Below, one piece after another: positions 1 through 64,000 of a DNA stretch of 64,000 nt. A program made the translations under genes and the position numbers. Source of the stretch: Mesostigma viride (Eukaryota > Streptophyta > Mesostigmatophyceae > Mesostigmatales > Mesostigmataceae). The stretch spans positions 2,096,287-2,160,286 of the forward strand of contig RPFO01000406.1 in NCBI GenBank assembly GCA_009746045.1, written 5' to 3'. Below the pieces are notes generated by a model. It saw only the letters and a program-made list of their open reading frames with translations, had not been told where the DNA came from and searched no databases. How positions within the stretch are numbered: the stretch's first letter is position 1; each line of letters begins with the position of its first letter.

Positions 1-2228
1 TAGCTGGTGCCGGAGCGCCACCGAGTAGTGGCTGGGAGCCAAGGCGAATGGGGGGGCCATGGGAAGAGCACGAAGGTACGCCGAGCCCACACTCCGCAAG
101 GAAAGCGAGAACAGCCACGCACGTCCCTGGGCGTTGAGGTCCGCGAAAAGAGCAATCCAATCAGCCGTGTGCAGAATACCCGCGTAGGTTTTCTGGTGTT
201 TATCGATGACGCGAGCAGGGAATGCGGCGGGAGATTGAACGGAGGCGACCGAGGGAGTGCCGCGAGGGAGGTGGCGCTGTACCGCCTGAGCGGCACGGAC
301 GGGAGAACAGGCCTGCTGGATCTCAGCATAGGCCTCCTGGATGGCGGTGACGAAGGGCAAAGGGCTGCTGGGGTCCAGGAGGTCAGGCGCTGCCGTTGCC
401 AAAAGGGGCAGGAGCCGGCAGCTTTCCGCCCACGACTGAGCGACGGAGCCCAAAAAGGCTGCTGGGGCCAGCCGGGCGGCACGAGTCAGACCGCAGCCAC
501 CCATCCGTGCAGGCAGGGAGGCAATGCGAATAGCATGTGGCGGGAGGTCGGGGCCCGGGACCAGCTGCGCCAAGGCCGACTGGATGCGTTCGTCGTGGCC
601 CTCGGCGGCCAGCCGGACCTGAGACGGAAGAGCGCCCCGGAGCCAGTGAACGACGCGAGGGTGAGCGCAAAACCACAGAAGCAGACCCTTGGTCTGCGAA
701 TCATGAAGGCGCGCAATCAAGGGCAGTACCTCAGTGCGTGCCTCGAGGGCGGCCCGCAGAGCATCGATGACAAACGCGGGGTCGCCAACCGGAACGCCGA
801 GGACATCCAACCCATGGAGGCGCTCGTCCCGGCCCAAGAGCTGGGGCGGAAAGCCGGAGCAATCACCTTGGGGCGAGTACACCGCGCACTTGGCAAGGGT
901 CAACTGGAGGTTGATGTCGGCCACCGCGGTCTGCAGTGCCAGCAGAGCCGCGGTGGTGTCCGGCACAGGGCCCAGAAGGTAGATATCATCCAAGTAGGCC
1001 TGAATAGCGACCGCCGGGTGGGCAGCATGGACCGCTTGGAGGCAACCCTGGAGGGGGGCGGCAAAGTACAGGGGTCCCAGGGGGTCCCCTTGCTGGGTGC
1101 CCGACCGCGACAGCAGGCCGCCGCGAGTGCCGTCCTCCATGATGTGAACCAGTTGGCCGGGCTGGCCGTAGCACACGGCTGTCCAAGCGTACAAGTCCTC
1201 GAAGGACTCCATGACGGCCGCAAACATGCTGGCGCGGGACAGACTGTTGAACGCGTTGTGGCAGTCGACCTTGACGACAGCGTGGGTGGGGTGGGCCTCG
1301 AGGTAGGCCTGCACCGAATGGATGAGGATATCCGCCCCGCCTGGAGTCGTCACCCCCAGCTGGGCCGCCACCGAGGTCTCACCCGCTGCGAGGGGCGGGC
1401 AGAAAAAGGCACGGAGCTCGGGCGCCTTTTGGCGGCAGATCACTTTGCCCACGAGCTTGCGGAGCACCTCACCGCAGGCGATCGGGCGCACCTTGCCCTC
1501 GGGGGGGGCAAGACACCCTTGAGCAGAGCGAGGAGGCGAGCGCCCGCTAACCACTCGCGCGCAGCGGGAGGAACGCGACCAGCCGCCAGGTCAATGAGGG
1601 TGTCAAAGAGAATGTCCTCGCCCCCATGCCCCACCAGGACCTCCAAGTGCTCGTAGCGCCAGCCCGACGGCCCGGTAGAGGAAGCCCGCGGGACCTCACG
1701 CATCACCTCCAGGAAGCAGTCGCGGTCCAGCCGGAGGGGGGCCGGCAGGGGGTCCGGCACGGGCAGCTGGAATCCGGGCTCCGCAGGGTGAAGAGCCTCC
1801 AAGGCCGCCAGGGTAGCCGCATTGGCGGGGGCGAGCTTGGCCATTTCCAAGCGGGTCATGGCCCGGCTGAGCTGCCCCTCGCGGACGAGGCGGATGACGT
1901 CGGCGGCCACCCGCTCGAAGTTGACCTCCCCCGACAGCCGGGCCGTGCGCGGGGGCGGCACGCCAAACAGCCCCTCCCAGTCCCCCTGCAGAAAGCGTCG
2001 GCAACGGGCAATAACCGCACCCTGGAGGCCGCGCACACCACGCCCGAGAGGGGTGAGGAGCAGGCGGGGGGTCACCATGTGCAGTTTAAAGCCCAGCGGG
2101 TCGTCCGGAGCGGCGTGCATGCGCCGGAGAGAAACGATTGCACATTGCGCGAAAAGGCTACGCGCGCGGTGGGGGAGGTCGGTCAGGGTAGACGTCGGGT
2201 TGATGGCGCATGCATCCCAGGGACCGTG
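1..2228 (-). pseudogene. Reverse transcriptase region of the PHD/RING element (3' end outside window)
   Basis: Two minus-strand frames together encode an RT. The first part, down to about 1509, carries the fingers region ending WLAGARLLALLKG. The frame then changes at a run of eight G (1501-1508), after which reading continues with EGKVRPIACGEVLRKLVGK. Downstream come palm motif A DCHNAFNSLSR (about 1240-1270), GTQQGDPLGPL (about 1072-1105) and the catalytic YLDD box (985-996). The frame stays open to the window edge. The region is in frame with the RING segment upstream, separated only by a TGA at 2229-2231. YLDD and QGDPLGP fit a non-LTR-like RT; the family is not identified. The long plus-strand ORF over 7-1656 is an antisense shadow. 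Confidence 0.85.
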
Positions 2229-3155
2229 TCAAGCCAACGCCAACTGGCCGAGTAGTCGGGCGGCGGGGGCTGGGAGCCGGGGGAGCCGAGGCGGGAGGGG
2301 GGAGGGGGCCGGGACTGCTGGCCGGTTGAGGGGCCGTTGAGCAACACAGGCGCGCGCGTGCTGAGCGCGCCCGTGAATGGAGTACACCCGCTGGCAGTGA
2401 GCTTCCGGGCACCGGTAACAGCTCATGGCCTGCAGATCCGCCGCGCCGAGATCGGGGTGCACAGCGCGAAGGTGCTGGCAGAGGAGGTTACGGTTGTGGA
2501 ACACACCCGCACACGGGGACCCCGTGGGAAGCAGCACGGCACACCGGTGAAGGCCGTCGGCGGGCGCTGAGTGGCGGGGAGCGGCGCCAGCAAAGGCAGG
2601 ACGTGGGGCCTGCGGCGTCTCCCCAGCCGGGCCGGCAGGCGCGCGCACCACGACCCGACCAGCGCCCGGCAGGCCCGCCGGGGCCACGGAGGAGGCAGTG
2701 CCCACCGGGGAGACCCCCAGCGGAGGGGGATCGAGAACGCCGGCGCCCCTCCCAGGGGGACTCGCCAGCGCGCCCGCGACCACCCCAGGCCCCGGCAACG
2801 AGGCCGGGGGCGGAGGCCGAGGGGTCGGGGAGGCAGCTGGCCCCGGGGCCCGGTGGGGACCCGGCAGGGGACCCAGCGAGACCGGGGGCGGGCCGAGAGG
2901 AAGCGCAGTCCCAGGGGGCGGCACAACAGCCCGGCACAACGGGCAGCGCGGCACGGAGTGGAGCAAGCTGCGCGCGATGCACGCTTGATGGAATGTGTGG
3001 CCGCACGCGGGCAGGCGACACAAGCCATCCCCCGGCCGGAAGGGCTCAAGGCAGATGGCACAGGAGCCCGACTCGGGGTCGTCCCCCTCCAGAAGGGACC
3101 GGACATGAGGGGGGGCGGGTCCCAGCCGGCCTCCCAGCAACCCGGGAGGCGGCAA
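2229..3155 (-). pseudogene. RING-H2 finger plus C2H2-like fingers segment
   Basis: This minus-strand frame of about 308 codons begins with a RING-H2 finger at residues 32-74: C-x2-C, then CGHTFHQAC giving C-x-H-x2-H-x2-C, then CPLC. A proline/glycine/alanine-rich linker follows, then two C2H2-like fingers near the C terminus (around NLLCQHLRAVH and CPEAHCQRVYSIHGRAQH). It ends at a TGA (2229-2231) that is in frame with the RT region, so the stop may be a nonsense mutation or a true boundary between two ORFs. In known families RING-H2 domains act as E3 ubiquitin ligases and C2H2 fingers bind nucleic acid; applying those roles here is inference. Confidence 0.8.
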
Positions 3156-3678
3156 TCTGGGCGCGCGAGAGGATGCCGACCGGTTGGTCAGCCGCGGGGT
3201 GCCATTCGTGCGGGATGCCTGCCAACTCCAGGATGTCGTGGAGGAAGGCAGAAACAGGCGTCCCCGCGGTTAGGGGCTGGGCGCGCCCGGCCGAGTCCAC
3301 CAAGATGGCCTGGCCGCCCTGAACCGCGATGGGGGCCCCGAACTCCACACGCAGCATGGCGGCCTGCGCCAGGCTGAGGGAGGTGATGAGAAAGCCCCCA
3401 CTGGCAACCGGGCCGGGAGGCGGGGCCTGGGCGTCCAAGAAGAGGCGAAGCTGCCGCGGGGACATGAGGCCCAGGTCGGCGCCGCCCGCGAGGTAGGCCG
3501 CCCGCACCGAGACCTGTGCGTCTCGAGCCACCGCCGTGACGAACTCGACCACCGCCTGACCCACCCGCTCGTCCAGGGAAAGCAGCTCTTCCTGCCGGGC
3601 GGCCGGGAGATGCCACGGCAGCCGGCAGCCGGCGTGATATCCTTCCAAGACATACCCCCAAAGAGTCGAGGCCGTCAC
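3046..3678 (-). pseudogene. Uncharacterised linker region of the PHD/RING element
   Basis: An open minus-strand frame of about 210 codons lies between the PHD and RING segments and overlaps both in different frames. It begins VTASTLWGYVLEGYHAGCRL and contains alternating hydrophobic and alanine/glycine-rich stretches. I recognise no domain. Continuity with its neighbours needs a frame change in the C-rich stretch near 3680 and another near the G run at 3109-3115. It is probably the middle of one long polyprotein broken by homopolymer indels, but three short proteins cannot be excluded from sequence alone. Confidence 0.6.
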
Positions 3679-4502
3679 CGGGGGGCGGCGGAAAGAAATG
3701 TCGCCCGCACCTGCGCAACTAGGGCCAGGAAGGCCGGGGGCCTAGGGAGCGAGGGGAAGGCGGCCTGGAGCCCGACCGCGTCCAGCAACAAAGGGCAGTA
3801 CGCCCAAGAAAAGGTGGCGCGGCCCACCACGCCGACAATGTGCGAGGGCGGCCACGAGGTGAACGCGTGGGCCCGGGGGCCGCCGTCCCACGCGGCAAGG
3901 ACGGGGGTGGCGGCTGGGTGGCCAACCGCGGCCGGGGGAAGGGAGGCCAGAGCGTCGGGGAGCGAGGGGCCGGGGGCGGGCGCCGGGGTCGCCAGGCCCG
4001 CCGGGGAGTCGGCCGGGCTCAGCCCAGGCGACAGCGCCGCGCCCCCGTCGGCGGGGCCAGGCGACGGGTGGGGCCCCGGGGCCGAGGGCGCCAGGGCCCG
4101 AGCAACGGCGGCCCCATCGGGCAGGCCACGGCCCGCCCCGAGGGCCTCGGCAGGGGGGCACACGGGGCAGGGGGCCGGAGCACCCAGCGGGGAGGGCAGC
4201 CCGGGGGCCCGCCGGGGGGGACAGCGCGGGCACGTCCAGGAGCCCGGCGGGACCCGGTAGAGCCGGGGAGTAAGACACTGCAAGTGCCACCCGGAATTGC
4301 AAGCATCACAAACTAACATGTGGTGCCCGCGGTGCCCGCTCCGGCAGACCTCGCAGACCAAGGAGGGGGAGACCGGGGCGCCCGAGCCCCCCGCAGCCGG
4401 GTCGCCCACCTCCGCAAGAAGGGCCGCAAGCCGAGAGGACCGCCGAGGCGCCAACCGGGGAGCGGGGGAGCCGTTGGGCGAAGGGGGTCGTGGGTCGTCC
4501 AT
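3675..4502 (-). pseudogene. PHD finger N-terminal segment of the retroelement polyprotein
   Basis: The ATG at 4502-4500 opens a minus-strand frame beginning MDDPRPPSPNG. It contains a C4HC3 PHD finger at about residues 50-94: CEVC, then CDAC-x4-H-x2-C, then CPRC. The spacing is C-x2-C-x11-C-x2-C-x4-H-x2-C-x14-C-x2-C, as in true PHD fingers. A proline/alanine-rich region follows and the frame ends at 3675, just after the C run where the next frame takes over. PHD fingers usually read histone H3 tails, so this could guide the element to chromatin, which is inference. The frame lies directly downstream of the hairpin segment and the 170-bp array. Confidence 0.8.
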
Positions 4503-4552
4503 GAACAATCAGGGCAGGCGTGGCAGCCACCGAGGGGGGGGGCGGGGGGTGT

Positions 4553-4600
4553 GGGGGGCGGAGCCCCCCACGCGGGGGGTTTGGGGGGCGGCAGCCCCCC
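4553..4600. repeat. Two adjacent GC-rich hairpins
   Basis: Two perfect or near-perfect palindromes, GGGGGGCGGAGCCCCCC (4553-4569) and GGGGGGCGGCAGCCCCCC (4583-4600), sit side by side in a G-rich stretch starting near 4534. Each can form a six-base-pair G:C stem, and the G runs could also form quadruplexes. They lie about 50 bases upstream of the PHD-segment ATG, in the inferred 5' untranslated region of the minus-strand element. A role in translation or replication is unknown. Confidence 0.75.
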
Positions 4601-4620
4601 AACGCGCTGCGGTCGCGGTA

Positions 4621-5534
4621 CCGCCTGCCGTCCGGCACTTTGAAGCCCGCCGGTGCTATAATTCCTATCGTCCACGCATGTTTTCCCCTGCCTCAAACCG
4701 CACGTTGCATTTAAATCTGGAGCCCAAAATTCACTGAAAACGTGTGCCAGCCGGTAGCAAACTGGGCCAAGCTGCCACGGAATGGTGGTACCGCCTGCCG
4801 TCCGGCACTTTGAAGCCCGCCGGTGCTATAATTCCTATCGTCCACGCATGTTTTCCCCTGCCTCAAACCGCACGTTGCATTTAAATCTGGAGCCCAAAAT
4901 TCACTGAAAACGTGTGCCAGCCGGTAGCAAACTGGGCCAAGCTGCCACGGAATGGTGGTACCGCCTGCCGTCCGGCACTTTGAAGCCCGCCGGTGCTATA
5001 ATTCCTATCGTCCACGCATGTTTTCCCCTGCCTCAAACCGCACGTTGCATTTAAATCTGGAGCCCAAAATTCACTGAAAACGTGTGCCAGCCGGTAGCAA
5101 ACTGGGCCAAGCTGCCACGGAATGGTGGTACCGCCTGCCGTCCGGCACTTTGAAGCCCGCCGGTGCTATAATTCCTATCGTCCACGCATGTTTTCCCCTG
5201 CCTCAAACCGCACGTTGCATTTAAATCTGGAGCCCAAAATTCACTGAAAACGTGTGCCAGCCGGTAGCAAACTGGGCCAAGCTGCCACGGAATGGTGGTA
5301 CCGCCTGCCGTCCGGCACTTTGAAGCCCGCCGGTGCTATAATTCCTATCGTCCACGCATGTTTTCCCCTGCCTCAAACCGCACGTTGCATTTAAATCTGG
5401 AGCCCAAAATTCACTGAAAACGTGTGCCAGCCGGTAGCAAACTGGGCCAAGCTGCCACGGAATGGTGGTACCGCCTGCCGTCCGGCACTTTGAAGCCCGC
5501 CGGTGCTATAATTCCTATCGTCCACGCATGTTTT
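4621..5534. repeat. 170-bp tandem array, five full copies plus 64 bp
   Basis: Units start at 4621, 4791, 4961, 5131, 5301 and 5471, exactly 170 bases apart, and look identical by eye. The sixth stops after 64 bases, at TTTT (5534), where unrelated sequence begins. Each unit begins CCGCCTGCCGTCCGGCACTT and contains GGTGCTATAATTCC and CATTTAAATC. The array abuts the 5' side of the minus-strand RT element, so it may be a set of promoter monomers like those of rodent L1 5' untranslated regions. An independent satellite is the alternative. Confidence 0.95.
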
Positions 5535-6345
5535 GACTAGGAATATATATACCAGTAGTGTAGATTAGTAAGGCTTAGCCTATAGCATGTGGCCCACGCG
5601 CATGTGCGCCCATAATGGCCCCCATGGATGTTGCCTTCAGAATTTAGCCAAGCCCTGCCTATAATGGGACCCCCATGGATGTTGCATTAAGAATTTAGCC
5701 ATGCTATGCCATGCAGAGAGATGCTCTCTGTCGAGAAGCCATGCCCTAGCTCTTGTATAGCCATGATGATCTTCCTCCCCCGTGCCAGGATCCCCCCCTT
5801 AGGCGGGTTGAACCTGAGACAGCATGGTGGTGCGGGTGCCCTGCATGGTGCACCTAGAGCACGGGTCGCTTACATTCCCACCCTTGCATGAAGTAGCCTA
5901 GTAGGATGTATTAAAAGCCATATGCCCCTTCTCAGGGATATGTGCTACATTGACTCCCAACGGAGTGATGTTGATAATTAAATAATTAATTAATGCCTAT
6001 AATGGGACCCCCATGGATGTTGCATTAAGAATTTAGCCATGCTATGCCATGCATGCAGAGAGATGCTCTCTGTCGAGAAGCCACGTCCTAGCTCTTGTAT
6101 AGCCATGATGATCTTCCCCCACATAACATACTCCCCCTTAGCTGGGCATAGTGTGAAGATTATGAGGGTGCAGGTGCCCTGGTGCACCTAGAGCAAGGGT
6201 CGCTGACATTCCCACCCTTGCAGGAAGTAGCCCAGAATGTATTAAAAGCCATATGCCCCTTCTCAGGGATATGTGCTACATGTACTCCCAACGGAGTTAT
6301 GTTTCTAATTAATTAATTAATTAATTAATTAATTAATAACAAAGT
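5535..6345 (+). repeat. Dispersed repeat R1: 5' module plus two consecutive core copies
   Basis: A leading module (5535-5658, from GACTAGGAATATATA) recurs at 9676-9813. It is followed by two copies of a roughly 335-bp core, about 5657-5990 and 5993-6345. Each core starts CCTATAATGGGACCCCCATGG, contains GCAGAGAGATGCTCTCTGTC and CATTCCCACCCTTGCA, and ends with CTCCCAACGGAGT and a TTAATTAA-rich tail. No coding potential was found. Further copies lie at 10233-10409 plus 28937-29080 (split by element B) and, inverted, around 30068-30851. It is a non-autonomous interspersed repeat of unknown class. Confidence 0.8.
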
Positions 6346-7400
6346 TGTATGCACAATCAGTGCACACCTGAAAAGGATAATAACACAAGTAGATATGCAT
6401 GCGCAATGACACTTGCAGAGGTATAGAGATTGCTGCCACCATTACTGTAGGTTGAACTTAAAACGACGTCATCTCTGGCAGCATGGAATTGCTATATACT
6501 AAGACTGAAATACAGCACACGGTCAGTTGGCCAACTTGCCAAAAGTAATAAGACATTATGCCAGACACGGACATCTTGCCTACTCGCGGTAGGCCACCAT
6601 GCAATATTGATCTACATGAAGCAAGAATCCATCCGGGCTGCCAACAATGTGGCTAGCGTGCAGGATACCATGCATGCCAGCAACCTGACCCAGCCAGCTT
6701 CCCTAAACCATTAACACATATGGTACGGTGGCTGGCTAGCAGCAGCCGGCATGGCTAAATAAGGCATTTATGTGCATCGCGAGTCACACCAAATATACCC
6801 CGCAGCCTGCGACGCAATGCCTCCGGCGGCCTCTTGCACTCGCTCACTCTTGCCTCCTTCGCATACGTGGCCGGCCCATGATATGGCGGGTGCTACTAGC
6901 CTTGCTCGGGTGGTAGCCTTGCTCGGGTGGTAGAACCCGAGAATTTTGCATCCAAAAGTGTGCACGTCACTGAGCTTTTAGTTACCTGTCGGCTGCCCTT
7001 TCTTGTTGAGAGTCTGTTCTTTCACGATGTGTGTCCAGACAGTCTCGAATACGGCCTGCATCTCGTCGACCCCATCATCATCGTCTTCCATAGACCCGCA
7101 CCATCACCGTCGCTAGCCATGGTGCCTGGATGTCAATTGTGCTACGATTCAATGTTAGGTGCCAGATGCGCGCCCTTGTTGGCAGACAACATAACTTCGT
7201 CACCTAATTTCCTCGTCCTTCGTCTCCTAGACCCTAGTCCGACACGCAGCAATCTGCAGCAATGTGCGTAAAGTACAGTCGTACGCGGCCAGCTTGGCAC
7301 CTGCACGCCCGTTTATTTGTCGCGGAGTTACAGGTCGCCTCAGTCTAGTTCTGGCTCCACGTGCCGTCCAAAATGATGCCAGAAGCTACTTCGAACACGG
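6346..7400. other. Stretch without recognised features
   Basis: I see no convincing gene here. The short open frames match nothing I recognise. A 16-base direct repeat, TTGCTCGGGTGGTAG with a short spacer, lies at about 6902-6932. The stretch could be unique host sequence or an old, decayed repeat. Confidence 0.5.
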
Positions 7401-7530
7401 TTCATACGCAAAAAAATACGCAAAAAATACGCAAAAAATACGCCGTGCGTATCTTTTTGCCCATTTTAATACGCAAATCTTGCGTATGACGTATAATACG
7501 CATCGTACGGCGTATTATACGCGGTATGCC
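7400..7530. repeat. AT-rich cluster of ATACGC / GCGTAT motifs
   Basis: About 130 bases carry repeated ATACGC and its complement GCGTAT in both orientations, first as AAAAAATACGC units near 7409-7443 and then as alternating GCGTAT and ATACGC words to about 7525. The arrangement allows several nested hairpins. There is no coding signal. It lies just downstream of the minus-strand LINE fragment at 7549-7870, so it could be that LINE's 3' tail region. Confidence 0.6.
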
Positions 7531-7548
7531 TGTACACTGCGGAAAACC

Positions 7549-7870
7549 CTACGTTAAGGACCTGTCGGAGCATCCTGTAAACTGAACCGTGTCGTTGAGC
7601 CTAGCTGCCAGTTTGGGGGTGATTGTCCACGCCTCGGCGCCATACGTGAGCACCGTGAGGACGAGGACCTTCATTGAAGAGCATGCGCTTGCGGTGCTCG
7701 CCCAGGCCCTTCGAGCGCCAGTAGATGTTGAGCGAACGGAGCCTGGCCCAGGCCAGGCCGATGCGGGTGTCCACATCGTCTGCAGTGTCAAGAAGCCAAC
7801 TCCCCAACAGTTTGAAGCGATTGCGGAACGGGACCTCCGTCCCGTCGAGCAGGCGGCCCCCTACTACCCG
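7549..7870 (-). pseudogene. LINE reverse transcriptase C-terminal fragment
   Basis: Two overlapping minus-strand frames encode the region after the RT palm of a non-LTR element. One frame gives VPFRNRFKLLGSWLLDTA and DTRIGLAWARLRSL. After a frame change near 7680 the other gives KVLVLTVLTYGAEAWTITPK. These match the familiar LINE pattern of FKYLGS, RI..AW..., W and VLLYGAETW. Catalytic motifs upstream are missing, so this is a 5'-truncated or eroded relic. Its relation to the ORF1-like relic at 8340-9680, which lies on the opposite strand, is not established. Confidence 0.75.
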
Positions 7871-8340
7871 TCTAAATCTTGTATTGTTGTCAGTAAGCGC
7901 TCAACGTGCATGGGGCTAGCTGCCCAAATATGAGATTCCACGGACAACACCGAAAATATAAGAAACCACAGTAGCTACCAGCAAGTTTCGAACACAGGAC
8001 CTCCCTAAATCTAGTATCAAGTAACGTTATTTCCAAGTTTCGACAAACTTGATCCATTCACATTTATAGCGGTGAATTAATTGTCACAACTTGCTCAGGC
8101 AAAGTGCGCCAAGTCCTAAAGCATGTCTCTCCATGTTGTCCTCTATGACCTGACGAGCCCCGAGCCACGAGGTAGCCATGGCTGACGGCGGCGCTCATAA
8201 CTTTCACGTTTGAGCACCGATTTTAGCCGTGAATATCACTATCGCTTTGTCTTTCTAAGACACACACGCTGATATAATTTTCCGAATCTATTACGCAATA
8301 TATGACGAGCAAACGCCCCTCGACGCAACGCAGTTTGGCG
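7871..8340. other. Stretch without recognised features
   Basis: No coding sequence or repeat family was recognised. A minus-strand word TGTTCGAAAC near 7986 resembles a pol III B box, but no A box or clover-leaf could be found, so no tRNA or SINE is called. Confidence 0.4.
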
Positions 8341-9681
8341 GATGCGCTCGCCCATGACAATGCGGCATGCAGCTGAGGCTGCCGCTTCGCCAGATCCGGC
8401 AGGCAGCGGTGACACTACTAAGTCGTGCACTGGTGGTCGCCCAGCAACCTCCCGGCCTCAATCCCTCGCCATCGGCATCGCTTGACCCTAAACGCGCCCG
8501 CTCAGCCGACAAAACAGGAGGGCCACGCTTCTCGGAACCGCGCTGTCGGCTCCAACCTTTCCAGGTCGATGATTACGACTGGACCACCATTTCTCCGATC
8601 GAGCCGGATGCTATGTGCATCACATCTTCTTCGGGACTACGCCTCGCTCGCTTTACGACCTGTGCCTCCATCTCCTCGCCACCGGACGCCTCCTCGTCAC
8701 CGACGGCCGTCGCTGGCACAACATCAGCCAGCTGTTCGGGTGTCCCCGGCTTCAACTCCAGCATGCCGTCCTCAACTCCCTTCTCCAGCGCTCTGATGGC
8801 GAGATCTGGGCTCCATCCATCTCCGCCCCCGCATTCCGTTCCATCCTCATGGAAGCCTTCCAGCAGCACGTGACCCCCCTTGCTGCCGACTTAGCAGCAA
8901 TTGGTGGCACGTTGGCTGCTGACCTTAATTCCTCACCTTTCCACCGCCACCTCCACTGCCATTTCCGCCTCCACTGCCGGCCGACATCAAAGCCCAGCTC
9001 CTCGACCTCGACCACCGCCTTCAAGCCACCGCCACCGCCCTTGAGAGCTTGCATGACACCGCCGGCCTCACCGGGCACCCAGGCGGTGAAGGACATCGCC
9101 GCCCAGCCGGCGCCTGCTGGCCCGGCCGGCGATGCTCCCTCCACCTGGGCGGACTTGCTTAAGCAGCACACCACCTCCTGACCACCTCCACCATCTCGGC
9201 ACAACTCAAGCAACAAGCCCTCGACCTTCGCGAGGAAGCCGACATCGCCCGGCGCAGCCACAATGTCATCGTCAAGCACTTCGACCAGCCGGCAGGTGAG
9301 GCCTCCACGAGCCTTCATGAGGCATTTAAGCGCGACATTGTTGCCCCCATGCTACTCACTGGTGAGCTGGACATGTCGGCTGTTCGCCTCCCCCGCGCGC
9401 AGCCTGGGGAAGGCTGGCCCGGCACCCGCACGTGCTCCTCACCTTTTAGTACATGGCGAACAAGCTGTCGTTCCTTAAATGCGGCAAGAAGCTCTCGGAG
9501 ACTCGCTTCACGCTGGACGACGACTTGACCCTGGCCCAGCAACTGCGGCGACGCGAGCCGGCTATGGCCGACCTACCTTCAGCTCCGGCAGAGCGCAAGG
9601 GGGAAGCCGGTATACTGGAGGGGGGCGGTCATCCACGTTGACCACAAGCCCTGGCAGGCCCCCCCTGCCACCTCAGACTAG
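8341..9681 (+). pseudogene. Degenerate LINE ORF1-like protein
   Basis: Several plus-strand frames together resemble a non-LTR ORF1 protein. The N-terminal part (8615-9181) contains LLVTDGRRWHNISQLFG and a proline/serine/threonine-rich stretch. Reading then moves to another frame giving a helical segment (LKQQALDLREEADIARRSHN). Near the end come LSETRFTLDDDLTLAQQLRR (about 9490-9550) and, in a third frame, [18 protein letters not shown], ending at the TAG at about 9679. The LT..Q...R pattern followed by a WRG hydrophobic strand and a terminal stop is typical of L1-like ORF1 C termini. At least two frame changes are present. The relic ends exactly where the R1 leading module starts. Confidence 0.5.
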
Positions 9682-9813
9682 GGAATATATACCAGTAGTG
9701 TAGATTAGTCAGGCTTAGCCTATAGCATGTGGCCCACGCGCATGTGCGCCCATAATGGCCCCCATCATGGATGATGCCTTCAGAATTTAGCCAAGCCCTG
9801 CCTATAATGGGAC
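9676..9813 (+). repeat. R1 leading module, second copy
   Basis: The sequence from GACTAGGGAATATATACC to CCTATAATGGGACCC matches 5535-5671 with few differences. It is broken off by the (CCAT)n tract and the inverted arm, and the matching core resumes at about 10233. The microsatellite and arm therefore sit inside an R1 copy. Confidence 0.75.
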
Positions 9814-10020
9814 CCATCCATCCATCCATCCATCCATCCATCCATCCATCCATCCATCCATCCATCCATCCATCCATCCATCCATCCATCCATCCATCCA
9901 TCCATCCATCCATCCATCCATCCATCCATCCATCCATCCATCCATCCATCCATCCATCCATCCATCCATCCATCCATCCATCCATCCATCCATCCATCCA
10001 TCCATCCATCCATCCATCCA
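9814..10020. repeat. (CCAT)n microsatellite, about 52 units
   Basis: An uninterrupted tetranucleotide array of about 207 bases. It produces long artificial Met-Asp-Gly-Trp or His-Pro-Ser-Ile open frames on each strand, which are not genes. Short CATC/GATG tracts recur near other repeat edges at about 10165, 29153, 30986 and 41890. Confidence 0.98.
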
Positions 10021-10232
10021 AACCCACGGGACTAGGCACGCCCGACAGCTCCCCTAGGGCCACGTGATGCTGTATAGATAGATGTTGTAGTTAGTTGCTG
10101 TTAGATAGATGTCGTGGGTAGCTGATGTAGATAGCTTAGACTGGTAGGACTGTTTGCACCCACCCATCCATCCATCGGGATGCTCCGTGACTCCCCAACG
10201 GGAGCACGAGTCTAATTAACCCATGGGTTAAT
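10021..10232 (+). repeat. Left arm of a large inverted repeat
   Basis: About 190 bases here, including CTCCCCTAGGGC, AGATAGATGTTGTAGTTAG and GACTGTTTGCACCCA, are the reverse complement, with perhaps 10-15 percent mismatch by eye, of 29125-29311. The arm ends at the palindrome TTAACCCATGGGTTAA (about 10216-10231). With R1 core sequence between the arms, before element B was inserted, the unit would be a foldback structure with roughly 190-bp arms and a 300-bp core. Confidence 0.75.
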
Positions 10233-10409
10233 TAATAATGGGACCCCCATGGATGTCGCATTAAGAATCTAGCCATGGCTATGCCATGCAGAGAGATGCT
10301 CTCTGTCGAGAAGCCATGCCCTAGCTCTTGTATAGCCATGATGATCTTCCCCCACATGACATGCTCCCCCTTAGCTGGGCATAGCGTGATAGATCATGAG
10401 GGTGCAGGT
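10233..10409 (+). repeat. R1 core, 5' half, interrupted by element B
   Basis: The sequence follows the R1 core from AATAATGGGACCCCCATGG to GAGGGTGCAGGT, where element B begins. The rest of this copy continues at 28937. CAGGT at 10405-10409 and again at 28937-28941 is the target-site duplication, and the uninterrupted copy near 6165 has it once. Confidence 0.9.
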
Positions 10410-11036
10410 TGTTACGGCGCGTAACAAACTGTGTTATTACGGCCGTAAATTCAGGCCTTACGTTATTGGTGGCCTCAGCTATTCCGGAACAGTCCGTGGT
10501 TACGACTGTTGTCCTTCCTACGTTTACGTGTGGTTAGGACCCTTTTTATTAGTCGGTCCAGTTACGTGTCAATTGTTCAGTGATGTGGGCCGGTGCAGTC
10601 GCGCCGCGCTGCGTACTTTATGGCCTGGACCGTTGGCGCTCTGTGTGTTCTGGACCAGCGCCCTCTCTACGGGGCAATAGAATGTTGTCCTGCGTAGATC
10701 TACCCTGTCCGTGATCGTACGGGCGAGGGCCATGTGTGGCTCGAGCACGCACGAGGTTGTCGGCCAATTTAGGTGTTGCAATTTCCTTGTGTTGACAGTT
10801 CGACCTTTGATATGGCTTGTTATAGCTAGTCGAACCATGGATGTACGTTATTGCCAGTAATGTCTAAGTAAATGTGTCAATTGCTTAGTATGGAAACAAT
10901 TATCGGAAAGCATTAGAGTCGGGAGTTCAACGATCTTTCAAAATGCAGAACAGGGTTCCTTCTTCTACCGGGTTAGTTAGTCTAGGACAGGTTAGATCCT
11001 GGGGTCGAGGTAGAGTAGAAGAACCGGGTCGTAACA
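10410..11036 (+). repeat. Element B 5' LTR (627 bp)
   Basis: It starts TGTTACGGCGCGTAACA, itself a palindrome, and ends GGGTCGTAACA. It matches 28310-28936 throughout by eye. A second palindrome, TTACGGCCGTAA, follows near 10437. Short frames inside are not genes. Confidence 0.95.
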
Positions 11037-11055
11037 ATGGTATCGGAGGAGTTAG
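11037..11055 (+). other. Element B primer-binding site candidate
   Basis: One base after the LTR is TGGTATCGGAGG (from 11038), resembling the plant-type initiator methionine tRNA site TGGTATCAGAGC. This supports tRNA-primed minus-strand synthesis. Confidence 0.65.
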
Positions 11056-12439
11056 TTTAGGGAACCCCGACAAAGCTCTCCATAACAATCTATACACGGC
11101 GTTGGCACCCCGCGACCTAGACGGCGCTGCCTGCAATGATGACGACAATTTATCAGGTAATGGTCGAGTCGCCTGTTAGACGCCTAGATACCGTGCTGCC
11201 TGCAGTCCAGGACACCTTCTAGACGAAGTTAGACTTGATCGCCGCGGGCTGTGTGCATAGAAAGATACATTACCTACCCATTCCTTAGAACCTACGCATT
11301 TTGCATAATTAGGGTCGCTGTTTCAGTTCCGGCACCAGTGGGGTTGCTGGTCCGGTGTTGGCCTACTTATCATTGGTTTGCTGGGTGCTGTCTTGGCACA
11401 TGTAGTGGGACGATTAGCGTCCTTGTTTTCTACACCTTTTGTACCTGTCTGCGATTCTTTATCCTATTAATGTATGAATGCTAACTGGAATGTATCTTCA
11501 TTAAATTCTACTGTCTATCATACACGACCCCAAGTTGAGACCCCTCGTGGGGTTCAGTTCGTCAGTCATCGTCTACCCCTACCGTATGAAGCTCAATTAA
11601 TTATCCTTTACATTAATGTTGTCAACCGTGCTTGATAGCTCTACCTTCTTAGGGGGGGAGGAAAGGAAATTATAATAATTTTCCCCTACACTCAATGAAA
11701 TCTCCACCTCCACCTCAAGTGCCTCCTATGCGTTCATTAGGAGTAAAGTCGGTCAGCACGCAGTGCTAGTACTTGTATACCTTGCCTAGAAATAGATTCG
11801 GCTAGTCGCCGATGCTAGAACGTTGCTCTTCGCCTTCCACTCTCTTTTACGCTTGGATGTATATGCCTACGTTTAGACCCCTGTGGTTGGTGTTGTACCC
11901 CACAGCAGGAGTTCCTCGGCTACGGCGTTGGTCATCGACGACCATTCGGGCGCCATCTTTCAACGACTCCCATATCAGTGGTGCGTCCTGCGTTATATAC
12001 CATGGTTTTTATTTTCTGACGCTTTTGTTAGTTGCTTCTTCCTTTCTTTTATCGCGTCTGTCATGGTCCTTTTCTAGGGGAACCTCTTGCAGTTCCTAGA
12101 TTTGCCTCCCTAGGTAGTATAAACCGGGTGCTACTATTATTATTATCATCATCATCGTTATTACTATTACTAGAGACGGATTCCCTACCTACCTGTAGTT
12201 GTGGTTGGGTTGTGATACGTCCCCCTGCCCATCCCCCGACTACCCTCGCCCTGCCTAGTACGGTAGCGTCTATCCTTGCAATGCCTCCCCACTCTACCAC
12301 CCGTGGCATGGTTCCCCAACCAGTATCCTACGTCTACTACTCGTATCCCAGATAGCGTCCTTGTATTGTCTTTGGTTCTTTTACCCTTAATTTCTACTAC
12401 CTTGTTTAAGGAAAAGTAAAATAGCACCTTCTCTTACAA
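11056..12439 (+). other. Element B leader and decayed region
   Basis: No intact gene was seen. Near the 5' end the sequence has weak similarity to the leader of elements A and D, including a GTTTAGGGAACCCC-like stretch. A purine tract AGGGGGGGAGGAAAGG lies at about 11650, and an ATT/ATC simple repeat at about 12132-12172. Short open frames are not supported. Confidence 0.5.
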
Positions 12440-13560
12440 ATGGTCTCTCAATCTTCCCCTGGTCGCGTTTTACCCGCTATCAACCATCGTGCTGGTGCTA
12501 GTGGTAGTGACCCTACTAGTACACATCTTCCTTCTACCCATGTTTCTGCTACCCCTGTTGGTAATAAGCCGTAAGCGTGAGTCCATGGATATCGTGTACC
12601 ACCTTACCCCACAGGCAGTGATGCCTAGGCTTCCTACCCAGTCTCCCTTTACCCCTGCGTACCACTTGGGTAATCGTACGCCTATGGATGCACCCCTACG
12701 CCTATTGGTGCACCACTACCTATGAAGTACGTCAGCATGCTAGGTTAGCTAGTGCTGCACACGGGCAGCTCCCTCCTACGTCTACTAACCCTGCCCCAGC
12801 TTCTGTCGCTGCTCCTACCCTGTTGGGTGTGGCACCTACAAGTAAATGGTCGTACGCATGCTCCTATATAGGTCCTTCTGGTAGACCTACTGCCGTCCCC
12901 ATGCGTCCTCCTGCCCTTTTGCGCAGCCTACCATTGCCTATGAAACCTGATCGGTCTTCCCCTACCCCTGCCTTCAATGTACCCTACTGATACCCCTAAG
13001 GTTAGGGCTGCCCAGCAACGGGCCAGTGAGCCAATACGTCCTCCCCCTGTCACTATACTTCTACCCTTCCTGCAGCCCCTACCTCTGGTGCTGTACCCCC
13101 AAGACGTTCTTTCCTAGCTCCTTTTGGCCCTTCTGGTCACCCTTTTGCCCTACCCTTGCGCCCACCTTAACTTGGGATTATCCTATCGCTGCCTATGAAA
13201 ATTTTCATGTTTTTCAGATGCCCTCTCGCGTAGCAAATTTAGAAGTTAATCAAGATTTTAGCACTATGCTATTGGATGATGGAACTATGTTCATTTGGCA
13301 TATTCTTCGCTTAGGGAAGGTTATAAACGTGTCTACCATTTATTATGGTTATCAGCCTGAGGGCTTGGTTCAGGCTAAGCCCCTACCTACAACCTACCCT
13401 ATCTATGCCCAACCTTGGTTTCTTCCACGCTTTGTGTCAGTAGAAGAAAGTGGTCCTATGGCTATATAGCTACGATCCCTCGCACCTTCCCGAGCTTAAC
13501 CATCCCTACCTGTATTCGTTATATACCCAAGCCAGATTATAAGGCTACCCCTTAGTTTGG
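12440..13560 (+). pseudogene. gag: First gag relic in element B
   Basis: Pieces in several frames align with the Ty3 gag of elements A and D: SMDIVYHLTPQA (compare RRDSLETVHHLTPQG), a proline-rich part with APTSKWSYA, and SRVANLEVNQDFSTM followed by a PLPTTYPIYAQPWFLPRFVS segment. Stops and frame changes are frequent. A second, better gag starts at 14066, so B carries two gag-derived segments in a row. The first may come from a duplication or template switch. Confidence 0.65.
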
Positions 13561-14065
13561 GCGTACTCACCTTCATTGTCTGGCTGTTTTTACTCACTAG
13601 CCTTCATAACTTTACCCTTTCTCCTACCTCATAAGCAGTTGGATCTCGTTGTTGTAGATCTTGCTGCCCTTGATTTTTCCCCCACCATCCTGTTTGACAA
13701 CTCTTATGTCACGTGATTCTCCTCATGTGGTTTTTTCTCCCCACTCTTATACAAGGATTTTCCTTGTTGATGTGAGAGGGGAGGGGGCACAATAGATAGT
13801 TACCTGAATGCAAACCCCTATAACATTAGAACCCCTATAACATTTGGTTCCTTGTCCATTACGGTTACAAAGAAAGAGTAAATTATTATTTCCTACTCAG
13901 TGGAGTGGTTGCATGTAACTTTTCCGCTTTATGATTTCTTACCCATTTTGGTGGTTGAGTGTTTTCTTTTGTGACTACCTTTGTTGTTTTCTTTTACTTA
14001 CTTTTTAAGGCATCTTCCTACTTTCATGTACCTTGTTCATAATTACTTTACCTTATTTTTCCATA
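13561..14065 (+). pseudogene. Relic of the small ORF0 end and gag leader in element B
   Basis: Around 13835-13880 the frame reads TFGSLSITVTKKE followed by a stop, which matches the C terminus of the small ORF of elements A and D (EFGSLSITVVKKD). The conserved hybrid-binding part of that ORF is not recognisable here. A purine-rich word GAGGGGAGGGGG lies at about 13779. A pyrimidine-rich stretch precedes the gag ATG at 14066, as in A. Confidence 0.55.
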
Positions 14066-14380
14066 ATGGCTTCTAATCATTCTCTGGGTGGTGGTATGTC
14101 ACCTATTTCCCTACGTATGTCAGGTAATATGGTGGAGATGTCCACTAACACGGATTTACCTTCTACTAATAATGTTAATACTAGACGGGACTCATTGGAT
14201 AATGTGCACCATCTTCCCCCTCAAGCTGATTCCCTACGTACTAGAATATTACCTCCTGCTACCCCTTCCTTCTACTTGCGTCGTACCCCTTCTGGAGCCC
14301 CTCTAACTTATGAGGAGCGGGTACGTGTTACTAGGGCTCAAAGGGAAGCATCCCTTCCCCCTACCTATACCCCAGCCCCA
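14066..14380 (+). pseudogene. gag: Second gag of element B, N-terminal part, interrupted by element A
   Basis: Begins MASNHSLGGGMSPISLRMSG and continues with RRDSLDNVHHLPPQ, clearly homologous to the gag of A and D. Element A is inserted after codon 105. Removing A and one CCCCA copy rejoins the frame exactly at 24129, so this gag was open at the moment A inserted. The remainder is described at 24129-24743. Confidence 0.85.
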
Positions 14381-14952
14381 TGTTACGTCGCGTAACAATT
14401 CGTTGTAGTTACGGACGTAAATTAGGTCCTTGGCCTCGGTTGTTCCTAGGTTACGTGTAGTTCTAGTTTGGACATGATTGTCCCCGTAACAGTACTGTGG
14501 TATAGTGGGTGCCTTTGGGCGCCGCGCCGCGTACTATATTAGTGATCCTTATCCTTTTGTAGAATGTAGTGGACAGGCGTGCATCTGTGCACCTGCTTGT
14601 GTTTCTGTGTTTCTGCAGGCGAGGGCCAGGTCGGCCCGAGCCTGTTGGACCGTTGGTGACCATTTATGCACGTTCCACTCCTTGTGTGGTCACTCGGCGT
14701 GTGTTAAGTGAATTGACACATTTAGGCTTGGGTCACGGCAGTGTAGTTGTGTTTCCTTCCTCTATTCCTGGAGTAAACGGGTTTTGGTAAATGGTTGTAT
14801 GGCGTATTATAGCAACACTTACGTTAATGCATTGAGATCAGCTCCGTCACGTTCGTCTTTCGCCAGAGGGTTAAGTAGAGGAGGCCTGACCAGTTTAGGT
14901 AGTATCAGGCCCATTAGAGGTAGAGGTGGAGGTAGATATCCGCGGCGTAACA
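14381..14952 (+). repeat. Element A 5' LTR (572 bp)
   Basis: It begins TGTTACGTCGCGTAACA (palindrome) followed by TTACGGACGTAA (near-palindrome at about 14409), and ends CCGCGGCGTAACA. It matches 23552-24123. The 3' portion is the same as in element D, while the 5' portion differs, suggesting recombination between subfamilies. Confidence 0.97.
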
Positions 14953-15485
14953 ATGGTTCCGGAGGAACTTCAGTAGGTAGTGAACGAGACGACTATCCCT
15001 TGCCACATACACCTTTTCAAGACCCCTTCCGCGTCCAGGAACAAGAAGTCGACACTTCCTTGATAGGTAATGGGCGGGTCGCCTTCAAGCTAGGAGCGTC
15101 GTGCTGCCCGTTTCGGGACACGCTTTACCTAGAAGCTAGACCTGCTCACAGCGGATAAATCCTTTCGTAGTTAGCCTGTCCTTCGCCTTGTTTTCCTGCT
15201 TACGGTTGTTTCCTGCCTTAGATCGGGGAGTATTACTGTTCGGAGACGATTAGCGTCGCCGTACCTACACCTTTTTCCTTGTGCTGCTGCTTTATTAGAC
15301 GGCCGCACCCGCAGAGTTACGGGGCGCTGTGTTAGGACGAGCGCTGGGATATCCGGCCGCTGACTTAGGACGAGAGCTGGAAACTCCCGCCCTCCTTCTT
15401 CTTTCGGTGATCCAGATCGTCAAGCTAAGTCGCCTACCCCTACCTCGTCTAGCTTGACATCACAAGACACGCCAGGTGAGTTATC
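14953..15485 (+). promoter_or_regulatory. Element A primer-binding site, leader and splice donor
   Basis: TGGTTCCGGAGGAAC follows the LTR after one base and is the PBS candidate. The leader is nearly the same as in element D (54151-54683). Near its end CAG|GTGAGT (15473-15481) is a consensus-like 5' splice site placed just before the ATG of ORF0. The same donor is kept in D at 54671-54679. Acceptor-like sites lie before gag (CCTGCTGCAG, about 15891-15900) and before ORF3 (CCCTCCGCAG, ending 20856). Confidence 0.65.
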
Positions 15486-15878
15486 ATGAGTCAACGTCGT
15501 GTTTTTACTGCGCCTTCCCATTCATCTAGTGATAATAGTTTAGCTAAGTATTACGTGGTTATTACCCCTCAATGGTCAGCCATTTTCCTCTCTTGGTCAG
15601 ATGCTAGGAAGATAGTGCAAAACCGTACATATAATGTAATTAGGTATAAGAAATTTGTTACCTTCGAGGAAGCTCAACAATTCCTTATAGACCATAGCGT
15701 ATCAGATCTAGGCCTACACGTACGTTCTACTCCTCATGGTCGCCCTCCTGTAGAAGCTCTAGATTTTGCTACCCCTCCTTCGTCTCCCCCTAAGAGGGCT
15801 GCATCCTCTTCTAGCTTAGATACTCCTCTCACCTTGGAATTCGGTTCCCTATCCATTACTGTTGTTAAAAAGGATTGA
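15486..15878 (+). CDS. ORF0: viroplasmin / RNase H1 hybrid-binding domain protein of element A
   Basis: A 130-residue ORF with an ATG directly after the splice-donor motif. Residues about 21-68 (KYYVVITPQW, IFLSWSDARKIV, YKKFVTFEEAQQFL) match the pattern of the caulimovirus viroplasmin / N-terminal RNase H1 domain: a YYAV strand, an IY..W helix start, and YK-F-T-EEA-FL. That domain binds RNA:DNA hybrids or double-stranded RNA. The C-terminal half is proline/serine-rich and ends LTLEFGSLSITVVKKD. The ORF is separate from gag and lies between a donor and an acceptor, so it may be removed from spliced RNA. The same ORF is in element D (split by G) and its end is recognisable in B. A role in handling the reverse-transcription hybrid is inference. 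Confidence 0.75.
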   Translation: MSQRRVFTAPSHSSSDNSLAKYYVVITPQWSAIFLSWSDARKIVQNRTYNVIRYKKFVTFEEAQQFLIDHSVSDLGLHVRSTPHGRPPVEALDFATPPSSPPKRAASSSSLDTPLTLEFGSLSITVVKKD

Positions 15879-15971
15879 TTTTAATTTTGTTCCTGCTGCA
15901 GACCTTCAAGGTTTTTCCTTTTTCTTTTGTTGCTTTCTTCTTTTGATTCCTATTCCTTTACGTAATTAAAG

Positions 15972-17720
15972 ATGGATCCAGTGGGTGGAGATATGTCGCC
16001 TATACCTACCAATAATAATAATAATAATACTACTAATAACATTAACAATAACAATACTCGTGGTAACCGACGGGACTCCTTGGAAACGGTACACCATCTC
16101 ACTCCTCAAGGTATTCTGCGTACCTCACCGCCTTCTCCTGCTGCTGGTGGTCGCCGTCGTCCCTCAATTACCCCACCTACCTATGAACAACGTATTTCCC
16201 AAGTCAGATTTAGTGAGGAACCTTCTTTCGTTGTGAACCAGGCCCCTGCCCCTTCTGCAACCTTGGCTCACCCCTCCAGCAGGTCCTCACACACTAACAA
16301 TGCTCCTAGGCCTCCTTCCCACCCTGTGCCTTCAATGCCTGCTATTAACACGGGTCGTACCTCGGCCCCTGTCGGCCCTTCTGGGCGCCCTAGTGCAGTC
16401 CCCTTTTTCCCACCTGCTTCCTGGTCCTACCCTGAGACGGCCTATGAGGCTGCCCAGGTTCCTACCCGTGTGGCTGATTTAGAAGTTAATAATGATTTCA
16501 GTACCATGCCCCTAGATGATAGGAATTATGATCATTTTGCCTATTCCTCTCTTCGTGAGCAATATACTGTCCCCTTCTCCTATGGGCACCATCCGGAAAC
16601 GGTGGCTCCCTCCAGACCCCTACCCAAGACTTTTCCTATCCCTTCCTTCTATCCCGCTTATGTAGCAGTGGAAGATAGTGGCCCTATGGGAAAAACTGAT
16701 TCTTCTAATCCCCCTAAGCCTCCTGCTCTTCCCCTCTTTGCCAACCTTCCTAAGCTGGATGTCAAGTCTACCCCTCAACAGTTTTTCACCTTCATTATGT
16801 TGCTCACCCAGAACACAGAGTCCTGGCAGAACCACAATAGGTGGCGCCTCTCTGATGCTGTACTAGTTCCTCATTATCTTACTACCTGCATTACTCCTGA
16901 ACTTGCTAACCTCATCCAGTGTGAGTCTCTTGCCTCTCATGCCTACCCAAACTCTGTAGCAGAATTGTTCAAGCGTTTAGAGAACCATTTAGTCCCTCCC
17001 GATGCAGATTGGCAGGATAGATTATCCTTTGGCACCTTGCAGCAGGGTACCAAGTCCTTCAAAGAATATATGAAAGAGTTTGATGCTCAGATGGTACGAA
17101 TTAGGGATTTGTCGGGTGCAGAAGTACGTGCTCGCTTCCTTCAGGGCCTCAGTAGACCCTTATTGCGTGAAGTCAAGCGCCAGTTCTCTGCCTACCGTTT
17201 TACTGACCTGCCCCTCAAGCATGTGCGTCAGCATCTTTTACGAGTAGCAGATTTCTTCTCCACACCTTCTCTTCCTACCCGTTCCCGTATTAATAATATA
17301 AGCCTTACCCCTGAGGAGGAAAACTCCTATGTAGAAGAATTAGATATCTGTGTGACTGACCTTTCAGCTCTGGATGTCTCTCATATTACCTGCTATCATT
17401 GTAAGGAAGTAGGTCACCTTAAACGTGAATGCCCCAAGTTCCTTTCGGGTGCTCCCCCTCATCCCGACGCTCGCCCTCCTCGTACCCCTCAGCGTGCTCC
17501 TATTCGTCCCACTTCAGGACACATTCCTTCAGCTACCCCTAGTAGGCTGAATGCTGTGCAGACAGGATCCCCAGGGTTCCCCTATGATAATCAGGCTCCC
17601 GCACCCTCTTCAATCCCTCGTGACCCTCCAGCAGTGGCTTTTCCGCCAGGGTCTTCTTCGGGGTTCGTTCCTATGGATTTGGGGGGGGAGGGGAACAGTA
17701 GGCCTGTCAGCCGGGGGTAA
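15972..17720 (+). CDS. gag: Gag polyprotein of element A
   Basis: An intact 582-residue ORF starting MDPVGGDMSPIP. An asparagine-rich low-complexity stretch comes first, then a proline/serine-rich region. The capsid-like core at about residues 160-430 contains LPLFANLPKLDVKS, QQFFTFIMLLTQ and YMKEFDAQMVRIRDLSG. A CCHC zinc knuckle, CYHCKEVGHLKREC, sits at about residue 475, for packaging RNA. The C-terminal tail is proline-rich and overlaps pol by about 170 bases. The pol frame is one base ahead, so expression of pol would need a +1 (or -2) shift, or splicing. The G-run GGGGGGGGAGGGG (17681-17693) lies in the overlap. Element D has a close homologue. Confidence 0.92.
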   Translation: MDPVGGDMSPIPTNNNNNNTTNNINNNNTRGNRRDSLETVHHLTPQGILRTSPPSPAAGGRRRPSITPPTYEQRISQVRFSEEPSFVVNQAPAPSATLAHPSSRSSHTNNAPRPPSHPVPSMPAINTGRTSAPVGPSGRPSAVPFFPPASWSYPETAYEAAQVPTRVADLEVNNDFSTMPLDDRNYDHFAYSSLREQYTVPFSYGHHPETVAPSRPLPKTFPIPSFYPAYVAVEDSGPMGKTDSSNPPKPPALPLFANLPKLDVKSTPQQFFTFIMLLTQNTESWQNHNRWRLSDAVLVPHYLTTCITPELANLIQCESLASHAYPNSVAELFKRLENHLVPPDADWQDRLSFGTLQQGTKSFKEYMKEFDAQMVRIRDLSGAEVRARFLQGLSRPLLREVKRQFSAYRFTDLPLKHVRQHLLRVADFFSTPSLPTRSRINNISLTPEEENSYVEELDICVTDLSALDVSHITCYHCKEVGHLKRECPKFLSGAPPHPDARPPRTPQRAPIRPTSGHIPSATPSRLNAVQTGSPGFPYDNQAPAPSSIPRDPPAVAFPPGSSSGFVPMDLGGEGNSRPVSRG

Positions 17721-20235
17721 CCTGGACAGGTCCTTAGATAGTACCCCAGATATTAATTTTTGCTTGCCTGTTTTTATAACCTCTGTAGGAGCTGAATCAT
17801 CCCTACCACTACGTGTGCGTCCTCTTATGTTCTTGAATGGTGGTTTAACCGTCCCTCACACTGTTGTAGACCCCTTCTTGCATGCTGATGAACTCTTGAA
17901 TGTCTCTGTGTTGGTAGATAGCGGTGCGGCTAGCTCCTTTGTGAGCGAGGCCCTAGTTAGACGTTTAGGACTAGTCCCTACCCCTCACACCAAACCCGTT
18001 ACTGTTCATTATGCTGATGGTCGCACCAGTCATTCCCCGGGTACGGTGTCCCTTCCCATGGTTATACAAGGACGTACTGTCAACCTGACGGCCACTATAG
18101 GCCCTATCACTACCGCTGATGTATTACTAGGATTAGATTGGCACCAGGATAATAAGATTACTATTAATTATGATACCATGGTCATTTGGTTTCCAGATAG
18201 CTCTTACTGGGTACCTGAACGTCATTATAGATTGGAAAATTTATCCTTGGTAGATATTACTCCTCCTACACCTGTTGATCCTCCTGTAAGACCTATACCT
18301 GAAGTAATAATGTCAAATGACGAATTACGTTCTGAATTAAAGCAAAATGGATACCTATTATGTATGTTCCTTCAGTTAGAAGTACAACAGATACCTAGCA
18401 CTAACAATAGTGTGGATATAGATGTAAATACAGTGGATACAATAGGAGTAGGATTTACTGAAAATGAAATAGTAAGATACATGGCTGTGATAGATTCCTC
18501 AAAAGTATTTGAAGAAAAGACTCCTTCTTATCCTCCTCCTCGTTCTGTTTTACACCGTGTAGTTATCAAGGACGGTGCAGTTCCTACGCACTCTCCGATG
18601 TATAGAATGGGCCCTACCGAGTTAAAGGAACTAAAACAGATTTTAGTGTCATTATTAGAAGCAGGATTGATAGAGCCTAGTAACTCCCCCTACTCAGCTG
18701 GTGTCCTGTTAGTTCCTAAGCCAAATGGCAAGTTTCGCCTAGTTACTGATTATAGGAAGTTGAATGATATTACTGTGAAATCTAAATACCCTCTACCTCG
18801 TATTGACGATATATTTAATAAGGTTAAAGGTTCCACTTGTTTCACAGTACTGGATTGTGCGGATGGTTTTTGGCAGTTGCGGATAGCTCCTGAGGATTGC
18901 CATAAAACCGCCTTTGCTACCCCTTTTGGTCATTACCAGTTTAGAGTAGCGGCTATGGGACTCTGTAACTCGCCTGCCTCTTTTCAAATGTTAATGAATG
19001 AAGTGCTTAGACCTGTTATGGGAAATTCTCATCTTCCTCAGGTGTCCTCTGATCTAAAGGATCCCTCCTTCTCCTCTGTTTCTTTATCTGAGCATGACCG
19101 TTCTTGTGCTCAAGCTTACTTAGATGATATTCTTATTTACTCTCCTGATTTTGAAACGCACCTACGTGATTTAAAGAAAGTATTAGAAATAATGGCTGAA
19201 AATTCTTTGTGGGCGCGCCGTGCTAAAGTGCGTTCGGGTAGGAGTGTCCCATTTTTAGGGCACGTTCTGTCAGATGCCGGGGTCGCTACCGACCCGGATA
19301 AAACTAAGTCAATTCAGGAATGGCCTACTCCTACCGACGTTAAAGGTGTACGTAGTTTCCTAGGAATTGCTTCTTACTATAGGCGTTTTATCCCGCGTTT
19401 CGCCACTATAGCAGCCCCTATTAATCATTTATTAAAGAAGGATATCCCCTTTGTTTGGAGTAGTGAGTGTCAGTCTGCTTTTCAGTGCCTAAAATCCCTA
19501 CTCCTTTCCCCTCCTGTACTCATCCTACCGGATACTACTAAACCCTTTGTTGTGGCTACAGATGCTAGTAAAGTAGCTATAGGTGGTGTCCTTCTCCAGG
19601 ATCAGGGTCAGGGCTTACAGCCAATTGAATATATCTCTAGGACAATGCTCCCTGCGGAGCGTAACTATCCCGTCCACCAGCAGGAACTCTTAGCGGTGGT
19701 GTATTGTTGCCACGCGTGGCAGCACTTCCTTAAAGGTGCTCAATTTGATGTCTGCCTGAATGAACCCTGTGAGCTAGATCCTTATAGGTTAGTTATCCAA
19801 ACGGATCATCGTCCCCTTACCCATCTTCTCTCCCAACCCAACCTTACCCCTCGGCAAGCGCGCTGGATGGAATTTTTAGCACAGTTTTCCCCTTTTAAAC
19901 TTCAGTATGTCAAGGGTGTAGATAACATAGTACCAGATGCACTCTCTCGTCGTGCAGACTATTCCTTCTTCGAGGACCTTGATGTTCTCAATATTACTCT
20001 AGTTCCTACTACTATGGGTGTAACCCCTTATGGTGAACTACCTGATGATGATTCCTATGCCTACCTCTTTCATACAGCTGTTCGCATGCCTGATCTCCTT
20101 TCTCACGTAGGACTCTCTCTCCCGTGTGAGGCCCTTCCTGTGGCCTCGGTGGGGGGGGAGGGGAACAATAAAATTTCTATACCGCTTAGCCATATAGCGA
20201 CTAGGTCAGGAAAGTCTTATGAAAACTGCTCATGA
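17551..20235 (+). CDS. pol: Pol of element A: protease, reverse transcriptase, RNase H (integrase core lost)
   Basis: The frame is open for 894 codons. Its true N terminus is unknown because it probably follows a frameshift from gag. The aspartic protease has LVDSGAASSF (DSG at about 123-125) and VLLGLDW. The RT has FRLVTDYRKLND, LDCADGFWQL, MGLCNSPASFQ and the catalytic AYLDDILIYS (about 523-526). About 27 extra serine-rich residues lie between MNEVLRPVMG and the YLDD strand. RNase H has VATDASKVAIGG (Asp about 671), the QQELLAVVY helix and QTDHRPLTHLL. After DALSRRADY the sequence enters a linker ending SHIATRSGKS, then a deletion joins it out of frame to the integrase C-terminal region, causing the stop at 20235. 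Confidence 0.9.
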   Translation: MLCRQDPQGSPMIIRLPHPLQSLVTLQQWLFRQGLLRGSFLWIWGGRGTVGLSAGGNLDRSLDSTPDINFCLPVFITSVGAESSLPLRVRPLMFLNGGLTVPHTVVDPFLHADELLNVSVLVDSGAASSFVSEALVRRLGLVPTPHTKPVTVHYADGRTSHSPGTVSLPMVIQGRTVNLTATIGPITTADVLLGLDWHQDNKITINYDTMVIWFPDSSYWVPERHYRLENLSLVDITPPTPVDPPVRPIPEVIMSNDELRSELKQNGYLLCMFLQLEVQQIPSTNNSVDIDVNTVDTIGVGFTENEIVRYMAVIDSSKVFEEKTPSYPPPRSVLHRVVIKDGAVPTHSPMYRMGPTELKELKQILVSLLEAGLIEPSNSPYSAGVLLVPKPNGKFRLVTDYRKLNDITVKSKYPLPRIDDIFNKVKGSTCFTVLDCADGFWQLRIAPEDCHKTAFATPFGHYQFRVAAMGLCNSPASFQMLMNEVLRPVMGNSHLPQVSSDLKDPSFSSVSLSEHDRSCAQAYLDDILIYSPDFETHLRDLKKVLEIMAENSLWARRAKVRSGRSVPFLGHVLSDAGVATDPDKTKSIQEWPTPTDVKGVRSFLGIASYYRRFIPRFATIAAPINHLLKKDIPFVWSSECQSAFQCLKSLLLSPPVLILPDTTKPFVVATDASKVAIGGVLLQDQGQGLQPIEYISRTMLPAERNYPVHQQELLAVVYCCHAWQHFLKGAQFDVCLNEPCELDPYRLVIQTDHRPLTHLLSQPNLTPRQARWMEFLAQFSPFKLQYVKGVDNIVPDALSRRADYSFFEDLDVLNITLVPTTMGVTPYGELPDDDSYAYLFHTAVRMPDLLSHVGLSLPCEALPVASVGGEGNNKISIPLSHIATRSGKSYENCS

Positions 20236-20785
20236 CCACGCGATCTCAGGGTATCAAAAAGCTCAGGCTAAGTACCTTGCTAGGTTGCGTGCCTCCTTAG
20301 ATAGACGAGCACCTGAGATAGAAGTAGGAGATCTAGTATTAGTAGAAGGCCCCCGTGTTGGCCGTTTTGCTCATAAGTTTGAAGCAGAACTGAAGGTCAA
20401 ACTTAGGCCTGCCTTCTTAGGACCCTTCCATGTGTTGTCTAGGGTAGGAAATTTCTTGTATAAGGTCGATATCCCTACCTCTTGGCAAACGCATTCAAAC
20501 ACCTTCCATAGGAGCCAGCTTAAACTGTACCACCCTAGTACGTTCGCTGGCAGGGAGTTAGCGCCTGCCCCTTTAGAGCATAATCCTGACACTGGGGAAG
20601 TAGAAGACGAAGTAGAAAGCATCGTGGCCCATCGAGATATCAAAAAGGGCCGCGGTACCCAGCGTCAGTATAAAGTGAAGTGGATGTATGCTCGTAGTGA
20701 AGTAGATAAGGTTTGGTATACGGAGAGTGAGCTAGATGGGTGTAGTCGCCTGCTGCAGGAATATAAAACCCTGCACAAGCTCTAG
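20219..20785 (+). pseudogene. Integrase C-terminal region with chromodomain, element A (core deleted)
   Basis: A 188-codon frame begins MKTAHDHAISGYQKAQAKYL, matching integrase of element C after its catalytic domain. It contains the GDLVLVEGPRVGRFAHKFEAE strand region followed by KLRPAFLGPFHVL, typical of the Ty3 integrase C-terminal domain. At the end is a chromodomain-like segment (about residues 125-180: VESIVAHRDIKKG, YKVKWMYA, VWYTESELDGC). Chromodomains in chromoviruses direct insertion to marked chromatin. The HHCC zinc domain and catalytic domain present in C are absent, so the fragment is probably not functional as an integrase. Confidence 0.88.
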
Positions 20786-20861
20786 TCGTAGGCCTTCTCC
20801 TCTCTTATGTTATGTCTGCTGTCGACGGGTGGTTGGTTGTCCCCTCCCCTCCGCAGCCGTC

Positions 20862-23174
20862 ATGACCGAGCCTACCCCTCCAGCTGAGAGCCCGCTGCCG
20901 TCCCTGCCCCTACCGGACCCTGAGCTGTATTTCGAGGCCCTTCCGGGCCGTTGGGTGTCGCGATCATGTTACCGGGGTGGCGTTGTGCAGCCGGCCCTTC
21001 AGGCCCAACATGCGAGCTTAGTCAGGGCGGCCCTCTTCGGGGTCACGTGGTATGGTCCTTCCCCTGATGAGCCGCACCAGCTTGTCCTGCACGGTTTCGA
21101 TGATGCCGGACACTGTTTGTTGGGGTGTGGTTCCAGCTGTCCCGCCTTGGGGCAGATAGATGCGGTTCTCCGGTGTTGCCGTGTGTTCTCCTACCTCTCC
21201 ACTCCTGTGGGCCGTACCTGCCTACGGGAGGTGTTCCCGTGGCTTCCAGCTGAGGGTGATGCTGAGGTAGACGAGAACCCCTGCGACCTTTTACGGGCCG
21301 TAGAGTTCATGGAGATAGCTGATCAGTCGGCGGGACTAGCGGTTAGTGGTCCTACCCCTTCGGGCGCCCCAGCTGAGGTACATTATACTCCAGATTATTC
21401 TGCCTCGAGCGCTGCGTCCGCCTCCTCGGTGTCTGTCCCTCCCTCTCCGGTCCCGTCGTCCCCTCGGTCGACCCGGGATGTCGCAGTGGAGCCTACCCCT
21501 TCGGGTTTGCCTGATCCTCTTTCGGCGACGGTCTCGGCTATGCAGGCTCAGATCCAGTCTTTGACCACGGCGTTTGGGGCCTTCCTTGCGGCCCAGGCGC
21601 AGGTCCCGGCCACGCCGGCTGGATCCGCGCCCCCTACCCCTTCTGTCGCCCCGGCGACTACGGCTTCGCCCGCGCCCCCGCCTGCGCCCGCGGTCGCTGT
21701 GGTTCCGGCGGCTCCTGCGACTCCTGCTGCCTCTGCGCCTGTCACCGCTCTACCTGCGCCTACGCGGGAGTCTCCTGCCCCTGTTAGCTCGCCCTCCGTC
21801 GCTGCTTCCGAGCCTCCTCCCGCTCAGGCGCAGACGTCGCGGGGTTTCTTTGGCGATACTAGCGGCCTTCCCAGACTTTGGGAGGGTGGTCCTCCGCAGA
21901 GGATTCCGGTTCCTGACTGGGGCCTGGATGGTAGTCAATCTTATGCAGGACTGCCTGTCCCTACGGGCCCCATTTTCAACATGTGGCCTGAGGGTGCACC
22001 GGCAACGGAGACCGGCGCGCCTGTGTCGTTGGTGGGTCCGTCACGGCCCTCTCTGGCTTCAGGTCCGGCGCGACCTCCTGTTTTACCAGTGCCCCCTGCG
22101 TCGGTGTCGGCTCCTGCCCCTGCGTCAGCCCCTGCTCCGGTCCCTCCTCCTTCGGCCTCGCGGTCTTCGGCCGCGGTTGTTCGGTCCACCGGTCAGGATC
22201 CTCGCGCCACCCGCGCTGCCGATTCCCTCAGGGAGTTGTCCCAGGGTGATCGGGACAGGGCTCCTTCTGTGGTGCACGCGACGCCGGAGTCGCGTGACAC
22301 GCCCATTCCGGGGTATGGTATGTCCGCACTCGCCTGCCGACAGTGTGACCTGCCGCGCGCCTCTGCTGAGCTTGCCATCTCTCCCATGTCCTATGGGTTC
22401 TCCCAGGTGTGTCGGGCGCCCCGGGATCGTGGCCTACCCATTGAGACTGATCGGCCTCCGTTCGACATGGTTATCTTAGCTGATCCGGTGTTCGAGGGTG
22501 AGATCCTGGTCCGGCGCGTCCTGTATCGCTGGGCGAGGCGCCACAACGACTTGGACACCTACGGTGGGTTTCAGTGGGCTTACCCTCCCCCTCTGGGCAT
22601 TATGGCTTCGGATGCCCTTACAGTAGAGTTTCCTGCGGTGCCGGGTGCGGCGTACACTACGGTCCTCCAGCCCATCCTTGAGTGGGATGCCCGCCGCCCG
22701 GCGCCTATCCCGGGCCAGGGTCTAGACTCCCGCGGTCACCCTCCTCCTCGTGCCAGCGACTACCTAGAGACATTCGGGTCGCGACAGTGTGTTCGTCGGT
22801 GGCGCTCCCGCGAGGTTCGGCACATCCGGTTGTGGCCGTCCAACGTGGAGCCCCTGGTGGACCTGTTCTTCCCGACGGGTCTGCGCCCTCGGATTCGGTA
22901 TCATTGCCTCCTCCTGCGGGCCCTTTGCCTGATCGCGGTAGAGCCTTTCCTTCGCCTCTTTGCCTGTGGCTTTCTGGACTGGGCCCGTGGCCAGGTCGTC
23001 CTCACGCAGCATAGGTATTACTGGGCCTTCCTGGGCCTCTTTCCTGACGGCGTGTGGGCCGATGTTTTCCTCACTGTAGATAGGCATGACAATGTTGAGG
23101 ATGTGGCTCACTACCAGGCCTACCTGGAGGTCCTGCTGGCCTCTCGTGGCACTTACCAGACGGATGGCCACTAG
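20862..23174 (+). CDS. ORF3 of element A: large protein of unknown function in the env position
   Basis: The ATG at 20862 gives 770 residues, starting MTEPTPPAESPLPSLPLPDP. It was chosen because element C has the same start and because the acceptor-like CCCTCCGCAG ends five bases upstream. The N-terminal part (about 1-160) is well ordered, with LYFEALPGRWVS and CRVFSYLSTPVG. The middle is low-complexity proline/alanine/serine. The last 285 residues are again ordered, with SALACRQCDLPRA, RRVLYRWARRHNDLDTYGG, a hydrophobic stretch LLLRALCLIAVEPFLRLFAC and QHRYYWAFLGLFPDGVW. I see no signal peptide, glycoprotein pattern or fusion peptide and recognise no family. Relics in B and C show it is a standing part of the family. 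Confidence 0.8.
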   Translation: MTEPTPPAESPLPSLPLPDPELYFEALPGRWVSRSCYRGGVVQPALQAQHASLVRAALFGVTWYGPSPDEPHQLVLHGFDDAGHCLLGCGSSCPALGQIDAVLRCCRVFSYLSTPVGRTCLREVFPWLPAEGDAEVDENPCDLLRAVEFMEIADQSAGLAVSGPTPSGAPAEVHYTPDYSASSAASASSVSVPPSPVPSSPRSTRDVAVEPTPSGLPDPLSATVSAMQAQIQSLTTAFGAFLAAQAQVPATPAGSAPPTPSVAPATTASPAPPPAPAVAVVPAAPATPAASAPVTALPAPTRESPAPVSSPSVAASEPPPAQAQTSRGFFGDTSGLPRLWEGGPPQRIPVPDWGLDGSQSYAGLPVPTGPIFNMWPEGAPATETGAPVSLVGPSRPSLASGPARPPVLPVPPASVSAPAPASAPAPVPPPSASRSSAAVVRSTGQDPRATRAADSLRELSQGDRDRAPSVVHATPESRDTPIPGYGMSALACRQCDLPRASAELAISPMSYGFSQVCRAPRDRGLPIETDRPPFDMVILADPVFEGEILVRRVLYRWARRHNDLDTYGGFQWAYPPPLGIMASDALTVEFPAVPGAAYTTVLQPILEWDARRPAPIPGQGLDSRGHPPPRASDYLETFGSRQCVRRWRSREVRHIRLWPSNVEPLVDLFFPTGLRPRIRYHCLLLRALCLIAVEPFLRLFACGFLDWARGQVVLTQHRYYWAFLGLFPDGVWADVFLTVDRHDNVEDVAHYQAYLEVLLASRGTYQTDGH

Positions 23175-23551
23175 ATAGAGGGCCTTAGGCCCGACCTGAG
23201 GGTGTTGTCCCTCCGGTATGTAGAGTCGCCCTCATATTCTGGCCAGTTGGTTGGCTGTTCTTGGTCCTTAGCGCTGATGTGTTTACTCTGTGTGTCCTGC
23301 CCAGTGCCGTCCCCCCCGGCCAGGACTCCGTTCCAGGCAGTTAGGGGAACCTACCACCAGGCTTGGTGCTGGCTAACCCTACACCACCCGGCGTGGTGGT
23401 GGAGACCGTGTGAACTATTGGTGCTTTGTATCTGGGATGGTCTATCGATTGTGTTGGTGTGTGCTGGGTGCGTTAGGATTATTTTCCTACCCCTCTGGTT
23501 CCCTCCTCTCTGCGTAGGGAGAGGGCTCCCTACCTTTTGTGGGGGGGGAGG
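23175..23551 (+). promoter_or_regulatory. Element A 3' untranslated region and polypurine tract
   Basis: No ORF was seen. The stretch is shared with B (27914-28309) and, inverted, with C (46340-46708). It ends GGGGGGGGAGG (23541-23551) directly before the 3' LTR, a standard plus-strand priming tract. The same purine word occurs inside the element at 17681 and 20151. Confidence 0.8.
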
Positions 23552-24123
23552 TGTTACGTCGCGTAACAATTCGTTGTAGTTACGGACGTAAATTAGGTCC
23601 TTGGCCTCGGTTGTTCCTAGGTTACGTGTAGTTCTAGTTTGGACATGATTGTCCCCGTAACAGTACTGTGGTATAGTGGGTGCCTTTGGGCGCCGCGCCG
23701 CGTACTATATTAGTGATCCTTATCCTTTTGTAGAATGTAGTGGACAGGCGTGCATCTGTGCACCTGCTTGTGTTTCTGTGTTTCTGCAGGCGAGGGCCAG
23801 GTCGGCCCGAGCCTGTTGGACCGTTGGTGACCATTTATGCACGTTCCACTCCTTGTGTGGTCACTCGGCGTGTGTTAAGTGAATTGACACATTTAGGCTT
23901 GGGTCACGGCAGTGTAGTTGTGTTTCCTTCCTCTATTCCTGGAGTAAACGGGTTTTGGTAAATGGTTGTATGGCGTATTATAGCAACACTTACGTTAATG
24001 CATTGAGATCAGCTCCGTCACGTTCGTCTTTCGCCAGAGGGTTAAGTAGAGGAGGCCTGACCAGTTTAGGTAGTATCAGGCCCATTAGAGGTAGAGGTGG
24101 AGGTAGATATCCGCGGCGTAACA
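23552..24123 (+). repeat. Element A 3' LTR (572 bp)
   Basis: Matches the 5' LTR by eye and is followed by the second CCCCA copy at 24124-24128, after which element B gag resumes. Confidence 0.97.
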
Positions 24124-24128
24124 CCCCA

Positions 24129-24743
24129 GTGGCTACAGCAGCCCCTACTGATAATGCAGCTCCTACTACTGCAGTTCGTGTTGTCCCTACTGCTCCTTCT
24201 GTTATTACTACCTCATATGTGCCTCCTTATGGTTTGGGTCGCAGTCAGGCTCCTATGGGCCCTAGTGGTCGTCCCAGCGTTGTGCCCAACGGTCCCCCTG
24301 TCGCCTGGTCCTACCCTGATACCGCTTATGAGGCTGCACAAGCTCCTTCGCGTGTGGCTGAATTAGAAAAAAATAGTGATTTTAGTACCATGCCCTTACA
24401 TGATAAGAATTATGACCACTACGCCTACTCGTCTGTTAGGGAAGAATATACTATTCCATACATGTATGGTCATGCTCCTGAGGCTGTGGCCCCTTCCAAC
24501 CCTCTGGTTAAAACCTATCCCAGCCCCAGGTTCTTACCTCCCTTTGTATCGGATGAGGATGGTGGGCCTATTGGTACATATGACCGTGCCCACCCCCCTA
24601 AGCCCCCCTCTCTACCTTTGTTTGCTAATATCCCTAAGTTGGATTTCTACTCCCCAACAATCCTTTACCTTTGTCATGCTACTAACAGAATTCTGAGTCC
24701 TGGCAAAACCATAATAGGTGGCGCCTACCTGATTCAGTGCTAG
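24129..24743 (+). pseudogene. gag: Second gag of element B, continued after element A
   Basis: The frame resumes as VATAAPTDNAAPTT and runs through GPSGRPSVVPNGPPVAWSYP, RVAELEKNSDFSTMPL and KPPSLPLFANIPKLDF, parallel to gag of A. At about 24650 the frame changes and it ends at 24743. The rest of the capsid region is mostly deleted, since by 24785 the sequence matches the later gag segment (ESSYVEELDICD). Confidence 0.85.
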
Positions 24744-25830
24744 TTCCACACTACCTTACTACCTGTATCACGTCAGAACTAGCTACTATTATGAGGAAGA
24801 ATCCTCCTACGTTGAAGAACTAGATATATGTGATACTGGTTCGTCTTCTATTGCTGACACCCCGATCACTCTTGATGTCGGTGCACTTACCATTACATTG
24901 TCTACGAACACATAATTTGACGACACATGATTGCAAGTATTTATTACTACTGTGGATGCTGACAATACCTTACCACTATGTGTTAGACTCCTGATGTTTG
25001 TAAACGGTGGTCTAAGTTACTGTTCCTTCTACCGTTGTGGACTCTTTCCTTCATTGTGATGACCTTCTTGATGTATTGTTGGTTCTTATGGATAGTGGGG
25101 TAACTAGCTTCCTTGTGAGCAAGGCTAGTTTAGAGATTAGGTTTAGCCCCTACCCCACATCGTGCTCCTATCAACGTGCATTATTCTGATGGTACTTATT
25201 ATGGGATACCCGATCGCCCCTACAAAGTTGAAAAGTCCTTGGTTGATACTACTTTTGTGCCTATATCTGAACCTACCGTCTGTCTCCTATTGGATGTATT
25301 AGTGTCTCGTGATGAATTTACAATGGATACCAGGCTCGTGATGAATTTAAGGATCATGGTTATTTATGGTGTGTGTTTCTCCAATTGGTGGTGGAAACGG
25401 CGGACTCACCTACCAAATTCTGTACGTGTACAGATCCTATTGCGATAGCAGGTGTTACCTGGGATGAAATTGAACTTACTATAGGTATATGGTTGTTGCT
25501 GATGAGTCTCAAGTTTTTTATGAACAGACTCCCGCCTACCCACCTCCTCGTTTTGTGCTACAATGCATGTGTAGTAGTTTAAGGATAGTGCACACCCTAC
25601 CCATGTCCCAGACGCTGAATTGTATGCCTACTACCTTTTGCACACTGTTGTTTGCATGTCTGTTCTTCTCTCCCATGTGGGGCTGTCCCTTAACCCTAGT
25701 GTGAGGGCACACCTATTGGCTTTGTGGGGGGGGAAGGAACTGAAAAATTTACTCCATGTTCCACTTTATATAGTCATGTGTCTACCAGAGCCGGTAAACT
25801 CTACTGTGCTGTAGAGCCTTCAGGTCCTCT
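24744..25830 (+). pseudogene. pol: Element B gag end, protease and linker relics
   Basis: Short fragments in shifting frames align with A: SSYVEELDICDTG (gag end), LPLCVRLLMFVNGGLS and LMDSGVTSFLVSKAS (protease DSG region, about 25080-25130), CVFLQLVVET, and LLSHVGLSLNPS before GGGGGGGGAAGG (about 25725). The RT and RNase H portions of A have no counterpart, so about 2 kb was deleted. Stops are frequent. Confidence 0.7.
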
Positions 25831-26280
25831 ATTGTTTGGCAAAGTTGTTGCAGCAGTACTAAGATACGACTGCTGCTACCCCTACCTTTGACATGGAACG
25901 CTAATTAGTCGGTTTAACGCTACTGGGCCTGAGGCACTTGCTGCTACTGCGTCCCACCCACAAGAGTTTGGTTGATACCCTTGTAGATTCCCAAGTGGCT
26001 TTCTCTATGTGTTAGGAAAGGAACATCCCCTGCAGTGGCGCCTCCTCCTATCTGCCCTGCTGGTCTACTGGTTACATGACTTGTATGCCCATCATTGTAA
26101 CAAGCGTGTCCTTGACTTGGTCACTCGCCCTATGACTGGCCTTCTTGGTCCAGTGATGCAGAAGAGTAGGTGCGAACTTGTGAATCTTGTCAGGAGATAA
26201 TACCTACGCGAGACAGATAGCAAGTTTCCGCACCCTTCCCTTTTGGGCTCGTATCTCTACTGCTGCATTGGCGATCGGTC
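25831..26280 (+). pseudogene. Element B integrase zinc-domain relic
   Basis: The frame at 26009-26200 gives PLQWRLLLSALLVYWLHDLY and CNKRVLDLVTRP, which lines up with the integrase N-terminal zinc region of element C (PPQWRLYVPPICRSS, HDLAAHQGGKRVRDLVARS). Catalytic parts are not recognisable. Confidence 0.6.
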
Positions 26281-27913
26281 TTGGGTAGCCTGCTTTGGGC
26301 TGCCGGTTGCACCGCTAACAACGCCGCCTGGTGTGCCCACCTACTGCCAGTTGTGATGCCTTCCGCTGCTCGCGCGTTGCCTTCCGTTGCTGGTGCGAAG
26401 CCATCCGTTGTTGGAGAGACGTCTTCCGTGGCTGTCGCTACTCATTTCGACAACGATGCGCTGTTGGGCGACTCGAGCCCGCTGTCCACAGTCGCGGTCG
26501 CGTCATCTAAGTCACTACTGTTGCGCCATTGTGCGACCCTGTTGCGCCACGGTGCGCGCCCGTCGCGCCCTTGTGGGACCTGGGCGACCCAGTTGCCGCG
26601 GCTGTCGCCCCTCCATGCGACCCTGTCGCCTTGTCGTCCGCTGTTGTTGCGCTGACGAACGACCCTTACATGCCTGTGCGCGCCCCTGTCGCGTCCCCAG
26701 TCGACTCTGGTGCGACGCCGTGCGAGTCTGTTGCACCGCTTCCCGATCATGTTGCTACGTCACGCGCGTCAGTCGCACCGTCTCCCGACTCTGTGGCGCC
26801 GTCGTCCGGCATCTGACAATTCGTGGTGCCGCCTACCTCTGCATGCCACGCCTACTTGCGCCTCTGTGGCGTCGGTTTGCGCCCCTAGCGCTCCTACGAG
26901 CACTCATGTCGCGCACCCTTGCGACGTTGTCGCGACGTCAGGAGTCATCGGCGCGTCACCCCGCAATCCTGTTGTGGCCATGCGAGAGTATGTCGCGGTG
27001 CCCGAGGTACCTGCCGCCCCTGCGTGCGACCCTATTCCTACCTCCATGGCGCCTCCGGTTGAACCTGTGGCGACCGCGCTGTCTACGGGATCTGCGTCGT
27101 CTTCTTCCGGCAGTGTTGTGCCGCCGCCTACGGCTGCCGTGCCCCTGGCTGGCCCCACCGACGCTGCTGCTGCGCGGAGTGCGCTGCCCGCGGATGGTGC
27201 TGGTCACTCCTACCGTCGTCTCACCGCGCTGGAGTTGGCGGAGCAGGTGCGCTTGGTGATCGAGTGGCTGGCTGGATGCTGTCGATCCGCTCCGCGGCCT
27301 TCACCCAGCGCCTTGACATTCTATCTGATCCAGCGCTGCCGCTGGATTCTGACAGGCCGTCGTACCATATGGTGTTGTTGTATATGCTGCTGTACAAGGC
27401 CTACCGCGGTTTGGGACGCTTGTCGGCCTGCGCCGCTGCCCGGTCAGGGGTCGGATGCCTACAGTGTCCCCCCCCCGCCCCGTGCGAGCGCTAGTGGTCC
27501 CCTGTCCACCAACGCGCGACAGGATCTCCGCATCTGAGAGGGTCGTGAGATTCGGCACATCCGGATGTGGCATGCCAGCGTGGATCTGTTGTTGCATCTG
27601 TTCTTCTCCACGTTGGTGCGCCCTCGGCTGACCTGTGCGAGCCGTCCCTATCTGCGTGTACTCTGCCTCCTGGCATTGGAACCCTTTTTCCTGATTGTTC
27701 GAGTGTAGCCATTTTGATTAGGCTTGTATGCTCATTGTGATCACCCAACATCGGTGTTACTGGGCTTTCCTGGTTTTGTTTCCTACCGTTGTGTGGGAGG
27801 ATGTCTACCTTACCATTGGCCGCCATGACAACGACGAGGATGTCGTTCATTACCGCGCGTACTTGGATGTGCTGATAGCGACGCGCGGGACCTACCAGGC
27901 TGATGGCCAGTAG
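26281..27913 (+). pseudogene. Element B ORF3 relic
   Basis: The first 1.2 kb is GC-rich and open in several frames, and corresponds by position and composition to the proline/alanine-rich middle of ORF3. The C-terminal part is recognisable: IRHIRMWHASVDLLLHLFF (about 27552) and, after frame changes, TQHRCYWAFLVLFPTVVWED, HYRAYLDVLIATRGTYQADG (27746-27910). It parallels residues 690-770 of the A protein. Confidence 0.7.
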
Positions 27914-28309
27914 ATAGAGGGCTCTAGGCCCGACCTGAGGGTGTTGTCCCTCCGGTATATAGAGTCGCCCTCTATGCTTGGCCAGTTGGTTGGTTATCCT
28001 TGGCACTTGGTGCGAGTATTGTTTCCTACGCGTGTCCTGCCTAGTGCCGTCCCGCCCGGCAAGCCTCAGTGCAAGGCAGTTAGGGGAGCCTCACACCCGG
28101 CGTGGTGCTGGTGATCCCTACACCATTTGGGGGTGGACCCGAGGTTAACTTATTTGCGCTGGGAGCCCTGGGTGGCTAGTTGATTGTGTTGGGTTATAGT
28201 TGGGTGCGATAGGTTTTTATTCCTACCGACCTACCTCCGTCTGTGTATGATCCAGTGTTTATGCTCCCCTGACGTAGGGAGAGGACTCCCTACCTTTTAT
28301 GGGGGGAGG
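27914..28309 (+). promoter_or_regulatory. Element B 3' untranslated region and polypurine tract
   Basis: Homologous to 23175-23551 of A without coding potential. GGGGGGAGG at 28301-28309 is the plus-strand priming tract next to the 3' LTR. Confidence 0.75.
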
Positions 28310-28936
28310 TGTTACGGCGCGTAACAAACTGTGTTATTACGGCCGTAAATTCAGGCCTTACGTTATTGGTGGCCTCAGCTATTCCGGAACAGTCCGTGGT
28401 TACGACTGTTGTCCTTCCTACGTTTACGTGTGGTTAGGACCCTTTTTATTAGTCGGTCCAGTTACGTGTCAATTGTTCAGTGATGTGGGCCGGTGCAGTC
28501 GCGCCGCGCTGCGTACTTTATGGCCTGGACCGTTGGCGCTCTGTGTGTTCTGGACCAGCGCCCTCTCTACGGGGCAATAGAATGTTGTCCTGCGTAGATC
28601 TACCCTGTCCGTGATCGTACGGGCGAGGGCCATGTGTGGCTCGAGCACGCACGAGGTTGTCGGCCAATTTAGGTGTTGCAATTTCCTTGTGTTGACAGTT
28701 CGACCTTTGATATGGCTTGTTATAGCTAGTCGAACCATGGATGTACGTTATTGCCAGTAATGTCTAAGTAAATGTGTCAATTGCTTAGTATGGAAACAAT
28801 TATCGGAAAGCATTAGAGTCGGGAGTTCAACGATCTTTCAAAATGCAGAACAGGGTTCCTTCTTCTACCGGGTTAGTTAGTCTAGGACAGGTTAGATCCT
28901 GGGGTCGAGGTAGAGTAGAAGAACCGGGTCGTAACA
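28310..28936 (+). repeat. Element B 3' LTR (627 bp)
   Basis: Matches 10410-11036 throughout by eye and ends GGGTCGTAACA, followed by CAGGT, the second copy of the target duplication. Confidence 0.95.
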
Positions 28937-29124
28937 CAGGTGCCCTGGTGCCCCTAGAGCAAGGGTAGCTTACATTCCCACCCTTGCATGAAGTAGCCTA
29001 GAATGTATTTAAAAAAGCCATATGCCCCTTCTCAGGGATATGTGCTCCATTTACTCCCAACGGAGTGATGCTCCTAATTAATTAATGTCTCTCCATGTCA
29101 TTCACTTAAATAATTAATTAATTA
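28937..29124 (+). repeat. R1 core, 3' half, after element B
   Basis: Continues the R1 copy from 10409: CAGGTGCCCTGGTGCCCCTAG, CATTCCCACCCTTGCATG, CTCCCAACGGAGTGATG, then TTAATTAA-rich sequence to the inverted arm. Confidence 0.88.
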
Positions 29125-29311
29125 GACTCGTGCTTCCGTTGGGGAGTCACCGATGGATGGATGGATGGGTGCAAACAGTCCTACCGGTCTAATCTATCTA
29201 CATCAGCTACCTACGACATCTATCTAACAGCATTCTAACTACAACATCTATCTAGACAGCCTCACGCTGCCCTAGGGGAGCTGGCTGGCGTGCCTCCCAC
29301 GGGTTTGCACA
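29125..29311 (-). repeat. Right arm of the large inverted repeat
   Basis: Reverse complement of 10021-10214, with GATGGATGGATGG at its inner end. A fragment with the same terminal words (CCCGTTGGGGAGTCACGGAGCA) recurs at about 29918-29942. Confidence 0.75.
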
Positions 29312-30067
29312 CGCGGGCGCTTCCCCACAGGGGGGGGCTCGTTGTCCTCTATGACCTGGGCCCACTTGGCCTTGTCCATCATCTTCGTCTAAATCACGGA
29401 GAGGCCTACTACTAGGCCCCCCATGTCCTCTACTAGCTGTTCTTTGAAGGTGCGGGCCTTGCGGCGTCTAACATGACTGGGCCCGGCCCACGTCAGGAGG
29501 TGCCGGCCAGGCTGAGCTGGTCGCAGACCTGCGGGGGGGCCACGTGAGGTGTCTACCTGGTTAGGATATAGTTAGATTACGCGGCTTCCTCCACCCGCCC
29601 ATCATGGAAAATGTGGTACATGATCTCCCAACGGAGGCATGTTATAATTTATATTGTATATTTATATAATTTAACTTTAATTTAATGCTTGATCAACCAC
29701 CGCAAAAAAAAATGTATCACAGGCTCAACCGGAACTCCCGATCAACACGTCAATACTGACCACCCTCTGTAGGCAAGTCCATATCGAACGGACGTAACGC
29801 CACTGATAGACGGCGTAACTAACAAACACAACCCCCTCCCCCCCCCAACAGGTAGTAGGGAGCCCCTTCCTTACAGCAGTAGAGAGGACCACGATAATTA
29901 ATTAATTAAACACGTGCTCCCGTTGGGGAGTCACGGAGCACCGAAGTGCTTTTAATCCCTGTGTGTGCACAACAGGAGAAAGGGCAGAGACCCCAAGTCT
30001 CCTTCATGCCTAAGGCATGCCACAGCTGCATTCGGGCGCGCTAGCTAAACGGACACGCTAACGATTA
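29312..30067. other. Repeat-rich stretch without genes
   Basis: No coding sequence was recognised. It holds an AT-rich tract (29640-29700), a C-rich run at 29830-29846, and TTAATTAA plus CGTTGGGGAGTCACGGAGCA near 29898-29942, which repeats the end of the inverted arms. Confidence 0.5.
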
Positions 30068-30851
30068 ATTAATTAATTAATTAGGAACATAACTCCGTTG
30101 GGAGTATATTTGCTGAGCTTCGCTCATTTTATATATGACGCGTGGACGGGCTCAAAGGGGACCGACCTAGCTGCCGTAGGTAGCGTAAGACTAGCGCTTG
30201 TCACGAGGGTACTGCACCGGCCGGCCCTTTTTGTGCCGAGGCTGAGTGTGGTTCCGGAGTGCAGGCCTAGGTAGCTTCTAACGTACGTCACTAGACCTTG
30301 TTACCTGCGCCAGCCGCCAGGCGTGGCGCAACTGTGATTGGCAGTCAGTACACCTTGTACCTGCGCCAGCCGGCAGGCCTGCGTGGCGCAATGTGAATGA
30401 TAGTCAGTACTTAGAGTGGTGTAGGGGACGTAGGGAGGCCTCTTTTCAGCTCCCACCCACCCACCCACGCTGCTAAGAGGGGCAACACCTTGTGTTCGAG
30501 TATGCTGGGCCCCCAGCATGGTGCTACAATAACCAACTTGATAATGATGTGCACTGAGTTTGAAGGTGTGGTATAGGCTGTCCGCATAAAGCCTAGCACA
30601 CAAAAATGTAAAATAAATGTTTCTCTTGGTGGGAAGGAACTCCAATGGACCAAAAACAAGAAATGTATTTAGCACGTAGCCCAGAGAAGGGGCATATGGC
30701 CTATCATACATTCTAAGCTACTTCCTGCAAGGGTGGGAATGTAAACGACCCTTGCTCTAGGTGCACCAGGGCACGTGCAGCCCCATGATCTTCAAGCTAT
30801 GCCCAGCTAAGGGGGAGCCTGTCACGGGGGGGAAGATCAGCATAGCTATAC
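30068..30851 (-). repeat. Inverted R1 copy with a 554-bp insertion
   Basis: The TTAATTAA tail and ACTCCGTTGGGAGT (30068-30111) and the remaining core (30671 to about 30851: AGAAGGGGCATATGGC, GCAAGGGTGGGAATGT, GCCCAGCTAAGGGGGAGC) are the reverse complement of R1. They are separated by 30112-30665, flanked by TATTT on both sides (30107-30111 and 30666-30670), a plausible target duplication. The inserted sequence holds no recognisable gene. Confidence 0.75.
30297..30411. repeat. Two imperfect tandem copies of about 57 bp
   Basis: ACCTGCGCCAGCC...GGCGCAA...AGTCAGTAC occurs twice in succession inside the 554-bp insertion. The unit contains CTGCGCCAGCCGCCAGGCGTGGCGCA, spanning a short inverted repeat. 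Confidence 0.75.
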
Positions 30852-30985
30852 TAACGCTAACGATCCGGCAATCTATTTGTCACAGTTTTATCACATTTTA
30901 TCATTTTTTATCACAATTGAAATGTCACAAAAGTGACATTTTGGGATGAAAAAAATCACAAAATGTCACAGACCCCTTCCCGTCG

Positions 30986-31238
30986 CCATCCATGCATCCA
31001 TGCATCCATGCCATCCATGCATCCATGCATCCATGCATCCATCCATCCATCCATCCACCCACCCACCCACCCACCCACCCACCCACCCACCCACCCACCC
31101 ACCCATGCACCCACCCACCCACCCACCCACCCACCCACCCACCCACCCACCCACCCACCCACCCACCCACCCACCCACCCACCCACCCACCCACCCACGT
31201 ACCCACCCACCCACCCACCCACCCACCCACCCACCCAT
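30986..31238. repeat. Compound microsatellite: CATC/ATGC then (ACCC)n
   Basis: About 70 bases of CATCCATGC-type units pass into about 180 bases of (ACCC)n with few interruptions. Open frames of Gly-Trp-Val or His-Pro-Pro repeats on either strand are by-products. Confidence 0.97.
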
Positions 31239-31251
31239 CCGCTCATCAAGC

Positions 31252-31418
31252 GCACGTATATTGCGTCACATGGTTGGCAATAAAACAACCTTCAATTAAC
31301 CCCTATATACTGATTGGGAGGGCATCCAACCTTATACAGGCACGTATATTGCGTCACATGGTTGGCAATAAAACAACCTTCAACCCCTATATACTGATTG
31401 GAAGGGCATCCAACCTTA
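31252..31418. repeat. 88-bp direct tandem duplication
   Basis: GCACGTATATTGCGTCACAT begins at 31252 and again at 31340. Both units continue through CCTATATACTGATTGG to GGCATCCAACCTTA. The second lacks the ATTA insertion present in the first. Confidence 0.9.
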
Positions 31419-32600
31419 ACTGCCTCAAGTGGTCAGGCCACAACAATTTCTCTGCATCATGGCGACACCTAACTGCAAGTGCTAAATGATTCTTGGCTTC
31501 AATGTGGCGGAAAATCAATGTGCTGCCCTTCACAGTTTAGTCCATTAGCCCTTGCCTAGTACGTTGCAACACTTATTACACGCTGTCAACACAACAAGAC
31601 ACAGTACATGTCCCATTGGGGAGCCACGGAGTAATTGCATTGCCGCAGTAAATGCCAAAGTGAATGCTAAATACATCGACCCCTAGTGTAGGAATAATTA
31701 ATTGGTACTCTTGTGCACATGCATGGCTGCCAAAATGAGTTAACACACGCAGATGGATACTTGTTTACAGAAGTTATACTTTGAATAAGTCGTCGTGTAA
31801 ACCAACGCCCTTCGCCCTAGGCTACACCGTGCATGTATATGAGTATGAATATGCATCGTGTACTGTTGCTTCAAAATTGTTCCTATACACAATCACACTG
31901 TAACAAAAACTGGCGTTCATCCAATACAGAAAACGCCCGCCACAAATTCCAAGCAGGATCTGAACGTAGACTTGGCCGTGATGCTGACCATATCAAGCAA
32001 CTATCAATTACTGGCAAGCAATGGCGACCGTAATGTCAATCACCAGCACGCAGCACCTGCTATAAGAAATCATCCAGCAACTACTACCAAAAGTCAGGTG
32101 GGTGACAGGTGCCTGGGGTATACAGCAGCAAATATCAAACAGTGGAAAACATGGGCACAGTAGTGCTTCCCATCCCACGAACAGCCAAAGTCTCCCTTAA
32201 AAATGTGTTCTTGATGCACGTTTGATGCACGGGAGCTAATCCAAAGATGTTCCCCAAGGAAATACAGGGAGAGCCTGTGGGGAAAACAGGGGGAAAGCTG
32301 CATTGCGGGTAATGACCCACTGTATATGCTCCCGACCCGTTGCCGACCGAAAGCAAATGGTAAGAAACTACCTGGACGGTAATGATGTAATGGAAAGACG
32401 TAAGAAGCTTTCCCGAACCGACGGAAGACGACAAAGCGCAGCGTGGAAGGTAGAGGCAGTTGCGTGTTGCTGAAAATGATGTGACCCATCCCGTTTCGTT
32501 TAAGTGGCCAGCCGGAGCGGCTGCTTAGGTTTTAGCGGGCAAGTGTTCGAAGCGCGTCATTGGTGAATTACTCGGGAACTTGGGTTTCCCCGCGAAACTC
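31419..32600. other. Stretch without recognised features
   Basis: No supported gene. An open minus-strand frame at 32094-32489 (131 codons) matches nothing I recognise. Part of it, around 32380-32450 (ATGGAAAGACGTAAGAAGCTTTCCCGAACCGA), loosely resembles 41170-41215, so it may belong to an old repeat. Confidence 0.5.
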
Positions 32601-32604
32601 CAAC

Positions 32605-32915
32605 CGCACGTTCAGATTTCCAAATCTCAAGTAAAGTTCGGCGCAACTTTCTGAACGGGGGCAGTTGACGAGCAGCATTCCTCCGGACGAATGAATTGCG
32701 TTCCATACTTGCGCAAAATTTTGAAAGGTAGCTTGCGTGCAGCCCTACTAAAATTTGCGCGCACGTTCAGATTTCCAAATCTCAAGTAAATTTCGGCGGA
32801 ACATTCTGAACGGGGGTAGTTGGCGGGCAGCGTTCCTCCAGACGAATGAAATGCGTTCCATACTAGCGCAAAATTTTGAAAGGTAGCTTGCGTGCAGCCC
32901 TACTAAAATTTGCGC
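32605..32915. repeat. Two tandem copies of about 155 bp
   Basis: Units begin CGCACGTTCAGATTTCCAAA at 32605 and 32760 and end near AAAATTTGCGC. They differ at several positions. No coding potential. Confidence 0.85.
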
Positions 32916-32918
32916 GAA

Positions 32919-33092
32919 GTGTGGGACTGAAAATTCGTAACGGAAACGTTTTGGTAGTTGCCGTCACTTCCTCTTGTGCAAACGTGTGGGAGTGAAAATT
33001 CGTAACGGAAACGTTTTGGTAGTTGCCGTCACTTCATTTTGCGCGAGTGTTGGGCTGAAAATTCGTAACGGAAACTTTTTGGTAGTTGCCGT
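32919..33092. repeat. About 65-bp tandem repeat, target of element E
   Basis: Units start at 32919, 32984 and 33047. Each has TGAAAATTCGTAACGGAAAC and TTGGTAGTTGCCGTCACTTC. Element E is inserted within GCCGT of the third unit. The repeat continues after E at 40901 with GCCGTCACTTCC and a decayed unit. Confidence 0.85.
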
Positions 33093-33709
33093 AGTTAACG
33101 TAAAGGATTTACGTTAGATGGATAGAGATTGTTACGCTCTTTCCAACGGCACCTTGAACGCCTCATTTGGTTAAGGAACGTAAAAGTTATGACGTTTCCT
33201 AGGCTGTGCCGACAGTACCCGGCGCGCCACTGTGGGCGCGTACGGACACAGGATGTACAAGTGTCACTTTGATAGTCCGCAGGACGTTGACAGGACTTGT
33301 ACAGGACTTGATGGTCAATTGATAGGTAGGCGTGCTGTAGCGCGCCAGGACCTATGAGACAATTGATGCTGACTAGTGTACGGATAGGTCCACAGGACTA
33401 GCCGTATGGACAATTGATAGATCTGCGCGCCAAAGGCGTGCCAGAGTCTGTGTAATCAATTGATTGACAGTTCAGCTGTGACAGTGCAGCTGAATACTTG
33501 GACGCGTCCCTAGCAAGCTATATGAGTGACTTGGTCACACCGGGACGCTAGTTCTTGCGTGCACGTTCTCTTGGCACTGCGACCCTGTCGTCTGTGCTGC
33601 GTGCAGTCTTGGAAGTGACGTGACTTACGTCTGTGTTTCCTTGTTATTAATAAAGGCAACTTCCTGCAAGAACCATGGCGGAATTCGTGGCATTCTCACC
33701 CTCACAACT
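33093..33709 (+). repeat. Element E 5' LTR (617 bp)
   Basis: AGTTAACGTAAAGGATTTACG at the start, AATAAA at 33649-33654, and an ATG at 33675 inside the LTR that opens the ORF1 frame. Compared with the 3' LTR it differs at GCGTGC/GCGCAC and CACCCTC/CACTATC. No classical TGG-type primer site follows; the next bases are CGTATTACAC. Confidence 0.93.
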
Positions 33710-34424
33710 CGTATTACACGCTCTGTTAAAAAGATTTCGGATTCCCGATGACGAGGAAATAGCCGCTCCGCCGGCTGGTTCTTCGTCAAGACCGACTGCG
33801 CCGTCGTGGCAGCAATTGCTCGACGAAGTTACGATCTCGCTCGACGAGCTTCATCGTCAGCAGCGCGCAGCTCACCATTGCTCGGGGATAACCCCGAGGA
33901 CCCCGATTTGCCAGCACTGGTGCCGGCAATCCGCAACCTGTTGGACCAGATTCGAAACATTTTATCGACATTTACGGTCCAGGTGCGGGGAGGTTTGCGG
34001 TCGGTGACCGAAGTCACGACTGCCATTGAGGAGTTGGACAACGTCCTCTCTTCACTCACCGGTTACCAGAGAAACCTGCAAAACTGGGCATCGCTACGCA
34101 CGGGGGGCGCGCCGGCGGTGTCAACAAATTTGTTTCAGGATCTCGCTGCTATCGCTGCTCACTCGCGGCGTACGCAGTCGTGAGCGCCAGGTTTTAATTA
34201 ACCTGGTGGCATTTCTCGCCTCTGTGCGAGAGTGGATTCCCGCGGGGTGGGAATTATTGACGATCTTTACACATCCTCTGCGCCTCGTCGCGCGTCGGCG
34301 CGTCGCAACTTACGCGGCGGGGAGCACACCGGTTTTAATTCATACCGGTGCAGGTCCGGAGCTGGATATGGAGGATCGTGAGTTCGTATACACGTACTGC
34401 GACTTCAGGGGCCTTGACTACTAG
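33675..34424 (+). pseudogene. ORF1 of element E (frameshifted), unknown function
   Basis: It starts MAEFVAFSPSQLVLHAL, continues RFRIPDDEE, changes frame near 33800-33870 to read LVPAIRNLLDQIRNILSTF and LTGYQRNLQNWASLR, and changes again near 34170 to read RERQVLINLVAFLASVREW and the acidic, tyrosine-containing end FVYTYCDFRGLDY. The intact homologue is 42554-43339 in F. The protein looks alpha-helical with an arginine-rich patch before the C terminus. No known domain was recognised. It precedes gag on the same strand. Confidence 0.7.
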
Positions 34425-34592
34425 TCGGCCTAATTTTCTTTGCAGTACTCGTCGACATTTTTTTGTCGAATTTTCAGCGGCAATTCGCGGGGCGGCAGCG
34501 ACACCGGCGCAGGCGGCAGTGGCGACACAAAAATTTTGTACATATTTTCTGCTGCTTTGTTAAGGTGTTCTTTGAATAGCTGGTAGTGCAGG

Positions 34593-35710
34593 ATGGCTGA
34601 GGGACGCCGTAGCAAGGGTCCAGCCAGTGGGAATAATAATGGGGGTGCTGGTAGTGGAACCGCTCACGTAGATGACGTGGGGCTTACCGGAGAGATTACC
34701 AACCTTCCTCACAATAATAATAATGCACAAGCTATTCATGGCTTTGATCTTACCACACAGGGTCTTTTAATTGTCAATCAGTTGCAGCCTGTAACCTCAG
34801 ACTCCAAGCCTAAGCAGGCTGAAGAGTTTGTGGAGGATTGGAAGGGTTCCCTAGCTTGTACGGTGGTACAAATTACTATCAAATCTGGATAGGCAGTAGC
34901 ACTTTTGGCAAGTGTACTGACCAGATTAAGGACCTAACCAGGGAGTGCAAAAAGGCCAATAAGGCCTGGGCACTGTACGTGGCTGAGCTGAAGGAGCTGC
35001 TGGAAGACCAACGCAAGAAGGTCGGCATCCATTGGCAGGACAAGTATCAAGGGTGGGAGGTCAAGGGGGACCTGATCCAGAACTTTCTCAACTATTGTAA
35101 GATGGTTGAGGAGGGCAGGGCTCACGGCTTTAATGTCGCTGATAACATAGCCCTAACCAACTGGCTCAAGGTTTCTGGGCTGGATAAGGCGACACGTGGC
35201 TCCTTAAAAGTCATGTGTGCCCCACACTCTACCCTGAAGGCCTACAAGGTCATCATTAAACAAGCACTCGAGGCAGAGGAGCTGTTTGAGGGTGGAGTGC
35301 CAGCAGTGAAGGCTACCCAGGCAGGCGGGCGTACCCAGGGTGGCTCCAAGACGTCTGAGGCTGACCGAAGCCAAGGAGGGCGTAGGGGCAACCATAACAA
35401 GCGCAAGGGAGATCATTCACCTGATTCTGACAGGAGGTCACACTCCAAGTCGGTGTTCAGGCGGGTGGGTGGTCAGCCCAAGCAGGGCAACGCGTCTGAC
35501 AATGGGGGCAGTGGCCAGGGCAAGTCCAAGATACAATGCTACCTGTGCAAGGGGTGGGGGCACATCAAGAAGGAGTGTCCCAGCTTCAAGAAGTCCCAGG
35601 GCCAGGGCAGCAACAAGAATAACAACAACAACAACAAGAAGAACAACAACAAGTCCCAGGCAGGCCAGCCTTCAAAGGGCAGTCAGCAAGAAGACAACAA
35701 GGAGCAGTGA
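34593..35710 (+). pseudogene. gag: Gag of element E (one frameshift)
   Basis: Begins MAEGRRSKGPASGNNNGG. A single-base change near 34835 breaks the frame, and reading resumes with GFPSLYGGTNYYQIW. It then follows F gag closely: a helical capsid-like core, NFLNYCKMVEEGRAHGFNVA, and a zinc knuckle CYLCKGWGHIKKEC, then an Asn/Lys-rich tail ending DNKEQ. The TGA is followed by CTGTCT as in F. Here a missing C near 35895 puts the downstream frame out of register. Confidence 0.88.
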
Positions 35711-37572
35711 CTGTCTGAGGCAACCCCTACACACCTTAATTCACCCAAGGGGGAGGCCAGGTGCTCCAATGCAGATTTTATATCTGGGCAACAAGAGGGT
35801 GATCTCCAGGTTCAGTGTGGCCCCAGGTCACCTGGAGAGGTACAGGTTCCTATGAAGACGTCCTTGACAGCTGGTGCAGCTGTAAGAATGTCTGACCCAT
35901 GCATCCTCGTGCTGGGCACGAGGGTGGACCTCTCATTTTGAGAGAAACCAATGTACAACCACAGAGGGGTGTGAAGGCCTCTGGTGGTATGCATGTGGTC
36001 CCTGCTGGCGGTCCAGGTGTTGGGCATGAGCAGGGTGACTCAGGCTCTGAGTCAGAACAGGATGGAAGTCAGCATGGTGATGCTGGACAACCTGACAGCA
36101 CAGTCCTGACTGTGCCAGGGACTGCTTCCTCTGTGTACCAGGAGTTGGGTGCCCGAATCCACAACATGTTTGGGCATGCCACTTCTCTGTCAAACAACTT
36201 TGCCTTCCGTATGGGCAGGGCACCCCTTCTTAAGGCGTGTCAGCAAGCTGCCTCACGGTGTAAGTGCCAGTTGTCCTCCAACAAGCCCAGGAAATCACAT
36301 GCCAAAGCTCTACCTCAGAGCATTGGTGATCTGCAGTGTGATATCCAACACATCAGGGGCATGCAACTGTTGGTGTGCGTGGACAGGTACACGAAATACA
36401 AGGTGCTGGAGCATTTACCTTCTATGAAGAACAGGTACTTGCTGGCTGCCCTGCAGAATGTAAGAGCCAAGTTTCCTACCACAAGGATCCAGGTGGACAT
36501 GCAGTTTCAGCATCTCAAGGGTGATCCTACCCTTCCTGAGTTGCTGGTTACACCTAGGGAGGCTCATGGGCAGCAGGGTGCTATCGAGAGGGCAATCCAG
36601 GAGGTCAAGAAATTGATCATCTCTGAAGACTGGGTACCCTTGTCTGCACCTGCACTTGTCAGGAGTGCATGGCTGAGGAACGTGGAGCAGCAGCTGAACA
36701 GCAGGGTTAACTTCTACTATGATGGAGTTGCTGTCAGCCCAATGGGTCTATATCATGGCCTGTGCCCACCACATGTGCTGGAGGGCTGGAAACATGCTGC
36801 ACATGTCACCTTTGCCAAGCTGAGGGAGAAGGACCGGGGTTGGAAGATGCTGGAGCCACAAGTGGGTCAGAAGGTCCTAGCTTGGAAGGAACCTAGCCTT
36901 TATGGCAAACGTGGTAGCTGGAGTCCTGGGGTGGTTACCCAGGTTGATGAAGCTAGCCACGCATGCTTGGTCAGCATGGAGGACGAACCAAAGCATGTAC
37001 ACCGGCTGAGTTGGTCATATGTCAAGCCTAACCTGATGAATGAGGGCAGTCAGGCACAAGGCTCACAGGATCTGCAGGATTTTCAGGTCCCAGGTGACAT
37101 CACTGACGCAACGACCACATCTGTTGCAGGGGAATCTGTCAGCCCTGGCCAGGTTGCAGAGGTACTTGTTGAACAGGCTGCAAGGTCAACAGCTGGGGAG
37201 TCAACTGTCAAGCCCAAGGCACTAACCAAGCCCAGGGGGACAAGTTTGGCTGGATTGATTGGGGCTCTACAAAGGGCCAAGAAGCAGCCCAAGGTAGCCA
37301 AGCTCAGGTGGCATGGCAATCTGGGGCTGGACACTGCCTTAGAGGTAGACACTAATTCTCAGGTTTCCATCATTGGGACCAGGGCTGCAGCAGGGTACAG
37401 CATGTCTGAACCCAGCTATCAGTTTGTGTCTGACTTCAGTGGCGGGGTACACGTGAAGGTACTGGGTGAGGTATTCATTCCTATCCTTGGACAGGACACT
37501 GCTTTTTGTGTCTTGGAGGGCTATCAAGGACCTGCTCTTCTGGGGCAGAATTTCCTATGCCAGGATGGGTAG
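35711..37572 (+). pseudogene. pol: Integrase and retropepsin-like domain of element E
   Basis: The main frame is open from 35899 (557 codons). Integrase: zinc region RIHNMFGHATSLS with CKC, then catalytic Asp in GDLQCDIQHI (about 148), Asp in RIQVDMQFQHL (200) and Glu in GQQGAIERAIQ (230). The second spacing is D-x29-E, shorter than the usual 35. After a linker comes a retropepsin-like domain at about 460-557: LEVDTNSQVSIIGT, FSGGVHVKVLGEV and ALLGQNFL. DTN stands where DTG or DSG is expected. A frame change near 37555 separates it from RT. Confidence 0.85.
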
Positions 37573-39333
37573 TGATCACGTCCTCTCTCCTGACTAAGGA
37601 AGGGGCTGGTCAGGTCCCACTGATTAATTTCAGGACCACTCACCTATCACGTGCAGTAACCAGGTCGGTTAAGCGTGTGCAAGTGTGCCAGGGGCAGGAG
37701 CCCTTGGTTGATGACCTCATACTGCCAGCTGCTAGTCATCCAAGCAGTTTGGGCATTGGTCCTCACTCACTTGCTGGACACAGCCCTATCAACTACCAAG
37801 GCCTGGTGAAGCTCATGTCCTCTCCCATTATGTGTCCCCAGGTCACACTGGGTCTGATTAAATCTGGGGAGGACTGGATCTCCAAGAAATGCGTGGAACC
37901 TGTCAATGACCTGCCTCCTGCACGACGTCTACTCAAGCTCAAGTTTGTCATCAAGATGAAGGAGGTGGACGGGGTCAAGGTACCACATGTCAGGCCAGTG
38001 CTGAATGAGTTCAAGGGTACTGGTGAGTGCACTGCTGAGGAGTTGTATACCCCTGGCATGCTGCATGATACTTGGAGGCTGCTGCTGTGTGTCTTTCTAG
38101 GCCTTCTCAACAAGGGCTTGGACTATGGCTCAGTGGTGATAGACTTCAAGAGGGCATTTCTGGAGGGGATGCAGATGTGGCACAGGAAAAGTGGGAGGGC
38201 AAGACGCCTTTCTATGTTAGGGTGCCTGCTGTATGGAAAAGGGACATCCACACGGAGTTCCTTAAAATCCTCAAGGGCCTGGAGGGCCTGAGGTCAAGTC
38301 CAATAATCTGGAGGGAGACTCTCAACCGTTTCCTGAAGGAGCATTGCAACTTGAAGGTCTCTCCTGTAGACCCCTGTCTGTTTCTGGGGCAATGGGAAGG
38401 CCTGCCAGTGTATGCTTCGCTGCACGGGGATGACCTACATCTGATAGCTCCCACGTCGTGGCTTAAGGAGCTGATCTCCATCATTAAGTCCAAGTTTCCT
38501 CTGGGTAGGGAGCAATGGCAGGTGGAGAATGAGCCTCTGCTGTTTGTGGGCATGGAGGCCACACTGGTGAAGAAGGGGGGGAGTGGCGTATGCTGCTGGT
38601 GGGGGGCAATGACTATCAAGAGACCCTCATTAGCAAGCTTCCTCCAACCATCACACAGGCACTGTGTCCCATGGTGAGGGGCATGGTTGCTTGGGTGGCA
38701 GGCATTTCCAGGCCAGACCTTATGGTCATAGCCAGGTTGCCTGATGACATGCTGGTGGAGCTAGGGTCTGCCAAGGTGGCTGATCAGGTCAGGGCTTCAT
38801 CTGGCATTCTGTTGTCTGCAGTGGATTTATCACAACCCATTTGCATGGAGCTGTATGTGGATAGCTCAATGGACAGCAGGCAGGTCTCCAAGGTCAGGGG
38901 CAGGGCTGCAGGGCTCTTTGTGCTCAGACAGGAAGGCCTGGGGAGTTTGGTGAGCTGGTTTAGTCGCCTGCACAAACGGGTGGCTGTCAGCAGTGATGTG
39001 GCAGAATGCAGGGCTATTTGTGAAGGCATTCACACAAGCCTTTATCTGAAGGAGTTGCTTCATCAGATGACTTCTAACACTCCTTGGCCACTTCAGGTTA
39101 CCACTCTTCTAAAAACAGACTCCATGGGGATGGTGCAGTTTGTGCACAGGCAGATGGCCAGAAGTAGGGACTTGGATTATCTCCTTCTTAAGGAGTTGTC
39201 CTCCTTGGCCAATATTGAGCATATCCCTGGGGTTGACAATCCTGCTGATGCTTTGACCAAGCTAGTGCAGAAGGCAGCAGTGCAATACAAGGTTCTTCAG
39301 TCTCTGATGGACCCATCTCAGCAAGCTGTCTAA
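37573..39333 (+). pseudogene. pol: Copia-type reverse transcriptase and RNase H of element E
   Basis: Three frames in series. 37506-38171: LKLKFVIKMKEVDG and VVIDFKRAFLEG (motif A). After a change near 38170, to about 38575: VPAVWKRDIHTEFLK, PVDPCLFLGQW and YASLHGDDLHLIAP, with HGDD in the place of YVDD. After a change in a G run near 38575, to 39333: RNase H with ELYVDSSMDSRQ, SWFSRLHKRVAVSSDVAECR, LLKTDSMGMVQF and DNPADALTKL. Domain content is complete; the breaks fall in or near homopolymers. Confidence 0.85.
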
Positions 39334-40283
39334 GCTGGTGCATGGTTATAGGGCATTGGAGAGCAGATTGTGTGGTAGTGTCAGCATTGTGACTGGCATA
39401 ATACCTGTATTTTAGTCTGTACTAAGGCTCATGGACCATGGTACACTCACTCTGATTTTAATCAGGATACAGCCAGGTTTTGGCTGGGGTTCATGCTGTT
39501 GACTACACAAGGTTGACAGGTCCATTACAGACCATGTATTCTATTTTAAAAGAAATGTATATTTGTACATACTTCTCACAATGGTCTGGGAACCTTTATT
39601 CTGGGGTTTATAGGGCGGGGTTCGATTCCCTGGTATTATGTTTCTACAAGCTGGCCTGTTCAGGTGTTTGCCTGTTCAGACTTCCCTAGTTCCCCAGGGC
39701 AGGATTTAATTGTTGCCTATGTGTTTCATTTTGTCATTTGTTTGCTGTGGCAGTTTACCATCTGGCAAGTAGACGGGCGCCGTAAGACGGGCGCCAATAG
39801 ACCCCTGTTGAGAGAATGACAGGCAAACTATTGTAATACGCCTTACTTTGTCAAGTGGTATTTTAATTGTCATGGATTTATTGTACTTATATTGAATATG
39901 TACTGGGTTTTATGGGATTAGTATCTGGGATTAATGTAACTCACCGCCAGAAGGTCATTGTACTGGAGGCTCTACCGAGGTGATGGGATTAATTCCTGGA
40001 GAAGACCTCATAGAATTAACCTGTATGTATTTAATTTTGTGTGCTTCTAATATCTGGTGGTACTCTGTAATGCCACTTCCATAGGTTTTTATCCATTTCT
40101 CATGGAATGGTTTTCCCTGTGGCAGATCTGTTTCTTTTCCAGTTCCTTAAAAGAAAGGGCTGGGGGAATGGCAATGGCCATTAAAGACATCTGTTCAAGC
40201 TTCAAGCTGGAGTGAAGGACATTTCAAGCTACTTCAAGGGTCCCTGGCAGGGGATGTGATCCCTAAAGAAAAGAAGGGATTGG
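39334..40283 (+). other. Element E 3' untranslated region
   Basis: 950 bases without a supported ORF, ending AAAGAAAAGAAGGGATTGG before the 3' LTR; the purine run is the likely plus-strand primer tract. A perfect B-box-like GGTTCGATTCC at about 39618 has no A box or clover-leaf. Confidence 0.65.
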
Positions 40284-40900
40284 AGTTAACGTAAAGGATT
40301 TACGTTAGATGGATAGAGATTGTTACGCTCTTTCCAACGGCACCTTGAACGCCTCATTTGGTTAAGGAACGTAAAAGTTATGACGTTTCCTAGGCTGTGC
40401 CGACAGTACCCGGCGCGCCACTGTGGGCGCGTACGGACACAGGATGTACAAGTGTCACTTTGATAGTCCGCAGGACGTTGACAGGACTTGTACAGGACTT
40501 GATGGTCAATTGATAGGTAGGCGCACTGTAGCGCGCCAGGACCTATGAGACAATTGATGCTGACTAGTGTACGGATAGGTCCACAGGACTAGCCGTATGG
40601 ACAATTGATAGATCTGCGCGCCAAAGGCGTGCCAGAGTCTGTGTAATCAATTGATTGACAGTTCAGCTGTGACAGTGCAGCTGAATACTTGGACGCGTCC
40701 CTAGCAAGCTATATGAGTGACTTGGTCACACCGGGACGCTAGTTCTTGCGTGCACGTTCTCTTGGCACTGCGACCCTGTCGTCTGTGCTGCGTGCAGTCT
40801 TGGAAGTGACGTGACTTACGTCTGTGTTTCCTTGTTATTAATAAAGGCAACTTCCTGCAAGAACCATGGCGGAATTCGTGGCATTCTCACTATCACAACT
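40284..40900 (+). repeat. Element E 3' LTR (617 bp)
   Basis: Near-identical to 33093-33709 and followed by GCCGT at 40901-40905, which completes the target duplication. Confidence 0.93.
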
Positions 40901-40905
40901 GCCGT

Positions 40906-41910
40906 CACTTCCTTTGGTTCGACTGAAAATTCGCTGAAATTCGCTGAATTCGTACCGTAGCCTAATTTTTAGTACCTCGAAGTGACGGGGCACCCAAAAA
41001 TTTGCCCACAAGTACACTTGGCAGCGCGCTCACTGGGAAAAATTGTACAGCCGCTCCGGCGGGCCACTTGAACGAATTGTAATGAAAACGGTTGCCGATC
41101 ATGAAAAACCGGACCTCCATCCCGTTGCTGACGGAAACACAGTGTAGAGACGCGGCCTGGCTTGGAAGCAGGACAGTCGATGGAAAAACGTTAGACGAAC
41201 TTCCCAACCGAAGTACTTACAAAAAAATGCAGCGGTAGAGACTGCAGCCTGCCTGCAGTGCAGGAACGCCAACAAGAAGCAAAGGGTTCCTGCGAAATAG
41301 AAGGAGACAGGCAGGAATACAGAGGGTTAAGTATTCCTTGGATGACGTTACGAATCGAAGTGGGTAAATGGAAGTGGCCGACTGAAAAGTCGCTGGCATT
41401 TCTGCCCTGGATGGAAACGTTGGGTAAGCAAATCGATCCGTTAGCAAAAAAATGGGAAGAGCGCCCAGACGAAACAACCGCAGCTTACCCATTCTTGAAC
41501 CCATTCTTGACAGTCGTCCATGCCAACGTCGGCCAGCCCCGGCCAGGTAGCTGCCGCGGCCATGCCGCACCAGAATTTGAATTTTGTGCCCGGCAACGTT
41601 CCTTAAATGCAGGAATGGCTGGGCCGACGGCCGACGCGTGCATGGCCCGTGGCCCATGGCCTGTCGCCCGTGTTTTTACGTGCCTGGGCCTGGCCTGCCT
41701 TAACGTTGTTTCGCCCGAGCGCCGCGCCCAGCCTTTGTCATGCCAGCCTTTGTCATCGTCTGCTGAAAACAGAATCTGCTGTTTAATATCAAGTAACGTG
41801 CGTGTTTGCAACTTGCCCGTTGAAACTCTACGGCGGAGCCAATTTTCGGAAGAACCTCACCCTTATGCTTGCAAATTCGGGACAAATTCGGTGGATGGAT
41901 GGATGGATGG
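40906..41910. other. Stretch between elements E and F without recognised genes
   Basis: It begins with a decayed unit of the 65-bp repeat and continues as apparently unique sequence. Open frames at 41217-41657 (minus) and 41258-41935 (plus) overlap one another and match no family I know. A GGAT run at 41892-41910 marks the left edge of element F. Confidence 0.5.
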
Positions 41911-42526
41911 AGTTAACGTAAAGGATTTACGTTAGATGGATAGAGATTGTTACGCTCTTTCCAACGGCACCTTGAACGCCTCATTTGGTTACGGGACGTA
42001 AAAGTTATGACGTTTCCTAGGCTGTGCCGACAGTACCCGGCGCGCCACTGTGGGCGCGTACGGACACAGGATGTACAAGTGTCACTTTGATAGTCCGCAG
42101 GACGTTGGCAGGACTTGTACAGGACTTGATGGTCAATTGATAGGTAGGCGTGCTGTAGCGCGCCAGGACCTATAAGACAATTGATGCTGAGTAGTGTACG
42201 GATAGGTCCACAGGACTAGCCGTATGGACAATTGATAGATCTGCGCGCCAAAGGCGTGCCAGAGTCTGTGTAATCAATTGATTGACAGTTCAGTTGTGAC
42301 AGTGCAGCTGAATACTTGGACGCGTCCCTAGCAAGCTATATGTGTGACTTGGTCGCACCGGGACGCTAGCTCTTGCGTGCACGCTCTCTTGGCACAGCGA
42401 CCCTGTCGTCTGTGCTACGTGCAGTCTTGGACGAGACGTGACTTACGTCTGTGTTTGCTCATTATAATAAAGGCAACTTTCCTGCAAGAGCCATGGATTC
42501 CCTCGGGAGTAAACTCTCACTCAACT
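41911..42526 (+). repeat. Element F 5' LTR (616 bp)
   Basis: Starts AGTTAACGTAAAGGATTT and ends CTCACTCAACT, with scattered differences from the E LTRs. AATAAAGG lies near 42467. The internal part starts CGTATTACAATC. Confidence 0.9.
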
Positions 42527-42553
42527 CGTATTACAATCTTCGTAACAAGAAAA

Positions 42554-43339
42554 ATGCCGGACTTGATGGAGTTCCGCATACCGAGGGATTCTGAAATTTT
42601 GGGCAGTCCAGCGGACATCGCCGAATCTCCGGCTGGTCCTTCGACGACTCCTGTTCGTGAAGATCGTCCGGTTCTTAATCCGGCGTGGCAGCGTGTTGTT
42701 GACCAGGCGGTAGCGTCCAGCTCGGAGCTACGCGCTCAGCAGCAGGCACTGCTGCAAGGCTTACGACTGCCACCCCCGCCTCCGCAACCTTCGATTGTTT
42801 CGGGGTCTCGCGATTATCTCGATTCCATTCGAGCTTTGCTTGCGGACTTCGAAGTCCATACCCGGGCGGGGTTGCAAGCGCCCAGCGCGGTTGCCGAGGT
42901 CTCTGAGGAGATCGACAACGCGGTTTCATCGCTTACAGGTTATCAGCGCAATCTCGCTAACTGGCTGTCGGTTCGCTCGGGCGTCATTCCGACGATCACA
43001 ACCAACCTGTTTCAAGACCTTGCGATTCTGCAGTTGCTGTCGCGAGGCTTCCGGACGCGAGAGCGGCAATGGCTGCTCAACCTTGTCGCGTTCTTGTCTG
43101 CATTGCGAGAGTGGGCGCCGGACGGGTGGGATTTTCTAACGATTCTTACCAACCCGCTCCGCATCGTCACCCGCCGCCGACGTCGCCGCATTGATCCGGT
43201 GACGGGCCGTCGGTTGGACCCCATCGTCATCGAAACTCCGGTGACGATTGAGGTTGGGCAAGGCCAGGAGGGGCCTGCGCCTGTCGTCAACGATCCAATT
43301 TACGACTACGACTACTGCGATTTTCGTGGTCTCGACTGA
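42554..43339 (+). CDS. ORF1 of element F, unknown conserved protein upstream of gag
   Basis: An intact 261-residue ORF, MPDLMEFRIPRDSEILG; the first ATG in the frame conserved with E was chosen. Features: proline-rich PPPPPQPS, a helical part (LDSIRALLADFEVHTRAGLQ), the conserved core LTGYQRNLANWLSVRSG and TNLFQDLAILQLLSRG, an REWAPDGWDFLTIL segment, an Arg-rich patch RRRRRRIDP, and an acidic Tyr-rich end YDYDYCDFRGLD. Conservation between E and F suggests selection. I do not recognise the family. It may be a structural or RNA-binding partner of gag, which is inference. Confidence 0.75.
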   Translation: MPDLMEFRIPRDSEILGSPADIAESPAGPSTTPVREDRPVLNPAWQRVVDQAVASSSELRAQQQALLQGLRLPPPPPQPSIVSGSRDYLDSIRALLADFEVHTRAGLQAPSAVAEVSEEIDNAVSSLTGYQRNLANWLSVRSGVIPTITTNLFQDLAILQLLSRGFRTRERQWLLNLVAFLSALREWAPDGWDFLTILTNPLRIVTRRRRRRIDPVTGRRLDPIVIETPVTIEVGQGQEGPAPVVNDPIYDYDYCDFRGLD

Positions 43340-43463
43340 ATTCGGCATGGTGGCGCGGTCGGCACCGGGGCAGGCGGCTTTTTGACAGATTGTACATATA
43401 TACCTGTCTTTTGTTTTACAGCTGCTTAGCTCAGGGCCATACACACAGCTGGTGTAGTTTACC

Positions 43464-44579
43464 ATGGCTGAGGGGCGCCGTAGCAAGGGCCTAGCCAGTG
43501 GCAATAATAATGGGGGTGCTGGTAGCGGGACCGCTCACGTAGATGACGTGGGGGTCACCGGAGAGATCACTAATATCCCTTTGCCTAATAATACTACACA
43601 TGCTGTTTCAGGTTATGACCTCACCACTCAAGGACTACTTATTGTTAATCGACTGCAACCTGTCACGTCAGACTCAAAGCCCAAGCAGGCTGAGGAGTTT
43701 GTGGAGGGGCTAGAGGGGTTTCCAAGCTTGTACGGTGGTACAAACTATTATCAAATCTGGATAGGTAGCCAGACTTTTGGCAAGTGTACAGATCAGATAA
43801 AGGACCTCACTAGAGAGTGCAAGAAGGCCAACAAGGCCTGGTCAAGCTACGTGGCAGAAATAAGGGAGCTGCTAGAGGATCAACGGAAGAAAGTGGGGAT
43901 CCATTGGCAGGATAAATACCAGGGGTGGGAGGTAAAAGGAGACCTGATCCAGAACTTCCTTAACTATTGTAAAATGGTTGAGGAGGGCAGGGCTCACGGC
44001 TTTAATGTTGCTGACAACATAGCCCTGACAAACTGGCTCAAGGTCTCTGGGCTGGACAAGGCCACACGTGGCTCTTTAAAGGTCATGTGTGCCCCACACT
44101 CTACCCTCAAGGCCTACAAGGTCATAATCAAACAAGCCCTCGAGGCAGAGGAGCTGTTTGAGGGTGGCGTGCCAGCTGTGAAGGCTACCCACGCAGGTGG
44201 GCGTGCCCAGGGGGGCTCCAAGCCGACGTCTGAGGCTGACAGAAGCCAAGGAGGACGTGGGGGCAACCACAACAAGCGGAAGGCCAACCATTCACCCGAC
44301 CCTGACGGGCAATCACATGCCAAGTCGGTGTTCAGGAGGGTGGGTGGCAAGCCCAGGCAGGGTAACGCGCCTGACAACGGGGGAGGAGGCCAGGGCAAGT
44401 CAAAGATCCAGTGCTACCTGTGCAAGGGGTGGGGGCACATCAAGAAGGAGTGTCCCAGCTTCAAGAAGACCCAGGGGCAGGGCAGCAACAAGAATAACAA
44501 CAATAAAAACAACAACAAGAAGTCCCAGGCAGGCCAGCCTTCAAAGAACAGTCAACAAGATGAAAACAAGGAGCAGTGA
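43464..44579 (+). CDS. gag: Gag of element F, ending at a UGA before in-frame pol
   Basis: An intact 371-residue ORF from MAEGRRSKGLASGNNN. The core at about 75-240 is helical (YYQIWIGSQTFGKC, YQGWEVKGDLIQNFLNYC, STLKAYKVIIKQALE). It is followed by a basic linker, the zinc knuckle CYLCKGWGHIKKEC and an Asn/Lys-rich tail. The stop is TGA (44577-44579) followed by CTG, and the same frame then stays open into integrase. That layout suggests readthrough of the stop to make Gag-Pol. The same TGA-CTG context is kept in E. Confidence 0.9.
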   Translation: MAEGRRSKGLASGNNNGGAGSGTAHVDDVGVTGEITNIPLPNNTTHAVSGYDLTTQGLLIVNRLQPVTSDSKPKQAEEFVEGLEGFPSLYGGTNYYQIWIGSQTFGKCTDQIKDLTRECKKANKAWSSYVAEIRELLEDQRKKVGIHWQDKYQGWEVKGDLIQNFLNYCKMVEEGRAHGFNVADNIALTNWLKVSGLDKATRGSLKVMCAPHSTLKAYKVIIKQALEAEELFEGGVPAVKATHAGGRAQGGSKPTSEADRSQGGRGGNHNKRKANHSPDPDGQSHAKSVFRRVGGKPRQGNAPDNGGGGQGKSKIQCYLCKGWGHIKKECPSFKKTQGQGSNKNNNNKNNNKKSQAGQPSKNSQQDENKEQ

Positions 44580-45763
44580 CTGTCTGAGGCAACCCCTACA
44601 CACCTTAATTCACCCAAAGGGGAGGCCAGGTGCTCCAATGCAGATTTTATATCTGGGCAAAGAGAGGGTGATCTCCAGGTTCAGGGTGGCCCCAGGTCAC
44701 CTGGAGAGGTACAGGTTCCTATGAAGACGTCCTTGACAGCTGGTGCAGCTGTAAGAATGTCTGACCCCATGCATCCTCGTGCTGGGCACGAGGGTGGACC
44801 TCTCATTTTGAGAGAAACCAATGTACAACCACAGAGGGGTGTGAAGGCCTCTGGTGGTATGCATGTGGTCCCTGCTGGCGGTCCAGGTGTTGGGCATGAG
44901 CAGGGTGACTCAGGCTCTGAGTCAGAACAGGATGGAAGTCAGCATGGTGATGCTGGACAACCTGACAGCACAGTCCTGACTGTGCCAGGGACTGCTTCCT
45001 CCGTGTACCAGGAGTTGGGTGCCCGAATCCACAACATGTTTGGGCATGCCACTTCTCTGTCAAACAACTTTGCCTTCCGTATGGGCAGGGCACCCCTTCT
45101 CAAGGCGTGTCAGCAAGCTGCCTCACGGTGTAAGTGCCAGTTGTCCTCCAACAAGCCCAGGAAATCACATGCCAAGGCTCTACCTCAGAGCACTGGTGAT
45201 CTGCAGTGTGATATCCAACACATCAGGGGCATGCAACTGTTGGTGTGCGTGGACAGGTACACAAAGTACAAGGTGCTAGAGCATTTACCTTCTATGAAGA
45301 ACAGGTACTTGCTGGCTGCCCTGCAGAATGTGAGAGCCAAGTTTCCTACCACAAGGATCCAGGTGGACATGCAGTTTCAGCATCTCAAGGGTGATCCCAC
45401 CCTTCCTGAGTTGCTGGTTACACCTAGGGAGGCTCATGGGCAGCAGGGTGCTATAGAGAGGGCAATCCAGGAGGTCAAGAAATTGATCATCTCTGAAGAC
45501 TGGGTACCCTTGTCTGCACCTGCACTTGTCAGGAGTGCATGGTTGAGGAACGTGGAGCAGCAGCTGAACAGCAGGGTCAATTTCTACTATGATGGAGTTG
45601 CTGTCAGCCCTATGGGTCTATATCATGGCCTGTGCCCACCACATGTGCTGGAGGGCTGGAAACATGCTGCACATGTCACCTTTGCCAAGCTGAGGGAGAA
45701 GGACCGGGGTTGGAAGATGCTGGAGCCACAAGTGGGTCAGAGGGTTTTAGCTTGGAAGGAACC
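44580..45763 (+). pseudogene. pol: Integrase of element F, truncated by element C
   Basis: In frame with gag after the UGA, starting LSEATPTHLNSPKGE. The integrase zinc region and the catalytic residues (GDLQCDIQHI, RIQVDMQFQHL, GQQGAIERAIQ) are present as in E, at nearly the same sequence. The frame is cut by the insertion of element C at 45763 inside VLAWKEP, and the few following codons belong to the C LTR. Confidence 0.88.
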
Positions 45764-46339
45764 TGTTACGCCGCGGATATCTACCTCCACCTCTACCTCT
45801 AATGGGCCTGATACTACCTAAACTGGTCAGGCCTCCTCTACTCAACCCTCTGGCGAAAGACGAACGTGACGGAGCTGATCTCAATGCATTAACGTATGTG
45901 ATACTATAATACGCCATACAACCATTTATCAAAACCCGTTTACTCCAGGAATAGAGGAAGGAAACACAACTACACTGCCGTGACCCAAGCCTAAATGTGT
46001 TAATTCATTTAACACACGCCGAGTGCACACACGAGGGGTAGAACGTGCATAAATGGTCACCAACGGTCCAACACGCTCGGGCCGACATGGCCCTCGCCTA
46101 CAGATGCACGCTGGTCCACTACATCTACAGATGCACGCTGGTCCACTACATTCTACCAAAGGATCAGGACCACTAGTAAAGTACGCGGCGCGGCGCCCCA
46201 AAGGCACCCAATGTACCACGGTACTGTTACGAGGACAATAGTGTCCCGGTAGGAGCCACACGTAAACCTACTAGGGATAACCGAGGCAAAAGACCTAATT
46301 TACGTCCGTAACTACAACGAATTGTTACGCGACGTAACA
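45764..46339 (-). repeat. Element C 3' LTR (576 bp, minus strand)
   Basis: On the minus strand it starts TGTTACGTCGCGTAACA and ends CCGCGGCGTAACA. It carries the doubled 27-base-like word around GTAGTGGACCAGCGTGCATC that also marks element D but not A. The flank GAACC (45759-45763) should recur after the 5' LTR of C outside the window. Confidence 0.92.
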
Positions 46340-46708
46340 CCTCCCCCCCCACAAAGGTAGGGAGCCCTCTCCCTACGCACAGGGAGGAAACAAAGGAGTA
46401 GGAAACCTAATGCACCCAGCACACACCAACACAATCGGCAGACCATCCAAGATACAAAGCACCAATAGTTCACACGGTCTCCACCACCACGCCGGGAGGT
46501 GTAGGGTTAGCCAGCACCAAGCCTGGTGGTAGGTTCCCCTAACTGCCTGGAACAAAGTCCTTGCCGGGGGGAACGGCACTGGGCAGGACACACAGAGTAA
46601 ACACATCAGCACCAAGGACCAAGAACGATCAGTCAACTGGCCAGAACGTGAGGGCGACTCTATATACCGGAGGGACAACACCCTCAGGTCGGGCCTAAGG
46701 CCCTCTAT
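46340..46708 (-). promoter_or_regulatory. Element C 3' untranslated region and polypurine tract
   Basis: On the minus strand the purine tract GGGGGGGGAGG sits directly before the LTR (forward CCTCCCCCCCC from 46340). The remainder is homologous to 23175-23540 of element A. Confidence 0.8.
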
Positions 46709-49038
46709 CTAATGACCATCCGTCTGGTAGGTACCACGGGAGGCCAGCAGGACATCCAGGTACGCCTGGTAGTGAGACACATCCTCAGCATTGTCGTGCC
46801 TATCTACAGTGAGGAAAACATCGGCCCACACGCCGTCAGGGAAAAGTCCCAGGAAGGCCCAGTAGTACCTATGCTGCGTAAGAACGACCTGGCCCCGGGC
46901 CCAGTCCAGGAAACCACAGGCAAAGAGGCGTAGGAAAGGCTCTACCGCGATCAGGCAGAGAGCCCGAAGGAGCAGGCAATGATACCGGATCCGAGGGCGC
47001 AGACCCGTCGGGAAAAACAGATCTACTAGGGGCTCCACATTGGACGGCCACAACCGGATATGCCGAATCTCGCGGGAGCGCCACCGGCGGGCACATTGTC
47101 GCGACCCGAACGTCTCGAGGTAGTCGCTAGCCCGGGGAGGAGGATGACCCCGAGAGTCCAAACCCTGGCCCGGGATGGGCGCTGGACGACGGGCATCCCA
47201 CTCTAGGATGGGCGGAAGGACGGTGCTGTACGTGGCACCCGGCACCGCAGGAAACTCTACCGTAAGAGCATCTGAGGCCATAATGCCCAGAGGCGGAGGG
47301 TAAGCCCACTGGAACCCGCCGTAGGTGTCCAAGTCATTGTGGCGCCTAGCCCAGCGATACAGGACGCGCCGAACCAGGATCTCACCCTGGAACACCGGAT
47401 CAGCTAAAATAACCATGTCGAAAGGAGGCCGATCGGTCTCAACTGGTAGGCCACGGTCCCGCGGCGCCCGACACACCTGGGAGAACCCGTAGGACATGGG
47501 CGAAATGGCAAGCTCGGCGGAGGCGCGCGGCAGGTCACACTGGCGGCAAGCGAGCGCAGACATACCATACCCAGGACAGGCGTGTCGCGCGACTCCGGAG
47601 TCGCATGCACCACAGAAGGGGCCCGATCCCGATCGCCCTCGGACAACTCCCGAAGGGAATCGGCAGCGCGGGTGGCGCGCGGGTCAGAGCCACTGGACCG
47701 AACAACCGCAGTCAAAGACCGCGGGGCCGAAGGGACAGGGGCCGAAGAAGGGGTAGGAACCGGCACAGGCGCAGACGGCGCCGGAACAACAGGGGGTCGC
47801 GTCGGACCCGATGCCGCAGGGGGTCGCGACGGACCCGCCTCCGCAACTGGCGCGCCGGTCTCTGGGGGCGGAGCACCACCAGGCCACATGTTGAAAATAG
47901 GGCCCGTGGGGACAGGCAATCCGGCATACGACTGGTTACCGTCCAAGCTCCAGTCAGGCACCGGGATCCTCTGCGGAGGACCGCCCTCCCAAAGCCTGGG
48001 AAGACCGCCCGGGTCGCTGAAGAAACCCCGCGAGGGCGGCGCTGACGTGGTGGGCGGCTCGGACGCGGCGGCGGCGGGCGCGGCCACGGGGACGGCGGAC
48101 TCGCGCCGAGGCGCAGGTACGTCAGTAGCAGGCGCAGCGGTAGCCGAAGGCGTAGGAGCTGCAGCACCAGAGGGAACCGCAGCCGCCGAGGGCTCGCGCG
48201 ACACGGTCGGACCCGTAGACGTCGAGGCGACCGAAGGGGAAGGGGGCACAGCTGCAACAGACACCCCACCTGGCGTGGCTGGAGCGTGCGCCTGGGCCGC
48301 CATGAAGGCCCCGAAGGCCGCCGTCAGGGACTGGATCTGCGCCTGCATCGCAGAAACTGTCGCCGCAAGAGGATCAGGCTCACGACCAGAGCCCGAAGCC
48401 GGGTAGGCTCCACCGATGCGCACAGGACCGACCTCGGTGAAGACGGGACAGGGGAAGGCGCCGACACTGAAGAGGAGGACGCCGCAGGGGAGGCCGAATA
48501 CTCAGGGGAATACTGCGCCTCTACCGGCGCGTCCGTAGGGGTAGGGTCGCCCAATCCTACGCCCGCGTTCTGGTCTGCTATCTCCATGAACTCTACGGCC
48601 CGTAAAAGGTCGCAGGGGTTCTCATCCGTTTCCGCATCACCCTCGGCCGGAAGCCAGGGGAACACGTCCCGTAGGCAGGAACGGCCCACAGGGGTAGAAA
48701 GGTAGGAAAACACCCTGGGGCACTGGAGAATCGCAGCTATCTGTCCCAGGGCTGGACAACTGGAGCCACATTCTAGCAAACACTGAGTGGCCGGCATCGT
48801 CGAACCCGTGCAAAACAAGCTGATGCGGTTCAGCAGGGGAAGGACCGTACCACGTGACCCCGAAGAGAGCCGCCCTGACTATGCCCGCATGCTGGGCCTG
48901 GAGGGCCGGATGCACTACGCCACCCGGGAAACTAGACCGTGACACCCAACGGCCCGGAAGGGCCTCGAAGTACAGCTCAGGGTCCGGTAGGGGCAGGGAC
49001 GGCAGCGGGCTCTCAGCCGGAGGGGTAGGCTCCGACAT
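46709..49038 (-). pseudogene. ORF3 of element C (frameshifted)
   Basis: Starts at the ATG at 49038 (MSEPTPPAESPLPSLPLPDP), preceded by the same acceptor-like CCCTCCGCAG as in A. Reading passes through at least four frames: N-terminal to about 48800, then CGSSCPALGQIAAIL, then a proline/alanine-rich part with SAMQAQIQSLTAAFGAF, then the conserved C terminus SALACRQCDLPRA to GTYQTDGH. Sequence of the ordered N- and C-terminal parts is close to A, while the middle diverges strongly. This pattern suggests that the ends are under constraint. Confidence 0.85.
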
Positions 49039-49114
49039 GACGGCTGCGGAGGGGAGGGGACAACCAACCACCCGTCGACAGCAGACATAACATAAGAGAG
49101 GAGAAGGCCTACAA

Positions 49115-50672
49115 CTAGAGCTTGTGCAGGGTTTTATATTCCTGCAGCAGGCGACTACACCCATCTAGCTCACTCTCCGTATACCAAACCTTATCTACTT
49201 CACTACGAGCATACATCCACTTCACTTTATACTGACGCTGGGTACCGCGGCCCTTTTTGATATCTCTATGGGCCACGATGCTTTCTACTTCGTCTTCTAC
49301 TTCCCCAGTGTCAGGGTTATGCTCTAAAGGGGCAGGCGCTAACTCCCTGCCAGCGAACGTACTAGGATGGTACAGTTTAAGCTGGCTCCTATGGAAGGTG
49401 TTTGAATGCGTTTGCCAGGAGGTAGGGATATCGACTTTATATAAGAAATTTCCTACCCTAGACAACACATGGAAGGGTCCTAAGAAGGCGGGCCTAAGTT
49501 TGACCTTCAGTTCTGCTTCAAACTTATGAGCAAAACGGCCAACACGGGGGCCTTCTACTAATACTAGATCTCCTATTTCTATCTCAGGTGCTCGTCTATC
49601 TAAGGAGGCACGCAACCTAGCAAGGTACTTAGCCTGAGCTTTTTGGTACCCTGAGATCGCGTGGTCATGAGCAGTTTTCATTCTATCTAGTAAGGACTGT
49701 ACACCTTCTACAGTATCTCGGGACACATCATCCTTGTCCCGTAGAGGACTAGCTAAGAGAGAGGTAGGGGTAAGGGGCTGTCTACCAGTATCTAGGAAGA
49801 AGGGCGTATATCCATGCGCAGCCTGGGGGCAATTGTTAAGGGAGAATTCTAATAAACATAAATAATCCTCCCAATCACTTCCCGAGCCATTCACATAGTG
49901 CCGAAGCGCTTCTTCCACTACCCTATTAAGACGCTCTACTAAATGAGAGGAAGAGGAGTGCATGGTAGGCAGTACCGTAGGTAACCTTGGTACCGATGGC
50001 AGCGAAAAACTGCTGCCAAAAATCTGAGGTAAATAACTTATCCTTATCACTAATAAACTGCCTACTCAAACCATGATATCTGTATACATTATTGAGGTAT
50101 AGGCGTGCGCAATCACGTGCGGTGAGTTCTAAAGGACACGGCACGAGATGGCACATACGAGTAAAACGATCTATGAACACAAGGATCTGGGCATTGCCCC
50201 TCTCATTCTTTCTAAAAGGTCCTACAAAAACCATCATGATAGAATCCCAAGGCATGATGGGGTCAGGCAAGGTCCTAGGTTCTGCTATCTGTCCTACATT
50301 ATTGGGTTTCATTTCCTGGCAAGATTGACAAGTTCTAACATACTCATCTACATCCTTATAAAGGGAAGGCCAGTAATAAGAGCGGGCTACTAGGTCCCGT
50401 ACCCGTTTACCACCCTGATGAGCAGCTAAGTCATGCAACTCAAAGAGCAAGGAGGAGCGACAGATAGGAGGGACATACAGGCGCCATTGAGGGGGAGAAT
50501 CTGCTATCTGCACATATAAAAACCCACCTACAAATTTACAAGGGTGCTTGCCTAATTGTTGGGGATGTGCAGCAATGGCAGCTAATGCTTCCGGCTCAGT
50601 GGCCGTAAATCTACTAATAAGGCGTTCAAGATCAGAGGTAGGCATCGGATTCATCATCAGGTAGTTCACCAT
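49115..50672 (-). pseudogene. Integrase with chromodomain of element C
   Basis: Zinc domain: LHDLAAHQGGKRVRDL with YVRTCQSCQEMK. Catalytic core: the first position reads DSIMMVFVGPF where this family normally has MDF, so the first catalytic Asp appears replaced by Val. FISDKDKLFTSDFWQQFF and HLVERLNRVVEEALRHYV supply the second Asp and the Glu. A one-base frame change near 49960 divides the core. The C-terminal domain (GDLVLVEGPRVGRFAHKF) and chromodomain match A. The replaced Asp and the frame change make this copy inactive. Confidence 0.85.
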
Positions 50673-51249
50673 AAGGGGTTACACCCATAGTAGTAGGAAC
50701 TAGAGTAGTATTGAGAACATCAAGGTCCTCGAAGAAGGAATAGTCTGCACGACGAGAGAGTGCATCTGGTACTATGTTATCTACACCCTTGACATACTGA
50801 AGTTTAAAAGGGGAAAACTGTGCTAAAAATTCCATCCAGCGCGCTTGCCGAGGGGTAAGGTTGGGTTGGGAGAGAAGATGGGTAAGGGGACGGTGATCGG
50901 TTTGAATAACTAACCTATAAGGATCTAGCTCACAGGGTTCATTCAGGCAGACATCAAATTGAGCACCTTTAAGAAAGTGCTGCCACGCGTGGCGACAATA
51001 CACCACCGCTAAGAGTTCCTGCTGGTGTACGGGATAGTTACGCTCCGCAGGGAGCATTGTCCTAGAGATATACTCAATTGGCTGTAAGCCCTGACCCTGA
51101 TCCTGGAGAAGGACTCCCCCTATAGCTACCTTACTAGCATCTGTAGCCACAACAAAGGGTTTAGTAGTATCCGGTAGGATGAGTACAGGAGGGGAAAGGA
51201 GTAGGGATTTTAGGCACTGAAAAGCCGACTGACATTCACTACTCCAAAC
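50632..51249 (-). pseudogene. pol: RNase H region of element C
   Basis: It reads from VWSSECQSAFQCLKSLLLSP through VATDASKVAIGG, QQELLAVVYCRHAW, QTDHRPLTHLL and DALSRRADY to GELPDDESDAYL, very close to A. It is separated from the RT portion by the tandem insertion at 51250-53213, at the word CAAAC|AAAGGGG. A frame change near 50650 leads into the integrase frame. Confidence 0.88.
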
Positions 51250-53213
51250 AATCGGGGTTCTTTGAACGGAGTTTCTTCTATACGTGAATGCGGGAACAAG
51301 AGGCCGCTGGATGAGCGGCTTATAGGTCGTAGTGTTTACTCGTAGCTGTTTGGCTAGAGCTTTTGTGATTAGTAGATGCAATATAGTGCATGGTTGAAAA
51401 ATGAATTAAATAAAATGTGCGTTCCGCGCTTGGGTTGATTATACCCGGGCGGAACGGGGCGTGAGGTGCAGTGCCCCTGAAAAGAACAACCTACGCATTA
51501 TTTAATACTAGCCGTGCAGATTCGGGATATTCTACCCCCGGTCTGTACGGTTAGCGTCTTACTAGCATCCACTAAACATAAGGGTTTAATGACGTCAGTT
51601 AGCTAGGGATAAGGGAGGTTTTGCGACTAAAAGCCGCTCTGGCTGGTTTTGTCGGCCTCTTTCTTTGCTCGTTGTCGTTGCGGCGGCAGCCGCAGCTATG
51701 GGTGCTGCGGAGCAAAATCCCAAAAGCACTGGTTGCACTGGCCACTTGGCCAGTGGTGAGACTTCCAGTTGTTAACCGGCCAGGCGTAGTTCCTCGCTCG
51801 GTTAACTAAAAGAAAAGAAAATGATTACCTCCGGTCCGCACCTTTTCCCCAGCTTGGGGTCTTTGGTGGGCCGGATGCCGTGACAGGTGCTCAACTGTCG
51901 CTTGGTCGGCCCAGTGCGCGAGCTGGTGCTCCGTACCTGGGGATGCTTGCACCCCGGGTTGGAGCCGGATGGCTGGCACTGGCGACCCGTGTCTCGGTCC
52001 GCGGCCTGCGGCTTTTTCTTCGGAAATTGCTGCTGGCCAGCAAACTTTGCAATTGCCTTCCGCCGAGGGGGGGGTGGTTGGGGCTGGGGACGGCGATGGG
52101 AAAAGCGCCTAAGCTAGAAATTTTTTCCCCACGCATAGAAACCTCGGGGGGGAATGCGGTCTTGGCTGAACGGACTCTCGTTCAGCCAGGTGCCTGGGGC
52201 TGTGGCCTCGGGCATCCGGGCTGGCGGGGCCTGGGCTAGGTCCACGTTTTTTCTCGAAGCACCCCGGGTCTATGGGGAGACGGCCATAGCGGTACCGACT
52301 CGGGGCCCCGAGAGGGGTCATGATAGGCTGGCCGTGCGCAATCGCAGTGCAAATGCGCTGGGCCTTTTTGGGCCTGGCCATGCATCCACAGCCGCCGGGC
52401 ACACGCCTCCCGATGTGGGGGGGCTCCCGTTTTGCGGCAGGGCGGTCACTTGTGACAACGAGCAAGGTGGAGTGCGGCTTCAAGGGAAAGCCAGGGCGGG
52501 GGTGATTGGGCAACGTACTTCATGAAGGGCCTTGAACGGCGTGCCTCCGGGCATGTCAATTAGTGTCACATGTATGCTTCCACTTATTGTTTTAATGAAG
52601 ATGCTGGTTTTTGTGGGAGCTACGTGGGACATGAATCGGGGTTCTTTGAACGGAGTTTCTTCTATACGTGAATGCGGGAACAAGAGGCCGCTGGATGAGC
52701 GGCTTATAGGTCGTAGTGTTTACTCGTAGCTGTTTGGCTAGAGCTTTTGTGATTAGTAGATGCAATATAGTGCATGGTTGAAAAATGAATTAAATAAAAT
52801 GTGCGTTCCGCGCTTGGGTTGATTATACCCGGGCGGAACGGGGCGTGAGGTGCAGTGCCCCTGAAAAGAACAACCTACGCATTATTTAATACTAGCCGTG
52901 CAGATTCGGGATATTCTACCCCCGGTCTGTACGGTTATCGTCTTACTAGCATCCACTAAACATAAGGGTTTAATGACGTCAGTTAGCTAGGGATAAGGGA
53001 GGTTTTGCGACTAAAAGCCGCTCTGGCTGGTTTTGTCGGCCTCTTTCTTTGCTCCCCACCCACCCACCCGTGTCTTGGTTGCCTCTAGGGCAACGTACTT
53101 CATGAAGGGCCTTGAACGGCGTGCCTCCGGGCATGTCAATTAGTGTCACATGTATGCTTCCACTTATTGTTTTAATGAAGATGCTGGTTTTTGTGGGAGC
53201 TACGTGGGACATG
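51250..53213. mobile_element. Head-to-tail pair of related units inserted in element C
   Basis: Unit 1 is 51250-52633 and unit 2 is 52634-53213. They share the first 421 bases (51250-51670 and 52634-53054, one substitution noticed) and the last 126 (52508-52633 and 53088-53213). The middles differ: 837 GC-rich bases in unit 1 versus 33 in unit 2. The common part contains a hairpin, GTTCCGCGCTTGGGT against ATACCCGGGCGGAAC. On the minus strand the 126-base part is open, with TKTSIFIKTISGSIHVTLI, reminiscent of a ubiquitin-like first hairpin. No terminal inverted repeats or long target duplication were found, and at most AA is shared at the edges. The class is unknown. Confidence 0.8.
51671..52507. 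other. GC-rich middle of unit 1, possible captured sequence
   Basis: 837 bases absent from unit 2. Open frames exist on both strands (for example 51880-52239 plus and 52109-52513 minus), but none matches a family I know and they overlap. Could be a captured host fragment or non-coding cargo. Confidence 0.4.
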
Positions 53214-53578
53214 AAAGGGGATATCCTTCTTTAATAAATGATTAATAGGGGCTGCTATAGTCGCGAAACGCGGGATAAAGCGCCTATAGTAAGAAGCAAT
53301 TCCTAGGAAACTACGTACACCTTTAACGTCGGTAGGGGTAGGCCATTCCTGAATTGACTTAGTTTTATCCGGGTCGGTAGCGACCCCGGCATCTGACAGA
53401 ACGTGCCCTAAAAATGGGACACTCCTACCCGAACGAACTTTAGCACGGCGCGCCCACAAAGAATTTTCAGCCATTATTTCTAATACTTTCTTCAAATCAC
53501 GTAGGTGCGTTTCAAAATCAGGAGAGTAAATAAGAATATCATCTAAGTAAGCTTGAGCACAAGAACGGTCATGCTCAG
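53214..53578 (-). pseudogene. pol: Reverse transcriptase end of element C
   Basis: On the minus strand, after the point where D inserted (in SEHDRS), the frame continues through AYLDDILIYS, KKVLEIMAENSLWARRAKV, VPFLGHVLSDAGV and RSFLGIASYYRRFIPRF, to LLKKDIPF at the tandem insertion. The part shown matches A. Confidence 0.9.
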
Positions 53579-54150
53579 TGTTACGTCGCGTAACAATTCG
53601 TGTAGTTACGGACGTAAATTAGGTCTTTTGCCTCGGTTGTCCCTAGGTTTACGTTTAGGCTCCTACCGGGACATTATTGTCTTCGTAACAGTACTGTGGT
53701 ACATTGGGTGCCGTTGGGCGCCGCGCCGCGTACTTTACTAGTGGTCCTGATCCTGTGGTAGAATGTAGTGGACCAGCGTGCATCAGTAGATGTAGTGGAC
53801 CAGCGTGCATCTGTAGGCGAGGGCCATGTCGGCCCGAGCGTGTTGGACCGTTGGTGACCATTTATGCGCGTTCTACCCCTTGTGTGTGCACTCGGCGTGT
53901 GTTAAGTGAATTGACACATTTAGGCTTGGGTCACGGCAGTGTAGTTGTGTTTCCTTCCTCTATTCCTGGAGTAAACGGGTTTTGGTAAATGGTTGTATGG
54001 CGTATTATAGCAACACTTACGTTAATGCATTGAGATCAGCTCCGTCACGTTCGTCTTTCGCCAGAGGGTTAAGTAGAGGAGGCCTGACCAGTTTAGGTAG
54101 TATCAGGCCCATTAGAGGTAGAGGTGGAGGTAGATATCCGCGGCGTAACA
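53579..54150 (+). repeat. Element D 5' LTR (572 bp)
   Basis: Starts TGTTACGTCGCGTAACA and ends CCGCGGCGTAACA. Contains GTAGTGGACCAGCGTGCATC twice (about 53766 and 53793). The target flank is CTCAG (53574-53578). Confidence 0.95.
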
Positions 54151-54683
54151 ATGGTTCCGGAGGAACTTCAGTAGGTAGTGAACGAGACGACTATCCCTTG
54201 CCACATACACCTTTTCAAGACCCCTTCCGCGTCCAGGAACAAGAAGTCGACACTTCCTTGATAGGTAATGGGCGGGTCGCCTTCAAGCTAGGAGCGTCGT
54301 GCTGCCCGTTTCGGGACACGCTTTACCTAGAAGCTAGACCTGCTCACAGCGGATAAATCCTTTCGTAGTTAGCCTGTCCTTCGCCTTGTTTTCCTGCTTA
54401 CGGTTGTTTCCTGCCTTAGATCGGGGAGTATTACTGTTCGGAGACGATTAGCGTCGCCGTACCTACACCTTTTTCCTTGTGCTGCTGCTTTATTAGACGG
54501 CCGCACCCGCAGAGTTACGGGGCGCTGTGTTAGGACGAGCGCTGGGATATCCGGCCGCTGACTTAGGACGAGAGCTGGAAACTCCCGCCCTCCTTCTTCT
54601 CTCGGTGATCCAGATCGTCAAGCTAAGTCGCCTACCCCTACCTCGTCTAGCTTGACATCACAAGACACGCCAGGTGAGTTATC
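54151..54683 (+). promoter_or_regulatory. Element D primer-binding site, leader and splice donor
   Basis: TGGTTCCGGAGG follows the LTR after one base. CAG|GTGAGT at 54671-54679 is the donor-like site directly before the ORF0 ATG, same as in A. Confidence 0.65.
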
Positions 54684-54928
54684 ATGAGTCAACGTCGTGT
54701 TTTTACTGCGCCTTCCCATTCATCTAGTGATAATAGTTTAGCTAAGTATTACGTAGTTATTACCCCTCAATGGTCAGCCATTTTCCTCTCTTGGTCAGAT
54801 GCTAGGAAGATAGTGCAAAACCGTACATATAATGTAATTAGGTATAAGAAATTTGTTACCTTCGAGGAAGCTCAACAATTCCTTATAGACCATAGCGTAT
54901 CAGATCTAGGCCTACACGTACGTTCTAC
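54684..54928 (+). pseudogene. ORF0 of element D, N-terminal half with viroplasmin-like domain
   Basis: Same as the A protein through residue 82, including KYYVVITPQW and YKKFVTFEEAQQFL. Element G is inserted after the codons for HVRST. The remaining 49 codons, through EFGSLSITVVKKD, lie at 62590-62737, so the ORF was intact before G arrived. Confidence 0.85.
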
Positions 54929-55401
54929 AGTTAGTCTCCATGCTTTGCTGTAGACTAAGTCTCAAAGGCATTGTGAATACAACGTATGAATAAGCCTTGT
55001 AAACCCACGTTGGTATGTGAATATAAATACCACGTGGGCTATGCAGATAGGGATGCTAGTCGAGTCGCATACGTTTCCCTAGATAGGTACTTTGGGTACT
55101 GAGGTACGTGACAGATGTCAGTACCCAGTATACGTAGTGTCCTGTCATTGGACGGTACTAGAGTATCCTAGATAGGGACCGTACTGCAGCGTGCATTGAT
55201 TTGTGATCGCACGATGCAGTGACTAGGCAGCTACCTGTCATCGTGCGGCCTCGGGCCAACGGTCTGCACCCAACGGTCACTGGCGGCGCAGCCGGTGAGA
55301 GGAACGTTGATAAAGGGTAAACCTATTTTCTAATGAACCAAGCAATTCATTGCTCCAAGCCTTCAGTGTTCTCAAGCAATATATCCCACCGCATTCTAAC
55401 T
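54929..55401 (+). repeat. Element G 5' LTR (473 bp)
   Basis: Starts AGTTAGTCTCCATGC and ends CGCATTCTAACT. TATAAATA at 55023-55030 is a likely TATA box. Only 18 bases separate the LTR end from the first ATG (55420), leaving no room for a separate classical 18-base primer site plus leader. Confidence 0.95.
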
Positions 55402-55419
55402 TGAATTTTATTTGCTACC

Positions 55420-58053
55420 ATGGCTATCACGAACAAGAATGTCGCTAAGAAGCTTTCCTACAACGAGGATGATGATGGGCAGGATCGGCGGATGCCCAGA
55501 GACAACAACAAGAAGCCGGCTGGCGATGCGGCCATTTCCAAGAAAAAGAAAAAGAACAAAAAGACTCACAATGGTTGCCAGGACGAGGGGACGGCGGCTG
55601 CAAAGCCGACCGACCTACCCCCCTCCCCTGCGAGGCCGGAGGCCGAGACGGCTCCCCCCGGGGAGACCGGCTTACCCTCGACTCCGGCGGCCGCCCCAGC
55701 CGCAACCACGGCTGGCGCGGCCATGGCTGCGGAGACCTCGGTGGTAAACCCCACTGAGGCTCCACAGTCCGGCCCCACGTTGCCATCTCTTCGGGAGCGT
55801 ATGCCCCGTCAGACGGCCTCGGTGGCACCGGACGGGACGATTACCTTTCGTCCCGCCACATCAAACCTTAATGTCCCTTTCGCCCAGGGACATAACCACA
55901 TTGAGCTAACGTTTGGGCGACCCTCTGCGTCCCTTCTTCGCAAGAAGAAGGACATGGAGAGTATTAAACTCGCACGGGTGGTGCGAAAACCTGTGGAACC
56001 CATCGCCGGACAACCAATGTCCGACGATGAGGTATCCGACACTGCCAGTCTCCCCGATGGGGAGACTGAGATCAATCTTACCCCAGCGCTCCTGGCGGTC
56101 GAGCAGGCCGCGCTGGTGGCAAATGAAGAACGCCGAGAGCGGCAGCGGGACCGAGAGGTCCGCCGAGAGGCGGCTTTTCGGCTCGCCGCTAAGCGGCAAG
56201 AATATGAAGAGGAAGCCGCCCGTCGCCTGGCTACCCACCAGGCGATGGCGGACGCGTACCGCGAGGCCACCCAGCGGTTACGTGACCTCTTAAAAAATGC
56301 TGACTATCCCATGCACTATGCGGACAGTCAAGACCTGGCCGAGCTTGCTCGGTCAGCACACTTTAAAACCATGTCCTCCATCACCCAAGCCAGGGTCACG
56401 GAGGCCATCTTGGCCAAACATGGGGTGGTAGCTGAAGAAGCCCCCCCGCTGGAAACCACCAGCAAGAAACCCTCTCCCCCCCAACCCCTGCAGTACAAGG
56501 AGGGACTGCTGGCCCTGGGCGCGAGGAAGGGCAAAGAGGCGGACTGTCCAGTCCGGCCTGCTATGATCATGGGAGAACCACTCCCTGACATACCCGAGGA
56601 TGAGGCTGCTTTTCAGGCAGCCCTCCGGGAGCATGAGGTACGCAAGGAGATGAAGCGTCTCATGCGGGAGGAGGCCAGGAGGAGAGCAGAGGCAGACACC
56701 CCTGCCCGCCCCTCCACCGATGGGGCTGGACCCAGTGGGGTTACCCGGACACCCCCGGGCTCCCCCAGGGCCACCATGACCCCCCTCCCCCTCCCCCACC
56801 ACCCCAGGTTCGCCCTGTGGGTTGGGGCCCCCTCCCAAACCAGGGGGGGTGGCCAGGACCCCAGGAGGCCCTGGGGGGAGGTGCAGAGGTGCCACAGGCA
56901 CCCAACAGGCCTGCTGAGGCCCCCCCAAGGAGCGGGGATGTCCTGGAACAGCTCGCCATTCTCCAGGCCCAGCTGGCCTCGTTGCAAGATCAGCAGTTAA
57001 CAGCTAACCAGCTGCAAACTGTCGAGGGCCTGCGCGCCCTGATGTCGCGGTATGAGCGGGGGACCATCAACCTGGACCCCACCCGCCTGCAACAAGCAAC
57101 CGACAGCTTCTTGAGGGCCAACCCCCCTCTCACAGGTGTGTTTAACCCTCATAAAAAGGAATCCAAAATCAATATTGCTGGCTTGCCTGAGGGTCACACT
57201 GTTGAACAAGCTAAGCAATTTGTTTTTGCTTTGGAGTATGGGATGGAAGGTCTTAACCTTAGACATCAGTTTAAGGCTCTCAGGGCCTCCTCCACATTCC
57301 ATCAATCATCTCCTGCAATCAGAGCATTGATTCAAACCTATCAGGAACGTACCCTGACACCTGAAGCAGCCATTGAACAGTGGCCTACCTTTATCACTGA
57401 TCTGAAACAGCTAGTGCTTACCAATAACCACATGGAAGCAGTAGAACGTTTCAACTGGCTTGCTGCATATAAGGTGAACAAGAATAACCTCTCTGGGGAT
57501 GCAAAAACATACAGGGTAATGATTGAGAAAGACCTTGAGCTTCTCAAGCTCCAACCAAGGTATCTCATCCACACCTGGCTAACAAAAGCTAATTTGCAAC
57601 CTTCTGTCCTGGCTACCCTGCTTACAGGCCTCAAGTCCCTCTGGGACAACTTCAGAGCTGCCATGCTCTATATCGAGGAGGCAGTGGACCCCCTGGGTAC
57701 TGGCAACAACCAGGCCCAGGACCCCAAGGTCCAGGGTGTCCAAGGCCACAAACGCAAGGGGCAGGCCAGCCAGGGGGGGCACCCAAGACCCACAAGTCCT
57801 CCCACCAAGGGGGCAGTGGCTCTCAGGGGCGTGGCAACACGTGGCACCGTGTGCCCCTGCATGGCAACCCCAACAACAACAACAACAACAACAACAACAG
57901 GTCCCAGCAGGGCAACAATAACAACAGGTCCCAACAGGGCCAAAACAACAACAACAACAGGTCCCAGCAGGGCCAGAACCGGTCCCAGCAGGGAAACAAC
58001 AACAACAACAACACAACAACAACCAGCCTGGCAACCCTGGGGGGTCCATAAGG
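55420..58053 (+). pseudogene. gag: Gag of element G with long charged N-terminal extension (three frame changes)
   Basis: Frame 1, 55420 to about 56790: MAITNKNVAKKLSYNED, a Lys run KKKKKNKK that resembles a nuclear localisation signal, a proline-rich part, then a long charged helix (ERQRDREVRREAAFRLAAKR). The frame changes in a C-rich tract near 56770-56800. The capsid-like core follows to about 57770: LEQLAILQAQLASLQDQQL, HTVEQAKQFVFALEYGMEGL and PRYLIHTWLTKANLQPS. A second change occurs at the G7 run near 57772, and a third within the AAC repeats near 58000, leading into the zinc knuckle in the pol frame. Identical LTRs make assembly error or programmed shifting as likely as decay. Confidence 0.8.
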
Positions 58054-61000
58054 TGCCTGAGGTGCTTCCAACGAGGGCACGCACGGCACAACTGCCCCAA
58101 CAACGACTCCCTGGCCAACGGGGTGGATCTCTGCCCGGGCTGCTGGCACGCACGTCATCCCCTGGGGCCTCCAGGCAGCCGTTGCAACAGGCCTCGCTAC
58201 CCAAATCAATGTGAGTTCACTCACCTTATGTACTCTGAGGATGATGATCTCATTACCATTGGGGATGGCAACCAGGGCATAATTGATTTTGAGGCAGCAA
58301 CCTTACTGTCCTCCCAACACCCTGTTCTGGAACCTTACATAAAAGCACTAACCCCTACTGTTGACAACTCCATAGATATCAAGGAGCTTGCTCATCAGCT
58401 GCACCTAGCCATGGGTCATGAAACAGTGGCTGAGGAACTGGCCAGACGGCTGGGGGGTAGTAGCATGGGAAAACAACTCAGGAATGCAGTAAAACTGGCT
58501 AGACAACACTGTCAAGAATGTCAGTTCAATAGCCCCAAACCTCAAAAATGGCATACTGCAACTCCTTCCACCAATAGGGGCATGATAGTGGGGGATGTGA
58601 TGCACATCAACAAAGATGTCCAACCCTACCTGATCCTAAAAGACTCATGGTCCAGGTTCACAGTAATGGAACCCCTACCTGGCATGTCTGCAGGGCAGCT
58701 ACGTGTTGCACTCATGATTGCTTTACCCAGATTCTACCCAGTTGACAGAATTTTGCTTGATCAACAATTTTCTTGTCTGACTGACCTGGAAGGGTGTGAA
58801 GCAATAGAGATTGCTGGGCTGGAAGATCATGAGGGTCAGGGGGTCATTGAAAGAACCATCAGATCTGTCAAAACCCTACTAGCCAAAAATCCTTCCAAGG
58901 ATGCTACTTCAGGGGTCTATTGTGACAGGGCACTCTGGTGTCATGAAATGTGCACAACCCTAAACATGAGACCTGTCTTGCATGCCACGTGGGGTGAAGT
59001 AATCCCAGCAGGCCTGCAGGCAGGTGTATATCCCCCAGAGGTGATAGCACTGTACAACACTGCACGTGCACAAACCTCAGCAAAACTGGCAGAAAAAGAT
59101 AAAACCCATTCCAGGCCAGTATTCCAAAAAGGTGATCAAGTTCTCTATTACAAGGAAAACAGCTTTGGTAAGGTTGGAACTTGGCTAGGTCCAGTTACCA
59201 TCCGTGGATTTACCAAAAACAGCAAGACCGTGGAGGTCAAGCACAATATCAATGGGAAGCGTCACAGGGTGAGCTGTCATAGAATTAAGAAGTATTATTC
59301 TCCCATGGCAGACGTGCCTGGGGAAGAGTCTTTAAGCATGGACTCACTACTTCTATCTGGCAACTCCAGCATGCCCAGCAGTAGCTCTGAGCCACCAATT
59401 ACTGCTGTTGACAGCACCACAGCACCCTCTGTGAACCCTTCCACCCTCAGTGAAGCCAGGCCCACTTCACAACCTGGGGATTGCTTAACCAGGCACGAGG
59501 TAGCTGGGTTGGAAGCATTAGCTCAGCCCCAAGGCACCAAATTGTCTGCCAACCCTCCCGCTCTGAGGTCAAGATTGGCAGTCGCCTTGCAAGCATTACA
59601 CAGGTCACATAAGCAACAAGCTGCTGTGGCCGCAGGGTTGGCAAAAGTCTCAGCTGTGTGCACTAGTCAGGACCCCTGGACCCTGGCAATAGACACTCAG
59701 GCACAGGTCAGTGTGATCAGTGCACAAGCCATCCCTGGTCTTGAGATTGCACCTTCATTTTGGGCACGGGTGCAGGATTTCTCAGGCCAAAGCTCACTGG
59801 ATGTAGTGGGACAAGTGATGCTCCCTATACTTGGTATTCAGACACCCTTCCAGGTGGTGGAGGGGTACTCTGGTAACACCTTGTTGGGGGAACCTTTTGT
59901 ATCCTATCCTGGGGTGCTTATCTCAGCTAATGAGCTCAGTGTCACAGGGGTGGGTGCAGTTCCTCTGGACCACTTTAAAATCCCTCTCTCCAGTATTGTC
60001 CCTGGTATGGATGCTGTCATCAAGGCAGTCAACACTCAGTATGCACCAGGGGAGATCCCTGATCTGGACAAGTTAGTGCACAGCCAGTTCCTCCATCCCT
60101 CAGCCTTTGGGCTGGGTAAGTGGGACATAGCCATGCACTCACCCCACCAAATCTCCCACGTCATACAAGAATGCAAAACACAAAAAGGGTTTACCAAGTG
60201 GCTGATGGCCATTGTCCACCAAGCCAGGCAGGAATGGGTCCTGCCCAACCCCAAAAACCCTCAATACAAACCGCCTGTCACCCCTTCATGGGACGTGCCA
60301 GAGGGAGCCAAAAAGCTCAGATTAAAATTTGTTCTCAAACAAAAACCACAAAAAGTGGGCTCCCCAATCTTCCATGCCAGACCATGTGTCACAGAATTAA
60401 AGGGGACCTCCACACTGCCAAAAGGGGAAACATACACACCTGGGCTGCAACAAACCTCACTCAGGATCATGCTCTCCCTCTTCCTCCACAACCTCAATGC
60501 AGGCCAAGACTATGTCTGCAAAGCCACTGATATTAAAAGGGCCTTCCTCAGGGGGGACCCAGAAAAGGCTGAATCTGTGTGGAAAGGGAAGGTGTACGTG
60601 GTAGACACCCCAGCTGTGTGGAAACCTTATATTGATGAGCCCCACCTTATCATCAACATTGGGGTGGAAGGGCTTGTCAGTGCCCCAAAAATTTTCAGAG
60701 ACTCAGCAGAGGAAGTATTCAAAAAGCTCAAGGCCACGTATGATGACCTGGACCCATGCTTTTTTGTTGTACCCACCCCCTCTGGACTGCTGTTCTTTGT
60801 GTGGCATGGAGATGACCAACTCATTTGTGGGCCTAGAGCTGAGGTGGAAACCTTTATTCAGCAGGTCCAGGAATCATATGAGATTGGCAAACAGGTGGAA
60901 TTGAGCACAACCCCCATCCAGTTCTGTGGCATCATGTTGCAGCTGCATAGGCAGCCAGATCAGTGGGTCTGCTCTCTCTCCCCTCCTGCAGAATATATCC

Positions 61001-61737
61001 AAGATTGTCTAGATCTGCTGCAGGACAACTACCTCCCCTTACATATGTGTGCCACTGTTCAGGGCAAACTGGGGTGGTGGTCAGCCATCTGTGGGGCTCC
61101 CTTAGCTGTCATCAGCAGGGTCACCCATGATGTTCTAGTCAAGATCAAATGCAGTCACATCAGGAAGTTGGTCAATGACTGTCCCCCCCTCATCCTCCAT
61201 GGCCTGAATCTGATGGAAGACATCCACATCCAATGTGTCATGGACAGCTCCATGGAGAGCAGAACAATCAATCAGATGGGGGCACGGGAATCAGGGCTGT
61301 TTTTTCTCACCAACAGGTCAGATTACATGTCCCTCACTTCCTGGTACAGCAGGCTACACCGCAGAAAACCTGGCAGCAGCAACTCAGCTGAATGTCGTGC
61401 TGTGGTGTCTGCTGCATTGCATGCTCGTTCCCTGCAGCACATGCTCACCTGGCTACAAACCCAGGCAGGCAGCACATGCAATGTCATCTCACATCTCTAT
61501 ACTGACAGCCAATCTGTGATCAGTTTTCTAACCAAGAAATCTGTCTCTGCTGCTGTCCACACTGACTTGGATTGGGTGATCCTCAAACAGGAGGCCACCT
61601 ATTTTTCCAGCTGGACTCATGTGGATGATGAGGACAACCCAGCAGACGCTCTCACGAAGCTGCGGGATGCTGCTGGCCAACAGTACCAGCTCCTCTTTCA
61701 GAACATGAACCCCTATGATATCAGAGTCAGTGTTTGA
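58054..61737 (+). CDS. pol: Gag zinc knuckle and Pol of element G: integrase, retropepsin-like, RT, RNase H
   Basis: One continuous frame. It opens with a zinc knuckle CLRCFQRGHARHNC (58054-58095) and a second Cys/His group CPGCWHARH. Numbering from the GTG at 58123: integrase zinc region about 91-133 (HQLHLAMGHE, CQEC); catalytic Asp158 (GDVMHI), Asp213 (RILLDQQF) and Glu243 (GVIERTIRS), a 29-residue second spacing; retropepsin-like domain 520-595 with AIDTQAQVSVIS (Asp524) and TLLGEPFV; RT 730-950 with ATDIKRAFLRGD (Asp803) and FVWHGDDQLICG (895-898); RNase H with CVMDSSMESRTI, SNSAECRAVV, LYTDSQSVISFL and DNPADALTKL. The protease-like domain follows integrase, unlike standard copia, and has DTQ instead of DTG. 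The true start depends on how gag joins. Confidence 0.9.
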   Translation, partial: CLRCFQRGHARHNCPNNDSLANGVDLCPGCWHARHPLGPPGSRCNRPRYPNQCEFTHLMYSEDDDLITIGDGNQGIIDFEAATLLSSQHPVLEPYIKALTPTVDNSIDIKELAHQLHLAMGHETVAEELARRLGGSSMGKQLRNAVKLARQHCQECQFNSPKPQKWHTATPSTNRGMIVGDVMHINKDVQPYLILKDSWSRFTVMEPLPGMSAGQLRVALMIALPRFYPVDRILLDQQFSCLTDLEGCEAIEIAGLEDHEGQGVIERTIRSVKTLLAKNPSKDATSGVYCDRALWCHEMCTTLNMRPVLHATWGEVIPAGLQAGVYPPEVIALYNTARAQTSAKLAEKDKTHSRPVFQKGDQVLYYKENSFGKVGTWLGPVTIRGFTKNSKTVEVKHNINGKRHRVSCHRIKKYYSPMADVPGEESLSMDSLLLSGNSSMPSSSSEPPITAVDSTTAPSVNPSTLSEARPTSQPGDCLTRHEVAGLEALAQPQGTKLSANPPALRSRLAVALQALHRSHKQQAAVAAGLAKVSAVCTSQDPWTLAIDTQAQVSVISAQAIPGLEIAPSFWARVQDFSGQSSLDVVGQVMLPILGIQTPFQVVEGYSGNTLLGEPFVSYPGVLISANELSVTGVGAVPLDHFKIPLSSIVPGMDAVIKAVNTQYAPGEIPDLDKLVHSQFLHPSAFGLGKWDIAMHSPHQISHVIQECKTQKGFTKWLMAIVHQARQEWVLPNPKNPQYKPPVTPSWDVPEGAKKLRLKFVLKQKPQKVGSPIFHARPCVTELKGTSTLPKGETYTPGLQQTSLRIMLSLFLHNLNAGQDYVCKATDIKRAFLRGDPEKAESVWKGKVYVVDTPAVWKPYIDEPHLIINIGVEGLVSAPKIFRDSAEEVFKKLKATYDDLDPCFFVVPTPSGLLFFVWHGDDQLICGPRAEVETFIQQVQESYEIGKQVELSTTPIQFCGIMLQLHRQPDQWVCSLSPPAEYIQDCLDLLQDNYLPLHMCATVQGKLGWWSAICGAPLAVISRVTHDVLVKIKCSHIRKLVNDCPPLILHGLNLMEDIHIQCVMDSSMESRTINQMGARESGLFFLTNRSDYMSLTSWYSRLHRRKPGSSNSAECRAVVSAALHARSLQHMLTWLQTQAGSTCNVISHLYTDSQSVISFLTKKSVSAAVHTDLDWVILKQEATYFSSWTHVDDEDNPADALTKLRDAAGQQYQLLFQNMNPYDIRVSV

Positions 61738-62111
61738 ATAAATGACTGGCCATAGCACAGTACACAACCACCACACCCCCTTACCACAGCGATAGCTGCT
61801 GGGCGCCATAAAATTCAACACATTCGTTGTGGGGTGTGAGTGCTGGCTAGGTCAGATTTGTATCCATTTGCAGCTTGAGGACACAAGCTTTGTATCCATT
61901 TACTTAATGTGTGCTTCAGTACCTGGCCAAACCAGCCAGCTGTGTACACCTTATTTAATGTGCAATATAACACCTGGCCAGAACAGCCAGCTGTAACCAA
62001 CCTGGCTCAACCAGCCATGTCTCTTTTGTACCCCTAATCAACTTAAAAACAATAACAATAATGTTGGGGGTGCAGACCTGCATTAAGAAATAAATAATAA
62101 AACAATACTGG
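61738..62111 (+). other. Element G 3' untranslated region
   Basis: 374 bases without ORF, including repeated CCTGGCCA(A/G)AC(C/A)AGCCAGCTGT words at about 61922 and 61972. It ends AAATAATAAAACAATACTGG before the 3' LTR. An obvious G-rich polypurine tract is lacking. Like E, the final bases before the LTR are TGG. Confidence 0.7.
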
Positions 62112-62584
62112 AGTTAGTCTCCATGCTTTGCTGTAGACTAAGTCTCAAAGGCATTGTGAATACAACGTATGAATAAGCCTTGTAAACCCACGTTGGTATG
62201 TGAATATAAATACCACGTGGGCTATGCAGATAGGGATGCTAGTCGAGTCGCATACGTTTCCCTAGATAGGTACTTTGGGTACTGAGGTACGTGACAGATG
62301 TCAGTACCCAGTATACGTAGTGTCCTGTCATTGGACGGTACTAGAGTATCCTAGATAGGGACCGTACTGCAGCGTGCATTGATTTGTGATCGCACGATGC
62401 AGTGACTAGGCAGCTACCTGTCATCGTGCGGCCTCGGGCCAACGGTCTGCACCCAACGGTCACTGGCGGCGCAGCCGGTGAGAGGAACGTTGATAAAGGG
62501 TAAACCTATTTTCTAATGAACCAAGCAATTCATTGCTCCAAGCCTTCAGTGTTCTCAAGCAATATATCCCACCGCATTCTAACT
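62112..62584 (+). repeat. Element G 3' LTR (473 bp)
   Basis: Matches 54929-55401 by eye and is followed by TCTAC (62585-62589), after which ORF0 of element D resumes. Confidence 0.95.
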
Positions 62585-62589
62585 TCTAC

Positions 62590-62737
62590 CCCTCATGGTC
62601 GCCCTCCTGTAGAAGCTCTAGATTTTGCTACCCCTCCTTCGTCTCCCCCTAAGAGGGCTGCATCCTCATCTAGCTTAGATACTCCTCTCACCTTGGAATT
62701 CGGTTCCCTATCCATTACTGTTGTTAAAAAGGACTGA
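62590..62737 (+). pseudogene. ORF0 of element D, C-terminal half
   Basis: Continues the proline/serine-rich tail (PVEALDFATPPSSPPKRAAS) to EFGSLSITVVKKD and a TGA. It is in frame with 54684-54928 once element G and one TCTAC copy are removed. Confidence 0.88.
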
Positions 62738-62861
62738 TTTAAATTGTTCCTTTCTTTTAAGCCAGTAAAATCTTTTCCTTTTCTTTCCTTGCCTTATATT
62801 AGGCCTTGTCCTTTATCCTTGTTGCTTTCAGTTAGATTTTTGATCATTTACTTAAACAAAA

Positions 62862-64000
62862 ATGGATCCAATGGGTGGTAACCTGTCGCCTATACCTACC
62901 AATACTCCTACTATGATGAATAATAATAATAATAATAATAACAACCATAACAACAATCGGGGTAACCGACGGGACTCACTTGAAACGGTACACCATCTCA
63001 CTCCTCAAGGTAATCTTCGTGCCTCACCTCCTTCTCCGCTTGCTGATGGTCGCCGTCGTCCCTCACTTACCCCTCCTACCTATGAACAACGTCAACGTAT
63101 GCAAGTTAGATTTAGTGATGACCCTTCCCTTACCCTGAACCAGGCCCCTGCCCCTCCTGCAACCTTGGCTCAACCCTCCAGCAGGTCCTCACTAACTAAC
63201 AATGTTTTTAGGCCTCCCTCCCACCCTGTTCCTTCCATGCCTGCTCTTAACACGGGTCGTGCCTCTGCCCCTGTCGGTCCTTCTGGGCGCCCTAGTGCAG
63301 TTCCCTTTTACCCACCTGCTTCCTGGTCCTACCCTGAGACGGCCTATGAGGCAGCCCAGGTCCCTACCCGTGTGGCTGATTTAGAAGTTAATAGTGATTT
63401 CAGCACCATGCCCTTAGATGACAGAAATTATGATCATTTTGCCTATTCCTCTCTTCGTGAGCAATATACTGTCCCCTTCTCTTATGGGCACCAGCCTGAA
63501 ACGGTGGCCCCGTCTAGACCCCTACCCAAGACTTTTCCTCTTCCTTCCTTCTATCCCGCTTATGTAGCAGTGGAAGCTAGTGGCCCTATGGGAAAAACTG
63601 ACTCTTCTAATCCCCCTAAGCCCCCTGCTCTTCCCCTCTTTGCTAACCTTCCCAAGCTGGATGTCAAGTCTACCCCTCAACAGTTTTTCACCTTTATTAT
63701 GTTGCTTACACAGAACACGGAGTCGTGGCAGAATCATAATAGATGGCGTCTTTCTGATGCTGTATTAGTTCCTCACTATCTCACAACCTGTATTACTCCT
63801 GAGCTTGCTAACCTCATTCAGTGTGAGTCTTTGGCCTCTCATGCCTACCCTAACTCTGTAGCAGAATTGTTTAAGCGTTTAGAGAACCATTTAGTCCCTC
63901 CTGATTCAGATTGGCAGGATAGATTAGCCTTTGGTACCTTGCAGCAGGGTACCAAATCATTTAAGGAGTATATGAAAGAGTTTGATGCTCAGATGGTACG
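62862..64000 (+). CDS. gag: Gag of element D, N-terminal part (runs off the window)
   Basis: Starts MDPMGGNLSPIPTNTP after a pyrimidine-rich stretch with an acceptor-like CTTTCAG near 62831. Then come an Asn/His-rich low-complexity segment, RRDSLETVHHLTPQGN, a Pro/Ser-rich part, and the capsid-like core (LPLFANLPKLDVKS, QQFFTFIMLLTQ, SVAELFKRLENHLVPP, YMKEFDAQMV at the edge). No stop was seen over about 379 codons. It is closely similar to gag of A; most differences are in the low-complexity N terminus. The zinc knuckle and pol should lie outside. Confidence 0.9.
   Translation, partial: MDPMGGNLSPIPTNTPTMMNNNNNNNNNHNNNRGNRRDSLETVHHLTPQGNLRASPPSPLADGRRRPSLTPPTYEQRQRMQVRFSDDPSLTLNQAPAPPATLAQPSSRSSLTNNVFRPPSHPVPSMPALNTGRASAPVGPSGRPSAVPFYPPASWSYPETAYEAAQVPTRVADLEVNSDFSTMPLDDRNYDHFAYSSLREQYTVPFSYGHQPETVAPSRPLPKTFPLPSFYPAYVAVEASGPMGKTDSSNPPKPPALPLFANLPKLDVKSTPQQFFTFIMLLTQNTESWQNHNRWRLSDAVLVPHYLTTCITPELANLIQCESLASHAYPNSVAELFKRLENHLVPPDSDWQDRLAFGTLQQGTKSFKEYMKEFDAQMV

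Follow-up and report, generated by a model that had tools for sequence, protein, structure and literature searches.

This study asked whether an LTR retrotransposon in the genome of Mesostigma viride carries its protease (PR) between the integrase (IN) and the reverse transcriptase (RT), an arrangement that, if true, would add a third pol order to PR-IN-RT-RH and PR-RT-RH-IN (RH, RNase H). Textbooks distinguish the superfamilies of LTR retrotransposons by, among other things, the order of the pol domains, with PR placed before IN in Ty1/copia elements, and before RT, with IN last, in Ty3 elements. The elements described here (the G-type clade) break this criterion. The placement of PR before IN in Copia elements agrees with the available part of PMC3587641 and with a standard Copia element of this genome (L056). 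The case is relevant to the fixity of pol orders, to whether an active-site glycine is necessary in retropepsins, and to the way in which elements of this kind are classified by annotation pipelines built around PR in front of IN.

The window (the whole stretch of DNA analysed, 64 kb in length) holds one complete LTR retrotransposon, element G, at 54929-62584. A sequence-only reading had placed the element at 58054..61737, which lies within its pol frame, but the whole element is wider, with the following features.

54924..54928, forward strand: target site duplication (TSD) TCTAC, found again at 62585-62589; read by comparing the flanks with an empty-site copy at about 15725-15730
54929..55401, forward strand: 5' LTR, AGTTAG...CTAACT, 473 bp, 100% identical to 62112-62584
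55420..58048, forward strand: gag region, from comparison of the window copy with copy L006; small indels, not one frame
57922..61737, forward strand: pol open frame, 1271 aa plus stop, open to 61734
58054..58095, forward strand: CCHC zinc knuckle, in the pol frame (zf-CCHC_3 E 0.002, below cut-off)
58378..59322, forward strand: integrase (HX4HX30CX2C by by-eye count, DX54DX29E, SH3-like tail by eye)
58594 (D), 58759 (D) and 58849 (E), forward strand: catalytic residues of the integrase, by motif reading
59674..59937, forward strand: retropepsin-like domain (PR), from Pfam, PDB sequence matches, and models with structure matches
59692-59694, forward strand: Asp codon of the DTQ motif of PR
60253..60957, forward strand: Copia-type RT (RVT_2) with an HGDD catalytic box (RVT_2 E 3.3e-5, below cut-off)
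61228..61713, forward strand: Copia-type RNase H (motifs MDSSM, AECRA, TDSQS and DNPADALTK; alignments)
62112..62584, forward strand: 3' LTR, all 473 bases the same as in the 5' LTR

Because its LTRs are identical, the insertion of G was recent. It entered another repeat, parts of which flank it at 53578-54928 and 62585-63000, and the empty site is represented within the window by an uninterrupted copy of this host repeat (14381-16101). Tandem arrays were also seen in the window, namely a 170-bp unit in 5.4 copies with 100% matches at 4617-5534, and a 207-bp CCAT array at 9814-10020.

The single-frame order claimed for G proved exact: the zinc knuckle (58054) is followed by the integrase (D158, D213, E243), by a retropepsin-like domain, AIDTQAQVSVIS...TLLGEPFV (AIDTQAQ at 59686, TLLGEPF at 59878), and then by the RT and RNase H motifs, all in one unbroken frame. 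The integrase of G itself gave no rve match in Pfam, and neither was there a Pfam match for the segment at 61228..61713, which we take to be RNase H from its motifs and general knowledge.

A rearranged copy, a chimera or an assembly artefact could give such an order once, so the number of copies and families matters. The genome searched comprised 439,911,974 bp in 2243 contigs, and all 38 scored matches to G pol (a lower bound, at least 38 copies) were 100% identical over 1229 aa and free of stops. Twenty of these were fetched, including the window copy (L009), and their main alignments were 98.9-100% identical to G; copy L011 covered a smaller part of the element than the others. A second family, E, was present in the same window, together with a truncated copy of it, F.

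33088-33092 and 40901-40905, forward strand: TSD of E, GCCGT, by flank reading
33093..40900, forward strand: element E, with LTRs at 33093-33709 and 40284-40900 (99.4% identity)
35708..35710, forward strand: TGA in frame, separating gag from pol in E (equivalent in F at 44577-44579)
35896..37569, forward strand: integrase-PR frame of E, with PR from about 37336 and the Asp of DTN at 37348
43447..45764, forward strand: F, a copy of the E family truncated to gag and integrase, 91.8% identical to E

Both G and E possess the paired LTRs, TSD, gag and pol of an LTR retrotransposon. The frame of the window copy of E is broken just past PR, and all 78 scored genomic matches were identical over the 557-aa integrase-PR part; a 1208-aa open frame was present in 32 of the 78 (hand count), and in the two copies read (L033, L034) the whole order lay inside one such frame, which bears out the claim that E has the same arrangement. 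E and G share 30% identity over 1120 aa and are collinear, PR included. A Mesostigma protein used as query led to two further families, H and I, each read in a single copy, with an open frame of 1385 aa in H and 1287 aa in I. A fifth, J, came to light with EukProt protein P0002 as query, the stretch read extending from the late integrase through PR to RT. RT identity to G was 80% for J, 66% for H and I, and 36% for E. The order IN-PR-RT-RH was found in G, E, H and I, and integrase-PR-RT in J; one alignment with misplaced-looking short rows was left out. The arrangement is a family property, as had been proposed, given the five families and the 38 G matches encoding the same protein. An origin in a single aberrant copy or in assembly is refuted by the 38, 78, 150 and 150 scored matches, the several families and the many long open frames, and its probability is practically negligible. 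The G-type clade is high-copy and recently active in M. viride.

Other domains of these families were consistent in type. Matches to rve were obtained for I (E 3.9e-5), H (3.8e-4) and E (0.005-0.04), and RVT_2 exceeded its cut-off in H (8.6e-8) and J (7.6e-9), with G, E and I below it. The D-29-E spacing of the integrase was shared by G, E, H and I, while the HX4HX30CX2C finger was exact in G (by-eye count), with a shorter H-to-C distance in H, I and E, and CX1C in E. The LTRs of both G (54929, 62584) and E (33093, 40900) end in AGTT...AACT, not TG...CA, and in both elements TGG directly precedes the 3' LTR and the TSD is of 5 bp.

If PR lies in the middle, is there another before the integrase? 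The sequence-only reading held that no DTG or DSG occurs between knuckle and integrase, which is true of G, where D[ST]G is absent throughout the pol frame, but not of E and F, which have a DSG upstream of the integrase; this DSG belongs to an acidic Ser/Gly linker, and nothing around it resembles a retropepsin. When 55403-58400 was read in all three forward frames, the sole D[ST]G was at 55680, outside the gag frame used there. The spacer from knuckle to integrase in G is about 94 aa and contains a second Cys/His cluster. With E values up to 10 admitted, Pfam gave no protease model ahead of the integrase in E, H and I, nor any in the G and F spacers; in the pol and gag frames of G there was none at E values up to 1. 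The same Pfam library does detect a protease before the integrase in a standard Copia element of the same genome. That control (L056, 534-3599), one of 150 scored RVT_2 matches and the single standard Copia element read, showed Pol_BBD (E 5e-14), rve and RVT_2 (E 8e-51), in that order. One might still suppose that the middle segment is an ordinary IN-RT linker resembling a protease, with the true PR undetected upstream, given that no PR match reaches a curated cut-off. The weak matches nevertheless agree on one kind of protein, and the G spacer has neither D[ST]G nor a protease model before the integrase, so that we consider this very improbable.

The middle segment resembles retropepsins in weak sequence matches and in models of low confidence, none of the matches reaching a curated Pfam cut-off. 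Alone against Pfam, the G domain matched aspartic-protease families only (best E 0.0013, sub-threshold), and the matches of two low-confidence structure models were nearly all to aspartic proteases. The best, yet weak, matches of both sequence and model were to Ty3/gypsy and retroviral proteases (PF13975) and cellular DDI1. In P0002, VDTQAQVSVIS pairs with VDSGAASSFVS of the window's gypsy protease (BLASTP E 0.029), and a profile-profile comparison of PR with that same protease gave no usable match (probability 0.2). PR is conserved between G and E about as well as RNase H, its dN/dS is 0.11 vs 0.43 for the linker, and its degree of constraint is close to that of the integrase core; judged from these substitution patterns, it is under purifying selection. 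At family J locus L054, the linker before PR contains a 105-bp in-frame stretch (GTACGT...AAG) that is missing from P0002, as if spliced out.

The active-site triad is DTQ in G, H, I and J and DTN in E, and none of them has DTG. This replacement in all five families would suit a domain that has a retropepsin fold without catalytic activity, acting as a structural or dimerisation module, with processing in trans or not needed. However, Asp and Thr never vary among the five families, the domain is constrained much like the integrase core, and standard Copia L056 has DSA rather than DSG, all of which make a dead domain unlikely. The DSA motif of L056, read by eye, suggests that glycine loss may be wider in the M. 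viride genome; a search of the open-access literature on the active-site glycine found nothing. As to origin, a clan AA protease, of Ty3/gypsy type or another, may have been captured between IN and RT and the Copia PR lost, instead of the original PR having moved. The weak matches to PF13975 and PF12382, and not to Pol_BBD, which detects the PR region of L056, point in this direction, but their weakness does not allow PR to be assigned to a family within clan AA, and the comparison with the window's gypsy protease was of no help, leaving capture a possibility that we hold with some doubt. It concerns origin and is compatible with the best explanation.

The layout of gag and pol was read from several copies. 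The window copy of G differs from L006 by two small gag indels, in a C run and a CAA run; in L006 gag runs without interruption through the fetched part, as far as the stop that corresponds to 58049. This stop lies before the zinc knuckle, and pol is in the -1 frame, overlapping gag. Two slippery-type G-run heptamers in gag phase, including a G GGG GGG, occur in the overlap at L006:1225 and L006:1492, corresponding to about 57773 and 58039 of the window. Since it is encoded by the pol frame alone, the zinc knuckle would require a -1 shift for its synthesis. In the E family, the gag frame stops at TGA, CTG comes next, and pol continues at once in that frame; L033 and L034 have a pol frame that begins immediately behind a stop at this site. 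Stop-codon readthrough is possible. Recoding, as deduced for each, seems to differ between G and E.

Taken together, G and E probably represent a deeply diverged Ty1/copia-related clade with the order IN-PR-RT-RH, the middle PR of which would cut Gag-Pol. The element would be transcribed from its LTR, with Gag made alone and Gag-Pol through recoding (a -1 shift in G, UGA readthrough in E); the central retropepsin-like domain would form dimers in the particle and cut Gag and the IN/PR/RT junctions, and the DD29E integrase would insert the cDNA, leaving a 5-bp duplication. Polyprotein cleavage by the central PR would be the simplest mechanism, and we infer proteolysis by the middle domain, recoding, and loss of the ancestral PR before IN.

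Several loci of the searched genome encode a protein named Mesvir1 with 100% identity. The EukProt 'Lingulodinium' protein was identical to family I at 167 of 167 residues, and the 'Prorocentrum lima' protein P0002 matched family J with 99% identity over residues 72-200 and 97% over residues 1-75. Because of this near-identity, two of the four dinoflagellate-labelled hits (P0002 and P0005; 97-100% identical to families of the genome) are probably contamination, which points to public transcriptomes having been cross-contaminated, and a wide distribution based on such labels is doubted. Among the loci fetched, the closest to P0006, a metagenome protein, shared 74% identity with it; for P0007 (P. 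lima) and P0008 (Alexandrium) the highest figures were 77 and 69%. Full-length pol found nothing among the 7985 protein database candidates scored (those sharing most words), scans of viral and prokaryote contigs found no relative, and searches for dinoflagellate spliced leader, tRNA and Rfam gave 0 matches each. The G-type lineage is so far certain only in M. viride.

A new pol architecture or a deeply diverged lineage had been suggested, and this is supported by the finding of IN-PR-RT in at least five families. No description of that order was found in searches of the open-access PMC literature, nor in the available parts of PMC2774666, PMC6317226 and PMC3587641. The reading slightly favoured is of a Copia-related lineage at superfamily level, which has lost its front PR and has an active DTQ/DTN retropepsin between IN and RT, DD29E, and AGTT...AACT ends.

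With Ty1/copia (Pseudoviridae) the G-type clade has in common an RVT_2-type RT with RNase H, IN before RT, an HX4H-type finger and a 5-bp TSD. Unlike Ty1/copia, it has PR after IN, DD29E rather than DD35E (the L056 integrase has 35 residues between D and E), DTQ/DTN, HGDD in RT, and LTR ends of AGTT...AACT, and its RTs are only 26-30% identical to that of L056. Unlike Ty3/gypsy, it gave no RVT_1 match in Pfam and its integrase comes first; its PR differs from Ty3/gypsy and retroviral proteases and from DDI1 in pol position and in the DTQ/DTN motif. In Gmr1-like Ty3/gypsy elements, PR stays first. These elements, according to the available part of PMC2774666, are a precedent for an altered pol order, with the integrase in a Copia-like place and, unlike the G-type clade, a gypsy-type RT. 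GalEa and CoDi are other algal Copia lineages (PMC3587641 and PMC2774666, as far as available), and a shrimp Copia element is given in the accessible part of PMC3587641 with the integrase finger HX4HX30CX2C, the DTGC variant of PR, the order PR-INT-RT, and DD35E.
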